Assembly (NCBI RefSeq): GCF_021155765.1
Contig: NC_060108.1
Coordinates: 26,375,025-26,439,024, forward strand
Origin: Diprion similis
Taxonomy: Eukaryota; Arthropoda; Insecta; Hymenoptera; Diprionidae
Length of the DNA stretch: 64,000 nucleotides
Direction: 5' to 3'
Positions 1 through 64,000 of this stretch are shown one piece after another (position 1 is the stretch's first letter; each line of letters starts with the position of its first letter). Below the pieces are notes generated by a model that saw only the letters and a list, made by a program, of their open reading frames with translations, made no database searches and had not been told where the DNA came from. The position numbers and the translations under genes are program-made.

Positions 1-560
1 TTCGGCGACGAGGACGTAGCGCCGCGTTCCCTGCACTAATATCCTCCCCGTTTAGGATCAGGGATAGGCGCTGGCCGGTCCTTGATTTTGACGAGCGCGA
101 CGAATAGAATGCAGAACGTAGCATCGTCGTCGAAATTATATTAGATCGTCGAGAATGTAACCAGTGGTTATTTGTCGTATGTATAATACAAAGAGACACT
201 CGAAGGCCATTTTTTGTTGTCCATCGGAGGGTCCCGAAAGAATTGTCACAGCCGAGGATAATATACCTGTGACTCGGTAAATCGACTGCAGGATCGACGA
301 TTTCGTAGCTGAGATCAACGGGCCTCTGTTTACAATGAATGAATAACAACGGTTATGCCCTTACCTCAGTTTTCAGTTAGAAACGTCGGGGATTCACACC
401 GCGCACTGGGTTACACCTCACACAACTACGCTCGTTGCGGGCTCGAGGCCGACTCGCGATTTTTACTAATCTGCTGTACGCGACGAGAGCGATGCCAGCG
501 CCATCCGGCGGCGATTTCGCCTATCACACCGACGACGCCATGTTGAAAGCGATGGGGCGG
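1..560 (-). other. Candidate 5' end of a minus-strand gene running off the left edge
   Basis: Two GC-richer blocks stand out from the AT-rich surroundings. Read on the minus strand, the block at about 560-366 ends in a good donor (CTGAG|GTAAGG, exon end 365), as a leader exon would. Further down, an ATG at 124-122 opens a frame that stays open to base 1 (at least 41 residues, Ser/Arg-rich). I do not recognise the peptide, and the acceptor between the two blocks is not certain. It could be the start of the next minus-strand gene beyond the deubiquitinase, or chance. Confidence 0.25.
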
Positions 561-565
561 CAAGA

Positions 566-2707
566 CTTCAAAAATTCAAAAATTAACTCATCGTAGGGAG
601 ATACGGTTTCAAATATTTTTTTCTTGTCTATCTGTTTATAAATTTTTATTCGTATCTATGCGTCGTATCAATCGTTGAAATCATTCTCGAGTATGGGTAT
701 GTATTTATCAATAACCTCACGATGTATGTATGGATGAAACATGACAAATGGGGCAAAATAGCTACTAAAAAAGTTCTAATAATAATAATAATGATAATAA
801 TAATAGTAATAATTAATATAATAATCTTCAATTCTTCGTACCTGTTATTATATATTTGTACAATATAATATATATATATATATATATAATGTATGATATC
901 ATCGCGGCGGTAACGAGAGAATTATTATCAATACTATTACTATTTACATGTGTATTTATTTGTTTTTTTTATCTTCTTTTTAGTTGTGTAGAAATAGATA
1001 ATATTCACATGAATGCCCAAGGTTGCAGAGAAAAATACCCCGAAGGCTCCGAGGATATAATGTCGGCAATCTCTACACCAGAGGTTTGATTTTTGTAAGG
1101 CATTGTCAATCATCAGTCGTAAATTTATATAGTTGCATCCATTATTCATGCGTGTGAGTGCATTCTCACGTTTTTTTCGTCCAATTTTGTTAGCTTCAAC
1201 AATTACAATGTTAACATTTTATAAATTTTGTCGATTCAGATCGTGTATAATGTGCACTGGAAACTAATCAAACGACGCAATCTATCAACAGGAATATATG
1301 TATATATATATATACCCAGTTACAAGGGTATATGCTATAATAAAAGAAGTATTTTTCATCCCATTTTCGACGTCGCGTCAATTTGACGCAAGAAAATACA
1401 AGCCTAACCGCTTGTACGAGGTTCAACGTGCCTCGATAACCCTGTAATTTACCTAAAACGATCGACTGATTACATCTATGGGGCACTATATTGCTCAGCT
1501 CACGCACATACGTTGGATCTAATGCAGTAAAATTTCAAGATCAAAGTGACTCCTCGTTTTCTATCTCTCTGGACTTTTTCACAGACATTTCCATCTTATG
1601 AATAAGAGATTTCTATTAGTGAAATGACCATTATGAAACTTTTTACATTCTCTAATCACACGCAAGTTGTTTACACAAACACACGCACACAAACGTACAC
1701 TACTAATTATCGTGAAATCCGCGTAATTTCCTTTTCTAATTTTTCCCTTCAACTGTTATAAACTTCAAATACGAATTATGTGTATTAAATTTTTTTTTCT
1801 AGAATAACGCAATTACGCAGTACTGAATAATAATTGTTATAATAACAACAACAATAACAACAAATGTCGTTATTGACGTATAATTATCATTATCATTACC
1901 TATATGTATACAAATACAACCATGTTTTGCCTAACGATCCTCAGAGCCTCCGAAAATAAAACTATGTACGTACCTATAGATACAGATCAATTTACACAGT
2001 GTATGTAAGGCTTGTATATGTATATCTATATACCATATATATATATATATATTATGAGTATCCATACGCTTGTGGATTATTTACTAAAATTGGCGTTATT
2101 ACAGTTTAAAATGGACAAAGTATTCTCTGAGCAAAAAATATCGTTATTATTAATATTACTGTTTTTCTTTTAATGGAATAAGCAATTCTTCAATTGTTAC
2201 AAGAATAACAATAATTGAATGATTATTAAATATATGAGAATAATTTACAAAGATCTTTTTCTATCTTGCTGGCGCAATAAGTTTCGACGATTACTTGTAG
2301 CGGGTATTTCGTTACAATAATATCGAAAACAAAATTAAATACGGCGTATGAGGATTTCATTCGTTGATAAAGATTCAATGGGCATTTTGAAGTACTTCGA
2401 ATTTTGTATATTTGATGCAATACCCCATTATTTACTGATAATTTCGTTAGTAGCAAAAATTCATTGAATATAATGACTGTAATACAGCTTCCAGCTGCAT
2501 CCTCGTATGATTTTCGACACTGAGTTTATAAAGATTACGGCTGATTTTCAACAATATTTTTGTTTTTTACTTTTCCATATTGTGATATCATAATATTCCT
2601 CCCGTTCGTAGCTGCTAACTCTTACCACGATGCGTGACTAGCAATGTTACCTTCAAATAATTTGATCACCTACGTACATGGAAATAAATTCAAGTTGAGT
2701 TTTTTTT

Positions 2708-2752
<45 letters not shown>

Positions 2753-4100
2753 TAACATAGCTTAGCTATCTGGAATGATTATAATTGATTGAAACTCGAT
2801 AATCATGTAGAATTAATATGAATCTGTTCAACTTGTGCGGTGCAGGTTGTCGACTAAAATTAATCAGTCGAAACTGCCAACATGGATGACGCATACTTTT
2901 CGTATTAAAAATGCTACACATAATTCAAACGGTACATGATGATATTAAAACGTTACATAATTTAAATAGTGTATCAATATTATTAATCTATTTCCAATGT
3001 AATTATAAATATTCGATAAGGCCACTAGTGGGTGATACAAATACAATATAAATATTATATCTAAACACAGACTCGATGTACAATGCGTTGTCAATTCTAC
3101 TCAATGTTCGATTGAACATAGTTAGGTGCAGTAGCCCTGGAAATCAGAAAGTCTTTCAAATTGAATAAACTTACGTCCGTGGTCATGGTTAAGAATAAAA
3201 ATTTTCAAGCGCCTGTACATATGTAATAACTTGTCAAATTTGAGGACTGATTATACATATAGCGTCAAAGTTGCACACTTTCATTTTTCTCTGTACAAGA
3301 TCCGACGTAGAATTGACGATGCGTTACATTGATAATCTGTGATACATAAAAATTTATGAATCAATAGGAAGAAGTATTTAATCGATCGACCTATTACCTA
3401 ATTTATTTGTTACCTATAGGTAAATCTCATTGAAATATTTTACTTTGGTAAATTAGGAAATAGGTCTTTTCTCCGAAACAGTCTGCGAAATAGGGGAAAT
3501 ATCTATGGATTTCCTACTATATAACATTCAACTCGTACATTTTTGTATAGAAATACAGTATAAATAAGAAATTGAACCTGTGTGTGTATATGCGTGTGCA
3601 TGTGCGTGTGTGTGTATGTGTTGATGTACGTGTGTTTAAATAGTAGATCGTATGCGATAATATAATAGAATAGAATATAATATATGTATATTGTATATGT
3701 AATATGTATACTTTAAATTCGTAATCAGAAATAGCTTCGAAAGAGCATAATTGTTATGAGATCTTTTGTAATTATTTCCAAAAACTGTACACAACTATGC
3801 TGTATTATTATATAACTATTATTATTAATAACCAGTTAAATGTCAATCATTAGACGAATCGATACAATTATAACATATCCGTACGATGATGATTAAAATA
3901 CAAAAAACCCCAGACTTATATTCACTGTCTTTTTCTTTTTAAATATTAAATCAGTTTGTCAGACTTTTTCGTATATAATATACCTTCGCTTATATTCCTA
4001 TTATTACTATAATTATTTTTGTCATTATTAAATCCGATTTTCAACGGCATTGTCCAAGCCACGCTTACACGTCGGATCAACACCCGACTTAGATCGTGTG
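566..4100. other. AT-rich intergenic stretch / 3' flank of the deubiquitinase gene
   Basis: I see no supported gene here. It holds AAT/ATA-type repeats (about 778-815), TA runs (868-888 and about 2035-2051), a TG-rich tract (about 3579-3625) and a long T homopolymer. The part next to 4100 must include the deubiquitinase 3' UTR. I see no canonical AATAAA on the minus strand within the first few hundred bases after the stop codon; one lies near 3400. Confidence 0.5.
2710..2751. repeat. Poly(T) homopolymer, 42 bases
   Basis: Uninterrupted T run, preceded by another short T run. It may be the A-tail scar of a retroposed sequence inserted on the minus strand, or simply a slippage-prone tract. The exact length is unreliable in most assemblies. 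Confidence 0.9.
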
Positions 4101-7100
4101 TTACAAAGTAGATTCATGTATCACTGCAGGTTCCGGTTCGCCGTTTTCATCGTGAATCACAGCTGGAAGAAGGGGAGTCAGTGCGATGGATGACGTCTTC
4201 CTTACCGGCTTCGGCGAGGCCTGAAATGCATAACCAGTTATTGTATCATAAACAATATGAAACGCATTATACAGGAACTTTCATAGCCAGAGATGAAGAC
4301 TCCGTTTAAATTAGTAATATCTTATAGAAAAATATTAAGACACGTAGACCGATTATTTTACCTACCCATTCTCTCCTTGGCGGCGCTTCGTCGTCGGAAT
4401 AATGATCAGTTTCGCCAGTCTCAGTTTCAGTAGCGACGTTGCGTTTTTTGGGTTGAAGAGTTGCATAGTTGCGACAACCTCTGTTGAAATTGTTCAAATT
4501 CTTTTCCTCGACGATTTTATCCTGGCACAAAACCTCCTGAGATTTGCTCTGTTTATTGTTGCCAACACTGGCGGTATTCTTATTACTAAAATGAAAAGGT
4601 GGCATTCTCGCTACCCAATGATCAAGTCCCGACCCAGCTGAGCTCGTCGAAGCTGCGGACGAGTTGCCGGCGGAATTATTGGTGAGTCCTCGCCTCTGAT
4701 AGAACAACATGTAAGCCGCATTAGTTATCAAATTTGTGTCGGTGACAGCCTCGACTCTGGTATCGTCGAAGCAGTACCACTGAGTGTCGTAAGGATTCCG
4801 ACAAAACGCCGTGTAATGACCGCCCTGAAGATCCTGCCCGTGGTGATTGCATATGGCGTAGAGATCGTAGACGTTTTCGTCGTACTTCGGAAGATTCTGC
4901 CTGGGTCTGGGCTTCTTCCAGGGTGACCATCCAAGCCCTCCGAGCATCGTTAGGTTCGTATGCGTCTGCATATTGTTGTGAGCGAGATGCGGTGTCATGT
5001 CAAAACCGTAAAGCGGAAAGTCGACCAGCGTCGTGAGCTTCGAGGTCGACCTTTGCTTCGACTGCTGCTTAAACCTCTTCAAGTGTATGACCAATATATC
5101 GGGCAGGGACCAAAGTCCCAGCTTCTTGACTACTTCCTGCTTCCTGTTACAGTACGGGCAGTGCCAAGCGTCTTCCGCCCCCAGGATCTCGGCTTTGGTG
5201 TAGAGGTCGAAGCACTCCTCGAGCGTCACTACTCCACCCTGTTCCGAGTTGGTCTTTAACTGTTTAACGCTGGCGTGTTCCTCGATTTGGTCGGAATCAT
5301 CCTGGATGATGTTCCCCTTGGTAGCCTCGTCCCATTCGAGGATCAGCTTTACGTGCTGAGGTCCAGAGTCGTCCGCACAGAGAGCCAGCGCCTGCTCGAT
5401 TTGTTCAGTGTAAAGAGGATGCTCGACGCAGGGATCTATGCAGGGATGCTCGTCCTGAACGGGGGTTGCGGCCGGGTCAGCCACCCTGATGTTGAACAGA
5501 CCCGGACTTTGGCTCGACGTGAGAACGTCTTCGGACAATGTCGTGTGCATTTCCTTGAGCAGAAGTTTCTGCAAGTCTTCGTACGAGGTTTCCCTCGACA
5601 CCTGCATCGTGTACGGACTACCGAATCGTTCCCTTAAATCCCCTTTCACCAGGACGTTTATCCATACGAGTAAAATGTACGCCTGCTCCGTCGGCTCCTT
5701 GAGCTGCGGTAATTCTATGCAGTACAAAGGATCGTTCTCCGTTATCACAGAAAGTGGTTGGCAGTCGGAGAATGTTCTGAAAATGATTATTTTTGCATTA
5801 GCGAATCCCATAAGATCAGCATATAGTTAATTATATATTAACAATCATCAGAGTACAATCGCAGTCAAATTCTCGAGACTAAGGAAATAGGAGAAAAAAT
5901 ATTTTGCACAACTGCAATTCTCGAATTGATATATAAAGAAGGATGTCATAAAAAGAATCCTTAGATATTCTTAATGATTGAAACAAAATCGCGGCGGAAG
6001 TTTTGGCGGTTTGTGTTGTTATTCAGTTGAATTGTGTTAAAGATTCCTGCGGTCAGGCAAACCGGATGTGCGTTGCAGTGCAACGGGTTGCCAGACGTAA
6101 GGCGGCAGCGCCGATTTCTTCACTCCATGAATCACACTCTCACCTATGAAATCCTTCGTCGTGAACTTCCGTCAGCAGCATATGATCCTCACTAATTCCA
6201 GTGTCGCTGGCCAGGATTTCGCGAAGTTCCTTGACGTTAGCTGCCTGATTTACGCTCACGCCGATCTTGACTTGACGTGGTTGTTGCGACGTGTAAAGAA
6301 CGTTTATGAAGAGGCTTATCTGTCGGTGATTCTGCGGCACGGGTACCGAGACGCAGAGAAACGGATCGAAGGTGTTCGACTGCCGATGACATCGCGGACA
6401 CGTCAGACTCGACCGGAACTGTGCTTGAAACACGGCGTGGACGAAGGAGTTGTTGCATCTCACGTGATTCGCGAGCGTTTCCGCCGCCACAATGTCGTCC
6501 GGTCTTCCAAAAGAATTCTGAAAATTGATCAAAGGATAAACGAATTAAAATTTCTCCACATATCGTGCGTATCAACTGCCTCATAAAATAAAGTTTTTAT
6601 TCATATAAAAATTGGGCGTATTATCGACTGATAAAACAGAAATGTGTCGTATGTATTTTGCATTTAAGTTAAAAAATTTAACACGTTGAAGAATATTGTA
6701 TAACAATATAAATCTGTTACAGGTATAAGGCATACACAAAATCCGCATGACATATACGTATATATAGGAAATATTTCAGGTAGAATAAACTGGACATTTA
6801 ACAAATTCAGCAATGTGGTTTATAATAATATCGTTATCTGGAAACACGTTTTACATAATATATAAATGTTATGTTATTGTAGTCTCATGTTTCGGCAAAT
6901 GCTGCTGCGTTGCGAATTATTACGTAATTACAGGTCTGCGTATATACAAGACCTAAGCAGACCTACGTTTCTGATATGACGACGATATTTAACATTCATG
7001 AATTATACGAGTACATCCCGCATGAATATATCAACTTTAATGCTAATCTTGTGATATATACTTCATGTCTCGATTCGAATTGGAGAATATCATCTTCATT

Positions 7101-10100
7101 GAAAAAGAAGAAATTTGTGTTGCATGGTAAAATTCGGAAACTGTCGACTAATTTTCCTCGTTTTCAATTAACATTTTTCAACGTATGCAATTCGTATACG
7201 TTAACATTGTACAAACTTTGACGATCAATGACAGCGCACTTGATAATTGGCACACGGTTCTTGGCGCTGCACCACCACCGAAGCTCGGTCGTGCCCAGAC
7301 TTGTTCATGAGGTGAAATCGTCCTGCAGACGTGGTTTTCACTCACTCTCTAGCATACCTATAACATGTAACACAAATGCCGGTGCTGTTTCTGGCGCTGA
7401 CCAAGCAAGCAAGCAAGCAAGCAAGTCGTGCAGCTCTAATGGCAGAGCAGCAGCGCATGTTGTATGTAGTCCAAGGATCTCGAAAGATAAGAGGCTCGCA
7501 GCCAAGGAATAAAAAATGCATCATCAAGTAATAGACGCTGGAGCCAAGAACCAAGAATAGAGTGCACAAAAATTTGTTGCTCCTTTACTTACGATCACCA
7601 CGCTATAATACAATGCGGTCTACATTTAAGGAACTAACTAAAATATATAATATTGAGATAGTATTGATTCCTTCGTGTTCCACGTATCAATCAGTCTCGT
7701 TGCGGAATGCGTGAACCGCGAGAGAATTATGATAGTTTAATTCAAGTCGCATGATATTGTGTTGTTAAAAAGAAAAAAAAAAAAAAACATCACATCAAGC
7801 ATTGCTTATTCGGTTCAGTTGTGTCAATTTCACGTTCAAAAAATAATAATGTGTAAATTAGTGCAGAACCTCGTTCCAATTAATAAACGATAATTGATAT
7901 TATAATTATGATTCTAAGTTTGCTGAAATTACGTCGTTTTCAGGATTATCCTTGATCCAATTATTGCCACGTCAAGCCGCGTTCGTTGCGTAGACGTGGT
8001 TGAGCCAAGTAGCAAGTAAATTTCGGCTCGATCTTCCAGAGCACAAAGTTCACCTATATAGTTTAAACAGGCGATTACAATAATAGATGCGCCCATCATC
8101 GGCCCGAGTCTGCGTCAGCTGTCTGCTGACTTTTACAAGTTAAGTTACAACGGCACGTGTTTGGCGTCACAGCGGAATGGATGTTGAAAACGTTTTGCGG
8201 TCCGCAAAGTAGTAAGTCATTCAAGTTAGTTACATACACATATGAATATATGCATATTATATATATACCGTACCTTCCTCCTTACACAGAGCGCCAATGC
8301 ATGCATGCATATCATATATACATACATATACTAACTGCTTTCAACGAGTTACTCTATATATAGAACAGCGTGCAATAGCCCTGCACGATGCGTCTATATA
8401 CATACATATTATCATTACACGCTGCACGATGAGAGAGATTTAGTTAATTATGAAAATTTCTATGATAACTCGTTACTTTTGCCATCGTTGTTGTTACTGT
8501 CATAATTATTATCAAATGTCGTGCGGAGGTTAAAACCCCGAGATATAGGTAATTCGTATGCATTATACCGACATAATTGATCAGATGCATCGGATCCACT
8601 GCACGTCATGTTTATCGCATCGCGAAATAATCACGACGGCGCCACGATACTATCATGCACCACGATTGAGCCGATCGACAGACCCAGTTACTTTATTATA
8701 TGTATACCTGATATCTCCGCCTGAGGAATTCAGCTGTAAAACAAACGCACACGTGCAGTCTTAATCGTACATATATACGTATATTATGTAGGTATTAAGT
8801 GTATGGAATGATAAATAAGAGATACACGTACGATATGTACCGTATCATCTGATTACACGTTATAATCAACCGTCGAGTCGTCTTGATATGTGTGGTTCTG
8901 CGCCACGAAGGAAGAAAAGAGAAAGAAATGATCGTAACAGAGACGCTGTTAATCACGATTTAACGCTGTTGCAGTTCTTCAATATCGTCTTATGCAGTTT
9001 TGCTATAGGAGAACTAACCATGCTTAAAAACTTATATTATATTCGTACTCGTCATAACTCAAACTCGTTAATTTATACAATATGTTGTATGTATATATAA
9101 ATTACACGCGATTTATCAACAATTAAAATACATACCGAACATATACTTTATTTTTAAAAATCTTTCATTCCACTGAAACTTAGGACTTAAAATTTGTTAA
9201 AATCAAGCGATATTTCAATTAACTTGAAATCTATTCATCACCACGTAAAGAAATGATTTTTATTTTTTCTCAAACATCGATGTATCATCGATAAATTAAA
9301 ACTGATGTTATTAAATTGAGACTCGCATAAGAAAATCTTCGCTCTGTATTAAGGATCTTTGCACTCGTTGCGAAAGAATTATTTTTATTACTTCTATTAT
9401 TATTATTGTTGTTGTTATTATTATTATTCTTGTTTAACGTCCGTACAACTGTACTCCAAAGAACGTTGACACTCCTCGCGAGAAAGCGCGCAGTGCTTGA
9501 CACAGACAGCCTGTCTGTCTCTGAACGCATGTTATACGTATATAGCTATATATTGATCCGTCTTAAAACGTATTAAAACGGGTAGTGGTTCAATAAACTC
9601 AAAATACTGCCTGGCTAGTGGAAAGGGAAAGAGACCGGAGTTTTCTGTGGTCATTCTTGAGTGAATTATAATACCACGTGTACACCGGAAGTTTACGAAT
9701 CCGTCGAATCACGGTGTTCATTTTTTTTTTTTGTCTTGTGCTTATTCTTCTTTAAGTCTACATTATTTTGCCATTTTACGCGGAGTGTTTAGTTCTAAGT
9801 TGGAATGTTAAAAAATATTCTAAATTTGCATTATAATAATTTTTTCTTCTCTTGTATTGAATAAAAAATTTGAGAGTTACGTTTGACGAAAATATTACAA
9901 TGTATTATAAAATTATGATTCGAGTTAGAGAATTTATCACATCCGGTTATTATACAGTGAATTATATCGTATACAACCGTGATCCGAAAATAGTTTTCGT
10001 TTAGGTAAATATGTATATATCCAGTATATATATACATATACATACAGGGTCCCTGTGTCGCAGGGACAGGGTGCGACCCTTTATAGTTGTTCTATATACA

Positions 10101-13021
10101 TAACGAGTACAAAAGCGAAAGCGGAAGTGCGGCGGTAGAGGCGTGGCGTAAATTGAAGAAGGAAGTAAGAAAAAAACAAATAAATAAACTAAATAAGCCT
10201 CAGCGGAGAAACCGGAAGTGCATCGGAAGTAAACTAAAATTAGCCACTGTGTGCTATTAAATCATCATAATCGTCATGAGGTATGCATCATGCGTACAAT
10301 GAGACATCGAAGAATAATCTTTCTCCGATTTCTTCTAAGCTATCAGCATCGACCAACTGATGAAGTAGTTAATTATCTACGATAAAAATGATCATCCAAA
10401 ACGGATTTTTCCTCAAGCGTTCAGTAACCATTGATATATAGAGATCTGTATAGAGGGACAACTCAAGTCAGGGCATAAGATGAAGAAAATAAAAGACCAC
10501 GCGAAGACTATGATATGAATAAAGCTCGACAAACGGAGGAACGAACTAAGCAGTCATTCGGATGACCATAGCTAATTGTCTTCATCGAATAAAACTCGGG
10601 TTCAAAGTTCCTGACCCCGAAAAATCAACCGAGTCAGTGTACACATGACATAAGGCATTGGAATACCGTCCGGCGAATGTATGTACATACATATGATAAT
10701 AGATGTATATACAATACAAGTCGTGGGAGCTGCAGGACTGCAACGTCGCCGAGTGTAACGAAGATTTTGGAATTGAATTGTCGGTTGTTAATTAAAGATG
10801 AGGTTGAAGTTAGTAACGTCATTGTAAAGATTTAATTCCTAATTTTAGAAATCTCTGAAATGCAGTAAATCATAATGAAACAAAATTAGATAATTCACGT
10901 TTTCAAAAATTAGCAGCTTTAAACTCAGTAAAAAAAAAAAAAATTGCAAATCCCCCCCCCCCCCCCCCCCCCCCCCCCGACAGTTTCTTTCGCCAGCTTC
11001 GACGATACACAATAATTGCCTTCGAGGATTGTTTCACTCTCAGAACCGCAAAGCTGATGCACGACCCCTAACCATTAAGCCGCTGTGCAGAGAGGGTAAA
11101 ATTAAATTACCAGAACCCCCAGAAGACTTAAGAGTTGCGATCCCATTTTCCTTAGTTATATATATATATATATATATATATACGTTGTAGGTAAAGGTAG
11201 ACGACGTATTTTTTTTCCATCAGCCGGAAACCTGCAGCACACACCGTTCACACTGTACCTAAGATCTTGACACTATTTAAAATCTCCACGACAACTCTAT
11301 CTGATTCAATGATCTCTTAATTAATGTTTTATGAAACAGGTTTAAATTTCTTATCAAGGTTAAATACCGTGTAATGTATATACAATATAATAAATTATAA
11401 CATATATATATATATATATATATCTACACACGAAGTGTACAATCCATTTACGGCAAGGAATGACCCATAATATTATACAAAGAAACCCATTAGTGGAAGT
11501 TCCATGTTCATAAATCGCTGCGGTACAGGTACGTCATATAATTGAACCGGAAATGCTATAACAGGCAGGTGAACCTGGACCGATGAAAAACTCGTTCAAC
11601 CCGACACCAAAGGTATGTAATTGTAACATTTTATCAGTAGGCTGACCTCTCTTTACGCAGGCATATAGAGTAATATGTGCATTACACGTATCAACGTAGG
11701 ATCTCTTGGGATTTTATTCTTGGTCAATGTCACTCGGATGCATCATATATGTACACGACACGAGGGGAGGCGTTGAATGACGTCACCATTACGTGGACAA
11801 AATAATGTATTATCGCATGTATGCATGCATGCATGCATGGACGATGTACCTGGAGGTCTGGACAAGCGATAAACTGCCGGTGCACGAAACGCGTCACTGA
11901 TTAGCTATGTAATTCACTGCCTCAGCACCTGCAGGACGACCGGAATTCCGCGACGTATTAGCCGCGTGCTAAACTGCCACAGCTTTAAATGAAAATGCAC
12001 TGCGATTAACGAGAGAATATACCTATCATCGTCATATTGTTATTATGAAACGGTGATACAATATAATATTATAATAGTACTAATTGTTGGAAATAATAAT
12101 GTTTAATTATATTTTTGTTATTGTTATTCTGTAACACATTCATTCTGCATAACAAACCTAATTTCACACTAATCGTAATACGTGCAGAAATAATATTTGA
12201 AGCAACGTCTAATATTCCATTTAGCAACATATTACAAGTGTTCTCTACCGCGTTTCGCCTTGTTGTTTTAATATCACTGCACAGTTTTTTGTACTATATA
12301 CAACTTCTTTACCCCGAGGGAATTTTTTCTCTCTCCACGCCTCTGACAAAACGGTTCGTTGCGAAAAATCTTTGCGCAGGCAAGCAGCACCGGTGAGACT
12401 TGAATTCCCTTTCCTACCTTTGGACTGTAGTGTGTGTATATATATATATATATATATATGTATATTAACGGTTGTTACGGTCGTTAGTACACAAATTTTC
12501 GACTAATTGAAACGACTTTCAATGTTTTTTTTTCTCTCTCTCTCTCTCTCTCTTCTCTCCGCTCCATATTTTTTCGCTGATAAAACGTTGCTGTCGCGTG
12601 ACGTCGCATTGCAAAATAAATTATGTAAAACACGAGACTGTACAGCGAGTTATAACAACCGTATACAGCTGCTAGCTACAAGTACGTATGTATATATGTA
12701 ACATACAATGCAAGCCCGTACAATCTCGCCTGATTCGTTTAAATGTGACAATGAAATCGATCTCTATAAGGCGTGACTTCTAGATTGTATTCGAAGCTTA
12801 ATATAACCAAAGCTACGGCTTTGCTTCGATCCTTGTTGCTTATCGCACGAATGTGTACGTGTTGTGTGCCGTATATACATTGTACACACATTGTAAAGTA
12901 TTAAAGCTGCCTTGGCACGGTTGATCAGTCCCGCACCGACACCCTGAGCACCTCACAGTCACGCGAGACCATAACCTCGAACGAGTTACGAACTCGACAT
13001 AATATACATTATACTGTATAC

Positions 13022-13056
<35 letters not shown>

Positions 13057-16000
13057 CATCTATCCATCTATCTATTTATCTATTTATCAGCGGTGTTCAT
13101 TTCTTCTTTCATGGACAGTAAAACTGCGTAAAAGCCCATGGAAACCGGAGCTACTTCTGCAGAGACTCTGAATCGCATAAGGCAACGCGCATACGCGAGT
13201 TATAATCGTTATTATAATTGTAATATCCTTACGTACGAATAACCATCTCGATTATCACCGTCTAACAATAACCGAGAGGATCAAACGACAAAGCGGCATG
13301 TTTGAAGACCTGCAATTTCGAGTTCTGATTGCAATCCAGATTCGATTGCGCGATGTCTGTATATATTTGAGGTTAGGATTACGTTAGGTTATGTTGTTGT
13401 TAGCGAGCGAAGCTGCTGCCGCTGCTCCTTTTCGCCGGAATAGCTATATGTTAATAATAATATGAGCGTGGGTATGACATGGGCTTGTTTTCGTTTACTA
13501 TACATCAGCACGACCTTCGCGCCGGCGGAGCAGCAGAAGCAGGCATGGTCACGGAGTCATAACACGTAACAATCCTCCGCCACCGACTACACAATTCGCC
13601 CGCCGGCTGGAACGATGATTCACTACGCCGTCGTTCCCGGAGTTTACATATTTAATTATTATCAAGACAACGGATGATGAAGAGGTGTAGAAATCAGAGA
13701 CGAAGCACAAGTCAAAGAGAGAAAAACTGCTGAAGCTCTGTCAAACGTTGAGGGTGGATAGCCGACGATAATTCGTGACCAAAGTTCCTTTGCGCGAACG
13801 CCGTGCGACCGATAGTTTTCGAATTAGAGACCGCTCAAGCTTTCGACCAATCGGAAGACGGCGGGGGCGTCACCCGAGTCACGTGGCAGCCCGGCGATTG
13901 GCGGATCTTCAACGTTCCATAACTCGGAAACTATCGGTCCCTCGAAGTTTCTGTAAAGGGCAATTAGCTTTGTATTTTCATAAGGAATCTACCCTACAAT
14001 TTTCGTTTATCCCTGAAGGCATAACGCGCGCCCCGTGTTGAATATATCGACTTTCTTATTTACGTATACTTAGTCACTTATTGCAACGACCGTGTGGCAA
14101 GTGGGACGCGTCACGCTAGCCAGCGAATATTTCGTCCTCCCTCCACCCGTTTTTACGTATCTACAATGTATAAGTATATGCGATATACATACCTACATAT
14201 TACTATACAAATCGGCGCATTCGAGTTTCTCTTTTGCTACAAGCGTATTTCTGGAAATTTGGTTTCGATCCAGCGCATACGTGCGTATGCATAAAGAACG
14301 CGAACCAGAACATGAGACAAGAAACCGACGAAGCGGACTTTTCGGTGAATTCGAAGGCCGGATTCGGCGAGTCATTCTCGGTCTATTTACGCACCGCTTG
14401 GATATACAGTTCGCATATCGGGTGTTCATTTACAAATTATCTCTATTTACCTAAAAAAGCTCCTGCATTCGTAGAAAGTATAGTTCTCTTTTCTTATTTT
14501 TTTTGCATTTTTCTATTGCTGACAAAGTTTCAGCTAATTTATCAATCTCTGGAGTGATTAAATTTTTTTAAATACTGAAATTAAAAAAAACATATTACGA
14601 ACAAAGGAAAGCACCGAGAATAGAATAACGATAAACATTATTCCGGCTTTGGTAATTGGAAAGTCCTGCCACGACGTCAATAAGCAGGTTGTAATCCTTG
14701 AGAAATTTCCCTATTATGGATATGTCATGAATATCCTCCTGTGTGTATTTATAACCTTATACCGTTTCGAAATGACACCTCCTCATTCAGAAATAACGAT
14801 GTAGTGGTTAACTGACGTGCATTCCCTACGCGTACATTCAAGCCTCGTGCGTTGATACAACCTGACGAACAAATACAGGGACAAATATGATAAATATATG
14901 CGCAAACACGCAGCTAACTTCAGGCTTCAGGTATCACCGCATTCTTATCGCGAAAACTGCCACCTCAACGTGCTTATTCTTACGCATATTCCAGCACGCT
15001 CGCGTAGGTATAAAGTAAGATAGCGCGACATTGTCGCCGCTCTGAATGATTTTAAATGTTAAGAAAGAATAAGAAAGAGAGAAAAAAAAAAGTGCTTAAA
15101 AAAATTTTTGCCATACAGTTTCTAAATGAGAAAGAGCGCGAGAAGAAAACTCTTGTGGTTTGCGAGACATTGTAATAATAAGAATAGATCATACAAGAAG
15201 TGCGGTAATTCGTAAGGTGACGGTGTAGTATTTACTTATCGTGATCCTTTTCTTCGTATTTTTTTTTTCTTCCTATTCACCTTTTGTATGTTTTATGTTT
15301 CTTTGCAGATCTTTCGTCACTCAAAGAAGAAAAAGAAGAAGAAAAAGTTTACAACCGTTACCGCCGCGGCTGCTGCAGACATAACGAGCATACTTAGGCA
15401 TACCACGTAGTATATTTAAATACATATATATAATGATAATATATTTAATGAATGGTTATATGATGACATCATCGTAACGATACTTTTTCCATTTCTTTTT
15501 TCTCCACAGTCTTGTGAGCAGAAATGAAACATGATTTTAATAAAGTATCGTCCGACGATTATTGCAGCAATATTGCAATGACGATTAACGGCTAATTGCG
15601 TATTTTTCCCAGCGTTATTATTCGGTCACCGTGTACCATTAGTTAATATTAGTTGACCCGTTCCCTCTCTCATTTCGAATGAAAATTACGAAACAAGGAG
15701 CGATCTGGTGAAAGTGGTCGAACGAATCTCGAACCGCGATGAATGTAATTTTAAACTTACGAGAATGATAATCTCAAGATTTTCCTTCCCGTTGTTTCAA
15801 CGACACATTTCACCCGCAGTAAATTCGAACCTTCATTTTTTCTCTCTGTCTCTCTCTTCTTTCATTTGCGGCGGTGAAACAATAAGCTATGCTATGCGTA
15901 TGAATTGTGATTGAAAATAAAATAAAAGGGAGTTGGACATTTTAACAATATTATACGTATCATGGTATGGATATAGATCGCGCTTGGTGACTAATCTTTT

Positions 16001-19000
16001 GTTTTATATTACTTATTATCACTTACATCAAATGCCATACCTTATATGTATATACGGAAAGAATTGCAACAATGTATTAAAAAATAACCATTACGTTCCA
16101 GATCGTTTCAATATCCCCGCATATAAGTAAAAAGGAATTAATAATGTTGTGTGGTTCAAGATCGAATAAGATAAACAAGTTGAAAATATTTGACCAAAGA
16201 TATTCGATTTGTAATATGAGAATCAGAAAGAAAAACCCAGCGATGTAACGTACACAAGCTATGTAAAAGTAAATAAAGAAGTAACAAAACCAATAGAAGA
16301 AAAAAAAAAAAAAAAAAAAAAAAACAAATTCAGAACTTACATAACTTTCACGATAATTAGTGTAGATAGATAGTGACTGTAGTAAACAAACGAGAAAGTG
16401 TATATAACGTAAAAATAATGAGTGACGGTAGGTAGGTAGCAGTACCATAGCAGTACGAGAAGTGAATGAACTCTACACTCGCTGCTGTGTCCGAGAAGTC
16501 ACAGAGTCATTCAGTCAGTCAGTCAGTCAGTAAGTCAATCATTCAGTAAGTTTGTCATGGTGATAAGTTATATATATAAAATAAACCGATGTAATCACTT
16601 CTAATTAAACGAGCTATACGTATATTACTATATATATATATATATATAATATATAACAACACACATTGCATATATTTGAATACATATATATATACATATA
16701 ATACATGTATCTGCAATTTATCCAGCAGCAGAGAGACTCTCGGAGATATATATATATATATAATGAGTCGCAGTTTTCTCCTCATGCGCAGCTAATCATT
16801 AATAAATTCATTGATCGCGATAATAATAAGAAGTTGTGGACAAACTGGTCACAAGTATAACTCATTCCATCATCTTGCATAGAACCAGGAATAAAAGAAA
16901 AAAAAAAAAAAAATTTGGTATTTACATGTTACATCTAAATCCGCGTGACACTAAATCCCTCTCTGCCTCCAAATTCGTTTATGCTATTACAGGAGCAAAA
17001 AAAAAAAAAAAGCAAAAAATATGTATGCGGTCACGAAGAGATTAGATGAAACAACGGATCCGAACAAACGGTGGCTACCGCCTCCACTGATATGTACATA
17101 CTCGCATTAAACTAGCTGTATATGCGTAGACTATATTTGTCCAGGAAGCTTGCACGAACTCATTGTCAGTATGCCTGCCATTCGTATTCGTCGGAAACTA
17201 CGCTGACGAATCCGAGTAAACAATCGAGGGAAAACCACGACATACTCTCTCGTTTTATTGTGTGTAATATTACGGGCTTAGCACTGCCCAACAAACCAGG
17301 TGATTTTAGAAGAAATAGGGGAAAGCTTTGTGAAAATCGGCGGAGGGGGGATTAGGGTTCCAATATTTTTTCATACTACTGACCAAACAGAGCAAAATTA
17401 GATAGGCACTAGGGTGTCTATTATTTTGGTCGTTTTGAATTTTTTTTTACGATTACACCCTAAAAATGTGTTCATATTAGAGGGAAAAAAAAACATAACC
17501 TGCGAATATAATATTTTTAAGCTAATATTAACGTGCTGGGAGGTGATACAAAATTTCGAATGTAAGATATGTACTGAAAATTTTCATATTTTTAAATTAT
17601 TACTTTTTTTCATCAACTAAAATGAACTAAACAAATCAATTTTGTTGTTTGAAAACAATGTTTATATTTAAATGTAGGTAAAAAATATTTTGGAAAGTGT
17701 GCAGATATTCCGTAGACAACGAGACTCACTTGAAACGTAAAACTTATGGATTTGTAAAATACAAGAGTTTCGAGATTCGATGTATTTTTTTTTTTGTTCC
17801 TATGTTAAGTTCTGAGTATGTAAATAATCTTTTAAATCCATTTTAGTTTAGGCAGTAGAAAGTAAATGACTGAAAAAATGAGTTTTTTAAGGTTAAATTG
17901 ACTGCTTTATGATACATTTGGGAAAAATCTTAAGTTTTGGGGTGCTTATGGGGAACAAAAACAAGAATTTTTTTTTTTTTTTTTTTTTTTTTAAATTGGA
18001 TACTTTCAGAGAAATAGGGAGCCCCAACTATTATTTTATTTGTACCACTTATCGTACGATGGTAAAAATTCTGATCGTGTTTCTTCCTAGCCTTTGACTT
18101 ACGCAGGAAAATGACAATATACGCGGAGGAGGAGATGAGCTAGTGGCAGTTAATGAGTAATTAATTATAAGTCATCCCCGGAGCACTGTGCAGTGTGTAG
18201 ACTGCGTTGCGGAGAAGCAGAGACGAGAAATATGTGCGGAGAGAAAGAATGCGAGTCGAGCAACGTCAGCAGCCAGAGCGGCCAGCGAGAACGATGATGA
18301 ACGTTGAACCGTTCCGTTAATCGTCAAGAAATTTTAATTGGCAATTCTGTCTCTCATTCAGGAATTCCTGCTTAAGGAGACGTTTTTATTTGGCGCTTCA
18401 GGGTGTGCAGCTGCACAGTTCCAATTAAAATCCGTCTGTTAGCGGGTTCAAATTCACAACATAATAAGAGAATCGCTTTTATAACCGATAGATTTATTGG
18501 AAGTAATATTTTTTCCACCGTCATTTATATGATGTACAGATTTTATGGAAGAGTATAAAGTGTGCGAAAAAAAGCGCGTAAAAAAAAATCGGAATGAGGC
18601 TGAAGTTAGTAACGTTAGCGTAAAGATACATCCGGAGAAACAAATCATTATTAAGCAAGTTTAGGATGACTTTCAAGGAGTTGGTTTTTTATTGATAATG
18701 GTTAACTAGATTTCAAAAAATAAAGTGACAGAGATGCTGATCAGCGACTTCTCCTGAACATTCATCGTCACAATAACGTTGCCAACTTCATCCTGACAAA
18801 TCGGTATTGTGCATGTTTAACCGATTTTATTGACATACAGCGAGCAAGGACCACGAACGATGTTTTATTTTCTCCGAACGCAAAATAAATTTAGGTGAAG
18901 GCCAACCCGCAGTCGAACCGACGTCTCCGTCCCGCCTATCCGTCTGCGGCCTTCCGTCTCGCATCATATTGTAACAAATATGCTGTATCCACGTACCCGC

Positions 19001-21442
19001 TGTGACTTACTGTCTTCCCAAGGACACCGGGTGTAAGCTACCGATTTCTGCATTCTATGTAGGAAATGCAAGAAAAAGAGCATATATTGCAATTCAGCAG
19101 CGGACATCAAAGATCCCTACGTCGTGTACTTTTTTTTTTTTGATAAGGGGGGGGGGGGGGGTCACTGGATAATTCATACAGCATCATAACCATCGTGAAC
19201 AGACTTCGTTCCCTGTTAGATGCATAGAATTTTTGGTCAAGGACACGATGAGTAAGCAGTACGAGAATAGTGTAAACATGATACTAATGCTTATAGGTAT
19301 GTAGTAGACATGTGCGAATGTTTTTGGGACGATCGCGTTTACTTGTTACGTCTCATTAGCATATTTGCGTTAATTGGAACTCGTAATTATACTCGAGAAG
19401 TTATCGCACACGTTAGTTTATACGTTCTATTGTGAAAATGTGGTATTTTTTTGTCAGCAGACTCTGTGCAAGCACAATATTACTCGTTATATATACGACG
19501 GTGCAAAGGTTGTGTTGAATTGTACGTAAACGTTTGAGTTTTGCAGGACGCGTTAACAATGACGATAATAAGGAGAAGAGGGAAGCGGGAAGTGCGCGAG
19601 TGACGGATGTACTTGTGTGTCTGCAATGTTCTAGAAGATGACGAGCCCGGCAGCATGCCGGGGACGGACCATATCTGACGAAAGACGGATCTATTTATAA
19701 ACGGCGGAATATTAAACAGTTTACATCATACGCTCGTGAAAAAAGTATTAAGAAGAATACGATGCATTTGCCCCATCGAAGCACAATAAAGAAAAGGAAA
19801 TGACTAAGCCTCGTGTATTGTTTTACGACATCAAGCACAGGGTGACAAAATTGAGATGTCTTTCTCCTATCTTCATCCAATCGCAAGATCTTTGTTACAA
19901 ATTTTTTCAATACATTGGTTAAGATTCTATGAGGACTGCTTTAGTGATTCAGGTTTGTCCTAAAATATAATAAATCGAATTGCTCCATATGCCCGGAAAT
20001 CGATTAATGAAAAGAGTTGAAACACAACGAGGTAACTAATTATAAGTACGTAAAGTGGTTTTTTCCGGAGCCAGGTTCGTACTTCAAGGGCGCTTCGCTC
20101 GACGAGGTTCTATACTGTGTATGAACGTAATACTCGCATAGTCGAGAGTTTTCTAAACACTAGAAAATGACGACGGATAATTCTATTCAAGAATATTTGA
20201 CTGCTAACCGTTTAAAATTATGACGTAACGTGTAACCCTGATGTTCAGAGTTCGAATGATGATTCATTCATACAGAATATGTTTTTGAACATTGCACGAT
20301 CGACGCTTCTTCCTTATTCCCAATACAACTTACAATTAGCACTCTCGTAATACTTACGAAGAGTCGGACACGTTTCTGCAAAAAAAAGCAAAAAAGCCTT
20401 GTAGTTTGTTTACGTACGAAAATGAATATTCGATCAAGGCGCTGCAATGTCGAGTTAATCATCAATCGCCGAATCCAACGTGTGAATTTTTGTTAACAGA
20501 AATCAGGTTTTTTTTCCATCCCTTGGAAAGGTAAGCTAGACATCGTGGTTGATAATCGTACATGATTTATGAAAAATCTCTCACCTTGATGATCTTGTAC
20601 TTCTTCTTCGTCGCCTGATTGAGATCCTCGTGAACCTTGTCCAGTAGCCAAAGCAGGAACTCCTGCGCGTCGTGTTGAAGATTGCCCCTGTACTGGCTCC
20701 CGTACTTGTCGACGACACTCTTGAAGGCGGTGCTCATTTCAGGGTCGTACTGGCAGCTCCATATGGCCTTGAGTAGCAGGGCGAGTTGCTCGGTGATTTC
20801 ACCCTTGGTCCCGTACTTCTTCGAGTTGAGCTTATTGCGACGAGAGAGGTCGACCTTGTACTGGTCGAGGACGAAGTACTCGGCGAGTATATCGGTGTGG
20901 GAGAGGCACTGGAGTACGGCGTTCATGAAGCAGGTGTTGCCGTGATTCCTGAGCCCGATCACCCCGGGCACGCGGTCAGGCGGAATGTGCGCCGGCCTGG
21001 GGGGCGGCACCCTGAGGTCGTGGGCCGAGAGGCTCAGCCCGTCGCAGCTCGAGGGTTTCTGTTGGACCCCGACGCTCGACATGTGCTGGACCATTTTGTT
21101 TATCAGTTTCTTCCACGAGGGCCGTCTAAAGATCTTTTTCCCGGGCTGCCGTTCGCCCGTCGCGTAAAAGCCGCCGCCAGGGTGGATTTGTCCCTGGGGA
21201 GCGTTCGCGTCCGGCTGATGCTGATGCTGCTGTCCGCTGTCCTTGTGTTTAACCCGACGCTTCGACATCTTCGCCGCGGTCTGGAACGGGTTCTTCGGCA
21301 GCGTGAAGGTCCGTCGGAACCTGGTGCTCTCCGCGCTTCGCGTCCCTCCGTCCGTCGCCCCGTCAACCCGGATTGCCGCCGTTGAGTTTGAGACGACTTT
21401 AACCTCTTCCACGCCCAGCTCGCTCTCCGACACCGGTTTCAT
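4101..21442 (-). CDS. USP31: Ubiquitin carboxyl-terminal hydrolase, USP31/USP43 type
   Basis: Cysteine protease that removes ubiquitin from proteins. Coding exons (minus strand): 21442-20585, 6517-6144, 5776-4366, 4220-4101. All junctions are GT-AG with matching phases, giving about 920 residues. I chose the ATG at 21442 because the frame upstream has no ATG before a TGA; the ATG 58 codons further in is an alternative. Exon 1 carries the Cys box (GLRNHGNTCFMN, Cys about 171) and QHDAQEFLLWLLD. Exon 2 has the first zinc-finger pair (CPRC). Exon 3 has the second pair (CPYC), the His box (GGHYTAF, His about 731) and the CFDDTRV segment, so catalytic and zinc residues look intact. The N-terminus is basic and low-complexity; exon 4 ends in ESTL, a possible class I PDZ ligand. 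Exon 3 has a second donor 4 bases further on (exon end 4362) that would give a different short C-terminus. It is shorter than my recollection of human USP31 (over 1300 residues), so longer isoforms may exist. Confidence 0.9.
7403..7425. repeat. (CAAG)n microsatellite
   Basis: Five to six tandem AAGC/CAAG tetranucleotides inside the large deubiquitinase intron. Confidence 0.85.
10796..10834. repeat. Dispersed repeat copy 1 (GAAGTTAGTAACGT core)
   Basis: This segment contains TTGAAGTTAGTAACGTCATT followed by GTAAAGAT. It matches segments at 18592-18629 and 54221-54262 in the same orientation. Three related copies in 64 kb suggest an interspersed repeat. Element ends and family are unknown to me. 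Confidence 0.5.
10952..10978. repeat. Poly(C) homopolymer, 27 bases
   Basis: A C run preceded closely by an A run (about 10930-10943). Long C/G runs recur at 19147 and 61643; lengths may be sequencing-sensitive. Confidence 0.9.
11158..11182. repeat. (TA)n microsatellite
   Basis: Perfect alternating TA tract in the deubiquitinase intron; similar tracts lie at 11402-11423 and 12437-12459. Confidence 0.85.
12533..12552. repeat. (CT)n microsatellite
   Basis: Alternating CT tract preceded by a short T run, in the large intron. Confidence 0.85.
13021..13088. repeat. (ATCT)n tetranucleotide microsatellite, degenerating to CCAT/TTAT units
   Basis: A run of ATCT units whose 3' half carries ATCC and ATTT variants, so it is an aging tract. 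About 68 bases in the large intron. Confidence 0.9.
13847..13901. promoter_or_regulatory. Promoter-like block with two CCAAT boxes and an E-box in the giant intron
   Basis: Within a GC-richer island (about 13750-14000) there is a forward CCAAT at 13847, a CACGTG E-box at 13880 and a reverse CCAAT (ATTGG) at 13897. Such spacing is common in housekeeping promoters. It could drive an internal start of the deubiquitinase on the minus strand or a non-coding transcript. No coding exon is evident next to it. Confidence 0.3.
16301..16324. repeat. Poly(A) tract
   Basis: A run of about 24 A within the intron. It makes a phenylalanine-rich open frame on the opposite strand that is not a gene. Confidence 0.85.
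16511..16530. repeat. (GTCA)n microsatellite
   Basis: Five tandem TCAG/GTCA units in the large intron, followed by degenerate units. Confidence 0.8.
17968..17992. repeat. Poly(T) tract
   Basis: A T run of about 25 bases in the deubiquitinase intron. Confidence 0.85.
18592..18629. repeat. Dispersed repeat copy 2 (GAAGTTAGTAACGT core)
   Basis: It contains GCTGAAGTTAGTAACGTTAG then CGTAAAGATA, matching the copies near 10796 and 54221. Flanks do not align well by eye, so the copies are either old or fragments. Confidence 0.5.
19147..19161. repeat. Poly(G) homopolymer, 15 bases
   Basis: G run just after a T run in the deubiquitinase intron. Confidence 0.85.
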
Positions 21443-21830
21443 TACTTCGATTACATGCGACTCGCTCCTGCTTTTACTGCTTTTGGATAACCCTCGCGAG
21501 GTGATCAACGCCAGTCCGAAGACATTCTCGAATCGCGACACGCACCTATGGATATTCACTCACCGCACCCTTCTTGGAGGCATCACATCTCGCGATATAC
21601 CGATATTCTTATTTATTCACCTACTCACTACGCCACGACACGCACTCGACATCAGGCTGCTCACAATCAGCTCCTCCTCCTTCTAGTCTTTACTACACAA
21701 GTACACACAGTCCACGGTGCACAGCGGCCATTTGCAACCTTTTTACTAGAGCCCGATGCTGGCGCCACGCCGCGTCGCAATTTCGCCTCTCGTAGTCACG
21801 TGTCGCGCTATACGCGGTGAATTACGTACA
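21443..21830 (-). promoter_or_regulatory. Probable promoter / 5' UTR of the deubiquitinase gene
   Basis: GC-richer sequence directly upstream of exon 1 on the minus strand. It holds a CACGTG E-box at 21797 and CpG-rich stretches and no TATA box, as expected for a housekeeping gene. A donor-like GCG|GTGAGTG at about 21566-21562, preceded by an ATG, could end a short upstream exon. The transcription start cannot be placed from sequence alone. Confidence 0.35.
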
Positions 21831-23390
21831 TACATACTCATCGTGGCTCAGGACTTTAGCGCGCTCTTGCGGATTTCGTAGTGAACTACCAGGTCAACTG
21901 CTTATCAAGAATCGAGACCTGTTTTACCGACACTTGTGCGCATGCAATTTTCTTCACCTACCGACAGTCGGTAAGTTCAGTGTGACGTCAAACCAGCATT
22001 CAATTTAGGATGCGTTCCGAAATTAGCTACCAGTGTTATCAGCAATCTCTTATTTCTTTTGCGCTGCCGAGTTTTTGACTAGCTCTGTCTCTGTCCTAGG
22101 GAGTTTTTAGCGCTGCTAGTTAATTTCGAAACGCACTCGTCAATGATAATCCAAGTAACTCTACGGACCTCGATGGTAAGACAATCATCTTCTATGGTTA
22201 TACACAGGAGTTGACTGTTTTATCGTCGGCGTCTGTAAAGTTACTTGGACTATAATCGTCATTTTTATCGAATTTTATTAGGGATCGTCGATTTAATAAT
22301 TTTCTCTTCATGTGAATTATGATGAATAAATATTTTTTTTACCTGAATATTCTCTCTGTTATAGGAAGTGACTTACCATCACAATGTGCTACCGACATAG
22401 TAGAATAACCGATTCTCTATTTAATACTGTACTTACTTTTGCAATTGTTGAATAAATGAATTTCTCATTAGAACCACTTGTAAAAAAATGTATATTTTGG
22501 TTATGACTCGATATAGCTTGGTTCCAATTTACAAAAAAGATCCCTCTAACTAACTAAACAACTAACAGCAATTGTGCTGTAACACGTGCAACTAATTACC
22601 AGCACGTGATAATTTCGGTCGGTCAATTGAATTTCTTTTTATTCGATTTTATAGAGTAATTATCGCGATAGAAGCCACGGCTAGATGATGCAGTTTCGTC
22701 GTGGCTACAACGATATGTTTCAATGTTACGTCTAATAAATATTATTTGAACTAATATTTGTTAGACTTGACGATAATTTATTAGAACGTGACTTTATTCG
22801 AGGTTTTGTTGCAATAATAACATAATCATACATGCAATAGCAAGATGTTCTGAATTATTCTTCGTGTATAAATGCGTACATTGTACCTGCATCCTATGTG
22901 CATTGCAAAAAGTAAAAATGAAATTGAACTCTCAAACATAATTTCTTGTTGGAGTAATTAATTATATGCGTCTGGATATTTTCAGTAATTTCAAGTACTT
23001 CACAGACGAGTTTTTAAACAACTTTGATGCTCATTTATAAGTATAATATTTTCACGTAATTATTCAAAATTTCTTTTATTATTTGTTAGCACTCGAAAAA
23101 CACGTCGTTAGCACACGTCGAAACCAGTCTCAAATAGCGGCTGAATTATTGATACTCAAGTTTAAACTCACATAACAAAAATATGCTCGCTGGTGGCAAT
23201 TCATTTCCAATGCAATTATATATTATAGCGGTATTACTGGTAAACCGAATGCAAAGTAGGATTCAAGCGGTCAGTGACTCGGTGAATATAATGTATGAAT
23301 ACAGATTCTCGTCTTTCCGCGGTGTACTTATTTGATACATGAATATGTATTACAACCGCAGCACAATTTATGACAGCTGAAAATGCCGCG
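21831..23390. other. Divergent intergenic region between the deubiquitinase and the first yellow gene
   Basis: About 1.5 kb between two head-to-head genes. Apart from a small foldback element at 22146-22256 I see nothing structured; it is AT-rich without coding signal. Confidence 0.5.
22146..22256. mobile_element. Small foldback element with roughly 22-bp inverted arms
   Basis: The left arm (about 22146-22167, ATAATCCAAGTAACTCTACG) is the near-complement of the right arm (about 22232-22253, CTGTAAAGTTACTTGGACTA). They enclose a spacer of about 65 bases. The structure fits a MITE-type non-autonomous transposon; I could not define a convincing target-site duplication. Confidence 0.5.
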
Positions 23391-23392
23391 CC

Positions 23393-23436
23393 TATATCAG
23401 CAAATAATAACCAGGCATGATGGAAGAGAGTCAGTC
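23393..23436 (+). promoter_or_regulatory. Weak core promoter candidate for the first yellow-family gene
   Basis: TATATC at 23393 is followed about 38 bases later by an initiator-like TCAGTC at 23431, 46 bases before the ATG. The TATA match is imperfect, so this is a suggestion only. Confidence 0.3.
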
Positions 23437-23476
23437 GGCTCATTAACCTAGTCTTCCTCCAACGTTACCACTGAAA

Positions 23477-25526
23477 ATGCCAATTCTAACTGTAAGTCAT
23501 TTAGTTTTGACGATTCTTCTTCCAATCCTCGACCCATACTCTGTGATCCTGGAAGCTTTCGCTTGGAATTTTTCCACCATCGGGCTTCCTCAGAATGTTC
23601 CAATATGGAGGTTCACCATATGGAGGAACAAAGCTTACTTCGCGGTACCCAGGTTCAGGATTAATTATACATTTCTCTTACCATCAGTTGTAGTAAGGCG
23701 CTGAACGAATTCACTGATAAAATTGCCGTGAACTTCGTGTCAAATCAATGATCGTATGCAGTAAAGAGTTATCTAGAACAACATAATACTATTTAATCAC
23801 GTTTGTGAATGCTTGATCCGTTCGCCTGGCGAAATGAGACGCAATTAATGTATTGCTCATTGCAAACAGGTGGGACAAAACGACCAAGGTAAAATTCACG
23901 CTGCTCGAAGCTGCCTGGCCGGAGTTTGGAAACCCGTTGCAACTCGCAACGGTGACTGGTGACTTGCTTCCGTTTCCGGATTCGAAATCTCAGCAGGAAG
24001 GCGTTTGCAAGGATCTACAGTCTGTTACCGGATTAGACTCTGACGGCAGAGGAAGGCTTTGGATTCTGGATGCACCCACCCGCAGCCATCAGTGTTCCGC
24101 GAAAATTGTCGTCTTTGATTTACGAAGAAACGAAAAGGTGTGAAAACGAAAATTGTATTCACCACTATCGGAAAATTTTTATCGAGGGTTGTATTTTGCA
24201 CTCATTTGAGACGCTTTTCGATTCAGGTCGCCGAAACAGAATTGCAGAACATTTCGCCTCGGGATTTGAAGTGCCTCGTTGTGGACCCAATCATTGGTCA
24301 ACGCGGCTTTCAAGCCTACGTCAGTGATCCTGGAGGCCAGAGCATAATCGTTTACAGTTTAAGTGAGCACTTGTTACCTACGAACTTTTAACTGTATATG
24401 TGGTCTTGCATGAAGTGTGTAGATGCATTCTTTCCGTCCGCGATATTGGATCCAGAAATGTGACCCGCAATTAAAAAACACCTTTTCAAGTCTTAAATTA
24501 TTTCGACGGTCACAAGAGCTTTCAAAATTTGTTTGATCCCGAGTCTGTCACAACGTAGCATGCATTATATGGACAATAAATCTTTTGTTTTATACATACG
24601 CCTCCCCAGCCCAGAGGACCTGGTGGAAACTGAAGCTGTCGAGTGAACCCCACATCCCTAAAATCTTTATCACTGACTTGGCGATTTCCCGGAAGAGTCC
24701 GATCATGTATTTGACCGGATACCAGTCTGACGATTTGTTCAGCATAGACCTGGACAGTATTCGAAACGAAGGAGTGCCCCCGGCTGGCCTGCTGAAAAAT
24801 GTGAGTTTAAAATCGTGTAAAGAAATTTGATTATAGCTGTACATAAAATGATATGCGGTGCAGAAAAACACAAAAGTAAAACTGCTTTACAGGAATCGCT
24901 CAGCGAGATTTCCGTCGCGCGGGTGGGATCGAAGATGGGTTCGTCGTCCGGACTGATTTGCGACCTTCGAGGAGGTCTGCATTACTTCTTGGTGACGGAA
25001 ATCGCAAGCGTGAGATGGGATTCGAGGCTAAAGTTAGAGGCGAGTTTATCTGTGTTAATCAACGATAAGAGTCGGTTGGAAACATGTCGAGTAATTACTC
25101 ACATCGTCGATCAATCGTTCACATTACTTGGTAATGGGATAATAAATAGTTGTAGAATATCGATAAGCACAGGTGTGATTAATTGCAAGGTCGTTAGGTT
25201 TGATCGCCATAGCTGAAACAGATCCGATACTTGAGTACGTACTCGACTGATGGTCGATTAACGTCGTTTTAACGGCTCTATCTTTTCTTTTTCTTCACTG
25301 GATCTTCGATCAGGCGGAGGGCCACAGGATCCAGCTGCAGTCTGAAACTATCCCAAGCATAACTGACTACGCCTTGGATTCCCAGAAGAACGTCTGGGCT
25401 ATTGTGAACGAAAGACATCCCCTGCGAGGCCCGAAGCACTCGGAGGATGCCGTCGGATGGAAAAACCGCAAATCGATTAAACAACGCACGATAAAAGTTT
25501 ACAAATATAAACCGTTTGTTTTGTGA
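23477..25526 (+). CDS. Secreted yellow-family (MRJP domain) protein, subclass unresolved
   Basis: Exons: 23477-23652, 23870-24137, 24227-24362, 24610-24800, 24893-25039, 25314-25526; 376 residues. The start ATG precedes a hydrophobic signal-peptide-like stretch (VSHLVLTILLPIL). Family landmarks in order: WRNKAYFAVPR, GRLWILDAP, SAKIVVFDL, CLVVDP, AYVSDPGG, VRWDSRL and a tail with NVWAIVNER. The first two intron positions (in the Arg after AVP, phase 2; after RRNEK, phase 0) match those of yellow-g, supporting the model. Five introns are GT-AG; the fifth needs a GC donor (GAG|GCGAGT at 25040) to keep frame. Yellow proteins are secreted propeller proteins linked to cuticle, pigmentation or eggshell. 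I cannot assign it to a named class; it diverges from the g, h, e and e3 types in this window. Confidence 0.8.
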
Positions 25527-26741
25527 ACTTCCGCATAAACCGCTACAAAAACGTTTACGATTATCACAAGCCTGCAGGGTTACTTGAGACACGATTTACT
25601 TGTTCAAAGTCCACCGATTACGCTTTTTTTTAGTATCGAAAGCCTTCCATTTGGCTAACTGCAAATGTCAAATTTGGCAGTATGTAAATTATTCTTGGGC
25701 GCATTTATTTTTGAAAGGCTATAGTCAAGGCAAAGTTTCTTTGTCGGTTGGCTTATTTGGCCTGCAACGACAATCGCGTGATATTAAAATATTGGCTTAT
25801 ACTCACGTAGTGCGATTTAAAGAATTAAATATCGCCTGCCACGATCGCCGTTCGATACATGGATTACGTATGTATAACGTGTCTAGATAATTATTACGCA
25901 ATTTTGAACACTGCGCTATTTGTATGATATTGACACAATCGAGATCAGATTCTGTGTCTTTATATTATCTTTATGTATACATATACGTTATATTATACAA
26001 TTACCGACCATGGGACTGGTACAAAATTAGGTGAAAGTTGCGCCAGGCGACTATCAGTACAGAATTTTACACTCATCAGTCATAATAACACTTGTACGCA
26101 TGGTTATTGGGGTGGAACTCATAATCACATGTATACGAGACTCAGGATAGTATTGAAGAAATAAAAAAATACCAATTTTTTGGGATAAAGTTGAAAAAAT
26201 ATGGAAGGAAAATCATGGGAAAAACGTCTCGCTCAGTTACTGCATTAATTGTTGTATTCTTGCTATGTCATAAATCAACAGCTGTAAAACTGTTGACGTT
26301 GAATAAACTGGCCCTACTATTTCACACGATGAATGATGAAGAACCAATCTATTCAGGATGCCTGGACTCGCGGACTTTTATAAACTGTTTCATTGATAAT
26401 CGGATTATTCTTTTACTCGGTAAGACAAGTTCCGGGACTGGTTTGTCCACCTGTTTTTTATCCGTCACTGAACATCATGTTACAACATTCCAATATAACT
26501 ACACAAACGTATATAAACGGTATTAGCCGAAGCATGAAATTTGACTAGAATATCACGTTGAATATATATATATATATATATCAAGCTGAACTTTTCTATT
26601 TCTGTACGCACATAGGTATTACGAAACGGCAAAAAAAAGATGGCGAAAAAGCAAAACAAAACAAAAAAGAAACTTGTGTGACAGAAATTTTTTTACGATT
26701 TCACTAGGTTGAATCGTTCAATCCGATCTCGAATGTTTCAT
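25527..26741. other. Intergenic region between convergent yellow genes
   Basis: This is the 3' flank of the preceding plus-strand gene and of yellow-g2 on the minus strand. A short TA tract lies near 26562-26581, and a plus-strand AATAAA occurs around 26159. One open frame at about 26215-26420 begins with a signal-like peptide and ends in a donor-like CTCG|GTAAGA, but has no family match I recognise and no partner exon. Confidence 0.45.
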
Positions 26742-26747
26742 TTTATT
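26742..26747 (-). terminator. Poly(A) signal of yellow-g2
   Basis: AATAAA on the minus strand, 35 bases past the stop codon at 26783; a typical spacing for a short 3' UTR. Confidence 0.65.
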
Positions 26748-26782
26748 ATTTCGTCCGGGAAGCGTCGACGGTTTTGTGAAAT

Positions 26783-28462
26783 TTAGTCATCGCAAGATTT
26801 AACGAGGGGATGAATGACCACGGATGCTCCAGCGCAGCCTATCGTGTTCTGAATGAAGTCTTGGAAGTTGCTCTCGATGACCCACATCAGCCTCTTGTAT
26901 CCGGGAACAACGCCGGTGGCAAGACGACATTCGCCGCCCTTTTGTACCAGGAGGAAATTGTCGCTCTTGAAGCAGGTGTCCGTGTTCCACATGTATATGT
27001 CGGACTCGCCTGAAAATAAAACGAATTTGAATTCCTCGATGTCTGAGTTGCGCAATAACTTATACGGTACAATGTCGAAAGCAATACATTTATTTTTACC
27101 TGCAAGCGTAACGAATGCATATGGCAACACTCGTTGATAACCAATTCGTGTGTAAGTCTTTGACGAATGATTTTTTGCGAGTATCACTCGATCGAAAATT
27201 GACTAGCAATATATCGTTTGACTCTAAATCATTTGTTCGAGAAGTCGCTTACGATGAAAAATTCTACTCATTTCATTTTCATTAATGGTCTCTTGTGAAC
27301 TAATGAAGTACAGACCAGTCCAAAATTGGAACTGATGACCACAACCGGACGCGATATTGACTCATGCAAATGGTAATGAAGCTAATTTTCATACATGCAC
27401 CTTGAAGTCGATATTCTTGGTGCCATTAAGCGCGCAATTATTAGACAATGAATCAGAATTATCTGTTACCAATCGAAGATTCGATTGGCGACTGGTCCGA
27501 TTGCAAATTGCTTTATATTCTTGAAGAAGTCTTATGGACTCACCCTTGTTCCTGAAGAAGAGGGCCGCGCCTCCGTCGGTACCAAGAAGAACAATCTTAG
27601 CGTTCTTTACGCCGACATCAACGACGGCACCGTTGGTAGATCCTTTGCGAAGATGAGCAGTCTTGATGCTGAACATCCTACTGGAGCTTAGGTAAGTGAA
27701 ATAGAGAACAGTAGCACCGCAGGGTTTTCTTACAAGGGCGAGGTAGAGGACATCGCGTCTGGCGCATCCGAGGGTTACAGCCTTGGGTAAAACGACACGG
27801 AATCCACGGTTCCCAAGGACGTCGAAGACGATGATGGCGCGAGTGGCGGCGTCGGATATGTAAAGGAATATGCGCCCGTCCTCGGCGAGGTCGACGGCGA
27901 GGTACTGAAGCCTGGAGGCGGCGGAGACGAGGGTGCTAAGGTCGACTACCTTGACGACCTTTCCGGTCTTGACGTTGATGCCGACGACCTTTGGCGCGCA
28001 CCTTCGCACAGGTTGTGGCTCCAGGGTGTATACGATCCCGGCGTCCAGAACCCAGAGGATGTCCTGGGCGTCCAGGAAGAGGTCGACGGCGCTTTGGATC
28101 GCCCCGCAGTTGCCCTCTTCCTGCATCGACCAGCACGGGAAGGGCGTGATCGTTGCTGCGCAGCCCTTGTTCTTCAGCGAAACGATACCGAGCGTGAAGG
28201 GAACGCCGACCTTGAACCGTGGCATCGCGACGAAGACCTCATCCTTGTATATCTGAACTCGGGTGGCTATGATGTTCTTAGGTACGTAGCGTCCGTTCGT
28301 CTCGTAGATGGTCTTCGTGCTGGCGCAGGGCCAGGCTAGGTTCTGTCCTGATAGGGTGTACGTCAGGTCAGGGAGCAGCTGCTTGTCGCAGGACATCGAG
28401 GCGGAGGCGCATCCCAGTGAGAGGACGAACGCGCAGAGCGCGCCCAGGAGGAATCGGTTCAT
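26783..28462 (-). CDS. yellow-g2: Yellow-g2-like secreted eggshell protein
   Basis: Coding exons 28462-27544 and 27009-26783 join at phase 1 (GT-AG) into 381 residues. The ATG starts a clear signal peptide (FLLGALCAFVLSLGCASA). Landmarks: LAWPCASTKTIYETNGRYVP, VFVAMPRFKVGVPFTLG, PFPCWSMQEEGNC, DILWVLDAGIV, CAPKVVGINV, SRLQYLAVD, FTYLSSSRMFSIKT, LLGTDGGAALFFR, WNTDTCF and a Cys-containing tail. The g/g2 type is recognised by the MQEEGNC block and SSSRMFSIKT; g2 rather than g is chosen from the tail (GCAGASVVIHPLVK). In Drosophila the g/g2 pair acts in ovarian follicle cells on the vitelline membrane. A leader intron (28552-28475) separates the TATA-bearing promoter from the coding start. It lacks both introns of the neighbouring yellow-g and has one that yellow-g does not. 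Confidence 0.85.
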
Positions 28463-28474
28463 CCTGTTTCGGAT

Positions 28475-28619
28475 CTGCCGAGGGGAATCAAGCGAATCAG
28501 ATTAAACAGCCTTGAGGAGAAAATTAAGGGGACGGAGGTCTTGAGTACTTACCGAATAACGTGTGGAACTGATGAAACGACCAAAGTACATGTGAAATTC
28601 CTTCGTCGGGGTTATATAT
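28475..28619 (-). promoter_or_regulatory. yellow-g2 core promoter and leader intron
   Basis: On the minus strand TATATAAC occupies 28619-28612. A leader exon of roughly 30 bases would then start near 28585 and end at 28553 with donor TTCG|GTAAGT. The intron closes at CCTCGGCAG (28475), 12 bases before the ATG. A TATA box plus a short leader fits a strongly regulated tissue-specific gene. Confidence 0.65.
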
Positions 28620-30073
28620 AGTCGACGCTTGACCGCCGTTTTATTTGTTTACTGTTTTTCTTATTATACGCTTTTCAGAGTGGCTGTTATTGTTGTTTTG
28701 GATGTTGAAACCCGGCCTTGCGACAAGGAATTACGAACTCTGCACGACGTGATTGCCTCGATTTTACGACAGTGATCATTATTTTCATTCAGTCTTTCAT
28801 TGCGTTATTTTACCGCGTTGCAACGTCAGACTCTTGGCGGAAGTATCCGTGCCATTCTCGTCCGTGTTTGCCAAAGCTATGAAATTCGTTGACAAATAAG
28901 ATTGCAAACAGGAAGGGATGCGGAAGGGAAGTGAATCGCTCTTCTTCGTTGTTTCGCCGGTTCTTCGCCGATTGCGAAACCTTCCAACAATCCCGAATCA
29001 TCGTGATATTGCTAGTCGTATCGATTATCGAATCTCATTTTATTTTAGGCGATGATCACATTTTGAAAAGCTGCTGGGAATGAAGAATATCGTAGACTTA
29101 AAAGTCACAGTATGCAATTCATGTAGTTTTGACTACAAATTACGTCAAATTTCAGCACAAAATGTATAAAATATTAATTACACAGATCGACAAAGCAAAA
29201 AGATTTTTTTCTTCTTTCTACTTTTTATTTAAATGAATGAAATTTTGAATAATAACTAAAATCTTCATTTATTACTTATTCAGTTTGCTTTCGTCTTTTT
29301 TACGTTGATAAATAAGTCTTGAAGTTTCTGGTTGATAGTATAAGCAGCTGGTAAATAAAGCAAACTTGATCTGATAAAAGTATTTTTATCTTTTATCGAT
29401 TACGTGACGGAAATCAAAATTTAACATCTGAAACGCAGACTCAAAATTCGTGTTAACCGGTGTTATCGTAGCCTTTTCACTCGTGATTTGTGGCTTTTCC
29501 ATTGAAGATGAAATACGATCTGTCCTATCAGGTTCGAAAATTAAATCAGTAGCGGAAGTAGTATCAAATTGCCGCTTGATATAATGGTTACACGACTTTC
29601 GATGTTTGGCGATTAAAAAAGTAAGAGAAAGTTCGGTAAAACGATACGGTTTCAAGATATCGGAGATACTCGCCGTGGGTTTTGCTAAAGTTGAGGTCAT
29701 TTGTTCGCAGAAAACACGCTACTCTAATACACGAATTGCATTGCGGCTCTCTTTGCTAAAAAAAGATTTTCAAGTTAATAGAATAATTTTTTCAATTGTG
29801 CGGCAAAAAAAATGTTGACAATGCGAGTCCAGCTCAAATTTGAGCTTGCTCTATTTTCTGAATCAGTGCATTTAGCGTTCGTGTGACGTTCTTTTCCTTT
29901 TCTTTTGAGTATACATTTTATAAAACGACGATTTTTTACTCGCCCGAATGTCAAAAAATGGTGAGTGCTGAATACGGCGAGCAGCGTCAACGCGAGCGTA
30001 ATGTTTTCTGTTTGTAATAATTATTTAAAAAATATTTCGCAAGAGGACGGCATCGGTGGCAGAATGTGTTTGT
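28620..30073. other. Shared intergenic region between yellow-g2 and yellow-g promoters
   Basis: About 1.45 kb between the two TATA boxes of the head-to-head pair. Proximal control of both genes should sit here. A 104-residue open frame on the minus strand (29700-29386) has no recognisable motif, and I treat it as chance. Confidence 0.5.
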
Positions 30074-30074
30074 G

Positions 30075-30108
30075 TATATATATGTGGCGTAACTTTTTTT
30101 CGCTCAGT
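30075..30108 (+). promoter_or_regulatory. yellow-g core promoter (TATA plus initiator)
   Basis: TATATATA at 30075-30082 is followed about 30 bases downstream by an arthropod initiator TCAGT at 30104-30108. This is the expected geometry and gives a 5' UTR of about 107 bases before the ATG at 30213. Confidence 0.7.
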
Positions 30109-30212
30109 CTGTCTCTCAGTCCCGCGGCAAACTCTCGTCGGTAATAATTAATAAATTACCGAATTACTCAAAATTCGAATAAAAAATAAATAAAAATAAC
30201 GCCGAGTAAAAA

Positions 30213-31515
30213 ATGCTGCGATTATTAACGGTGGCGTGCGCCCTCGCCGCCGTGTCAACGGCCTACGATTGCAACCGCGGGGTAGAAGTGAAGAGCGTCC
30301 AATGGACCGGTGGATCCTTCGAATGGCCCTGTTCAACGACGAAAAGCATCTTCAAGAACAGCGGCCGGTACAACACAAAGAACGTGATCGCAACCCGCGG
30401 CCAAATCTACAGAGACGAGGCTTTCCTGGCATTACCAAGGTAACGAAACAGTCATATATCTGGTCACGTTTGATCTCCTGACCTTTTTCTCACCGGCCTC
30501 TTCGTCCTTAGGTACAAGTCCGGGGTTCCTGTGACCGTCGCCAAGGTCTCACTGAGAAGCAAGGGATGCTCTGCAACCCTGACGGCCTTCCCGTGCTGGT
30601 CGATGCAGGAAGAAGGAACCTGCAGCGCATTCCAAAACGCGGTAGACCTCTTCCTCGACCCCCAGGACATCCTATGGGTCCTCGACACTGGCGTGGTTCA
30701 CACTCTTGAGGAGCCGGTGTACAGATGCCCGCCCAAGGTCGTCGCCATTAACGTGAAAACTGGCAAGGTGAGGAGGTGGGAGGGCCGAAAAAAGAGAGCA
30801 ATCCTCGAGATTTATGTTTACGGTCTTCGCATTCTTTCAATAACAATTATCCATCTCTCTCTTCTTCTCGTCGTTGCAGATCGTCAAGACCATCGACCTC
30901 AGCGGCCTTGCCAGCGCTTCTTCTCGTCTGCAATACCTCGTCGTCGATTACTCGTCAGACGGACGGATAACTCTCTACGTTTCGGACGCAGCGATGCGAG
31001 CTATCCTTGTTTACGACGTGACGGCCGGCAGAGGCTACCGAGTCGTTCTTCCGGCGGCGGTTACGTCGGGGGCGGCGCGTCGTGACGTCTTGTACTTGGC
31101 GCTTATCCGTCGGGCTGACGGCAGCAGCTGCCTCGTCTTCACGTACCTGAGCAGCTCGAGGATGTTTACGATAAGGACGGAGTACCTGCGGAAGGGATCA
31201 GCCTCCGGGAAGGTCCATGATCTCGGACCGAAGCCTGGCACCATCGTGATCCTTGGTACCGACGGCGGCGCTGCCCTCTTCTTCAGGTACGAAGGCCGCC
31301 CTGAGATCTACAGATGGGACACCGCCAATTGCTTCAAGCAGGAGAACTTCCAGCTTGTATACCAGGGCACGAACTGCTTGCTCGCCACCCAGGTGATCGT
31401 CGACTACAAACGCGGCCGCATGCGCGTCCTCGAGTCAAACTTCCCCGACTTCATCCAGGGCACCGTTGGCTGCGGCGCTAATCAAGCTCTCACCATAATG
31501 CAAGCCTGCACCTGA
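30213..31515 (+). CDS. yellow-g: Yellow-g-like secreted eggshell protein
   Basis: Exons 30213-30439, 30512-30767 and 30880-31515 encode 372 residues. The signal peptide is LLTVACALAAVSTA. Landmarks: FEWPCSTTKSIFKNSGRYN, AFLALPRYKSGVPVTV, PCWSMQEEGTC, DILWVLDTGVVHTLEEP, CPPKVVAINVKTGK, LQYLVVDY, YVSDAAMRAILVYDV, LSSSRMFTIRTEYL, ILGTDGGAALFFR, VLESNFPDFIQGTVGC. Introns interrupt the Arg after ALP (phase 2) and follow KTGK (phase 0). It is a close paralogue of the divergent yellow-g2 gene about 1.7 kb away; the two names could be swapped, but the tail here lacks the GASVVIHPL pattern of g2. By family knowledge it contributes to vitelline membrane integrity. The GC-rich third exon contrasts with the AT-rich flanks. 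Confidence 0.85.
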
Positions 31516-31756
31516 GCCGACGTAGCATTTCTCGAAATGTCTCGGCTTCGCTCGTCCTGATCTTAACCTCCACCTCTGCTTGAAGTGTGCACAGCTTATC
31601 GGAAGCTCAGAAAAGCTGAAAAATTTTTGCAACTTTGCGATCGCTCGAAGAAGCTGCATGGCATTTTTGGAGGATTCCTTCTCTTCGTATGAATTTTTTC
31701 CCTGTCGAATGATTAGTTCAAGTCGTGATCAGAATTCCAGCGAGTCTTGTACATAC

Positions 31757-31762
31757 AATAAA
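31757..31762 (+). terminator. Poly(A) signal of yellow-g
   Basis: AATAAA about 240 bases after the stop codon, the first canonical signal downstream. Confidence 0.6.
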
Positions 31763-31769
31763 TATACAT

Positions 31770-33500
31770 ATTCAGAATACAGTAATACGTATATATTTCT
31801 TTTCTCTCCCAAATGAAATTCCATCCACCTCACACCATTGACCCAATTTTATGTGATATGTATATAGTAGTCAACGTCATTTTTAGGCTCTTTCAAATTA
31901 CTCGTCGTATTTTTTTCATCAAATTCAACCTGTCGTAGGGATTGAATAACCAATTTCAATTTTGTGGATTTATTTGTAATTTGACGTTCGATAAAATATC
32001 GCGCCAGTATGTATAACTGGAGTAAATAACTGATATCGAATTATATTTTCCAGTGTTCTTTTTTTTTCTTGCAAATATTTTGCAGAGAAATAATTTCTGA
32101 GTAAAAATCTTAACTCTCCTGACACTTTGTTTTGGCTGACTGCGAAATTTTTTTACTTTATTTTTCATCATTGTGATAATACGAAGCAGAGGAAAAAACT
32201 GTTCGGTATAAAAGTTTGGTGAAACCAAGCTTCTCAGTTCAGAGATAAAGTCGACTTTCTATATGTATACAAAACTGAATATATTGGCTAAATAATGAGG
32301 CAAATAATAACGTAATCTATTTTCACTCTGAACGCCCTATTTAACACGCGTACACAAGATTCACCCTGTCGATTATTCTTTGGCTGCAAATAAAATCAGT
32401 GAACCATACGTCGAACACACGCTATACTGTATCTACACGTTAGATTTGCTGACAAAGAATGAAAGAGAGAGTTCCGACGTTTGTGCGGCTCGTTGTTTTC
32501 AAACTCGAACACTTTTTCGATATATCAAAGTCAGAGAGAATTCCATAAAAACGAGAGTCGCCGTACAAAGTAAAATTAATCGGGGTTTCTATCATAGGTG
32601 CATAATTTATTTATCAGTATTAAAATTTACTACGTAACGCAGTAATAATATCGATACCGTATCTATAATATTACATGAATTCTACACGAGTTTATGATAA
32701 TTTTCCATCGCAAGGTATTATTACTTTATCAAGATCATGACAAATTAATTGCATGTCACGGTAAAAGATTTCTAGTGTATAATCTCAAGTTTGAAATCAC
32801 GCTAACTGGATCTCTCAATGCGATGTAGACGTCAGGACTTGTTTCTAAAACCCTCGCAAGTAACTCTTAGTAATTCGTACATTTTATTCGGACTAACGCT
32901 TCACGCTGTGCGAATGCGTATAAATAGGCACGTGGTCAACGAAGCTTACGATACAATGTATACGTATCCTTGCACCGTATTAACCACCGAACAGCTGCCA
33001 CTATATACATATCTACATATGTATGTTGTTATTTATCATTACGGGTCGAGCATAGGTGAAATACTAATTAGTAGACAGCTACAATTTCATGAGACCAACC
33101 CGTTAGTGGTACGAGATCACTAAGATCAGGTTGCGATCGACTCGCTATTCCTGTATTTATCCGAGTATTTATCCCCTACAGGATTTGAAAAGAAAAAGAA
33201 AAAAAAAAATCAGCAAATTGCAGTCATGGGAAAACAGAGTGTATATTCGAACTCTCAACTTTTTATTTATAGAAATTTATTGCATTGCACAACGATTCAA
33301 GCATCTGATAACTAGGTCTAAAAAAAAAAAATTTTGAAAAAATTTGTTTTACAGTTTAAATATTACGAGAACTGGATCAGAACAATATTGTCGATATTAA
33401 TCAGGATCCCGAGGACTGTTATTAACTGAAATCAAGGATTTTACAGGAGGTGTGGTTGTCGGTAAAAAAAAATAGGTGTAAAAATCTGAAAGCAGTTCTA
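31770..33500. other. Intergenic, AT-rich, no gene seen
   Basis: Short A/T runs and no coding signal on either strand that I can support. Confidence 0.5.
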
Positions 33501-33599
33501 GTAGCAATCGTATTTAATTTTTTCGATAAGAGAAAGTGTTCAGTGCGTGATGAACAACGTTGCGAATGCTTAAACGCTGATACTGGAAAATGTCGTTCA

Positions 33600-34413
33600 C
33601 TACGCTCGTGACCATTTTCCCAAGGAAAATTCCCCGCCTTCCGAATTCCGATTGCGAATCCGCCCGGCCACAAGTTCTGACCTTGAAATTTGTAGGTGGT
33701 ACCAATCTGCGGATAGCAGTTCGGTTCCGTTTTCACAAGAACGGCGAAAAAACTTGGCAGCAACTTTCAACGCGGCCGATGCCAAGGGCATCGCCGCTTC
33801 AATTATCTGCCTGCAAAACGTAACGATCACCGCATGCACGTAAACCCATGATTGATCGAAGTCACCGTCCCTGTCGGAAGGTTCGACTGTACGAGAGTCT
33901 AGAATGCCGACGAATTGGAATTATCTAAGAGCGGGAAGTGGGGACAAGGAATGCTTTATTGCGTTGAAAAAGAAAAGTAAACGAGGAAATTAATTGGCGT
34001 TCAGTCGACATCGGAGAGACGGAAAGAATTCAAAGTCGCAGCAGCTTGACGGACACCAGATCTTGATGGCTGTGCAGTAAGTATCTGAATCGAAATGCCA
34101 TCGAAGGTTTTATTTAGGTTCAATATATCTTCGGCGTACAAACTCCACGCATAGCCTCGCTCTGTTTTATAATCGACCGCCTTTTGTTGCTTGTCAAAAA
34201 CGTGATTGGGAAATTTGAAAAATATATCATGCTGATCTGTCGAAGGCGTGCGAATTGAAGGCACAGAACTTACGCGGCAAGTGAGTTGGAATTCATGCGA
34301 TAATTTTGCAAGCGAGTGCAAGACACAGCGTTCGAACGTCGAATTAAACGAAACAACTCGCGTGGTTGTGAAAAGTAATTTTCTTCGCGGAACCAGCGTG
34401 TTACATATATAAT
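33600..34413 (-). CDS. Speculative two-exon small gene between yellow-g and yellow-h
   Basis: On the minus strand a TATA-like TATTATATATG (about 34413-34404) is followed by a putative first exon with a single ATG at 34296 and donor GCCGC|GTAAGT (exon end 34274). A candidate acceptor TTTTGCAG ends at 33811. Joining keeps frame and gives about 78 residues with an alanine-rich, possibly amphipathic segment (AAMPLASAALKVAAKFFRR). No signal peptide and no family I recognise. An AATAAA near 33960 lies inside the proposed intron, so a short non-coding transcript is as likely. Confidence 0.2.
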
Positions 34414-34419
34414 ACAACG

Positions 34420-35240
34420 GCAGTCAGTGAGAAATTGGCCCTACTTACAATTTTTTATTCTTCTCGTTTTTTCTTTTTTTTTATTCCGAGAGCCGTAAGA
34501 ACGAGAATGTTACAGCCACGGACTCTACTCGTCGAGCCTCGCCTTTCATTCTTTAGTGTGACCTTTACCTCAATTGTATCGCAAGACAACGAGCTGGTCC
34601 CACGTCGGCATGCCAACGATCCTTTGGATACACGATGACCCAGCAATGATAAGTCGACGAGCGTTTTTGCAGGGTCGATTCCCAAAAGCGATCATCGCAG
34701 GTATGGACAAGAGGAAAAATTTCATTTGTATGGAAGTATCGTACCTCGCATGGATCGTTCTCTCTGACAATAGCAAGGCCGTTGATCGCAGTTCCGCAAA
34801 CAAAGTCCAGGATGTGTGGTACGTAAATTTATGAGCGAAAGTACAGACCGCTTGAATCTAAGATCATGGACTCGCCTTAGAGACACGCGGCACGAAAGGT
34901 TTTCACGCGAATACTTACCGTCGAGTGATTCTTAAAGTTCGCAAGCTCGCAATTGGTGTTTCAGGTCCGTGATAACGTGTCGAATTAAAATCCTCACTTT
35001 TATAGTCACGGAAAAAAAAAATTGAAAGAAGCAAGGAGAACGCAAAAATGAAAAAAGAGGCATAATTTTTTCTGTCTGAACCAGTATTTTTGAGGGACAG
35101 GCATCGGCGGCACTTGGAACGTGACACACCCAGCCCTCGCGTAATAGCTGATAGGTGGGAGTGGGCTGCAAAGTGTGGTTTCGATTCCTGTGTGTTTGTG
35201 TGTGTGTGAACCGAAAGGTGGAGGTGTAACACCACCACCT
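34420..35240. other. Intergenic region upstream of the yellow-h leader, nothing supported
   Basis: Several overlapping open frames on both strands, none with a family motif. Contains a GTGT tract near 35190. Confidence 0.4.
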
Positions 35241-35329
35241 CAACACGATTACGCAGTAGCCCTCACCTCGCGAGCAAATGTGTCTCCGTCTCAGTAGACG
35301 GGGGAGATTTGCATCGAGGTACGGTACGG

Positions 35330-35555
35330 GATATCAGACCAGTTCTTGGGTCTTACTGGCCCATTCGCCCCCACGAAGTCGTTCAATCAGTCAGTGGTAC
35401 TTGTTCCACACTGCGGAAGAATTGCCGCGTTTAGTTGATAGACTCGCGTGATCACCGATCCGTAGTGCCTGCAGCCTCCGGTGATACCAGATCCTAAAAT
35501 CTTTTGAAGAAGCCTATTCGCCTGCAGCTACGACCGTTGAGTAATCGATTATGAG
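35330..35555 (+). promoter_or_regulatory. Candidate first (leader) exon of the yellow-h gene
   Basis: A GC-richer stretch ends in a strong donor, CGATTATGAG|GTAAGTCGG (exon end 35555). Initiator-like TCAGTCAGT lies near 35389. The exon ends in ATGAG, and the coding start at 37174 reads ATGAGCAGG. If the bases after 37178 act as an acceptor, splicing would rebuild exactly the same first codons. Otherwise an acceptor further upstream would make this a purely untranslated leader. Confidence 0.35.
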
Positions 35556-37173
35556 GTAAGTCGGACGCTCGTTAGAATATTCAAAAGTAAAATTGTGGCT
35601 AAGGGTGAATGTATGAACAAGTTGGTTGACAAATCGAAGGTGCGTGGTTCTTGTGCATGGCAAGTGATGTCGGTTATATATACATATTACTGTGCGGTAC
35701 GGATTCAGTCAAGCGATGCCAGCCTGCAACCGGGATAGTTTTTTTTTTTTGTTCCTGTGTGTCTTTTTATCGACAAAGCTTGCATTCACTTCTAGAATGC
35801 AGATATGCAACGAGCGCAAATTACATCCGTCGTGCAACTCAGCTCGAAACGAATGTGAACGTTCGATATCGATCATAGATCAAATTCGGGGACGATTTAT
35901 CGAAGCATTGATATGCTTGATTGATCGCAGGCGAAATTCTGACGATCTTTTGCGTAACGTTATCGGTAATTGGTTAGCCGAGTGTGGCAAGGTATCGTTA
36001 AGGAGACGCAGCTTGATCCACGATTGTCAGCGGCTGGGAAGGAAGTATAAAAAAAAGTAACTCTTGATCTTTCATTTTTCAACCCATCACCTTATTTGTC
36101 GCCAAGAATCACACTGCACAATCACTGTGATGATCGCACCGATAGATAAACGGCAGTATTGTTCTTCAAACAACACCATTGTTAGTATTTGGCACAAACG
36201 GTAGCTGTTTAACATTCTGCAGGATATTTACAAACGGTATAATTATACCTAAGTCATTGTGATTCTAGACAATGATAAATATGAACCGTGTGTAGTTGTT
36301 GTTGTATGCTTGTGAAATTTTATCCTACAGAGTGAATGAGCTGTATCGAATAGATTAGGTTGACGTATATCATTGAACAACGATTAATTACAAATTAGAC
36401 GATATAAAATATCTGAAGCATGGTGAACTTATGTAACTGAACAATAGTTTGTGATTACAGTGATACTTGAAATGAAAACAAGTGTTATTATAGTACACAC
36501 GGGTGGTTTGATTCACGAATTTAATTGAAAAGAGTTTTAATACAGCTTAAAAGGATTATAATTTCTCGACATGGATTGGCGACAAGAAACTAATTTCCAG
36601 TTACGGTAATCGCGTCAATCTGCCCTCTCGTAAATAAGGAGATTTGTGTTTACGATCGAGTAAACTCGTTTACTCAAAGACACTCTGACTTGGCCTCCGT
36701 AGGTTATTGACACAGGAATTTAAACCTTCGTACGGTTATACTACGGAAATTGTAACAGCAACGACAAGGGCCACTACAAGGAGCTGGTGGACTGGTTTAA
36801 CGAGCGTAAATCCCTTTCTCTCCTTGTGCAAGTAAATTGGACGTCTGACGCATTTGTATGAACCTACATACCTCAAGGCGTTGCTGCAACGCCGTGAAAC
36901 CAGCTTACATCCCTTTGGGGCTTATAATGGGATGTTCATAATGATGCACAGCGTTGAATTTCGTTTTCCTAAATTCGTTATTTCTAAATTCGAGGCTACT
37001 TTAAAGTCCGGAAATCAGGGAATCATTTATAAACCATTTAAGTTCTTCATAGCCAGAGCACTTAATCGAGGGAAAATGCATTCGCACGAAAAGTCGTGAG
37101 AATTTCATCGCCTTGATCTTGACGTTGATTATACGGAGTCTTTTCGTAAACTTAATACCTGCTTACCACTAAA
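35556..37173 (+). other. Putative leader intron upstream of yellow-h
   Basis: About 1.6 kb without gene signal between the leader donor and the yellow-h ATG. No obvious polypyrimidine tract precedes the ATG, so the 3' end of this intron is unsure. Confidence 0.35.
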
Positions 37174-39534
37174 ATGAGCAGGTTGCTTCCGGCCATCGCC
37201 TTCTTCGGCGTCCTGGCGTCGTTGAGTTCGGCGGCCGATCAGCTGGAAGTAATAGCGCAGTGGCCTCTTATGGACTTCGCATTGCCTTACGACCGAGGTT
37301 TCCTGGACAATTTCCGACCGGAGAACGTGGTTCCAACGGGAATCGAGATCGCCTGGCACCGCATCTTCATCGCCACCCCGAGACTACGAGCAGGAATCCC
37401 GGCGACGCTGAGTTTCATTCCACGGGACATTCCACCAGGCAGTAGTCCTCAGCTCCAGGTGGGAAAAGCGTGGCCCGATAAGGCGGTGAAAATTTGACAA
37501 GTGCTCAATTTCTTCTTTGAAATGCAGGCTTATCCTTCCTGGGACTGGCACACCGCTGGTCGCGGCGACGTCAACTGTTCCGGGTTGACCTCGGTCTACA
37601 GGATTCGTGCGGACAAGTGCAACAGACTCTGGGTCGTCGACAGTGGGGTGATGACCTCCATCGATGACTTCACCTCCGTCTGTCCCCCGAAAATTGTGGT
37701 CTTTGATCTGCAAACCGATCAGGTTATTCGGAGCTTCCAGTTACCTCGCGAGGTAAGCTGACCGCAACTTTCGCTTTGAGTATATCCATCCACGCAGCAT
37801 CGCACGTGCTCGTAAATCTCCAGGACTCAAAAGATCGCTCACACTTGACCACCCATGGTTACTACGTCGTTTTAAAATTCACGTTGTAGAGTGGAGAGAT
37901 AGAATCCTGCACACGCGTGCAGGCCTGTTTAGACCTACTTTCTAACCACTGTACAAGGTTGTGATTAATCTTACCGTCCCGATTTATTTTCAGGCACTGA
38001 GGCTGAATTCACTCCTTACCAATCTAGTGATAGACGACACTGCAGCAACAACTTGCGATGACGTCTTCGTCTACATGCCTGATACCACTGCCCCGGGTAT
38101 GATTATGAATCAGACAAAAAGCGCATTTCAATTGGCGGTCACCGTCTTGACGGCCTATTTTTCAATAGATAGTGATTAGAGTAGAACGGAGAACTTGAAC
38201 GAGACTAATACCCTGGTTTCAACATCTCCAGGAATTGTCGTTTACGACGCAGCTACGGACAAGAGTTGGAGAGTCTCGCACGCCTCCATGTATCCAGATC
38301 CTGATCACACCATGTATCAGGTATACAAATTATAATTTATTGACAAACACCTGTCAATAGTATGCGTAAAAAACTGTCGCACAGAAAGTGGCTTCGAGTT
38401 AAAAGTGTTCATTATAACATAACGAAACACTCTAATCAATTCGCTGATGAAAGCTGTCACTTAGACGTCAATTATTATCAAAACCACAAGCTTCTTCTCT
38501 GGTGGACTTTGATAGGTTTTCTTGCAGTAAAACTAAATAAAAATTCATGCGGTTTGAGCGCAAAGACCGCTTTTTTCGTTCGAATTTCCAAGCATTACTC
38601 TCCCGTCGTAATCACTGCGTCACTCTCCTCCAGATCGGTGGAGATACATTCGAGCTCTTCGACGGTATCGTCGGTATGACTTTCTCGCCGCGACAAGGGA
38701 CCGTCTACTTCCAACCATTGGCAACGGATCGTCTCTTCAGCGTGCCGACTTCCGCTCTGCAGGCTGGAGCTCCGGCATTTGGTGAACAACTGCCGGTTAC
38801 ATTGGTTGGCAGAAAATCGAGCCAGGGTATGGGCTTGGGTCTTGACCCTAGAGACGATACGATCCTCTTCTCACCGCTGACCGAAACCGCAATCGCTGCT
38901 TGGCAACCGCACTCGAATAAACAACGGTGAGTTATTAGTTAAACTTTTTCAGTTGGATTGATTCAAAATTATTACTTTCTTGTGGGTGAAACTGCCAGAT
39001 CACTCCTTGATATGTCTTATTTTTGAAGGTGGTTTCGTTCCCTCAAAGTGTGTAATGGCAGAAAAAAATAAAAATAAATACGTAACGCTTGGTTTTTAGC
39101 TTACTATGACATTATATTAGAAAAAAATACAATCAGAGAGATCGATCTGGGTTATCTTCTTTGTAAGTCCAAATCATTTAAATTGCATGAAATTTTTTCT
39201 TCTCTTGCAAGATTCGTTGAATTTGAAATTTCGAAATCTAAACGATTCAAGCATTGCTTTTACTTCTGACAGAATACTGGCGTACAGTCCTGAGCTGCTT
39301 CAGTTCGTTGCGGAAGTGAGGTGGATAGAGCGTGACGGAGGTAACATTTGGGCGCTTTCATCACGTTTCCAAAAGTTCTTCAAGAAAGAAGTTGATCCGC
39401 GAGATATTAATGTGCGCATAATGAGAATCCGTAGCGAAGAGGAATCGCCCGTCGTTACTTTTCCGGCCGGTGGATACAGGCAAATAAATCCCATTTTCGG
39501 ACACAACGTTTACAACAATACACTCGGCTTGTAA
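37174..39534 (+). CDS. yellow-h: Yellow-h-like secreted protein
   Basis: Exons 37174-37458, 37528-37752, 37994-38096, 38232-38320, 38634-38926 and 39273-39534, all GT-AG with matching phases; 418 residues. The signal peptide is LLPAIAFFGVLASLSSA. Landmarks: NVVPTGIEIAWHRIFIATPR, GIPATLSFIPR, YPSWDWHTAG, CNRLWVVDSGV, CPPKIVVFDLQTDQV, CDDVFVYMPDT, GIVVYDAATDKSWRVSH, FELFDGIVGMTFSPR, VYFQPLATDRLFSV, GRKSSQGMGLGL, LFSPLTETAIAAW, INVRIMRI. The SSQG block and the TSWR-like segment suggest the yellow-h class rather than yellow-e, which is represented by the next genes. It keeps all core family motifs, including the DGI(V)G block. Its position between yellow-g and the yellow-e/e3 genes fits the insect cluster. 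Function in the family is secreted and poorly defined. Confidence 0.82.
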
Positions 39535-39969
39535 ATGTAGGTACCTACGGGTCGCATATAGATTTTTATATCATTGAAGAACTGTTTTAACTGAAGTAGA
39601 AATTTTCAAGTACAATCGTATAACGTTGTTTAGCGAAGTAGGCAATTTTTTCTTCATCCAGCTCAAGCAATTTGGTTATTGTAGAAATAATACTCGTATA
39701 CGGTGATAAATAATTAAGCTTAGCCCATTAAAGGAATTATATCGATTTAACTTTGACAAAAGGAATTTCTATAAAGGAAGAAAATTTATGTCCGTATTAA
39801 TTTCGAACTGTGCTAATTCGGTAGATCATAATTTCACCCAACGTGTCAAGTGTGGCATGTCGTTTCCACCTGTTTGAAAATATCTCGAAATTATCGACTG
39901 CCTCAATGCACAGTACAGCTTTGCAATATCTTGTATATATAGTTTGCCACGAGAGAGAAACAGAGGAGA

Positions 39970-39975
39970 AATAAA
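39970..39975 (+). terminator. Possible poly(A) signal of yellow-h
   Basis: AATAAA about 435 bases after the stop codon; another follows near 40147. Confidence 0.4.
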
Positions 39976-39979
39976 ACAA

Positions 39980-42900
39980 TAAATTGCACGTGGTGCAAGA
40001 GCCACGTAAATAATTTTTTTGCATCGCGGGCAAATTCCAGGCATCGTAAATACGCACATATATATATGATATCACTTCGTAGTTTAGAAAGACGACCAAA
40101 ACGAAGCGCTGTGTCACATTTTATACTCGCGGTGTATTTTATACAGTCAAATAAATTTATACTCAGTGATATAAATTCACAGCACGTTATCTGTTCTTTT
40201 CCTTTTTTCTTCCCATATTAATTTATTAATGCCAGAATTTGCGGTCATCTTTTCCTCTTTATGTCATAATACGAATAGCATTGCTGCAAGAATTGAAGAC
40301 TTCATGACTCGATCTAAATCCTTGAGAGCATAATAACAAATGTCTTTTCTTAGCCACATGAGATTCTACGGTTTTAGTTTCCGGAGCACGATAATAAGAA
40401 ACATCTTTACCTTGAGATTAGTCGATTATCCCATAGTAAAAAATTATAAACGTCTAACAAGAATATATTTAGACTGCATTGCTTTCTCCAAATTTATAAC
40501 GGAATTTATGACAACTTTCTTATGACGATTAATCGATGGCCAACGCCTTATTGTATGCAACTGAGCACGCGTATCATAAAGGCGTGTGTCGGAATTCGTG
40601 TAGCGCTACTTTGCATCGAAACAAAATGATGAATAGACGAATGATAAAGGAAGACTCGAGCAGCGTGCAATTTCCGTGAATGTCAATGCTTGGCCTAAAT
40701 AAAACCGATATGCATCGCATCCATGAAAATCCCTAATTACACGCTTTTCCGTGTAATATACAATTCGCACAGGATTTACGGGCAAGCGAACGCGAATATA
40801 CGCTATATAAATGGAACGAGGGGCACCAAAATTTCACGATCCAAAAGAAGAGTGAAAAAAAAAATTAGCAAGGCCTTGTTCTACTTAAATTGCCCAGATG
40901 TTTCACACTCCGTTTCGAAACGACGCACGGAGAAATATTTACTCTGTTGATACGAAGACTTCGATATAAATGTACACCTCATACAGCTGATTATACTATC
41001 TATGTTCAGTTTTTCTCTGAGCTAAAGGTGACCGGTATAAATCGAAATCAGAATAATGGAACGCTCGTGAATTAGTGAGATAGTTTTCTCCCAGTTACCT
41101 AGTATTTCCAAGCGTTGCGCACTAGACACCGTATTGCCTACGAGCGAATTTCGTACTTTTGTCTTATACAGCGGCTGTAGCAGCAGGTCTCTTTCTCAAT
41201 AACGTCATTAACGTGACATGGCGATTGATACCGGTTTGCTAATAATTTATGCTCGTTTAGGCAAGTCGACACAGCTAGCTAATGGCACAGGCTCTACAGT
41301 ATTCAGAGACTAAAGATTCAGAGCGTGACAATTGCCCATCTTATCGCTACCCATCCCACTGCAGCTTTGATCTATTTCTCTTGAACTATGATCCATTCAG
41401 AACTCCGTATCATACATGATACTGTCGTTTGTTTCCGATCGAGAATTCTTGGAAGCTATATGCCAGCTTCATAGCATCTGTAATTTATGCAACGAATGCG
41501 TAGTTGCGTTGCACTGGAATATTTTCCTTCGTGGTTTTCCAAAATTATGTGATATATTTTTGAAAGATGGCGTATCTCTGATTTTGACGATCAGATAAGC
41601 GTCGAAAAAGAGCGTCGAATAATACTGTTCGATTTCTGTTGGGTTATAGTTTGTTAGCTTAGCTAATTAGTGAGAAATCGTAGGGTCATTAATAAATATA
41701 ATAAAATAGTGTATGAAGAATTTGGCAAATATTGAAATGGAAACAGTATAATTGCTGAAGAATTCTGTCGACTTTGTGAAAGATAGAGGATGAGCAATTT
41801 CTTTTTCTCCATTCAATGACCCAAATATTGAAGATCATTTCTTCTGCGTTTTTTTGCCCCGCGAAAGCGGATGAATATTGTGCTGAAATGTCGATGGATT
41901 CGTTGAAAAATTTCGACTATCAAGATTTGATGCGTTAGTATTACGCATCATCCCGGGATATTCCCAGAGGCCAATCGGCGCCGTCTGCATGCCTTAGCAG
42001 TTGTGAAACTCTGTAAATAGCGACTCCAGCAGCAATCGGAGGCCTCGGGGAATCCCATGTAAATCTGGTTATTGACTTGTTTACGTGAGATAACTGCGAA
42101 TTGATTGATCAGGGAAAAAATTATGGAAAAACCATCAGCTTATGAATTTAAAATCAAATGCTTCAACAGATTTCATGACAGTAGGTACCTACGTTAAATA
42201 AAACTACGTCACTCTTAATACTAGAAAAAATATCACAAGATCAAAGGTCATCTAGCGGCACTCGCTCACTATTTCTTCCTATCACAAATCCTCCGAATTC
42301 CATGCTTTATGGTATGGACCGTACATTACAAGTAGGGGAAAGCGCGGCGAGTTGACGACCTTCTTGCACGAAAGAATTACATGCTTCGTGGAAAACATAC
42401 CGAATGACACTCGTATGCTGGAAAATGGATATAACTAAGATTTATACCTCGGAGAGGAATCATGTAGGTCCATGAAAATCTTGACCCTCGACAACCTCAA
42501 GTCTATGGTTCCCATTTTTCCCTGATTAGGCTGGACTTCGGAATTTCACAAGCTTATACACGGTGTGAAAGCAATATCCTCAAGCTTTATGACCACATCG
42601 GGTCAATTCTCGGAATGTTGTTTAAACGTTAGAAGAAGTGGGTGCCGGTCTCTTATCCGGCTGACTAATTAGACGGAACGTTAATACAGCGCCGTCAGTT
42701 ATTAGGAAGAGAAATTTTGAGTGATCGACCGCGGCTCGAAGTTGACGAAGACGTAGTTTGATGCTGTACGATTTTCGGTCAAGTTGTTTCGGAGATCGAG
42801 GTTTCTAGTTTTCGGAAAGCATTCCTAGTCGCGTAGAGACGGTTCTACAGAGTTTAATATTTTATCGTGATACGGTACTACGAACGCAGAAGTTGGGAGT

Positions 42901-43130
42901 CGGTGAGTTTCGCTCTTGGTGCAAAATCACAGTCAAGCATTGACCGCCGAAGCGTCAGCATCACGTCACAGGATCTATAAGAATAATGATCGTGGAGAAT
43001 AGCGAACGCAGATTACAAACCGTGAATCGTAGCGACAACGTGAAGCCGGAGTCTCGATAAATTGCCGATAGTGAACGCTCGGCGGATTGACGTGAAAAGT
43101 AATCATTGTTACGGCGGAAAAAGAAGCAAA
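39980..43130. other. Intergenic, about 3.1 kb, no gene seen
   Basis: No open frame with family resemblance. The last 500 bases before 43130 are less AT-rich, as often seen upstream of a promoter. Confidence 0.45.
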
Positions 43131-43134
43131 TCGG

Positions 43135-43673
43135 TATATATCGCGTCCCGGTGAAAGTTTACGACTAAAGAAGTATATTATAAACCTATGCCTAGTAGTA
43201 GTGCCCAGTTTTGTTTACAACGGTTCTACGGACTTGATAAGAAGTGTTTCATTGGCACGTTGTAAAGTTCTCCGCGATTTTCGACGGCTTGAGAATTTAT
43301 TCAAAGTGCGACTGTCACCATCGTTAGAGTGAAATTCGCATTTCTCAATCGTAAGTTGAATTGTTGGTGGGTATACATGTGATTTTCAACACTTCAGCTC
43401 GTACCATCCGTTCATCGATGAGTTACGCGAAAGCAATTATCACGCTCTTGTTCCTGCAGTTGCTTATTTGCAATCAGTCGCTATCCGAGTCCAGCGAATG
43501 ATTAACGTGACGTATCATTCTCTGATTTCGTTACAACGCAATTTATCGTGGCATCAAGATTCGCACAGTTTTTTCTTTGTTATTTGTAAAAAATTGACGC
43601 CTGTATTTGTGCGAGTTTTTTTCGAAAAAATTAACCTGCAGCCGCGTAATATTGATTACAATTTACAGTTAAG
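43135..43673 (+). promoter_or_regulatory. Candidate promoter and leader exon(s) of the first yellow-e-like copy
   Basis: TATATATC at 43135 could set a start near 43165. Two good donors follow: CAATC|GTAAGT (exon end 43350) and GTTAAG|GTAAGC (exon end 43673). The yellow-e-like coding exon has its own acceptor at 45644, so either donor could splice to it. A 27-codon frame at 43418-43501 encodes a signal-peptide-like sequence ending at a TGA; in the longer leader it would be an upstream ORF. This whole block lies outside the duplicated unit. Confidence 0.35.
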
Positions 43674-44090
43674 GTAAGCATCGGTATAGACATGGAATTG
43701 TTTAACCGACCGTATAATCGACAGTCACTTAAACGGTAAACTTTTTTGATTTCATAACAATTAGATGATTTTCAATTTTATCACTGATATATCCCAACAT
43801 TTTTACAAGTGTATCTAAACCGGCACTGCTAAGATGTTGGTCAGAATTCGAATTCGTTCAAGTCTCAGCGATGAATTATTCATTCAATACACTGTTTTAC
43901 AATTTCCTCATACCATAGTAATATGACGTTTCGAATGTCCGAAATCAGTTCGAGACCAAAATATGTTAATTTTGTTGAAACTTTACAGAAATCTAACTCT
44001 AGCCTTGCAATATCGTCAACATTTTAATAATTACCAAAATAGCTTGCCAGACGAAATATTTAAAAATATGTCCAATTGATAACCGCATCA

Positions 44091-44334
44091 ATTACTGCCT
44101 AGCCGTAGTTTTTCGAATCGTAAACAAGATGATTGCAGCGTCTGATATAGCAATAATTACGTAAAAGCAATGGTCTTACTGTTTGTACATGCGGTAAAAA
44201 CGCGTCTTGATATGCAGCGGAAGAAAATTAATCACCAGTCCGATGGAGTTAGAGAAAATCCATGAAGCATTGCGAGTGGATGCGTTATCGATGTATGTAT
44301 ATTCCGAATAGTGACGTCATTCGAATTTATCATC
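44091..44334 (-). pseudogene. Broken copy of a membrane-protein-like open frame
   Basis: The counterpart of the 80-codon minus-strand frame at 51774-51532. Relative to that copy it has a one-base loss near 44244 and a stop at 44178-44176 (CAG CAA becomes CAG TAA). The peptide is not recognised, so whether either copy was ever a gene is open. Confidence 0.25.
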
Positions 44335-45652
44335 GAGCGGTATTTTCAGATAAGGGGGAACCCCTGACAAAATCCTAATGCTCCGAAAAAAGCAGACGCA
44401 ATTTTTTTAACCGCAGAAATAACTTATTATCTTCCCGACCACGAAGGGAAATTTTTACATATTACGATTGATAATGAGGTGAGATGACCTCTTTGGCAGA
44501 TAGGCTTCTTAGAAAACATTCAAAAATCCAGTATCCCACGCCTCGTTGTACACAACTTGTTCGTGATCGTTTAGTGGTCTGCCGTCGGTCGCTTAGCTAT
44601 TATTACTGTAAGTAATACGAACGTCCAGCCACCTGAGTTTCGGAGAAATATTTTCTTTCACGCTCGGAAATTTCATTTTTTCTTGCGTAGCCGATAAGAA
44701 TCACAGAGACTGTACCGAGAATTAAGAATTTCAAAACTTGGCTGATTTTTCGTACTTGTTCAGCGCTTTTGTTCACTTGGCGACGCAAATAGCGTCATCA
44801 TTGGAAAAAACGAGCTACCGAGGCCAGCGGCTCTGCAATATTTCGAGACTTTAATGTAACTTCAGTAGTAATACCACCGTTTAATACGTCCTCCTGTGAT
44901 TCACAGCTTTCACAACTACGTCGCATCTAAGATTTTTGAATAACGTCCCGACACAGTGATTGCGCCCTGAATACCTAATACTTGACCGGAACTTATCTCG
45001 ATAATGACTTTCTAATTAGACTACAGACAGCTTTAGCCAATTAGAAATCATTATCTTTCCCCAGAATTGTTCTGCCTCAAAACCATTGAATGTCGTGATA
45101 TTTGTCGAAAAATTAAGCGCACGGATGAAATTTAAAGCCATTCTTATTCAGTTCAGATTGATGATTTTCATAAAACTGTACAATCGTACAGAGATTCTAC
45201 TTTTGGAAAAGATGTCAAAGAATAAAGTGGACTTGTATCAATCATCCTCAATCATAGGATAGAAAAACAAGAAATCAATCGTCGAATCGTGTAGTCAGGT
45301 TTAAATTTTCATTACACATTGTTATACGTTATAATTGAAAGAATAAAAACTTTTCTTATTTCGTTGACGTTTCAAATCTACGACTGAGAAAATCTCAAGG
45401 TATAATCAGTAAGTAGAAACTAAATGACGACGTTCCTCATCATCCGGATATGATATGCCGTTACACGTGTATGATTATACACACACACACACAATATACT
45501 TTCAAACTCGTGCATGTTAGTTAAAGTTAAAGTTTACCTATAGAATTACGATTCTGAAGGCAAGCAAGTAATGCCGACACACTCTAGGAGGTACAGTATA
45601 TACTCACCATTGATTATTATTCAATCGCGCTGTATTTTCCGTAGGTGAAGCC

Positions 45653-48039
45653 ATGATGGACCTTCGTCGAATGACCTCAGGTGCAGTCTTTGTCATTTTT
45701 ATCATCTTGGGGGTCCGGGCCCACTTTCCGAAGGACAAATTCCGGAACATTTACTCCTGGAAGGCCCTGGAGTTCGATTTTCCGACACCCGAAGCGAAAG
45801 AGGCCGCCATTGCGCTGGGCGAATTCATACCTGGCAAACCGCTGCCCATCGACGTTGACATCTATCACAGGAGTGAGTTTACCATCTACATTCTGCGATT
45901 TGAACACTAGAGGAAAAGGACATAGAAAAGGAGATAGCAATCTCTTATGGCGGACTCTGCATGACTTCCTGTCCGCGTAGCAATCCGGACGGAGCTTTTT
46001 TGGGATCGGCTATCACCGTCTGGAGAAAAATGATTCAAGCGTGTAGTTTGGGCGTAAAAAGTTTTCCAAAGTTCGCTGTCGCTGCACTACGTCCTTGAAT
46101 TGATGCGCGACAAGGAAAATTGAAAGAAAAAATTAGCAGAAACAAGTAGAGGCACCAGTTACGCAATAGTTAGGATGCGAGTTGGTAACATTTGCAAGTA
46201 TAATTCAGGAGGAGTAAAAACAACACACCGAGTGTGCTTAATCCGCGGTAATTACATTTGAATTTGCGGAGACGTATCAGGTACACGGTATGATGAGCCC
46301 GTTCGTGCGACTGGTGTATTCACATTTTGAAGATTGGAGGTCAGTCATTTACGACCATATAGCCTTCACCCCATCTCATCAACGATCAATGTTAGCGACC
46401 AAAATCTGGTGCTTAGTGATTCCCGTTCACCAGCCAATTGCTGATTCTTGTTTGCTGCCTACTAGATGGGATTAATACCGGCACTCATCTCAGTGTTTCA
46501 CATTAATGTAATAAAACAAAAACCAGTTTTACAACTCTGGTGAAAAAAAGGTGTTCGATTGGAAGACGAATTTTGTTATTCACGTTTCATCTTTACCCAG
46601 CACAAAAATTCATAGATTTTATTGACGTAGCTCCAGACTTGGCGGTTTTAAAAATAGCTTAAACTCACGTTGACATCACATTTACAGGCGGTGCTAGACC
46701 GAGAACTTTCATATCAATACCACGATTCCAACAAGGAGTACCAGTAACATTGGGCTACGTAACGAACGTTGCTTCGAATGATGGCAATCCGATAATCGCT
46801 CCTTTCCCAAACTGGGATTGGCATCGATCTGGCGATTGCGAGGGTATGACCAGCGTTTGGAGGATGGAGGTGAGGTAGACTTTGGTTTGAAATGAAAATA
46901 TTCGTGGAAACGAAGAGGCAACTCGAACCCTGTGTAGAAGTATTCAATGTCCAAGGTATTAACCTTATTTCACATCCGCAGATTGACCGTTGCGGCCGAT
47001 TGTGGGTGATGGACACGGGAAAAATCGAGGATAGCCAAGTCTGCCCGCCACAGCTGCTCGCCTTCTCGCTAGAGACAAACCAGCTCCTTTCGCGTTACAA
47101 ATTCCCGAAGAACCAGGTTACAGCGAACTCCCTCTTCGTGACTCCGATCGTCGACGTGCGAAGTCAGTTTTGCGACGACACATTTGTCTACGTCGCCGAC
47201 GTGACCGGGTTCGCCCTGGTCGTCTACGACCACCGGAACATCCGAAGCTGGAGGATAAATAACAACCTGTTCTACCCCTACCCGAACCACGGGACGTTCT
47301 CCATCAAGGGTGACGTCTTCGATCTGATGGACGGCATCCTGGGGATGACGTTGAGCCCTCTGAGGCCAGACGAGGATAGAATCCTGTACTTCCACTCGCT
47401 GGCGAGTAAAGTTGAGTCCTACGTCGCGACCTCGGTTATAAGGTGAGAGAAGTGCCAATTTTGAACGAACACCCAGAGGCCTAACCGCAGAGCGCGTTTC
47501 TGGTTTCAGGAACTATGCTCTCTTCCACGAGAATCCCGGAGGTGCCGCTCGCTCCTTCGTCTCCTTTAAGAACGAACGGAGCTCCCAATCGGCGGCCGAA
47601 GTCATGGACCAGAACGGCGTTATGTACTTCGGACTTCTTTCCGAGCTGGCAATCGGCTGCTGGAATAGCAGGAACTACGAATACGGCGATGAGTTCATTG
47701 ACAGGATCGCCGTGAACGCGGACACCCTGCAGTTCCCTTCTGGAGTCAAGGTAGTAGAAAAGCTTAGATGCCCTGGATCGGGTCAAGCAGCTCTGACGAC
47801 TTGTCGGTTTTCAGGTTATCACCGGGTCCAACGGAAAACAGCAGCTGTGGGTGATGACGGTGTCTTTCCAGCGACTCATGGTTGGAACCCTGACTCCGAA
47901 CGAAACGAACTTCCGGATCCAGGCTTCCGAGATCGACGAGCTGGTGCGCGGAACGAAGTGTGACGTCGCTTCCCTGAACATAAACGCGATCAAGGAGTCA
48001 GCGACCAGCCAAGGTGGAAGTTTGACATTTCCAAAATGA
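45653..48039 (+). CDS. yellow-e: Yellow-e-like secreted protein, copy 1
   Basis: Exons 45653-45872, 46688-46869, 46982-47442, 47510-47750 and 47815-48039; 442 residues. An acceptor (TATTTTCCGTAG) ends at 45644, just before the ATGATG start, so an untranslated leader is spliced on. The signal-like core is GAVFVIFIILGVRA. Landmarks: NIYSWKALEFDFP, PRTFISIPRFQQGVPVTLGY, PNWDWHRSGDC, CGRLWVMDTGKIEDSQVCPP, TPIVDVRSQFCDDTFVYVAD, DLMDGILGMTLSP, ILYFHSLAS, MYFGLLSELAIGCW, ETNFRIQASEIDEL. The FYP-NHGTF and LYFH-LAS segments fit the yellow-e class, linked in other insects to cuticle pigmentation and waterproofing. Exons 2 and 3 and most introns are almost identical to copy 2, but exon 1 is not. Neighbour: the MRJP-like gene 1.4 kb downstream on the same strand. 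Confidence 0.85.
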
Positions 48040-48435
48040 GTGTCAAGGTCCCGCGAAAAGTTCTCCGAATCACCCGACATGATTTCGTACTTTTCGCGGT
48101 TCGGCAAACACCGGCGCTGCAAAGTGTCCTGTGTGCATCGCAGAATGAAACCGGAGGGGTATAGTTTTTACATTGATCATGGATGATGTCAACGGTCGGA
48201 TCATATTATCGGGTGAAGTCGAGAAAGCCACGCATTGACGGTGCTCTGCTTCATATTGCAGTCACTTTGGCCGTAAAGCTGGGTGCAAATTCCTCAACCG
48301 ATTCTTCTTTTGGGTGTATATATCCCGTTAGTACTCGATACCGTTCCACACCCTTCCAGTTTACCTATTTGGACATTCTGAGGATTCTAGGATCAAACCT
48401 GTGAATAGAGAAAACGTAGTTGAGTGGAACTGTGG

Positions 48436-48441
48436 AATAAA
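48436..48441 (+). terminator. Poly(A) signal of yellow-e-like copy 1
   Basis: AATAAA about 400 bases after the stop codon, conserved at the matching place in copy 2. Confidence 0.6.
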
Positions 48442-49107
48442 GTTTTGTATTAATGAATTATACCATTTATGGCGCATAGAGCTGATGTGATGAAGTGAGT
48501 CGTGTAAGTTAAATGTCTCGAAAAAACCATCCTCGCTTATCAAGCGTTACGGTTCACAGTCACACAGCTTTAAAGTTTTATCGCACTTCTGCGTGTAAGC
48601 TGTCACAATACTTTGACTTTTGTTAGAATATAAACGCATGTCACGAGTTAAGACGAAGAAAAATGTCAATGAATGAATTGTATAAATTATTAAACAATTA
48701 TAGTTATGAGTCCAATCGCCGCAATAAGGAAAGTTGAGTTGCTCAGTGAAAGACTTACAATCAATAGAATGCACTCAGTAATTATGTATACATTTATAAT
48801 ATTTTAAGTCAAGTACAATAGTAAATGTGCATTGATAGAAATATGAATTTATCTTGTGTTTGTGCTCTCACTAACTGCCCCGATCACATTGAATTCGAAC
48901 TCTTGCGTTTAGCCATGATGATATTTACACTGCGCTCGACTTCCAGTCTCCAAGAGTTCGGGGGAATCAAATGTCCTAGTTACCACTCCTTCAGAGAGAA
49001 GCATCCAAGCAGAATGGAATTTTGATACTGACCTGCAAACAGAATACAGCTCGAAATTAAACACCTGTACCAACAATATCAGGGCCGCTAATGTAGGTCT
49101 CACAAGA

Positions 49108-49193
49108 TATATACCCGCCGCATTGCTGAAGTAAATTATACGAGCTGTTGAGGTAGTTACGAATAGAAGTCGAGGTGAACACGAACACTCAGA
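49108..49193 (+). promoter_or_regulatory. TATA box and leader exon of MRJP-like copy 1
   Basis: TATATA at 49108-49113 in a GATATATACCC context. A leader exon starting near 49138 would end at 49193 with donor CTCAGA|GTAAGT. The intron (49194-49406) closes at TGTGTTCCAG, 33 bases before the ATG at 49440. Copy 2 has the same arrangement. Confidence 0.6.
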
Positions 49194-49439
49194 GTAAGTC
49201 AGTAATCATGAAAACTCATTAAGTTTACCGAATGTCAATCATTTCATGCATAATATTCCGATGGAAATTACGTAGCTGTAGAAACAAAATGTACATAATC
49301 AGTTTGATTGGAGGATATTGTTGAATTATTTCTCATCTTTTGTTTTCACCCAGTCACGTACGCATTATCAAGTTTCAAATGAAGAACGTTTTCTACTGTG
49401 TTCCAGTTTCACTTCGAGTAGGAATCGAAGAATCGTAAA

Positions 49440-51008
49440 ATGACAACCCCGTTTCAATCATTTCGTATACTGACAATTGTATTGTCATGTGTTGGCTCGT
49501 TTTTGGCAGCAGAACTCAGAACTATCTATCAATGGAAGTACATAGAATACACCTGCGAAAATCCACTTGATGAGCAGACGTTCAAAGTTTCCGAAGAATA
49601 CAATTACACGAAAATCATACCAATTGATTTCCAGAAAACCTCGGGTACAATCTGCAGCGAACATATGATCACAAAATAATCACCCGATGCTCCTACAGCT
49701 TAAAACTTCCGTTTCCAGATAATAGAGTTCTGGTTACAACACCCAGATTTTCCCACAGAGCGCCAAGTTTGTCAATTGTTTCCGCTCAGATCGGGGATGG
49801 TGGTCCGTTGTTGGAACCCTATCCAAGTTGGGATTGGCATGAGACAGGAAGTTGTGGCGATGAAATAATAACAAGCGTGTCCCGTCTTTTCGTGAGTACC
49901 AAATCATCCCGTGTCGCCTCCTAAGACTGAATGAATATTTTTCCAGACTGACAGTTGCGGCAGACTATGGTTCGTCGACTCCGGGAAGATAGGAAGCGAG
50001 CAGGTTTGTTCAGCTCGGCTGTTCGCCTTCAACACGACAACCGACCAGGTGATCCATCGCGTTGATATTCCAAATGAGTTGACCCACAATTCCGTGAATC
50101 CGAGTAAGGGCCGACTTGAGATACAGATCGTCGAGACGCGGGGAGACTCGTGCGAAGAGACTTGGGTTAGTCACCGGCTGTCAACTCGAAATTGTTTCCG
50201 TTAAAAATTTGATTTTTACGAAAGAATTCTCCTTAGGCTTACATTGGGGACCCGGAGGGCTATGGTCTTGTTATTTGGGATGGTTTGGACATGTGGCGTC
50301 TGGAAAACGACGATGTTTATGCCCCGGACTCATCAGCTACGACGTTCAGCGTTGCCGGAGAGAACGTGACTCTGGAACTCGGGACTTTCAGTTTGAAAAT
50401 AACGCTTCCGGGATTCATTGACGAGGATTATCTTCTACTAAGACCATTGGCCTCCTTCTCTGACTACGCGATAAGAACCGAGGATTTGCACAATTCCAAG
50501 AACAGCAGTGTGACTTACTACAAGGGCAACATTACGCTACCATCGCAAGAGCTTGTCAGCCGCTTTTCCAAGTCCGGGGTCCTCATGGGCGCCTTCACCT
50601 CGAGTTTGGCAGTGGCTTGCTGGAATCTTGCAAATCCTCTGGCGACAGAGTACGTGGTGAGTAGGAGAAGGTGGTAATAAGAACCACGATGAGAATTTAG
50701 TGGATCGTATTAGAGCCAAATTTCAACTGTCTTAGGGTACCCCGTTGGAGGACGACGAGGCTCTCCAATTTACGAGCGCTGCTAGAATTTTTGAAGGGAG
50801 TGAACCCGGATTTGAGTATGAAGAGTACTGGATGATGACCAATCGGTATCAAAAATTCGCACTGGGTACCATGGATTTTGACGATATCAATTTCAGAATC
50901 CTATCGGTCAACATCGCTGACGTCGTCAAAGGCACCGTGTGTGCGCCGAGCTCGCACAATACCACAAGCATTGAAGATAAATTTTTCTTTGAATATGAAA
51001 CAGTATAA
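49440..51008 (+). CDS. MRJP-like protein of the yellow-e3 clade, copy 1
   Basis: Exons 49440-49644, 49719-49891, 49947-50165, 50237-50656 and 50736-51008, all GT-AG, phases matching; 429 residues. The signal-like stretch is ILTIVLSCVGSFLAA. Landmarks: IYQWKYIEY, RVLVTTPRF, GDGGPLLEPYPSWDWHETG, CGRLWFVDSGKIGSEQVC, SKGRLEIQIVE, SGVLMG, VACWN, ALQFTSAARIF, WMMTNRYQKFALGTMDFDDI, NFRILSVNIADVVKGTVC. The NRYQK...INFRI tail, GGPLL-PYP and the SKGRL insertion resemble yellow-e3 and royal jelly proteins. The usual DGIxGM block is degenerate: GENVTLELG is followed by FSLKITLPGF. Yellow-e3 is the accepted ancestor of MRJPs, so this is either the e3 orthologue or an independent MRJP-like derivative. No AATAAA follows before the duplication joint. 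Function unknown. Confidence 0.83.
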
Positions 51009-51531
51009 AAACTTCCCTCACGCTCGTCCATATTCTGGTGCTCGTTACTACAGTAGTCACTCAGTTTCCCCTGTAGTGTACTTCTTTATTAACTACGCGA
51101 CTTATGCATGTATTATTAGCACTGAAATATATTTTTTTCCAATGTACTCACAGTCTGGAATAGAATGTGGAAATCTTTCCAGGAATTCAACACAAAGTTG
51201 GTTAAGATTGAATTCGGAAATGTTAAGTATAGTGTTTAAGGAATATCTTGCAAATTATATGGATAGAATTATGAACATGCGGGGGGAAGGGATTTTATTG
51301 AGGGGAAAACCTCAAAGTTTTATTCGCTACCGATAAGATACTAAACTTATTCTGCAAGTGATGTGATGTTTTGAATGTCTGAAATCAGTTCGAGACCAAA
51401 ATACGTCAATTTTGTCCTCATTTCACACAAATCGAACTCTAGCCTGGCAGTATCGTCAACATTTTGATCATCATCAAAATAGCTCGCCAGACGAAATATT
51501 TAAAAATATGTCCAATTAATTACCGCATCAA

Positions 51532-51774
51532 TTACTGCCTAGCCGTAGTTTTTCGAATCGTAAACAAGATGATTGCAGCGTCTGATATAGCAATAATTAC
51601 GTAAAAGCAATGGTCTTGCTGTTTGTACATGCGGTAGAAACGCGTCTTGATAAGCAGCGAAACAAAATTAATCACCAGTCCGATTGGAGTTAGAGAAAAT
51701 CCATGAAGCATTGCGAGTGGATGCGTTATCGATGTATGTATATTCCGAATAGTGACGTCATTCGAATTTATCAT
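51532..51774 (-). other. Unrecognised membrane-protein-like open frame in unit 2
   Basis: An 80-codon frame with two hydrophobic segments (LTPIGLVINFVSLLI and FYVIIAISDAAIILFTI). It is open here but interrupted in unit 1. It may be the last exon of a decayed minus-strand gene; I see no convincing upstream exon. A second frame further upstream (52184-51999), also hydrophobic, begins without an ATG. No family recognised. Confidence 0.2.
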
Positions 51775-53045
51775 CGAGCGGTATTTTCAGATAAGGGGGA
51801 ACCGCACCGCAGAAATAACTTATTATCTTCCCGACCACGAAGGGAAATTTTTACATATTACGATTGATAATGAGGTGAGATGACCTCTTTGGCAGATAGG
51901 CTTCTTAGAAAACATTCAAAAATCCAGTATCCCACGCCTCGTTGTACACAACTTGTTCGTGATCGTTTAGTGGTCTGCCGTCGGTCGCTTAGCTATTATT
52001 ACTGTAAGTAATACGAACGTCCAGCCGCCTGAGTTTCGGAGAAATATTTTCTTTCACGCTCGGATATTTCATTTTTTCTTGCGTAGCCGATAAGAATCAC
52101 AGAGACTGTACCGAGAATTAAGAATTTCAAAACTTGGCTGATTTTTCGTACTTGTTCAGCGCTTTTGTTCACTTGGCGACGCAAATAGCGTCATCATTGG
52201 AAAAAACGAGCTACCGAGGCCAGCGGCTCTGCAATATTTCGAGACTTTAATGTAACTTCAGTAGTAATACCACCGTTTAATACGTCCTCCTGTGATTCAC
52301 AGCTTTCACAACTACGTCGCATCTAAGATTTTTGAATAACGTCCCGACACAGTGATTGCGCCCTGAATACCTAATACTTGACCGGAACTTATCTCGATAA
52401 TGACTTTCTAATTAGACTACAGACAGCTTTAGCCAATTAGGAATCATTATCTTTCCCCAGAATTGTTCCGCCTCAAAACCATTGAATGTTGTGATATTTG
52501 TGGAAAAATTAAGCGTACGGATGAAATTTAAAGCCATTCTTATTCAGTTCAGATTGATGATTTTCATAAAACCGTATAATCGTACAAAGATTCTCCTTTC
52601 CGAGAAGATATCAAAGAATAAAGTGAACTTGTATCAATCATCCTTAATCATAGGATAGAAAAACAAGAAATCATTCGTCAAATTCTGCAGTCTGGTTTAA
52701 ACTTTCATTACACATTGTTATACGTTATAATTAAAAAAAAAACGTCTCAAATTTCGTTGACCTTTCAAATCTACGACTGAGAAAATCTCCAGGTATAATC
52801 AGTAAGTAGAAGCTAAATTACGACGTTCCTCATCATCCGGATATGACATGCCGTTACACGTGTGTGATTACACACACGCACAATATACTTTCCTACTTCT
52901 GGATATTGGTTAAAGTAAACGTTTACGTATAGAATCACGATTATGAAGGCAAGCAAGTAATGCAGACATACTCTCGGATGTACAGTGTATACTCACCATT
53001 GATTAATTATTATTCAATCGCGCTGTATTTTCCGTAGGTGAAGCC

Positions 53046-56000
53046 ATGATGGACCTTCGTCGAATGACCTCAGGTGCAGTCTTTGCCATGCTCATCATCT
53101 GGAAGGACCGGGCCCACTCTCCGAAGGATAAATTCTGGAACATTTACTCCTGGACGGCCCTGGAGTTTGCTTTTCCGACACCCGAAGCGAAAGAGGCCGC
53201 CATTGCGCGGGGCGAATTCATACCTGGCCAACCGCTGCCCATGGACGTTGACATCTATCACAGGAGTGAGTTTACCATCTACATTCTACGATTTGAACAC
53301 TAGAGTAAAAGACTACCTATCACCATCAATAAATGGACTGAATTTTTTTTTTTTAAATAATTGTGCATCGACATAACTGGTTGATGACAGATTGTTTAAT
53401 ATTACTAACGTATCGGATTTGTTACTTTTTTTTGCACTTACAGTTTAATTGTATATTTTATAAAATTGAGGACTTCGTGCGATTCAGTGTATTGATCAGT
53501 TAGCTTTGAACAGTATCATTATCGTACATTTTCAATTTTGACTGCACATGTGCGTTTCATTCATTTATTTAAAAGCATTTGTTGTTGATTGCAGTCCGAA
53601 AATCGTTGCGTGCGAGTGTATAGTTATTGTAACGAAGTTATGTTCTCACTCCTTATACATCTTCACACGGATGATGTCGATGTAACGTTCAATCGTCAAA
53701 TGTTTAATCATTTGTTTACAAATAAATAAGGTCGCCGCGTCATTGCGTCAGCGAATATTATTATAATAATAGTCAATCTCTAGACTCTAACAGAAGCTCT
53801 TCGATTCCAAATATATCCGCTTCTTTAACACATTCTTTGCTGTGAGATTTCTTCGACTCGACGTATACTCATTACGCACAAAAAACCCATGAATTCCTTT
53901 CGACGCAGTTCTTAGATTGCTTTTTATCATGTTATTATAAGCATCTTCAACTTTTCAACAAAAATGTGCCCGCCAAGTACGTAGCGCTTGGAACGATTTT
54001 TCAAGTTTGTCGGTGATGTAGAACATTTAGAACAGTTTTATTTCAAATACAAAAACCACCGGTAGATTCTAAATATGACAAGGTTTTATATATTTAAAAC
54101 AATTCGAACGATTCTGTGAGAATCTTTATGATTTAAATCTCTCAACAGTTTATTTTATATTCGTTCAGCTACGAGATAAATCCTACTACTTGTGCCTTTG
54201 ATTTGCCAGTGTATCAACTATGACGATGAAGTTAGTGACGTTACTGTAACAATGAATGTTTAAGAAAACTCGCCAGTTTACATCAGCAGAAATGTCTGAG
54301 ACTAAGGGAACCAGTATGAACAAAATAAGCTTTAATTTTGAAAAGCTAACTCCACAAAAGTAGTTTTTAAATTGTCTAATAATGATGATTTTTTAGTCTG
54401 AGATTTTGCTACACTATAACTTGACTATCTTCAGCACGATTATCAAATTGTGTGTTGTACTTTTTAATACAACACTTGTATTTTATATGTATGTCACGAA
54501 CACGAAGCTCACGAGTTTCATCTGGCCATTCTCCGATATATATATATATAACTTGGCGGTGATTCGCTGCCGCGAATCTAGATACCGAGTGTGCTTAATC
54601 CGCGGGAATAACATTTGAATGTGCGGAGACGTATCAGGTACACGGTATGATAAGCCCGTTCGTGCGACTGGTGTATTCACATTTTGAAGGTTGGAGGTCA
54701 GTCATTTACGACCATATAGCCTTCACCCTATCTCATCAACGATCAATGTTAGCGACCAAAATCCGGTGCTTAGTGATTCCCGTTCACCAGCCGATTGCTG
54801 ATTCTTGTTTGCTGCCTACTAGATGGGATTAATACCGGCACTCATCTCAGTGTTTCACATTAATGTAATAAAAACAAAACAGTTTTACAACTCTGGTGAA
54901 AAAAAGGTTTTCGATTGAAAGACGAATTTTTGTTATTCACGTTTCATCTTTACCCAGCACAAAAATTCATAGATTTTATTGACGTAGCTCCAGACTTGGC
55001 GGTTTTAAAAATAGCTTAAACTCACGTTGACATCACATTTACAGGCGGTGCTAGACCGAGAACTTTCATATCAATACCACGATTCCAACAAGGAGTACCA
55101 GTAACATTGGGCTACGTAACGAACGTTGCTTCGAATGATGGCAATCCGATAATCGCTCCTTTCCCAAACTGGGATTGGCATCGATCTGGCGATTGCGAGG
55201 GTATGACCAGCGTTTGGAGGATGGAGGTGAGGTAGACTTTGGTTTGAAATGGAAATATTCGTGGAAACGAAGAGGCAACTCGAACCCTGTGTAGAAGTAT
55301 TCAATGTCCAAGGTATTAACCTTATTTCACATCCGCAGATTGACCGTTGCGGCCGATTGTGGGTGATGGACACGGGAAAAATCGAGGATAGCCAAGTCTG
55401 CCCGCCACAGCTGCTCGCCTTCTCGCTAGAGACAAACCAGCTCCTTTCGCGTTACAAATTCCCGAAGAACCAGGTTACAGCGAACTCCCTCTTCGTGACT
55501 CCGATCGTCGACGTGCGAAGTCAGTTTTGCGACGACACATTTGTCTACGTCGCCGACGTGACCGGGTTCGCCCTGGTCGTCTACGACCACCGGAACATCC
55601 GAAGCTGGAGGATAAATAACAACCTGTTCTACCCCTACCCGAACCACGGGACGTTCTCCATCAAGGGTGACGTCTTCGATCTGATGGACGGCATCCTGGG
55701 GATGACGTTGAGCCCGTTGAGGCCAGACGAGGATAGAATCCTGTACTTCCACTCGCTAGCGAGTAAAGTTGAGTCCTACGTCGCGACCTCGGTTATAAGG
55801 TGAGAGAAGTGCCAATTTTGAACGAACACCCAGAGGCCCAACCGCAGAGCGCGTTTCTGGTTTCAGGAACTTTTCTCTCTTCCACGAGAATCCCGGAGGT
55901 GCCGCTCGCTCCTTCGTCTCCTTTAAGAACGAACGGAGCTCCCAATCCGCGGCCGAAGCCATGGACCAGAACGGCGTTATGTACTTCGGACTTCTTTCCG

Positions 56001-56396
56001 AGCTGGCAATCGGCTGCTGGAATAGCAGGAACTACGAATACGGCGATGAGTTCATTGACAGGATCGCCGTGAACGCGGACACCCTGCAGTTCCCTTCTGG
56101 AGTCAAGGTAGTAGAAAAGCTTAGATGCCCTGGATCGGGTCAAGCAGCTCTGACGACTTGTCGGTTTCCAGGTTATCACCGGGTCCAACGGAAAACAGCA
56201 GCTGTGGGTGATGACGGTGTCCTTCCAGCGACTCATGGTTGGAACCCTGACTCCGAACGAAACGAACTTCCGGATCCAGGCTTCCGAGATCGACGAGCTG
56301 GTGCGCGGAACGAAGTGTGACGTCGCTTCCCTGAACATAAACGCGATCAAGGAGTCAGCGACCAGCCAAGGTGGAAGTTTGACATTTCCAAAATGA
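53046..56396 (+). CDS. yellow-e: Yellow-e-like secreted protein, copy 2
   Basis: Exons 53046-53265, 55045-55226, 55339-55799, 55867-56107 and 56172-56396; 442 residues, same structure as copy 1 and no stop or frameshift. The acceptor before the start (TATTTTCCGTAG, ending 53037) is conserved. Exon 2 is identical to copy 1 by eye; exon 3 has only a few silent changes; exon 4 has three replacements (YA to FS, V to A). Exon 1 differs by about 14 residues with about 2 silent changes. The signal region is altered: FVIFIILGVRA in copy 1 is FAMLIIWKDRA here, putting Lys-Asp near the end of the hydrophobic core. Intron 1 is 1779 bp against 815 bp. The copy-1 promoter/leader is absent upstream, so its expression is uncertain. 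The second symbol use reflects a paralogue, not a separate class. Confidence 0.83.
53306..54582. other. Copy-specific segment in intron 1 of yellow-e-like copy 2
   Basis: About 1.28 kb that does not match the 314 bases at the same place in copy 1 (45912-46225). Homology returns at ACCGAGTGTGCTTAATCCGC in both. It is AT-rich and includes a dispersed repeat (54221) and a TA tract (about 54537-54551). Insertion here, deletion in copy 1, or replacement are all possible. Confidence 0.6.
54221..54262. repeat. Dispersed repeat copy 3 (GAAGTTAGTGACGTT core)
   Basis: It contains GATGAAGTTAGTGACGTTAC then TGTAACAATG, matching the copies at 10796 and 18592 in the same orientation. It lies inside the copy-specific intron segment. 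Confidence 0.5.
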
Positions 56397-56792
56397 GTGT
56401 CAAGGTCCCGCGAAAAGTTCTCCGAATCACCCGACATGATTTCGTACTTTTCGCGGTTCGGCAAACACCGGCGCTGCAAAGTGTCCTGTGTGCATCGCAG
56501 AATGAAACCGGAGGGGTATAGTTTTTACATTGATCATGGATGATGTCAACGGTCGGATCATATTATCGGGTGAAGTCGAGAAAGCCACGCATTGACGGTG
56601 CTCTGCTTCATATTGCAGTCACTTTGGCCGTAAAGCTGGGTGCAAATTCCTCAACCGATTCTTCTTTTGGGTGTATATAACCCGTTAGTACTCGATACCG
56701 TTCCACACCCTTCCAGTTTACCTATTTGGACATTCTGAGGATTCTAGGATCAAACCTGTGAATAGAGAAAACGTAGTTGAGTGGAACTGTGG

Positions 56793-56798
56793 AATAAA
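56793..56798 (+). terminator. Poly(A) signal of yellow-e-like copy 2
   Basis: AATAAA about 400 bases after the stop codon, at the position equivalent to copy 1. Confidence 0.6.
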
Positions 56799-57464
56799 GT
56801 TTTGTATTAATGAATTATACCATTTATGGCGCATAGAGCTGATGTGATGAAGTGAGTCGTGTAAGTTAAATGTCTCGAAAAAACCATCCTCGCTTATCAA
56901 GCGTTACGGTTCACAGTCACACAGCTTTAAAGTTTTATCGCACTTCTGCGTGTAAGCTGTCACAATACTTCGACTTTTGTTAGAATAGAAACGCATGTCA
57001 CGAGTTTAGACGAAGAAAAATATCAATAGATGAATTGTATAAATTATTAAACAATTATAGTTATGAGTCCAATCGCCGCAATAAGGAAAGTTGAGTTGCT
57101 CAGTGAAAGACTTACAATCAATAGAATGCACTCAGTAATTATGTATACATTTATAATATTTTAAGTCAAGTACAATAGTAAATGTGCATTGATAGAAATA
57201 TGAATTTATCTTGTGTTTGTGCTCTCACTAACTGCCCCGATCACATTGAATTCGAACTCTTGCGTTTAGCCATGATGATATTTACACTGCGCTCGACTTC
57301 CAGTCTCCAAGAGTTCGGTGGAATCAAGTGACGTCGTCACCACTCCTTTCAAAAGAAGCATCCAAGCGGAATGGAATTTTGATACTGACCTGCAAACAGA
57401 ACACAGCTCGAAATTAAACACCTGTACCAACAATATCAGGGCCGCTAGTGTAAGTCTCACAAGA

Positions 57465-57550
57465 TATATACCCGCCGCATTGCTGAAGTAAATTATGCGA
57501 GCTGTTAAAGTAGTTACGAATAGACGTCGAGGTGATCACGAACACTCAGA
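57465..57550 (+). promoter_or_regulatory. TATA box and leader exon of MRJP-like copy 2
   Basis: TATATA at 57465-57470. The leader exon would end at 57550, with donor CTCAGA|GTAGGT in place of GTAAGT in copy 1, a slightly weaker match. The leader intron (57551-58380) is 830 bp instead of 213 bp because it holds a foldback transposon. Confidence 0.55.
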
Positions 57551-57728
57551 GTAGGTTAGTAATCATGAAAACTCATTAAGTTTGCCTATTGTGAATTGTT
57601 TCATGCATAATATTCAGATGGAAATTACGTAGTTTTATAAACAAGTTTCACGTGATCAGATAGATTCAAGGATATATTATTGAATAATTTCTCATCTTTT
57701 CACTCAGTCACATAGGCACTAACAAGTT

Positions 57729-58352
57729 TTAAGGTGCTTATGAAGACGCGTTGTATACCTCGAAAACGCGGGGATGCAAAACTCCTATACCGCTTGAGCG
57801 ATCAGAGTGAAACTTGGGCAGTTAATGCCTTATTTTGGCAAAAAGTGGAGCGTCTTTTTAGTTTTTAAAAAATTTGGGAAAAAAATTTACAGATTGGTTA
57901 CCACCCACAGAAATTGGCCACATTTTCACAGTTGCACTAAATGGATCGAAACCGCGTGCATTACCGGCATTTGCGAAATGTCGGTAATAAATGTCGCCAA
58001 AATGAGATTTTGGTGTTCGTAATCGTAAACCAGATCAGCTGCCATTTCGTCATTTTACCATCAAATCTCATGGGAATCGGCTCAAATTGTGTGTTTCATC
58101 AGCGCCGAGTGGTATCATACGGGGGATTTCGATCCATTCAGTGTAACTGTGGAAATGTGACCAATTTCTGTGGGTGGTAACCAATCTGTAAAATTTTTTT
58201 CCACATTTTGAAAAACTAAAAAGACGCTCCACTTTTTGCCAAAATGAGGTATTAACTGCCCAAGTTTCAATCTAATCGCTCATGCGGTATGGGAGTTTTG
58301 CATCCCCGCGTTTTTGAGGTGTACAACGCATCTTTATAAATGAGCACCTTAA
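57729..58352. mobile_element. 616-bp foldback MITE flanked by TTAA duplication
   Basis: The element (57733-58348) begins GGTGCTTATGAAG and ends with GAGCACC. Its arms (57733-57951 and 58127-58348, about 220 bases each) are inverted copies with scattered mismatches. A short internal hairpin lies at 57960-57989. TTAA flanks both ends (57729-57732, 58349-58352). Unit 1 has the empty site: AGTTTCAAATGAAGAACG there corresponds to AGTTTTAAATAGAGAACG here once the element and one TTAA are removed. TTAA targeting points to mobilisation by a piggyBac-type transposase. No coding capacity. Confidence 0.85.
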
Positions 58353-58413
58353 ATAGAGAACGTTTTCTACTATGTTCCAGTTCTACTCCGAGTAGGAATC
58401 GAAGAATCGTAAA

Positions 58414-59982
58414 ATGACAACCCCGTTTCGAACATTTCGTATACTGACAATTGTATTGTCATGTGCTGGCTCGTTGTTGACAGCAGAACTCGGAACTATC
58501 TATCAATGGAAGTACATAGAATACGCAAGCGAAGACCCACTCGTAAAGCAGACGTCTAGAGTTTCCGAAGAATACAATTACACGAAAATCATACCAATTG
58601 ATTTCCAGAAAACCTCGGGTACAATCTGCAGCGAACATATGATCACAAAATAATCACCCGATGCTCCTACAGCTTAAAACTTCCGTTTCCAGATAATAGA
58701 GTTCTGGTTACAACACCCAGATTTTCCCACAGAGCGCCAAGTTTGTCAATTGTTTCCGCTCAGATCGGGGATGGTGGTCCGTTGTTGGAACCCTATCCAA
58801 GTTGGGATTGGCATGAGACAGGAAGTTGTGGCGATGAAATAATAACAAGCGTGTCCCGTCTTTTCGTGAGTACCAAATCATCCCGTGTCGCCTCCTAAGA
58901 CTGAATGAATATTTTTCCAGACTGACAGTTGCGGCAGACTATGGTTCGTCGACTCCGGGAAGATAGGAAGCGAGCAGGTTTGTTCAGCTCGGCTGTTCGC
59001 CTTCAACACGACAACCGACCAGGTGATCCATCGCGTTGATATTCCAAATGAGTTGACCCACAATTCCGTGAATTCGAGTAAGGGCCGACTTGAGATACAG
59101 ATCGTCGAGACGCGGGGAGACTCGTGCGAAGAGACTTGGGTTAGTCACAGGCTGTCAACTCGAAATTGTTTCCGTTAAAAATTTGATTTTTACGAAAGAA
59201 TTCTCCTTAGGCTTACATTGGGGACCCGGAGGGCTATGGTCTTGTTATTTGGGATGGTTCGGACATGTGGCGTCTGGAAAACGACGATGTTTATGCCCCG
59301 GACTCGTCAGCTACGACGTTCAGCGTTGCCGGAGAAAACGTCACCTTGGAACTCGGGACTGCCATTGCGAGGATACCGCCTCCGGGATTCATTGACGAGG
59401 ATTATCTTCTACTAAGACCATTGTCCTCCTTCTCTGACTACGCAATAAGAACCGAGGATTTGCACAATTCGAAGAACAGCAGTGTAACTTACTACAAGGG
59501 CAACATCACGCTGCCATCGCAAGAGCTTGTCAGAGTCTTTTCCAAGTCCGGAGTTCTCATGGGCGCCTTGGCCTCGAGTTTAGTAGTGGCTTGCTGGAAT
59601 CTGGCAAATCCTCTGGCGACAGAGTACGTGGTGAGTAGGAGTAGGTGGTAAGAAGAACCACGATGAGAATTTAGTGGATCGTATTAGAGCCAAATTTCAA
59701 CTGTCTTAGGGTACCCCGTTGGAGGACGACGAGGCTCTCCAATTTACGAGCGCTGCTAGAATTTTTGAAGGGAGTGAACCCGGATTTGAGTATGAAGAGT
59801 ACTGGATGATGACCAATCGGTATCAAAAATTCGCACTGGGTACCATGGATTTTGACGATATCAATTTCAGAATCCTATCGGTTAACATCGCTGACGTCGT
59901 CAAAGGCACCGTGTGTGCGCCGAGCTCGCACAATACCACAAGCATTGAAGATAAATTTTTCTTTGAATATGAAACAGTATAA
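58414..59982 (+). CDS. MRJP-like protein of the yellow-e3 clade, copy 2
   Basis: Exons 58414-58618, 58693-58865, 58921-59139, 59211-59630 and 59710-59982; 429 residues, intact. Exons 2 and 5 encode the same residues as in copy 1, exon 3 the same or nearly so. Exon 1 has about 13 replacements (for example Q to R, C to S, D to V, E to K) against one or two silent changes. In exon 4 a patch reads TAIARIPPPGF where copy 1 reads TFSLKITLPGF, at the degenerate DGIxGM position. The signal stretch ILTIVLSCAGSLLTA remains plausible. An AATAAA lies at 60493, outside the duplicated unit. As in copy 1, the assignment to the yellow-e3/MRJP clade rests on the NRYQKFALGTMDF and NFRILSVNI tail and on GGPLLEPYPSWDWH. 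Confidence 0.83.
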
Positions 59983-60492
59983 AAACTTCCCTCACGCTCG
60001 TCCATATTCTGGTGCTCGTTACTACAGTAGTCACTCAGTTTCCCCTGTAGTGTACTTCTTTATAAACTACGCGACTTATGCATGTATTATTAGCACTGAA
60101 ATATTTTTTTTTCTAATGTATTCACAGTCTGGAATAGAATGTGGAAATCTTTCCAGGAATTCAACGCATCGTTGGTTAAGATTGAATTCGGAAATGTTAA
60201 GTATAGTGATTAAGGAATATCTTGCAAATTATATGGATAGAATTATGAACATGCGGGGGGAAGGGATTTTATTAAGGGGAAAACCTCAAAGTTTTATTCG
60301 CCACCAATAAGACACTGAACTTTTTCGGCAATAATTACATAATGTATTATATGCAATATTCGTATATAATCCACTTATTTAGGGAGGGCTTGATATTTTA
60401 TTTCCGGTGAAACTTATTTGTTGTATGCCAAGGCATATGTTTTTTCATCTCAATGATTTGAATTATGAAAATTTGGAAAATGCTGAATGATG

Positions 60493-60498
60493 AATAAA
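60493..60498 (+). terminator. Poly(A) signal of MRJP-like copy 2
   Basis: AATAAA about 510 bases after the stop codon and beyond the duplicated segment, so probably the ancestral signal; copy 1 has no counterpart. Confidence 0.5.
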
Positions 60499-60499
60499 A

Positions 60500-63400
60500 G
60501 AGTAGAAACTTTTCGGTCTCGTTATAAATTGTACATAGTTGATTAACTCAAGTACTTTAAGATCCAAGAAAATTGATAAAAAAAACGGCGTTGATCTTCA
60601 AAATAGTTGGTCCTCGTTGCTTCGAAACAAGATAAAGATTTGATCGAACAATGAAGCTGTCTGAAAAAACTGTACCACGAATATTGAAACCGGTTGAATA
60701 TATCTGTTGATTTGGCTGACGATAATTGCTATTTTTGATACCAGCAGCGAAAGAGAATAATCGGGGAAATTGGGTATAACGAGCGTAAAGTATGGGAAAT
60801 CCATCAAGGTCAGAAAACGTAATCAATAGAGAGAAATCTTAGCTGACGCAAGAACATCTATGCTGAACTATGAATTATTGAATCTACAGTTGGTCGTTCT
60901 TTAGTGCATTGTATCTCCCTTGTTGAATTAAATGTAAGTTATATTAAAATTACGATCTCACGATATCGATCGGTTGATCCGCGGTATCACACGCACAAGT
61001 TAGATTTTAGTTTAAGAAAAATTATACATCGCTGAGCCAGGACCAATTGTTCTTAGTCTCGTCATTTACATAATTTAAATATTGACAAAAGATATCTCAA
61101 TAGAATTTTCACACATACTCCCGTAGTGTATACTAATTATTCTATTTGAATTTGGTACTTCTGATGTAAGCGGCTTGTTCTAATTTCTCATGGAAAATAC
61201 ATCTTAACGAGAGAAAAATTTTCAGGTCAAGCTAACTGGTGTTTCAGCTAAGCATAACTCAGCTCAGTTCTTCGTACAAACAGATCCGATACTTTACAAA
61301 ACCTAATACTGGGGACTGTACGTGACTTTTTTCAGGAGGGGTGCAAATAATTGTTATGTGAATATGAGATTCAGCGTTATTGATCACGTTGTCTAACATC
61401 GAAAGTAATCCTCAAGCACTGTGGAGAGTGAATAAAAGGCATATTGTTCAGGTACAATTTAATTTCGAAAAGGTGTTGAAAAAAGTACGCGAGGCGATAC
61501 GTCGAGGCGTAACATAATCATGGCGTCGCTCGTCGGTAGAGTAATTTACATTCCACCTGAGATTTACCGTAAATTCGGGATCCTGGACCCCGTCATCTCC
61601 TTCCCCGAATGACATTTGCTTCAACGCTTCACTTCTCATCCGCCCCCCCCCCCCCCCCCCCCCCCCTCCCATATCGCCGGATCACCAGAAGCCCGCTGTT
61701 TATATTTGTACTGCAATAATTAATTCGTACCCCCTCGAAACTCCGGGCGCAAAAATTGTTCTCCGTTATTCTATCGGTAGGAAATGAAATGTAACGAAAA
61801 CTCAAACGTCCAAGTTTTCGGAACGCGTGATAAAATAAATTTACTCATATTTTTCAGAAATGCATCTTAGTTGGAAGATTCTATGCGCTAAGTGATTCTT
61901 CGTAGAAACGAAGGGGTGATTGTGACAACAATTCGTTTCGTCTGCATATTCATAACGGATTTACCCTAAGGTATTCTCCGTTGCACGCGGTGTTGATCGA
62001 CATCATAGGTTTTTGAGGAAGGAAATGGAAGTGAGCTCAAATTTAATATTCAGCAGAGATAAATAGAGGGACAATTAATTTTTACTGCCTCGAATTTCGG
62101 ATAGTGTGCGATGCGATTTAGGTAATTTTAGCGAGGCTTCTGTCGGTCATTACACAGCTGAACTGATCACCAAGGAAACTTGATTATGAAATACGTCAGT
62201 CATATTTCCGCAACATTTAACTCAATCAGCTTATACGAATCAGTTCCGCAATATGGCCCAATCTAGTCATAGGCGAATATCGGGGATTGTCAAGTGAATT
62301 TTTTCCGCACGTGAGCCATCTGAAATAATGAAGGATGCTACGAAGATCCAACGTAGTTCGTACCACGTACCGCTAACGAATTACGTAAGCTCAGCTGCAA
62401 AGGAAGCAGAGACATGGTACAAGAAAGTCCGATCAAAGTTCTGGGGTATATTTTATTTAAAATAGAAAATAATTCTTAGCTATCATTTACGCACTCAAGG
62501 TGGAAAGCAATCTTTCACTAGAAATTCTTTCCTGGCCAAAACGATCCTTCTGCGTATGTTTCGCCAAAGGATTGGTAAAAATGGAAAATAACTCATAAAA
62601 ATCCAGGTAGAAATTTGCCTGCAATTTTATTATCCAGTCGGCATCTAGCTGAGAATCTGGCAAGAAATCTTCTCCTTTCATTCGTTCGACGTTCAATGCA
62701 AAAGATATTTGATTCAAGAAACATAACAAGTATAAAGTTTGAAGTAGTTTTAACTTAGTTTTTGAACGTCTCTGTGGATAGTGGAAAATATTCTTTACGC
62801 AGACAATGGAAATTCTGCCACGTACCATGAAATTATTCCAAAACTAGTTTTGCTTCAGTTTCTAAAAAGTCTTCTGGAAATTTTGAATTATTAGTTACGC
62901 AATTTCAAAATTTTTCACTACACACGACAGTGAGCTTTGCCGAGCATTTTTTCTCAAAAGTTTACGTAATGTTTAAACATACATGCGGTCATTATTGTAA
63001 ATCCTTCGCTTGAAAAAAATGATTTCGCACGGAGAATATTCTTCCGCAATGTGGTTTGATTTGCTCAGATGATATTTTGCGTCATTGAATAGTTTCCGCA
63101 ATGTGTCCTACGCTTGGTTTGATGTCGATTTATCACGAATATTTCACGTGTCTCCTAAGCATCAGCGAGAACCTGTATTTGAACACTTAAATTCTGGAAA
63201 TTTGTTCAGCTTGAAAACGATACACATTTTGTTCACATTTCGTCACTCGGAAAGAATTCCAAGTTCACCTCGTGTAAAGTAGCGTTAATTCGAGTCTTCT
63301 GCGCGGTGAAATTCCCAAGTCCGGCATGTCTCAATAGAACTGAATGCGGATCCAATTATTCTACGGAACATCCGAGGTTTTCTCGAAATCAACTGGAGTA

Positions 63401-64000
63401 ATTTCATCCAATCGTAGTCTCCGGATTGGATCCGGTTAACAATATAGGTTAAACGACGCGTCCTCTTCTCACCCTTAACTCGCTACCTTGATTTCCATGC
63501 CGGGTCAGCAGCCTGCTCCCCTGCACTGCTAGTTGCACAACCAATCTGTTCAACAACCGGTAGCCACACGATCCAGCCTACAATAAAATCTGACGAAGAA
63601 TCTTTTTATCATTTTTAAAGAGCCGAGGTTCCGCATCATTCGAGACGCCCGTCTGAAATCGAGGGCAGAACATCGGAATGGCTTGGACTGTACATGCTTT
63701 CCGTATCATCCGAGATTTCACATTTCAGAGAATGAAAATTATTCAAACCAAGAAACGTCTTTGGAATGGCATCAAAATCTGGGAAACTTACTTCCGGTTC
63801 ATACTATCGTTGATCATTTGTTGTTTTTTACTTTTGTATAAACTATCTTTCATGTTTACAGAGCATTTCAAAACTTGATTGGAGATAGTATTTTCCCTCA
63901 ATTTCCGTAGTGACAGCGTATTACTGATATATTTTTGGAGTGGACACTGTCCAAAAGCCGTTCGACAAGCAGCCCCCCGTGCTAAATATATATTTCCGAT
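60500..64000. other. Right-hand flank, no gene recognised
   Basis: About 3.5 kb without a family match. A 113-codon minus-strand frame (62828-62487) starts with an ATG, but its composition is like the many chance frames of similar length in this window. A poly(C) run lies at 61643. Confidence 0.45.
61643..61666. repeat. Poly(C) homopolymer, 24 bases
   Basis: C run in the right flank; the apparent glycine-rich open frame on the minus strand is an artefact of it. Confidence 0.9.

Follow-up and report, generated by a model that had tools for sequence, protein, structure and literature searches.

The differences between the first exons of two duplicated genes in the window (the whole stretch of 64,000 nucleotides of Diprion similis DNA that was analysed) are probably explained by these exons having been spared by gene conversion beside transposon insertions, and not by diversifying selection. 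The tandem duplication carries two neighbouring genes, one yellow-e-like and one MRJP-like. The exon coordinates originally read from the DNA for both are borne out by gene models:

43917..51356, + strand, unit A of the tandem duplication (yellow-e-like and MRJP-like gene); junction with unit B at 51356/51357
51357..60331, + strand, unit B of the tandem duplication
45653..48039, + strand, yellow-e-like gene copy A, gene model, 442 aa, PF03022 283 bits; exons 45653-45872, 46688-46869, 46982-47442, 47510-47750, 47815-48039
53046..56396, + strand, yellow-e-like gene copy B, gene model, 442 aa; exons 53046-53265, 55045-55226, 55339-55799, 55867-56107, 56172-56396
49440..51008, + strand, MRJP-like gene copy A, gene model, 429 aa, PF03022 175 bits, MRJP1 194 bits; exons 49440-49644, 49719-49891, 49947-50165, 50237-50656, 50736-51008
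58414..59982, + strand, MRJP-like gene copy B, gene model, 429 aa; exons 58414-58618, 58693-58865, 58921-59139, 59211-59630, 59710-59982

The name "yellow-e" is the label of an earlier, sequence-only reading; family placement here rests on the Yellow/MRJP family domain PF03022, identified in both copy A proteins at the scores listed (curated cut-off 19.8 bits). Reading frames are intact in all four genes, with the same length within each pair. Nothing reached the gathering threshold in an Rfam search.

Between copies A and B, tracts at 0.6% divergence alternate with islands at 9.7%, regardless of exon borders. The features below are given in copy A coordinates, the islands as delimited by two-state segmentation:

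45057..46299, + strand, divergent island 1, reaching from upstream DNA across most of exon 1 of yellow-e into the first part of its intron 1
48956..49592, + strand, divergent island 2: upstream DNA and the initial 153 bases of MRJP-like exon 1 (72/628 mismatches)
50331..50681, + strand, divergent island 3, within MRJP-like exon 4 (32/351)
46565..48609, + strand, homogenised tract spanning exons 2-5 of yellow-e with introns 2-4 and the 3' flank; its copy B counterpart is 54921-56966 (12 of 2045 columns mismatched)
49593..50330, + strand, homogenised tract running from the last part of MRJP-like exon 1 into exon 4; its copy B counterpart is 58567-59304 (3 of 738 columns mismatched)
43917..44229, + strand, left edge of unit A, divergent (29/313)
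51122..51356, + strand, right edge of unit A, divergent (14/235)

A fit with two rate classes (0.6% and 9.7%) has a log-likelihood of -974.6, against -1100.8 without them, and none of 10,000 shuffles equalled the 375 non-coding columns of the longest identical stretch; the clustering of differences exceeds chance. Each exon 1 shares its island with its own upstream DNA, where non-coding divergence amounts to 51/589 for yellow-e (45057-45652) and 54/475 for the MRJP-like gene. Within island 1, which is interrupted by an identical 80-base patch (45606-45685), exon 1 shows 17/187 mismatches (45686-45872). Island borders lie off the exon borders: yellow-e exon 1 starts with 33 identical bases and MRJP-like exon 1 ends with 52. 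The pattern had been described as peculiar to the first exons, a description that does not hold: upstream DNA is equally divergent, the changes in MRJP-like exon 4 comprise 16 replacements and 15 silent ones, and the duplication is divergent at either edge. Nor are the intervening introns all identical, as had been stated: yellow-e intron 1 contains sequence with no counterpart in the other copy, amounting to 308 of its 815 bases in A and to 1272 of its 1779 in B.

Gene conversion over the gene bodies, also proposed from the sequence, was upheld. An MRJP-like paralogue (C) and a fragment (D) were found nearby; MRJP-like intron 1, exon 2 and intron 2 are the same in A and B (0/74, 0/173 and 0/55), and the third paralogue differs from both (10/74, 10/173 and 8/55). 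Its distance from A is 2-23% by segment over the tract 49593..50330, and 6-15% over introns 1-2 and exon 2. Exon 2 is identical between copies in both genes and yellow-e exon 3 has three silent changes and no others, much as first noted. Interlocus gene conversion between the tandem duplicates is thus supported by tract identity far above that of unconverted DNA, silent and non-coding sites included.

Recounting of the first exons gave figures close to the original ones. For yellow-e (about 14 residues and about 2 silent changes claimed) there are 13 replaced residues and 2 silent-only codons, or 14 replacement and 3.0 silent changes by path counting; for the MRJP-like gene (about 13 residues and one or two silent changes claimed) there are 13 and 1, or 13.5 and 4.5 by path counting. 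The diversifying selection suggested on this basis found no support. The selection tests rest on 17 (yellow-e) and 18 (MRJP-like) exon-1 substitutions and have low power; exon-1 dN/dS was 1.62 and 1.06, respectively (one-sided P 0.34 and 0.48), so that in neither gene does it exceed the neutral expectation, the outcome which the sequence-only reading had itself named as counting against selection. Exon-1 pN matched or lay below upstream non-coding divergence (0.086 vs 0.087 for yellow-e, 0.089 vs 0.114 for the MRJP-like gene; Fisher P 1.0 and 0.55), and simulated random substitution replaced 11.7±1.8 and 12.4±1.8 residues against the 13 observed in each (P of at least the observed number 0.33 and 0.49). 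The mean BLOSUM62 score of the exon-1 changes also fell inside the random range. Diversifying selection on exon 1 is left unsupported because replacements are not in excess of silent, non-coding or simulated neutral change. Relaxed constraint, offered earlier as the alternative, fits the counts and may well lie behind their neutral-like character. Random substitution alone leaves the frames open in just 0.53 (yellow-e) and 0.32 (MRJP-like) of runs and the real frames are open, so some constraint may remain.

In island 3, 12 codons of MRJP-like exon 4 are replaced against 20.2 expected at random (P=0.0011). As a purifying contrast to exon 1 this exon is weak, because the signal is seen between A and B (dN/dS 0.38) but not between A and C. 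The A-C values for exons 1-5 are 0.81, 0.89, 0.40, 1.10 and 0.49; exons 2 and 4 equal or exceed exon 1, which is therefore no outlier in this control, one that covers the MRJP-like gene only, as none exists for yellow-e.

Both insertions in copy B fall in divergent islands, the intron repeat in island 1 and the MITE in island 2:

57730..58351, + strand, MITE ahead of MRJP-like exon 1 in copy B, with TTAA at either end and inverted repeats some 220 bases long
53312..54583, + strand, dispersed repeat within intron 1 of yellow-e copy B; many genome relatives, covering most of it (query 1-637, 641-1178 and 1233-1272)
45919..46226, + strand, 308-base stretch of yellow-e intron 1 in copy A only; its sole genome match found is itself

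The MITE stands 62 bases before the MRJP-like start codon of copy B and is missing from copy A (equivalent site near 49374). Genome-wide it has at least 128 matches (40 scored among 1000 candidate places); five relatives were inspected, all with TTAA at one end and two with TTAA at both, the match stopping short of the other end in two. Stop-to-stop frames of at least 70 aa inside it measure 74 and 79 aa. The element has the inverted repeats, TTAA flanks, many copies and lack of coding capacity of a TTAA-MITE, and we take it to be piggyBac-like. The intron repeat shows no similarity to the copy A intron, and one of its relatives (L040) has a frame that looks gag-like.

It has been described, in the excerpts available of each source, that conversion continues until substitutions, transposable elements or other large indels disrupt pairing (PMC3924837), and that many Drosophila duplicated blocks have raised divergence at their edges (PMC2588116). 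Non-coding divergence is 71/705 where an edge or large heterology lies no more than 150 bases away, against 109/3746 elsewhere (31 of 4450 circular shifts as extreme); the association is weaker at 300 and 500 bases (215 and 163 of 4450). For the two internal insertions alone, 132, 499 and 350 of 4450 shifts were as extreme at 150, 300 and 500 bases. No large indel occurs in island 3, and one homogenised tract contains an indel of 45 bases (near 44365); heterology is therefore not the whole story.

The order of events would be as follows. A block of one yellow-e-like and one MRJP-like gene was presumably duplicated in tandem, and the copies would have drifted to about 10% where left alone. Repeated interlocus gene conversion would have wiped out differences across most of the gene bodies and failed at the duplication edges and near large heterologies, which in copy B would be the TTAA-flanked MITE upstream of MRJP-like exon 1 and the dispersed repeat in yellow-e intron 1. 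If these insertions caused the failure, both first exons and their upstream DNA would keep their old divergence as a result. The first exons are likely to encode signal peptides and N-termini under slight amino-acid constraint, so most of the differences kept there would be replacements, the outcome expected of random substitution. MRJP-like exon 1 may also have been partly reshuffled by short exchange with other paralogues of the array.

A stronger form of this explanation, compatible with it, is that yellow-e copy B is decaying: its exon 1, severed by the intron repeat, would be losing the signal peptide while conversion from A preserves exons 2-5. We regard this as possible although unlikely. 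Compared with other family members, 7 of 16 replaced yellow-e sites are A-like and 1 is B-like (5:1 in exon 1); in copy B the highest hydropathy over 9 residues is 2.77 instead of 3.68, with lysine and aspartate entering behind; and the yellow-e replacement rate equals the non-coding rate. Copy B is nevertheless free of stops and frameshifts, and the 5' UTR and start region (45606-45685) is identical in both copies. An overall excess of changes in copy B is suggested for yellow-e (7:1) but absent for the MRJP-like gene, where polarity against distant relatives is even (6:6 of 27 sites). Against paralogue C alone, A-derived and B-derived changes in the MRJP-like gene number 8:22 upstream, 9:8 in exon 1 and 11:18 in exon 4b; against C and D together, 1 site of exon 1 (49440-49592) is special to A and 7 to B.

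Selection for divergence, by which new functions of the N-terminus (or promoter) make conversion harmful and a divergence peak persists at the selected sites, as in red/green opsin exon 5, appears improbable. Divergence peaks under selection are published (PMC3924837, PMC2588116 and PMC3728101, in the excerpts available), dN/dS is at least 1 in the first exons of both genes, and the islands overlap promoter (500 bases) and exon 1 of both genes above rotation expectation (68 of 7069 shifts, for a target chosen post hoc), the midpoint of island 1 lying close to the start codon of yellow-e; the same picture would result if selection acted on the 5' ends. Against it, besides the lack of a replacement excess, the peak 100-column window of island 2 (20 mismatches) adjoins the MITE site, upstream of the exon, and MRJP-like exon 4 diverges too, again with no excess of replacements. 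The "secreted N-terminus" on which selection was thought to act is imprecise: 6/13 (yellow-e) and 5/13 (MRJP-like) replacements, 11 of 26 together, lie inside presumed signal peptides, with cleavage sites placed by eye. A signal peptide is normally removed from the protein. That the promoter and first-exon modules of both genes are held apart by selection against conversion, with the copy B transposon insertions favoured as conversion barriers, is an idea we consider improbable; if true, two linked, different yellow/MRJP genes would co-diverge in regulation and secretion, with protein bodies near identical.

A short exchange within the paralogue array is the likely source of the following block in MRJP-like exon 1:

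49551..49572, + strand, 22-base block, codons 38-45; A is of the fragment D type, B (58525-58546) of the paralogue C type

It holds 9 of the 18 base differences of this exon, and its AD|BC split covers 7 consecutive sites out of 19 informative ones (855 of 100,000 shuffles as extreme). More distant paralogues did not settle whether A or B received it. Derivation of exon 1 from a third paralogue, named beforehand as an objection to the selection claim, was accordingly found for this part of MRJP-like exon 1 alone and not for yellow-e, for which a genome search gave no third DNA copy (an absent match being no proof of rarity). The block, the nearby C and D, and an A-B divergence in the islands resembling A-C divergence would suit a young duplication in which A and B are recent and near identical, with islands imported from other paralogues. 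This is doubtful: outside the block A groups with B at 9 of 12 informative sites (6 of 9 without the homogenised intron), B is not nearer to C than A is (upstream 0.179 vs 0.122; exon 1 0.137 vs 0.144), the yellow-e island is equally high with no third copy found, and the edges of the units diverge too. An assembly artefact, with two haplotypes laid in tandem, is very improbable: the duplication is known from one assembly, but its junction is clean, the outer flanks are unlike, tracts near 0% and 10% are interleaved, and the units lie within one 27.9-Mb contig with further paralogues downstream.

Conversion sparing the first exons, the reading preferred here, means that a gene-conversion mosaic can mimic exon-specific diversifying selection: one exon shows high replacement counts because the remaining exons were overwritten. 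Per-exon dN/dS scans of tandem duplicates without local non-coding controls could miscall such cases, and this two-gene unit is a natural test case of whether transposon insertions shield duplicates from conversion.

Insect yellow/MRJP genes are organised in clusters, and several PF03022 genes likewise stand close together here; unlike in those clusters, two different cluster genes are duplicated jointly, with conversion between the units, an arrangement not found for yellow/MRJP clusters in the titles and opening abstracts that the literature searches listed. Conversion that leaves escape islands at insertions and at the edges of duplications has been published before, and this locus is an instructive instance. 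As far as the excerpts available of the sources go, the islands are similar to those of the Tigriopus californicus GOT1 paralogues, where divergence islands lie amid more similar sequence and where, for GOT1Sd/GOT1Sr, introns of unequal size are discussed as conversion barriers (PMC3728101). They differ from those of GOT1p1/p2, which are exonic, without fixed indels and possibly under selection (PMC3728101), whereas islands 1 and 2 here comprise upstream DNA and exon 1 beside repeats. For duplicated blocks of Drosophila melanogaster, forward simulation backed selection at two peaks of block Pre28 (PMC2588116); here neutral-like counts go together with large insertions in islands 1 and 2. Human red/green opsin exon 5 is likewise a one-exon divergence peak between converting tandem genes (PMC3924837), but its differences are of known function, while the replacements described here are not in excess and have no known function.

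Units A and B, two tandem copies in direct orientation, each carry two five-exon genes of the yellow/major royal jelly protein (MRJP) family on the + strand. All four genes possess GT...AG introns and open frames, frame length is equal between the copies of each gene, and both copy A proteins match PF03022 far over the cut-off. The second gene of each unit is MRJP-like (194 bits against honeybee MRJP1 vs 91 bits against dopachrome conversion enzyme); the first, yellow-e-like gene scores 184 bits against both, its name being a putative subfamily label taken over from the earlier sequence-only reading. A DNA-level search of the window's own 269 Mb assembly (window at C4:26375025-26439024, C4 being its contig) identified two further MRJP-like sequences.

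43917-51356: unit A, direct tandem repeat with unit B
51357-60331: unit B, direct tandem repeat with unit A
C4:26469462-26471263: paralogue C (stretch L047), nearly full MRJP-like copy, ~36 kb past copy B
C4:26448921-26449464: relic D (stretch L045), MRJP-like exon 1 with one stop, intron 1, start of exon 2

The frame of paralogue C (C4:26469709-26471257) is open until a stop replacing the fourth-last residue. The orphan exon 1 of relic D (L045 3172-3376; C4:26449171-26449375) has its upstream DNA, with no later exons seen. Immediately behind the relic, C4:26449514-26449991 is 98% identical to 63523-64000 in an otherwise much older array, reflecting either a recent copy or conversion across ~11 kb. 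Two more PF03022 genes lie head-to-head (27389-28501, - strand; 30210-31515, + strand) with an inverted 74% identical stretch (27957-28218/30511-30769), and we take these to be probably a yellow-g/g2-type pair. Ubiquitin carboxyl-terminal hydrolase pieces (PF00443; C-terminal part 4306-5826, N-terminal part 20567-21559, both - strand) are likely one gene with long introns.

Divergence between A and B is a mosaic with no exon effect. Their alignment (7070 columns, 256 mismatches, without the MITE and the unalignable part of intron 1) is described by a two-state model with 0.6% and 9.7% divergence (log-likelihood -974.6 vs -1100.8 for a single rate). High-rate islands comprise both duplication edges, 45057-45605, 45686-46299, 48956-49592 and 50331-50681, plus some short stretches. 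Upstream DNA diverges on a par with the exons (51/589 mismatches for yellow-e, 54/475 for MRJP-like), and tract borders do not fall at exon borders, the first 33 bases of yellow-e exon 1 and the last 52 of MRJP-like exon 1 being identical. Within a 9% divergent island, 45606-45685 (80 aligned columns, no mismatch, one 4-base length difference) runs from the yellow-e 5' UTR through the start codon into the first codons, and reflects either constraint on the core promoter or a very small patch of conversion.

Differences between copies A and B, by exon
yellow-e exon 1: 14 replacement, 3 silent; 13 residues replaced
yellow-e exon 2: none
yellow-e exon 3: 3 silent
yellow-e exon 4: 3 replacement, 1 silent
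yellow-e exon 5: 1 silent
MRJP-like exon 1: 13.5 replacement, 4.5 silent; 13 residues replaced
MRJP-like exon 2: none
MRJP-like exon 3: 1 replacement
MRJP-like exon 4: 16 replacement, 15 silent
MRJP-like exon 5: 1 silent

The sequence-only reading, in which first exons are replaced beside near-identical neighbours, was right for both first exons and for exon 2, and missed MRJP-like exon 4. Its proposal of gene conversion over the gene bodies is supported: A and B are identical over MRJP-like intron 1, exon 2 and intron 2, yet paralogue C is 10/74, 10/173 and 8/55 positions away from each of them, which is direct evidence that A and B have been homogenised. In MRJP-like exon 1, seven informative sites in a row (49551-49572) pair A with D and B with C, a run reached among 19 informative sites in 855 of 100,000 shuffles; outside this block, 9/12 informative sites group A with B (6/9 without the homogenised intron). 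The block holds 9/18 base differences of the exon and 5/13 replacements (T38A, C39S, N41D, D44V, E45K), and points to a short exchange, in either direction, with another array paralogue; relic D may still take part in conversion. A third-paralogue source of exon 1, named beforehand as evidence against the earlier account, is thus found in part, for this block; for yellow-e the assembly search found no third DNA copy besides A and B.

Large heterologies lie in two of the islands. Copy B carries a 622-base MITE with ~220-base inverted arms and a TTAA at each end; it stops 62 bases short of the start codon of the MRJP-like gene, and its relatives are scattered genome-wide (at least 128 matches; 40 scored of 1000 candidates). 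Contrary to the earlier claim of identical introns, yellow-e intron 1 is partly unalignable: 1272 bases in B, mostly a second dispersed repeat (at least 82 matches; 40 scored of 263 candidates), stand where A has 308 bases for which no other genome match was found. Non-coding divergence is 71/705 close to an edge or large heterology (up to 150 bases away) and 109/3746 elsewhere, with 31/4450 circular shifts as extreme. Widening the distance to 300 or 500 bases gives 215/4450 and 163/4450 shifts; with just the two internal insertions considered, the counts are 132 (150 bases), 499 (300 bases) and 350 (500 bases) of 4450. The link is suggestive, strongest when edges are counted; against a barrier, island 3 (50331-50681) lacks an indel and one of 45 bases, near 44365, sits inside a homogenised tract. 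Room is left for selection on 5' modules (promoter plus exon 1) keeping the copies apart, given that islands take up 1261 of the 1409 columns formed by exon 1 and 500 bases of promoter (68/7069 shifts as high, target chosen post hoc) and island 1 (45057-46299) is centred near the yellow-e start codon. Overlap with exon 1 alone is reached by 1051/7069 shifts.

Exon-1 dN/dS was 1.62 for yellow-e (P 0.34) and 1.06 for MRJP-like (P 0.48; 1.13 using the island-measured transition bias), with no significant excess of replacements. Replacement divergence resembles that of upstream non-coding DNA (yellow-e 0.086 vs 0.087, Fisher P 1.0; MRJP-like 0.089 vs 0.114, P 0.55), and replaced residues resemble random substitution with the island spectrum in number (13 vs 11.7±1.8; 13 vs 12.4±1.8) and in radicality (mean BLOSUM62 -1.08 vs -0.45±0.50; -0.15 vs -0.42±0.48). 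Both first exons thus evolve much as nearly unconstrained sequence would. Frames stayed open by chance in 0.53 (yellow-e) and 0.32 (MRJP-like) of simulation runs, so some frame constraint is possible. The presumed signal peptide (cleavage sites by eye) holds 6/13 yellow-e and 5/13 MRJP-like replacements. Between A and C, which are not homogenised, dN/dS for MRJP-like exons 1-5 was 0.81, 0.89, 0.40, 1.10 and 0.49, and exon 1 is thus not special within that gene; yellow-e exons 2-5 are homogenised and hence offer no equivalent control. For MRJP-like exon 4, 12 replaced codons vs 20.2 expected between A and B (P 0.0011) suggest purifying selection, but the A-C ratio disagrees. Diversifying selection, as proposed earlier for exon 1, is unsupported, no replacement excess appearing in any of the dN/dS, non-coding or random-substitution comparisons.

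The divergence is real and quite probably has an ordinary mechanism: the tandem duplicates would undergo gene conversion while escape islands stay divergent, the first exons would be under weak constraint, and a short exchange with a further paralogue would add to MRJP-like exon 1. Among titles and opening abstracts, no published report of such duplication and conversion in the yellow/MRJP family was found. Published work describes conversion as going on until pairing is broken by substitutions, by transposable elements or by other large indels (PMC3924837); an intron is described in which large indels and clustered divergence can halt conversion, exonic islands without indels being a possible sign of selection (PMC3728101). 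Many Drosophila duplicated blocks are described as more divergent at their edges (PMC2588116), and both edges of the D. similis unit diverge too.
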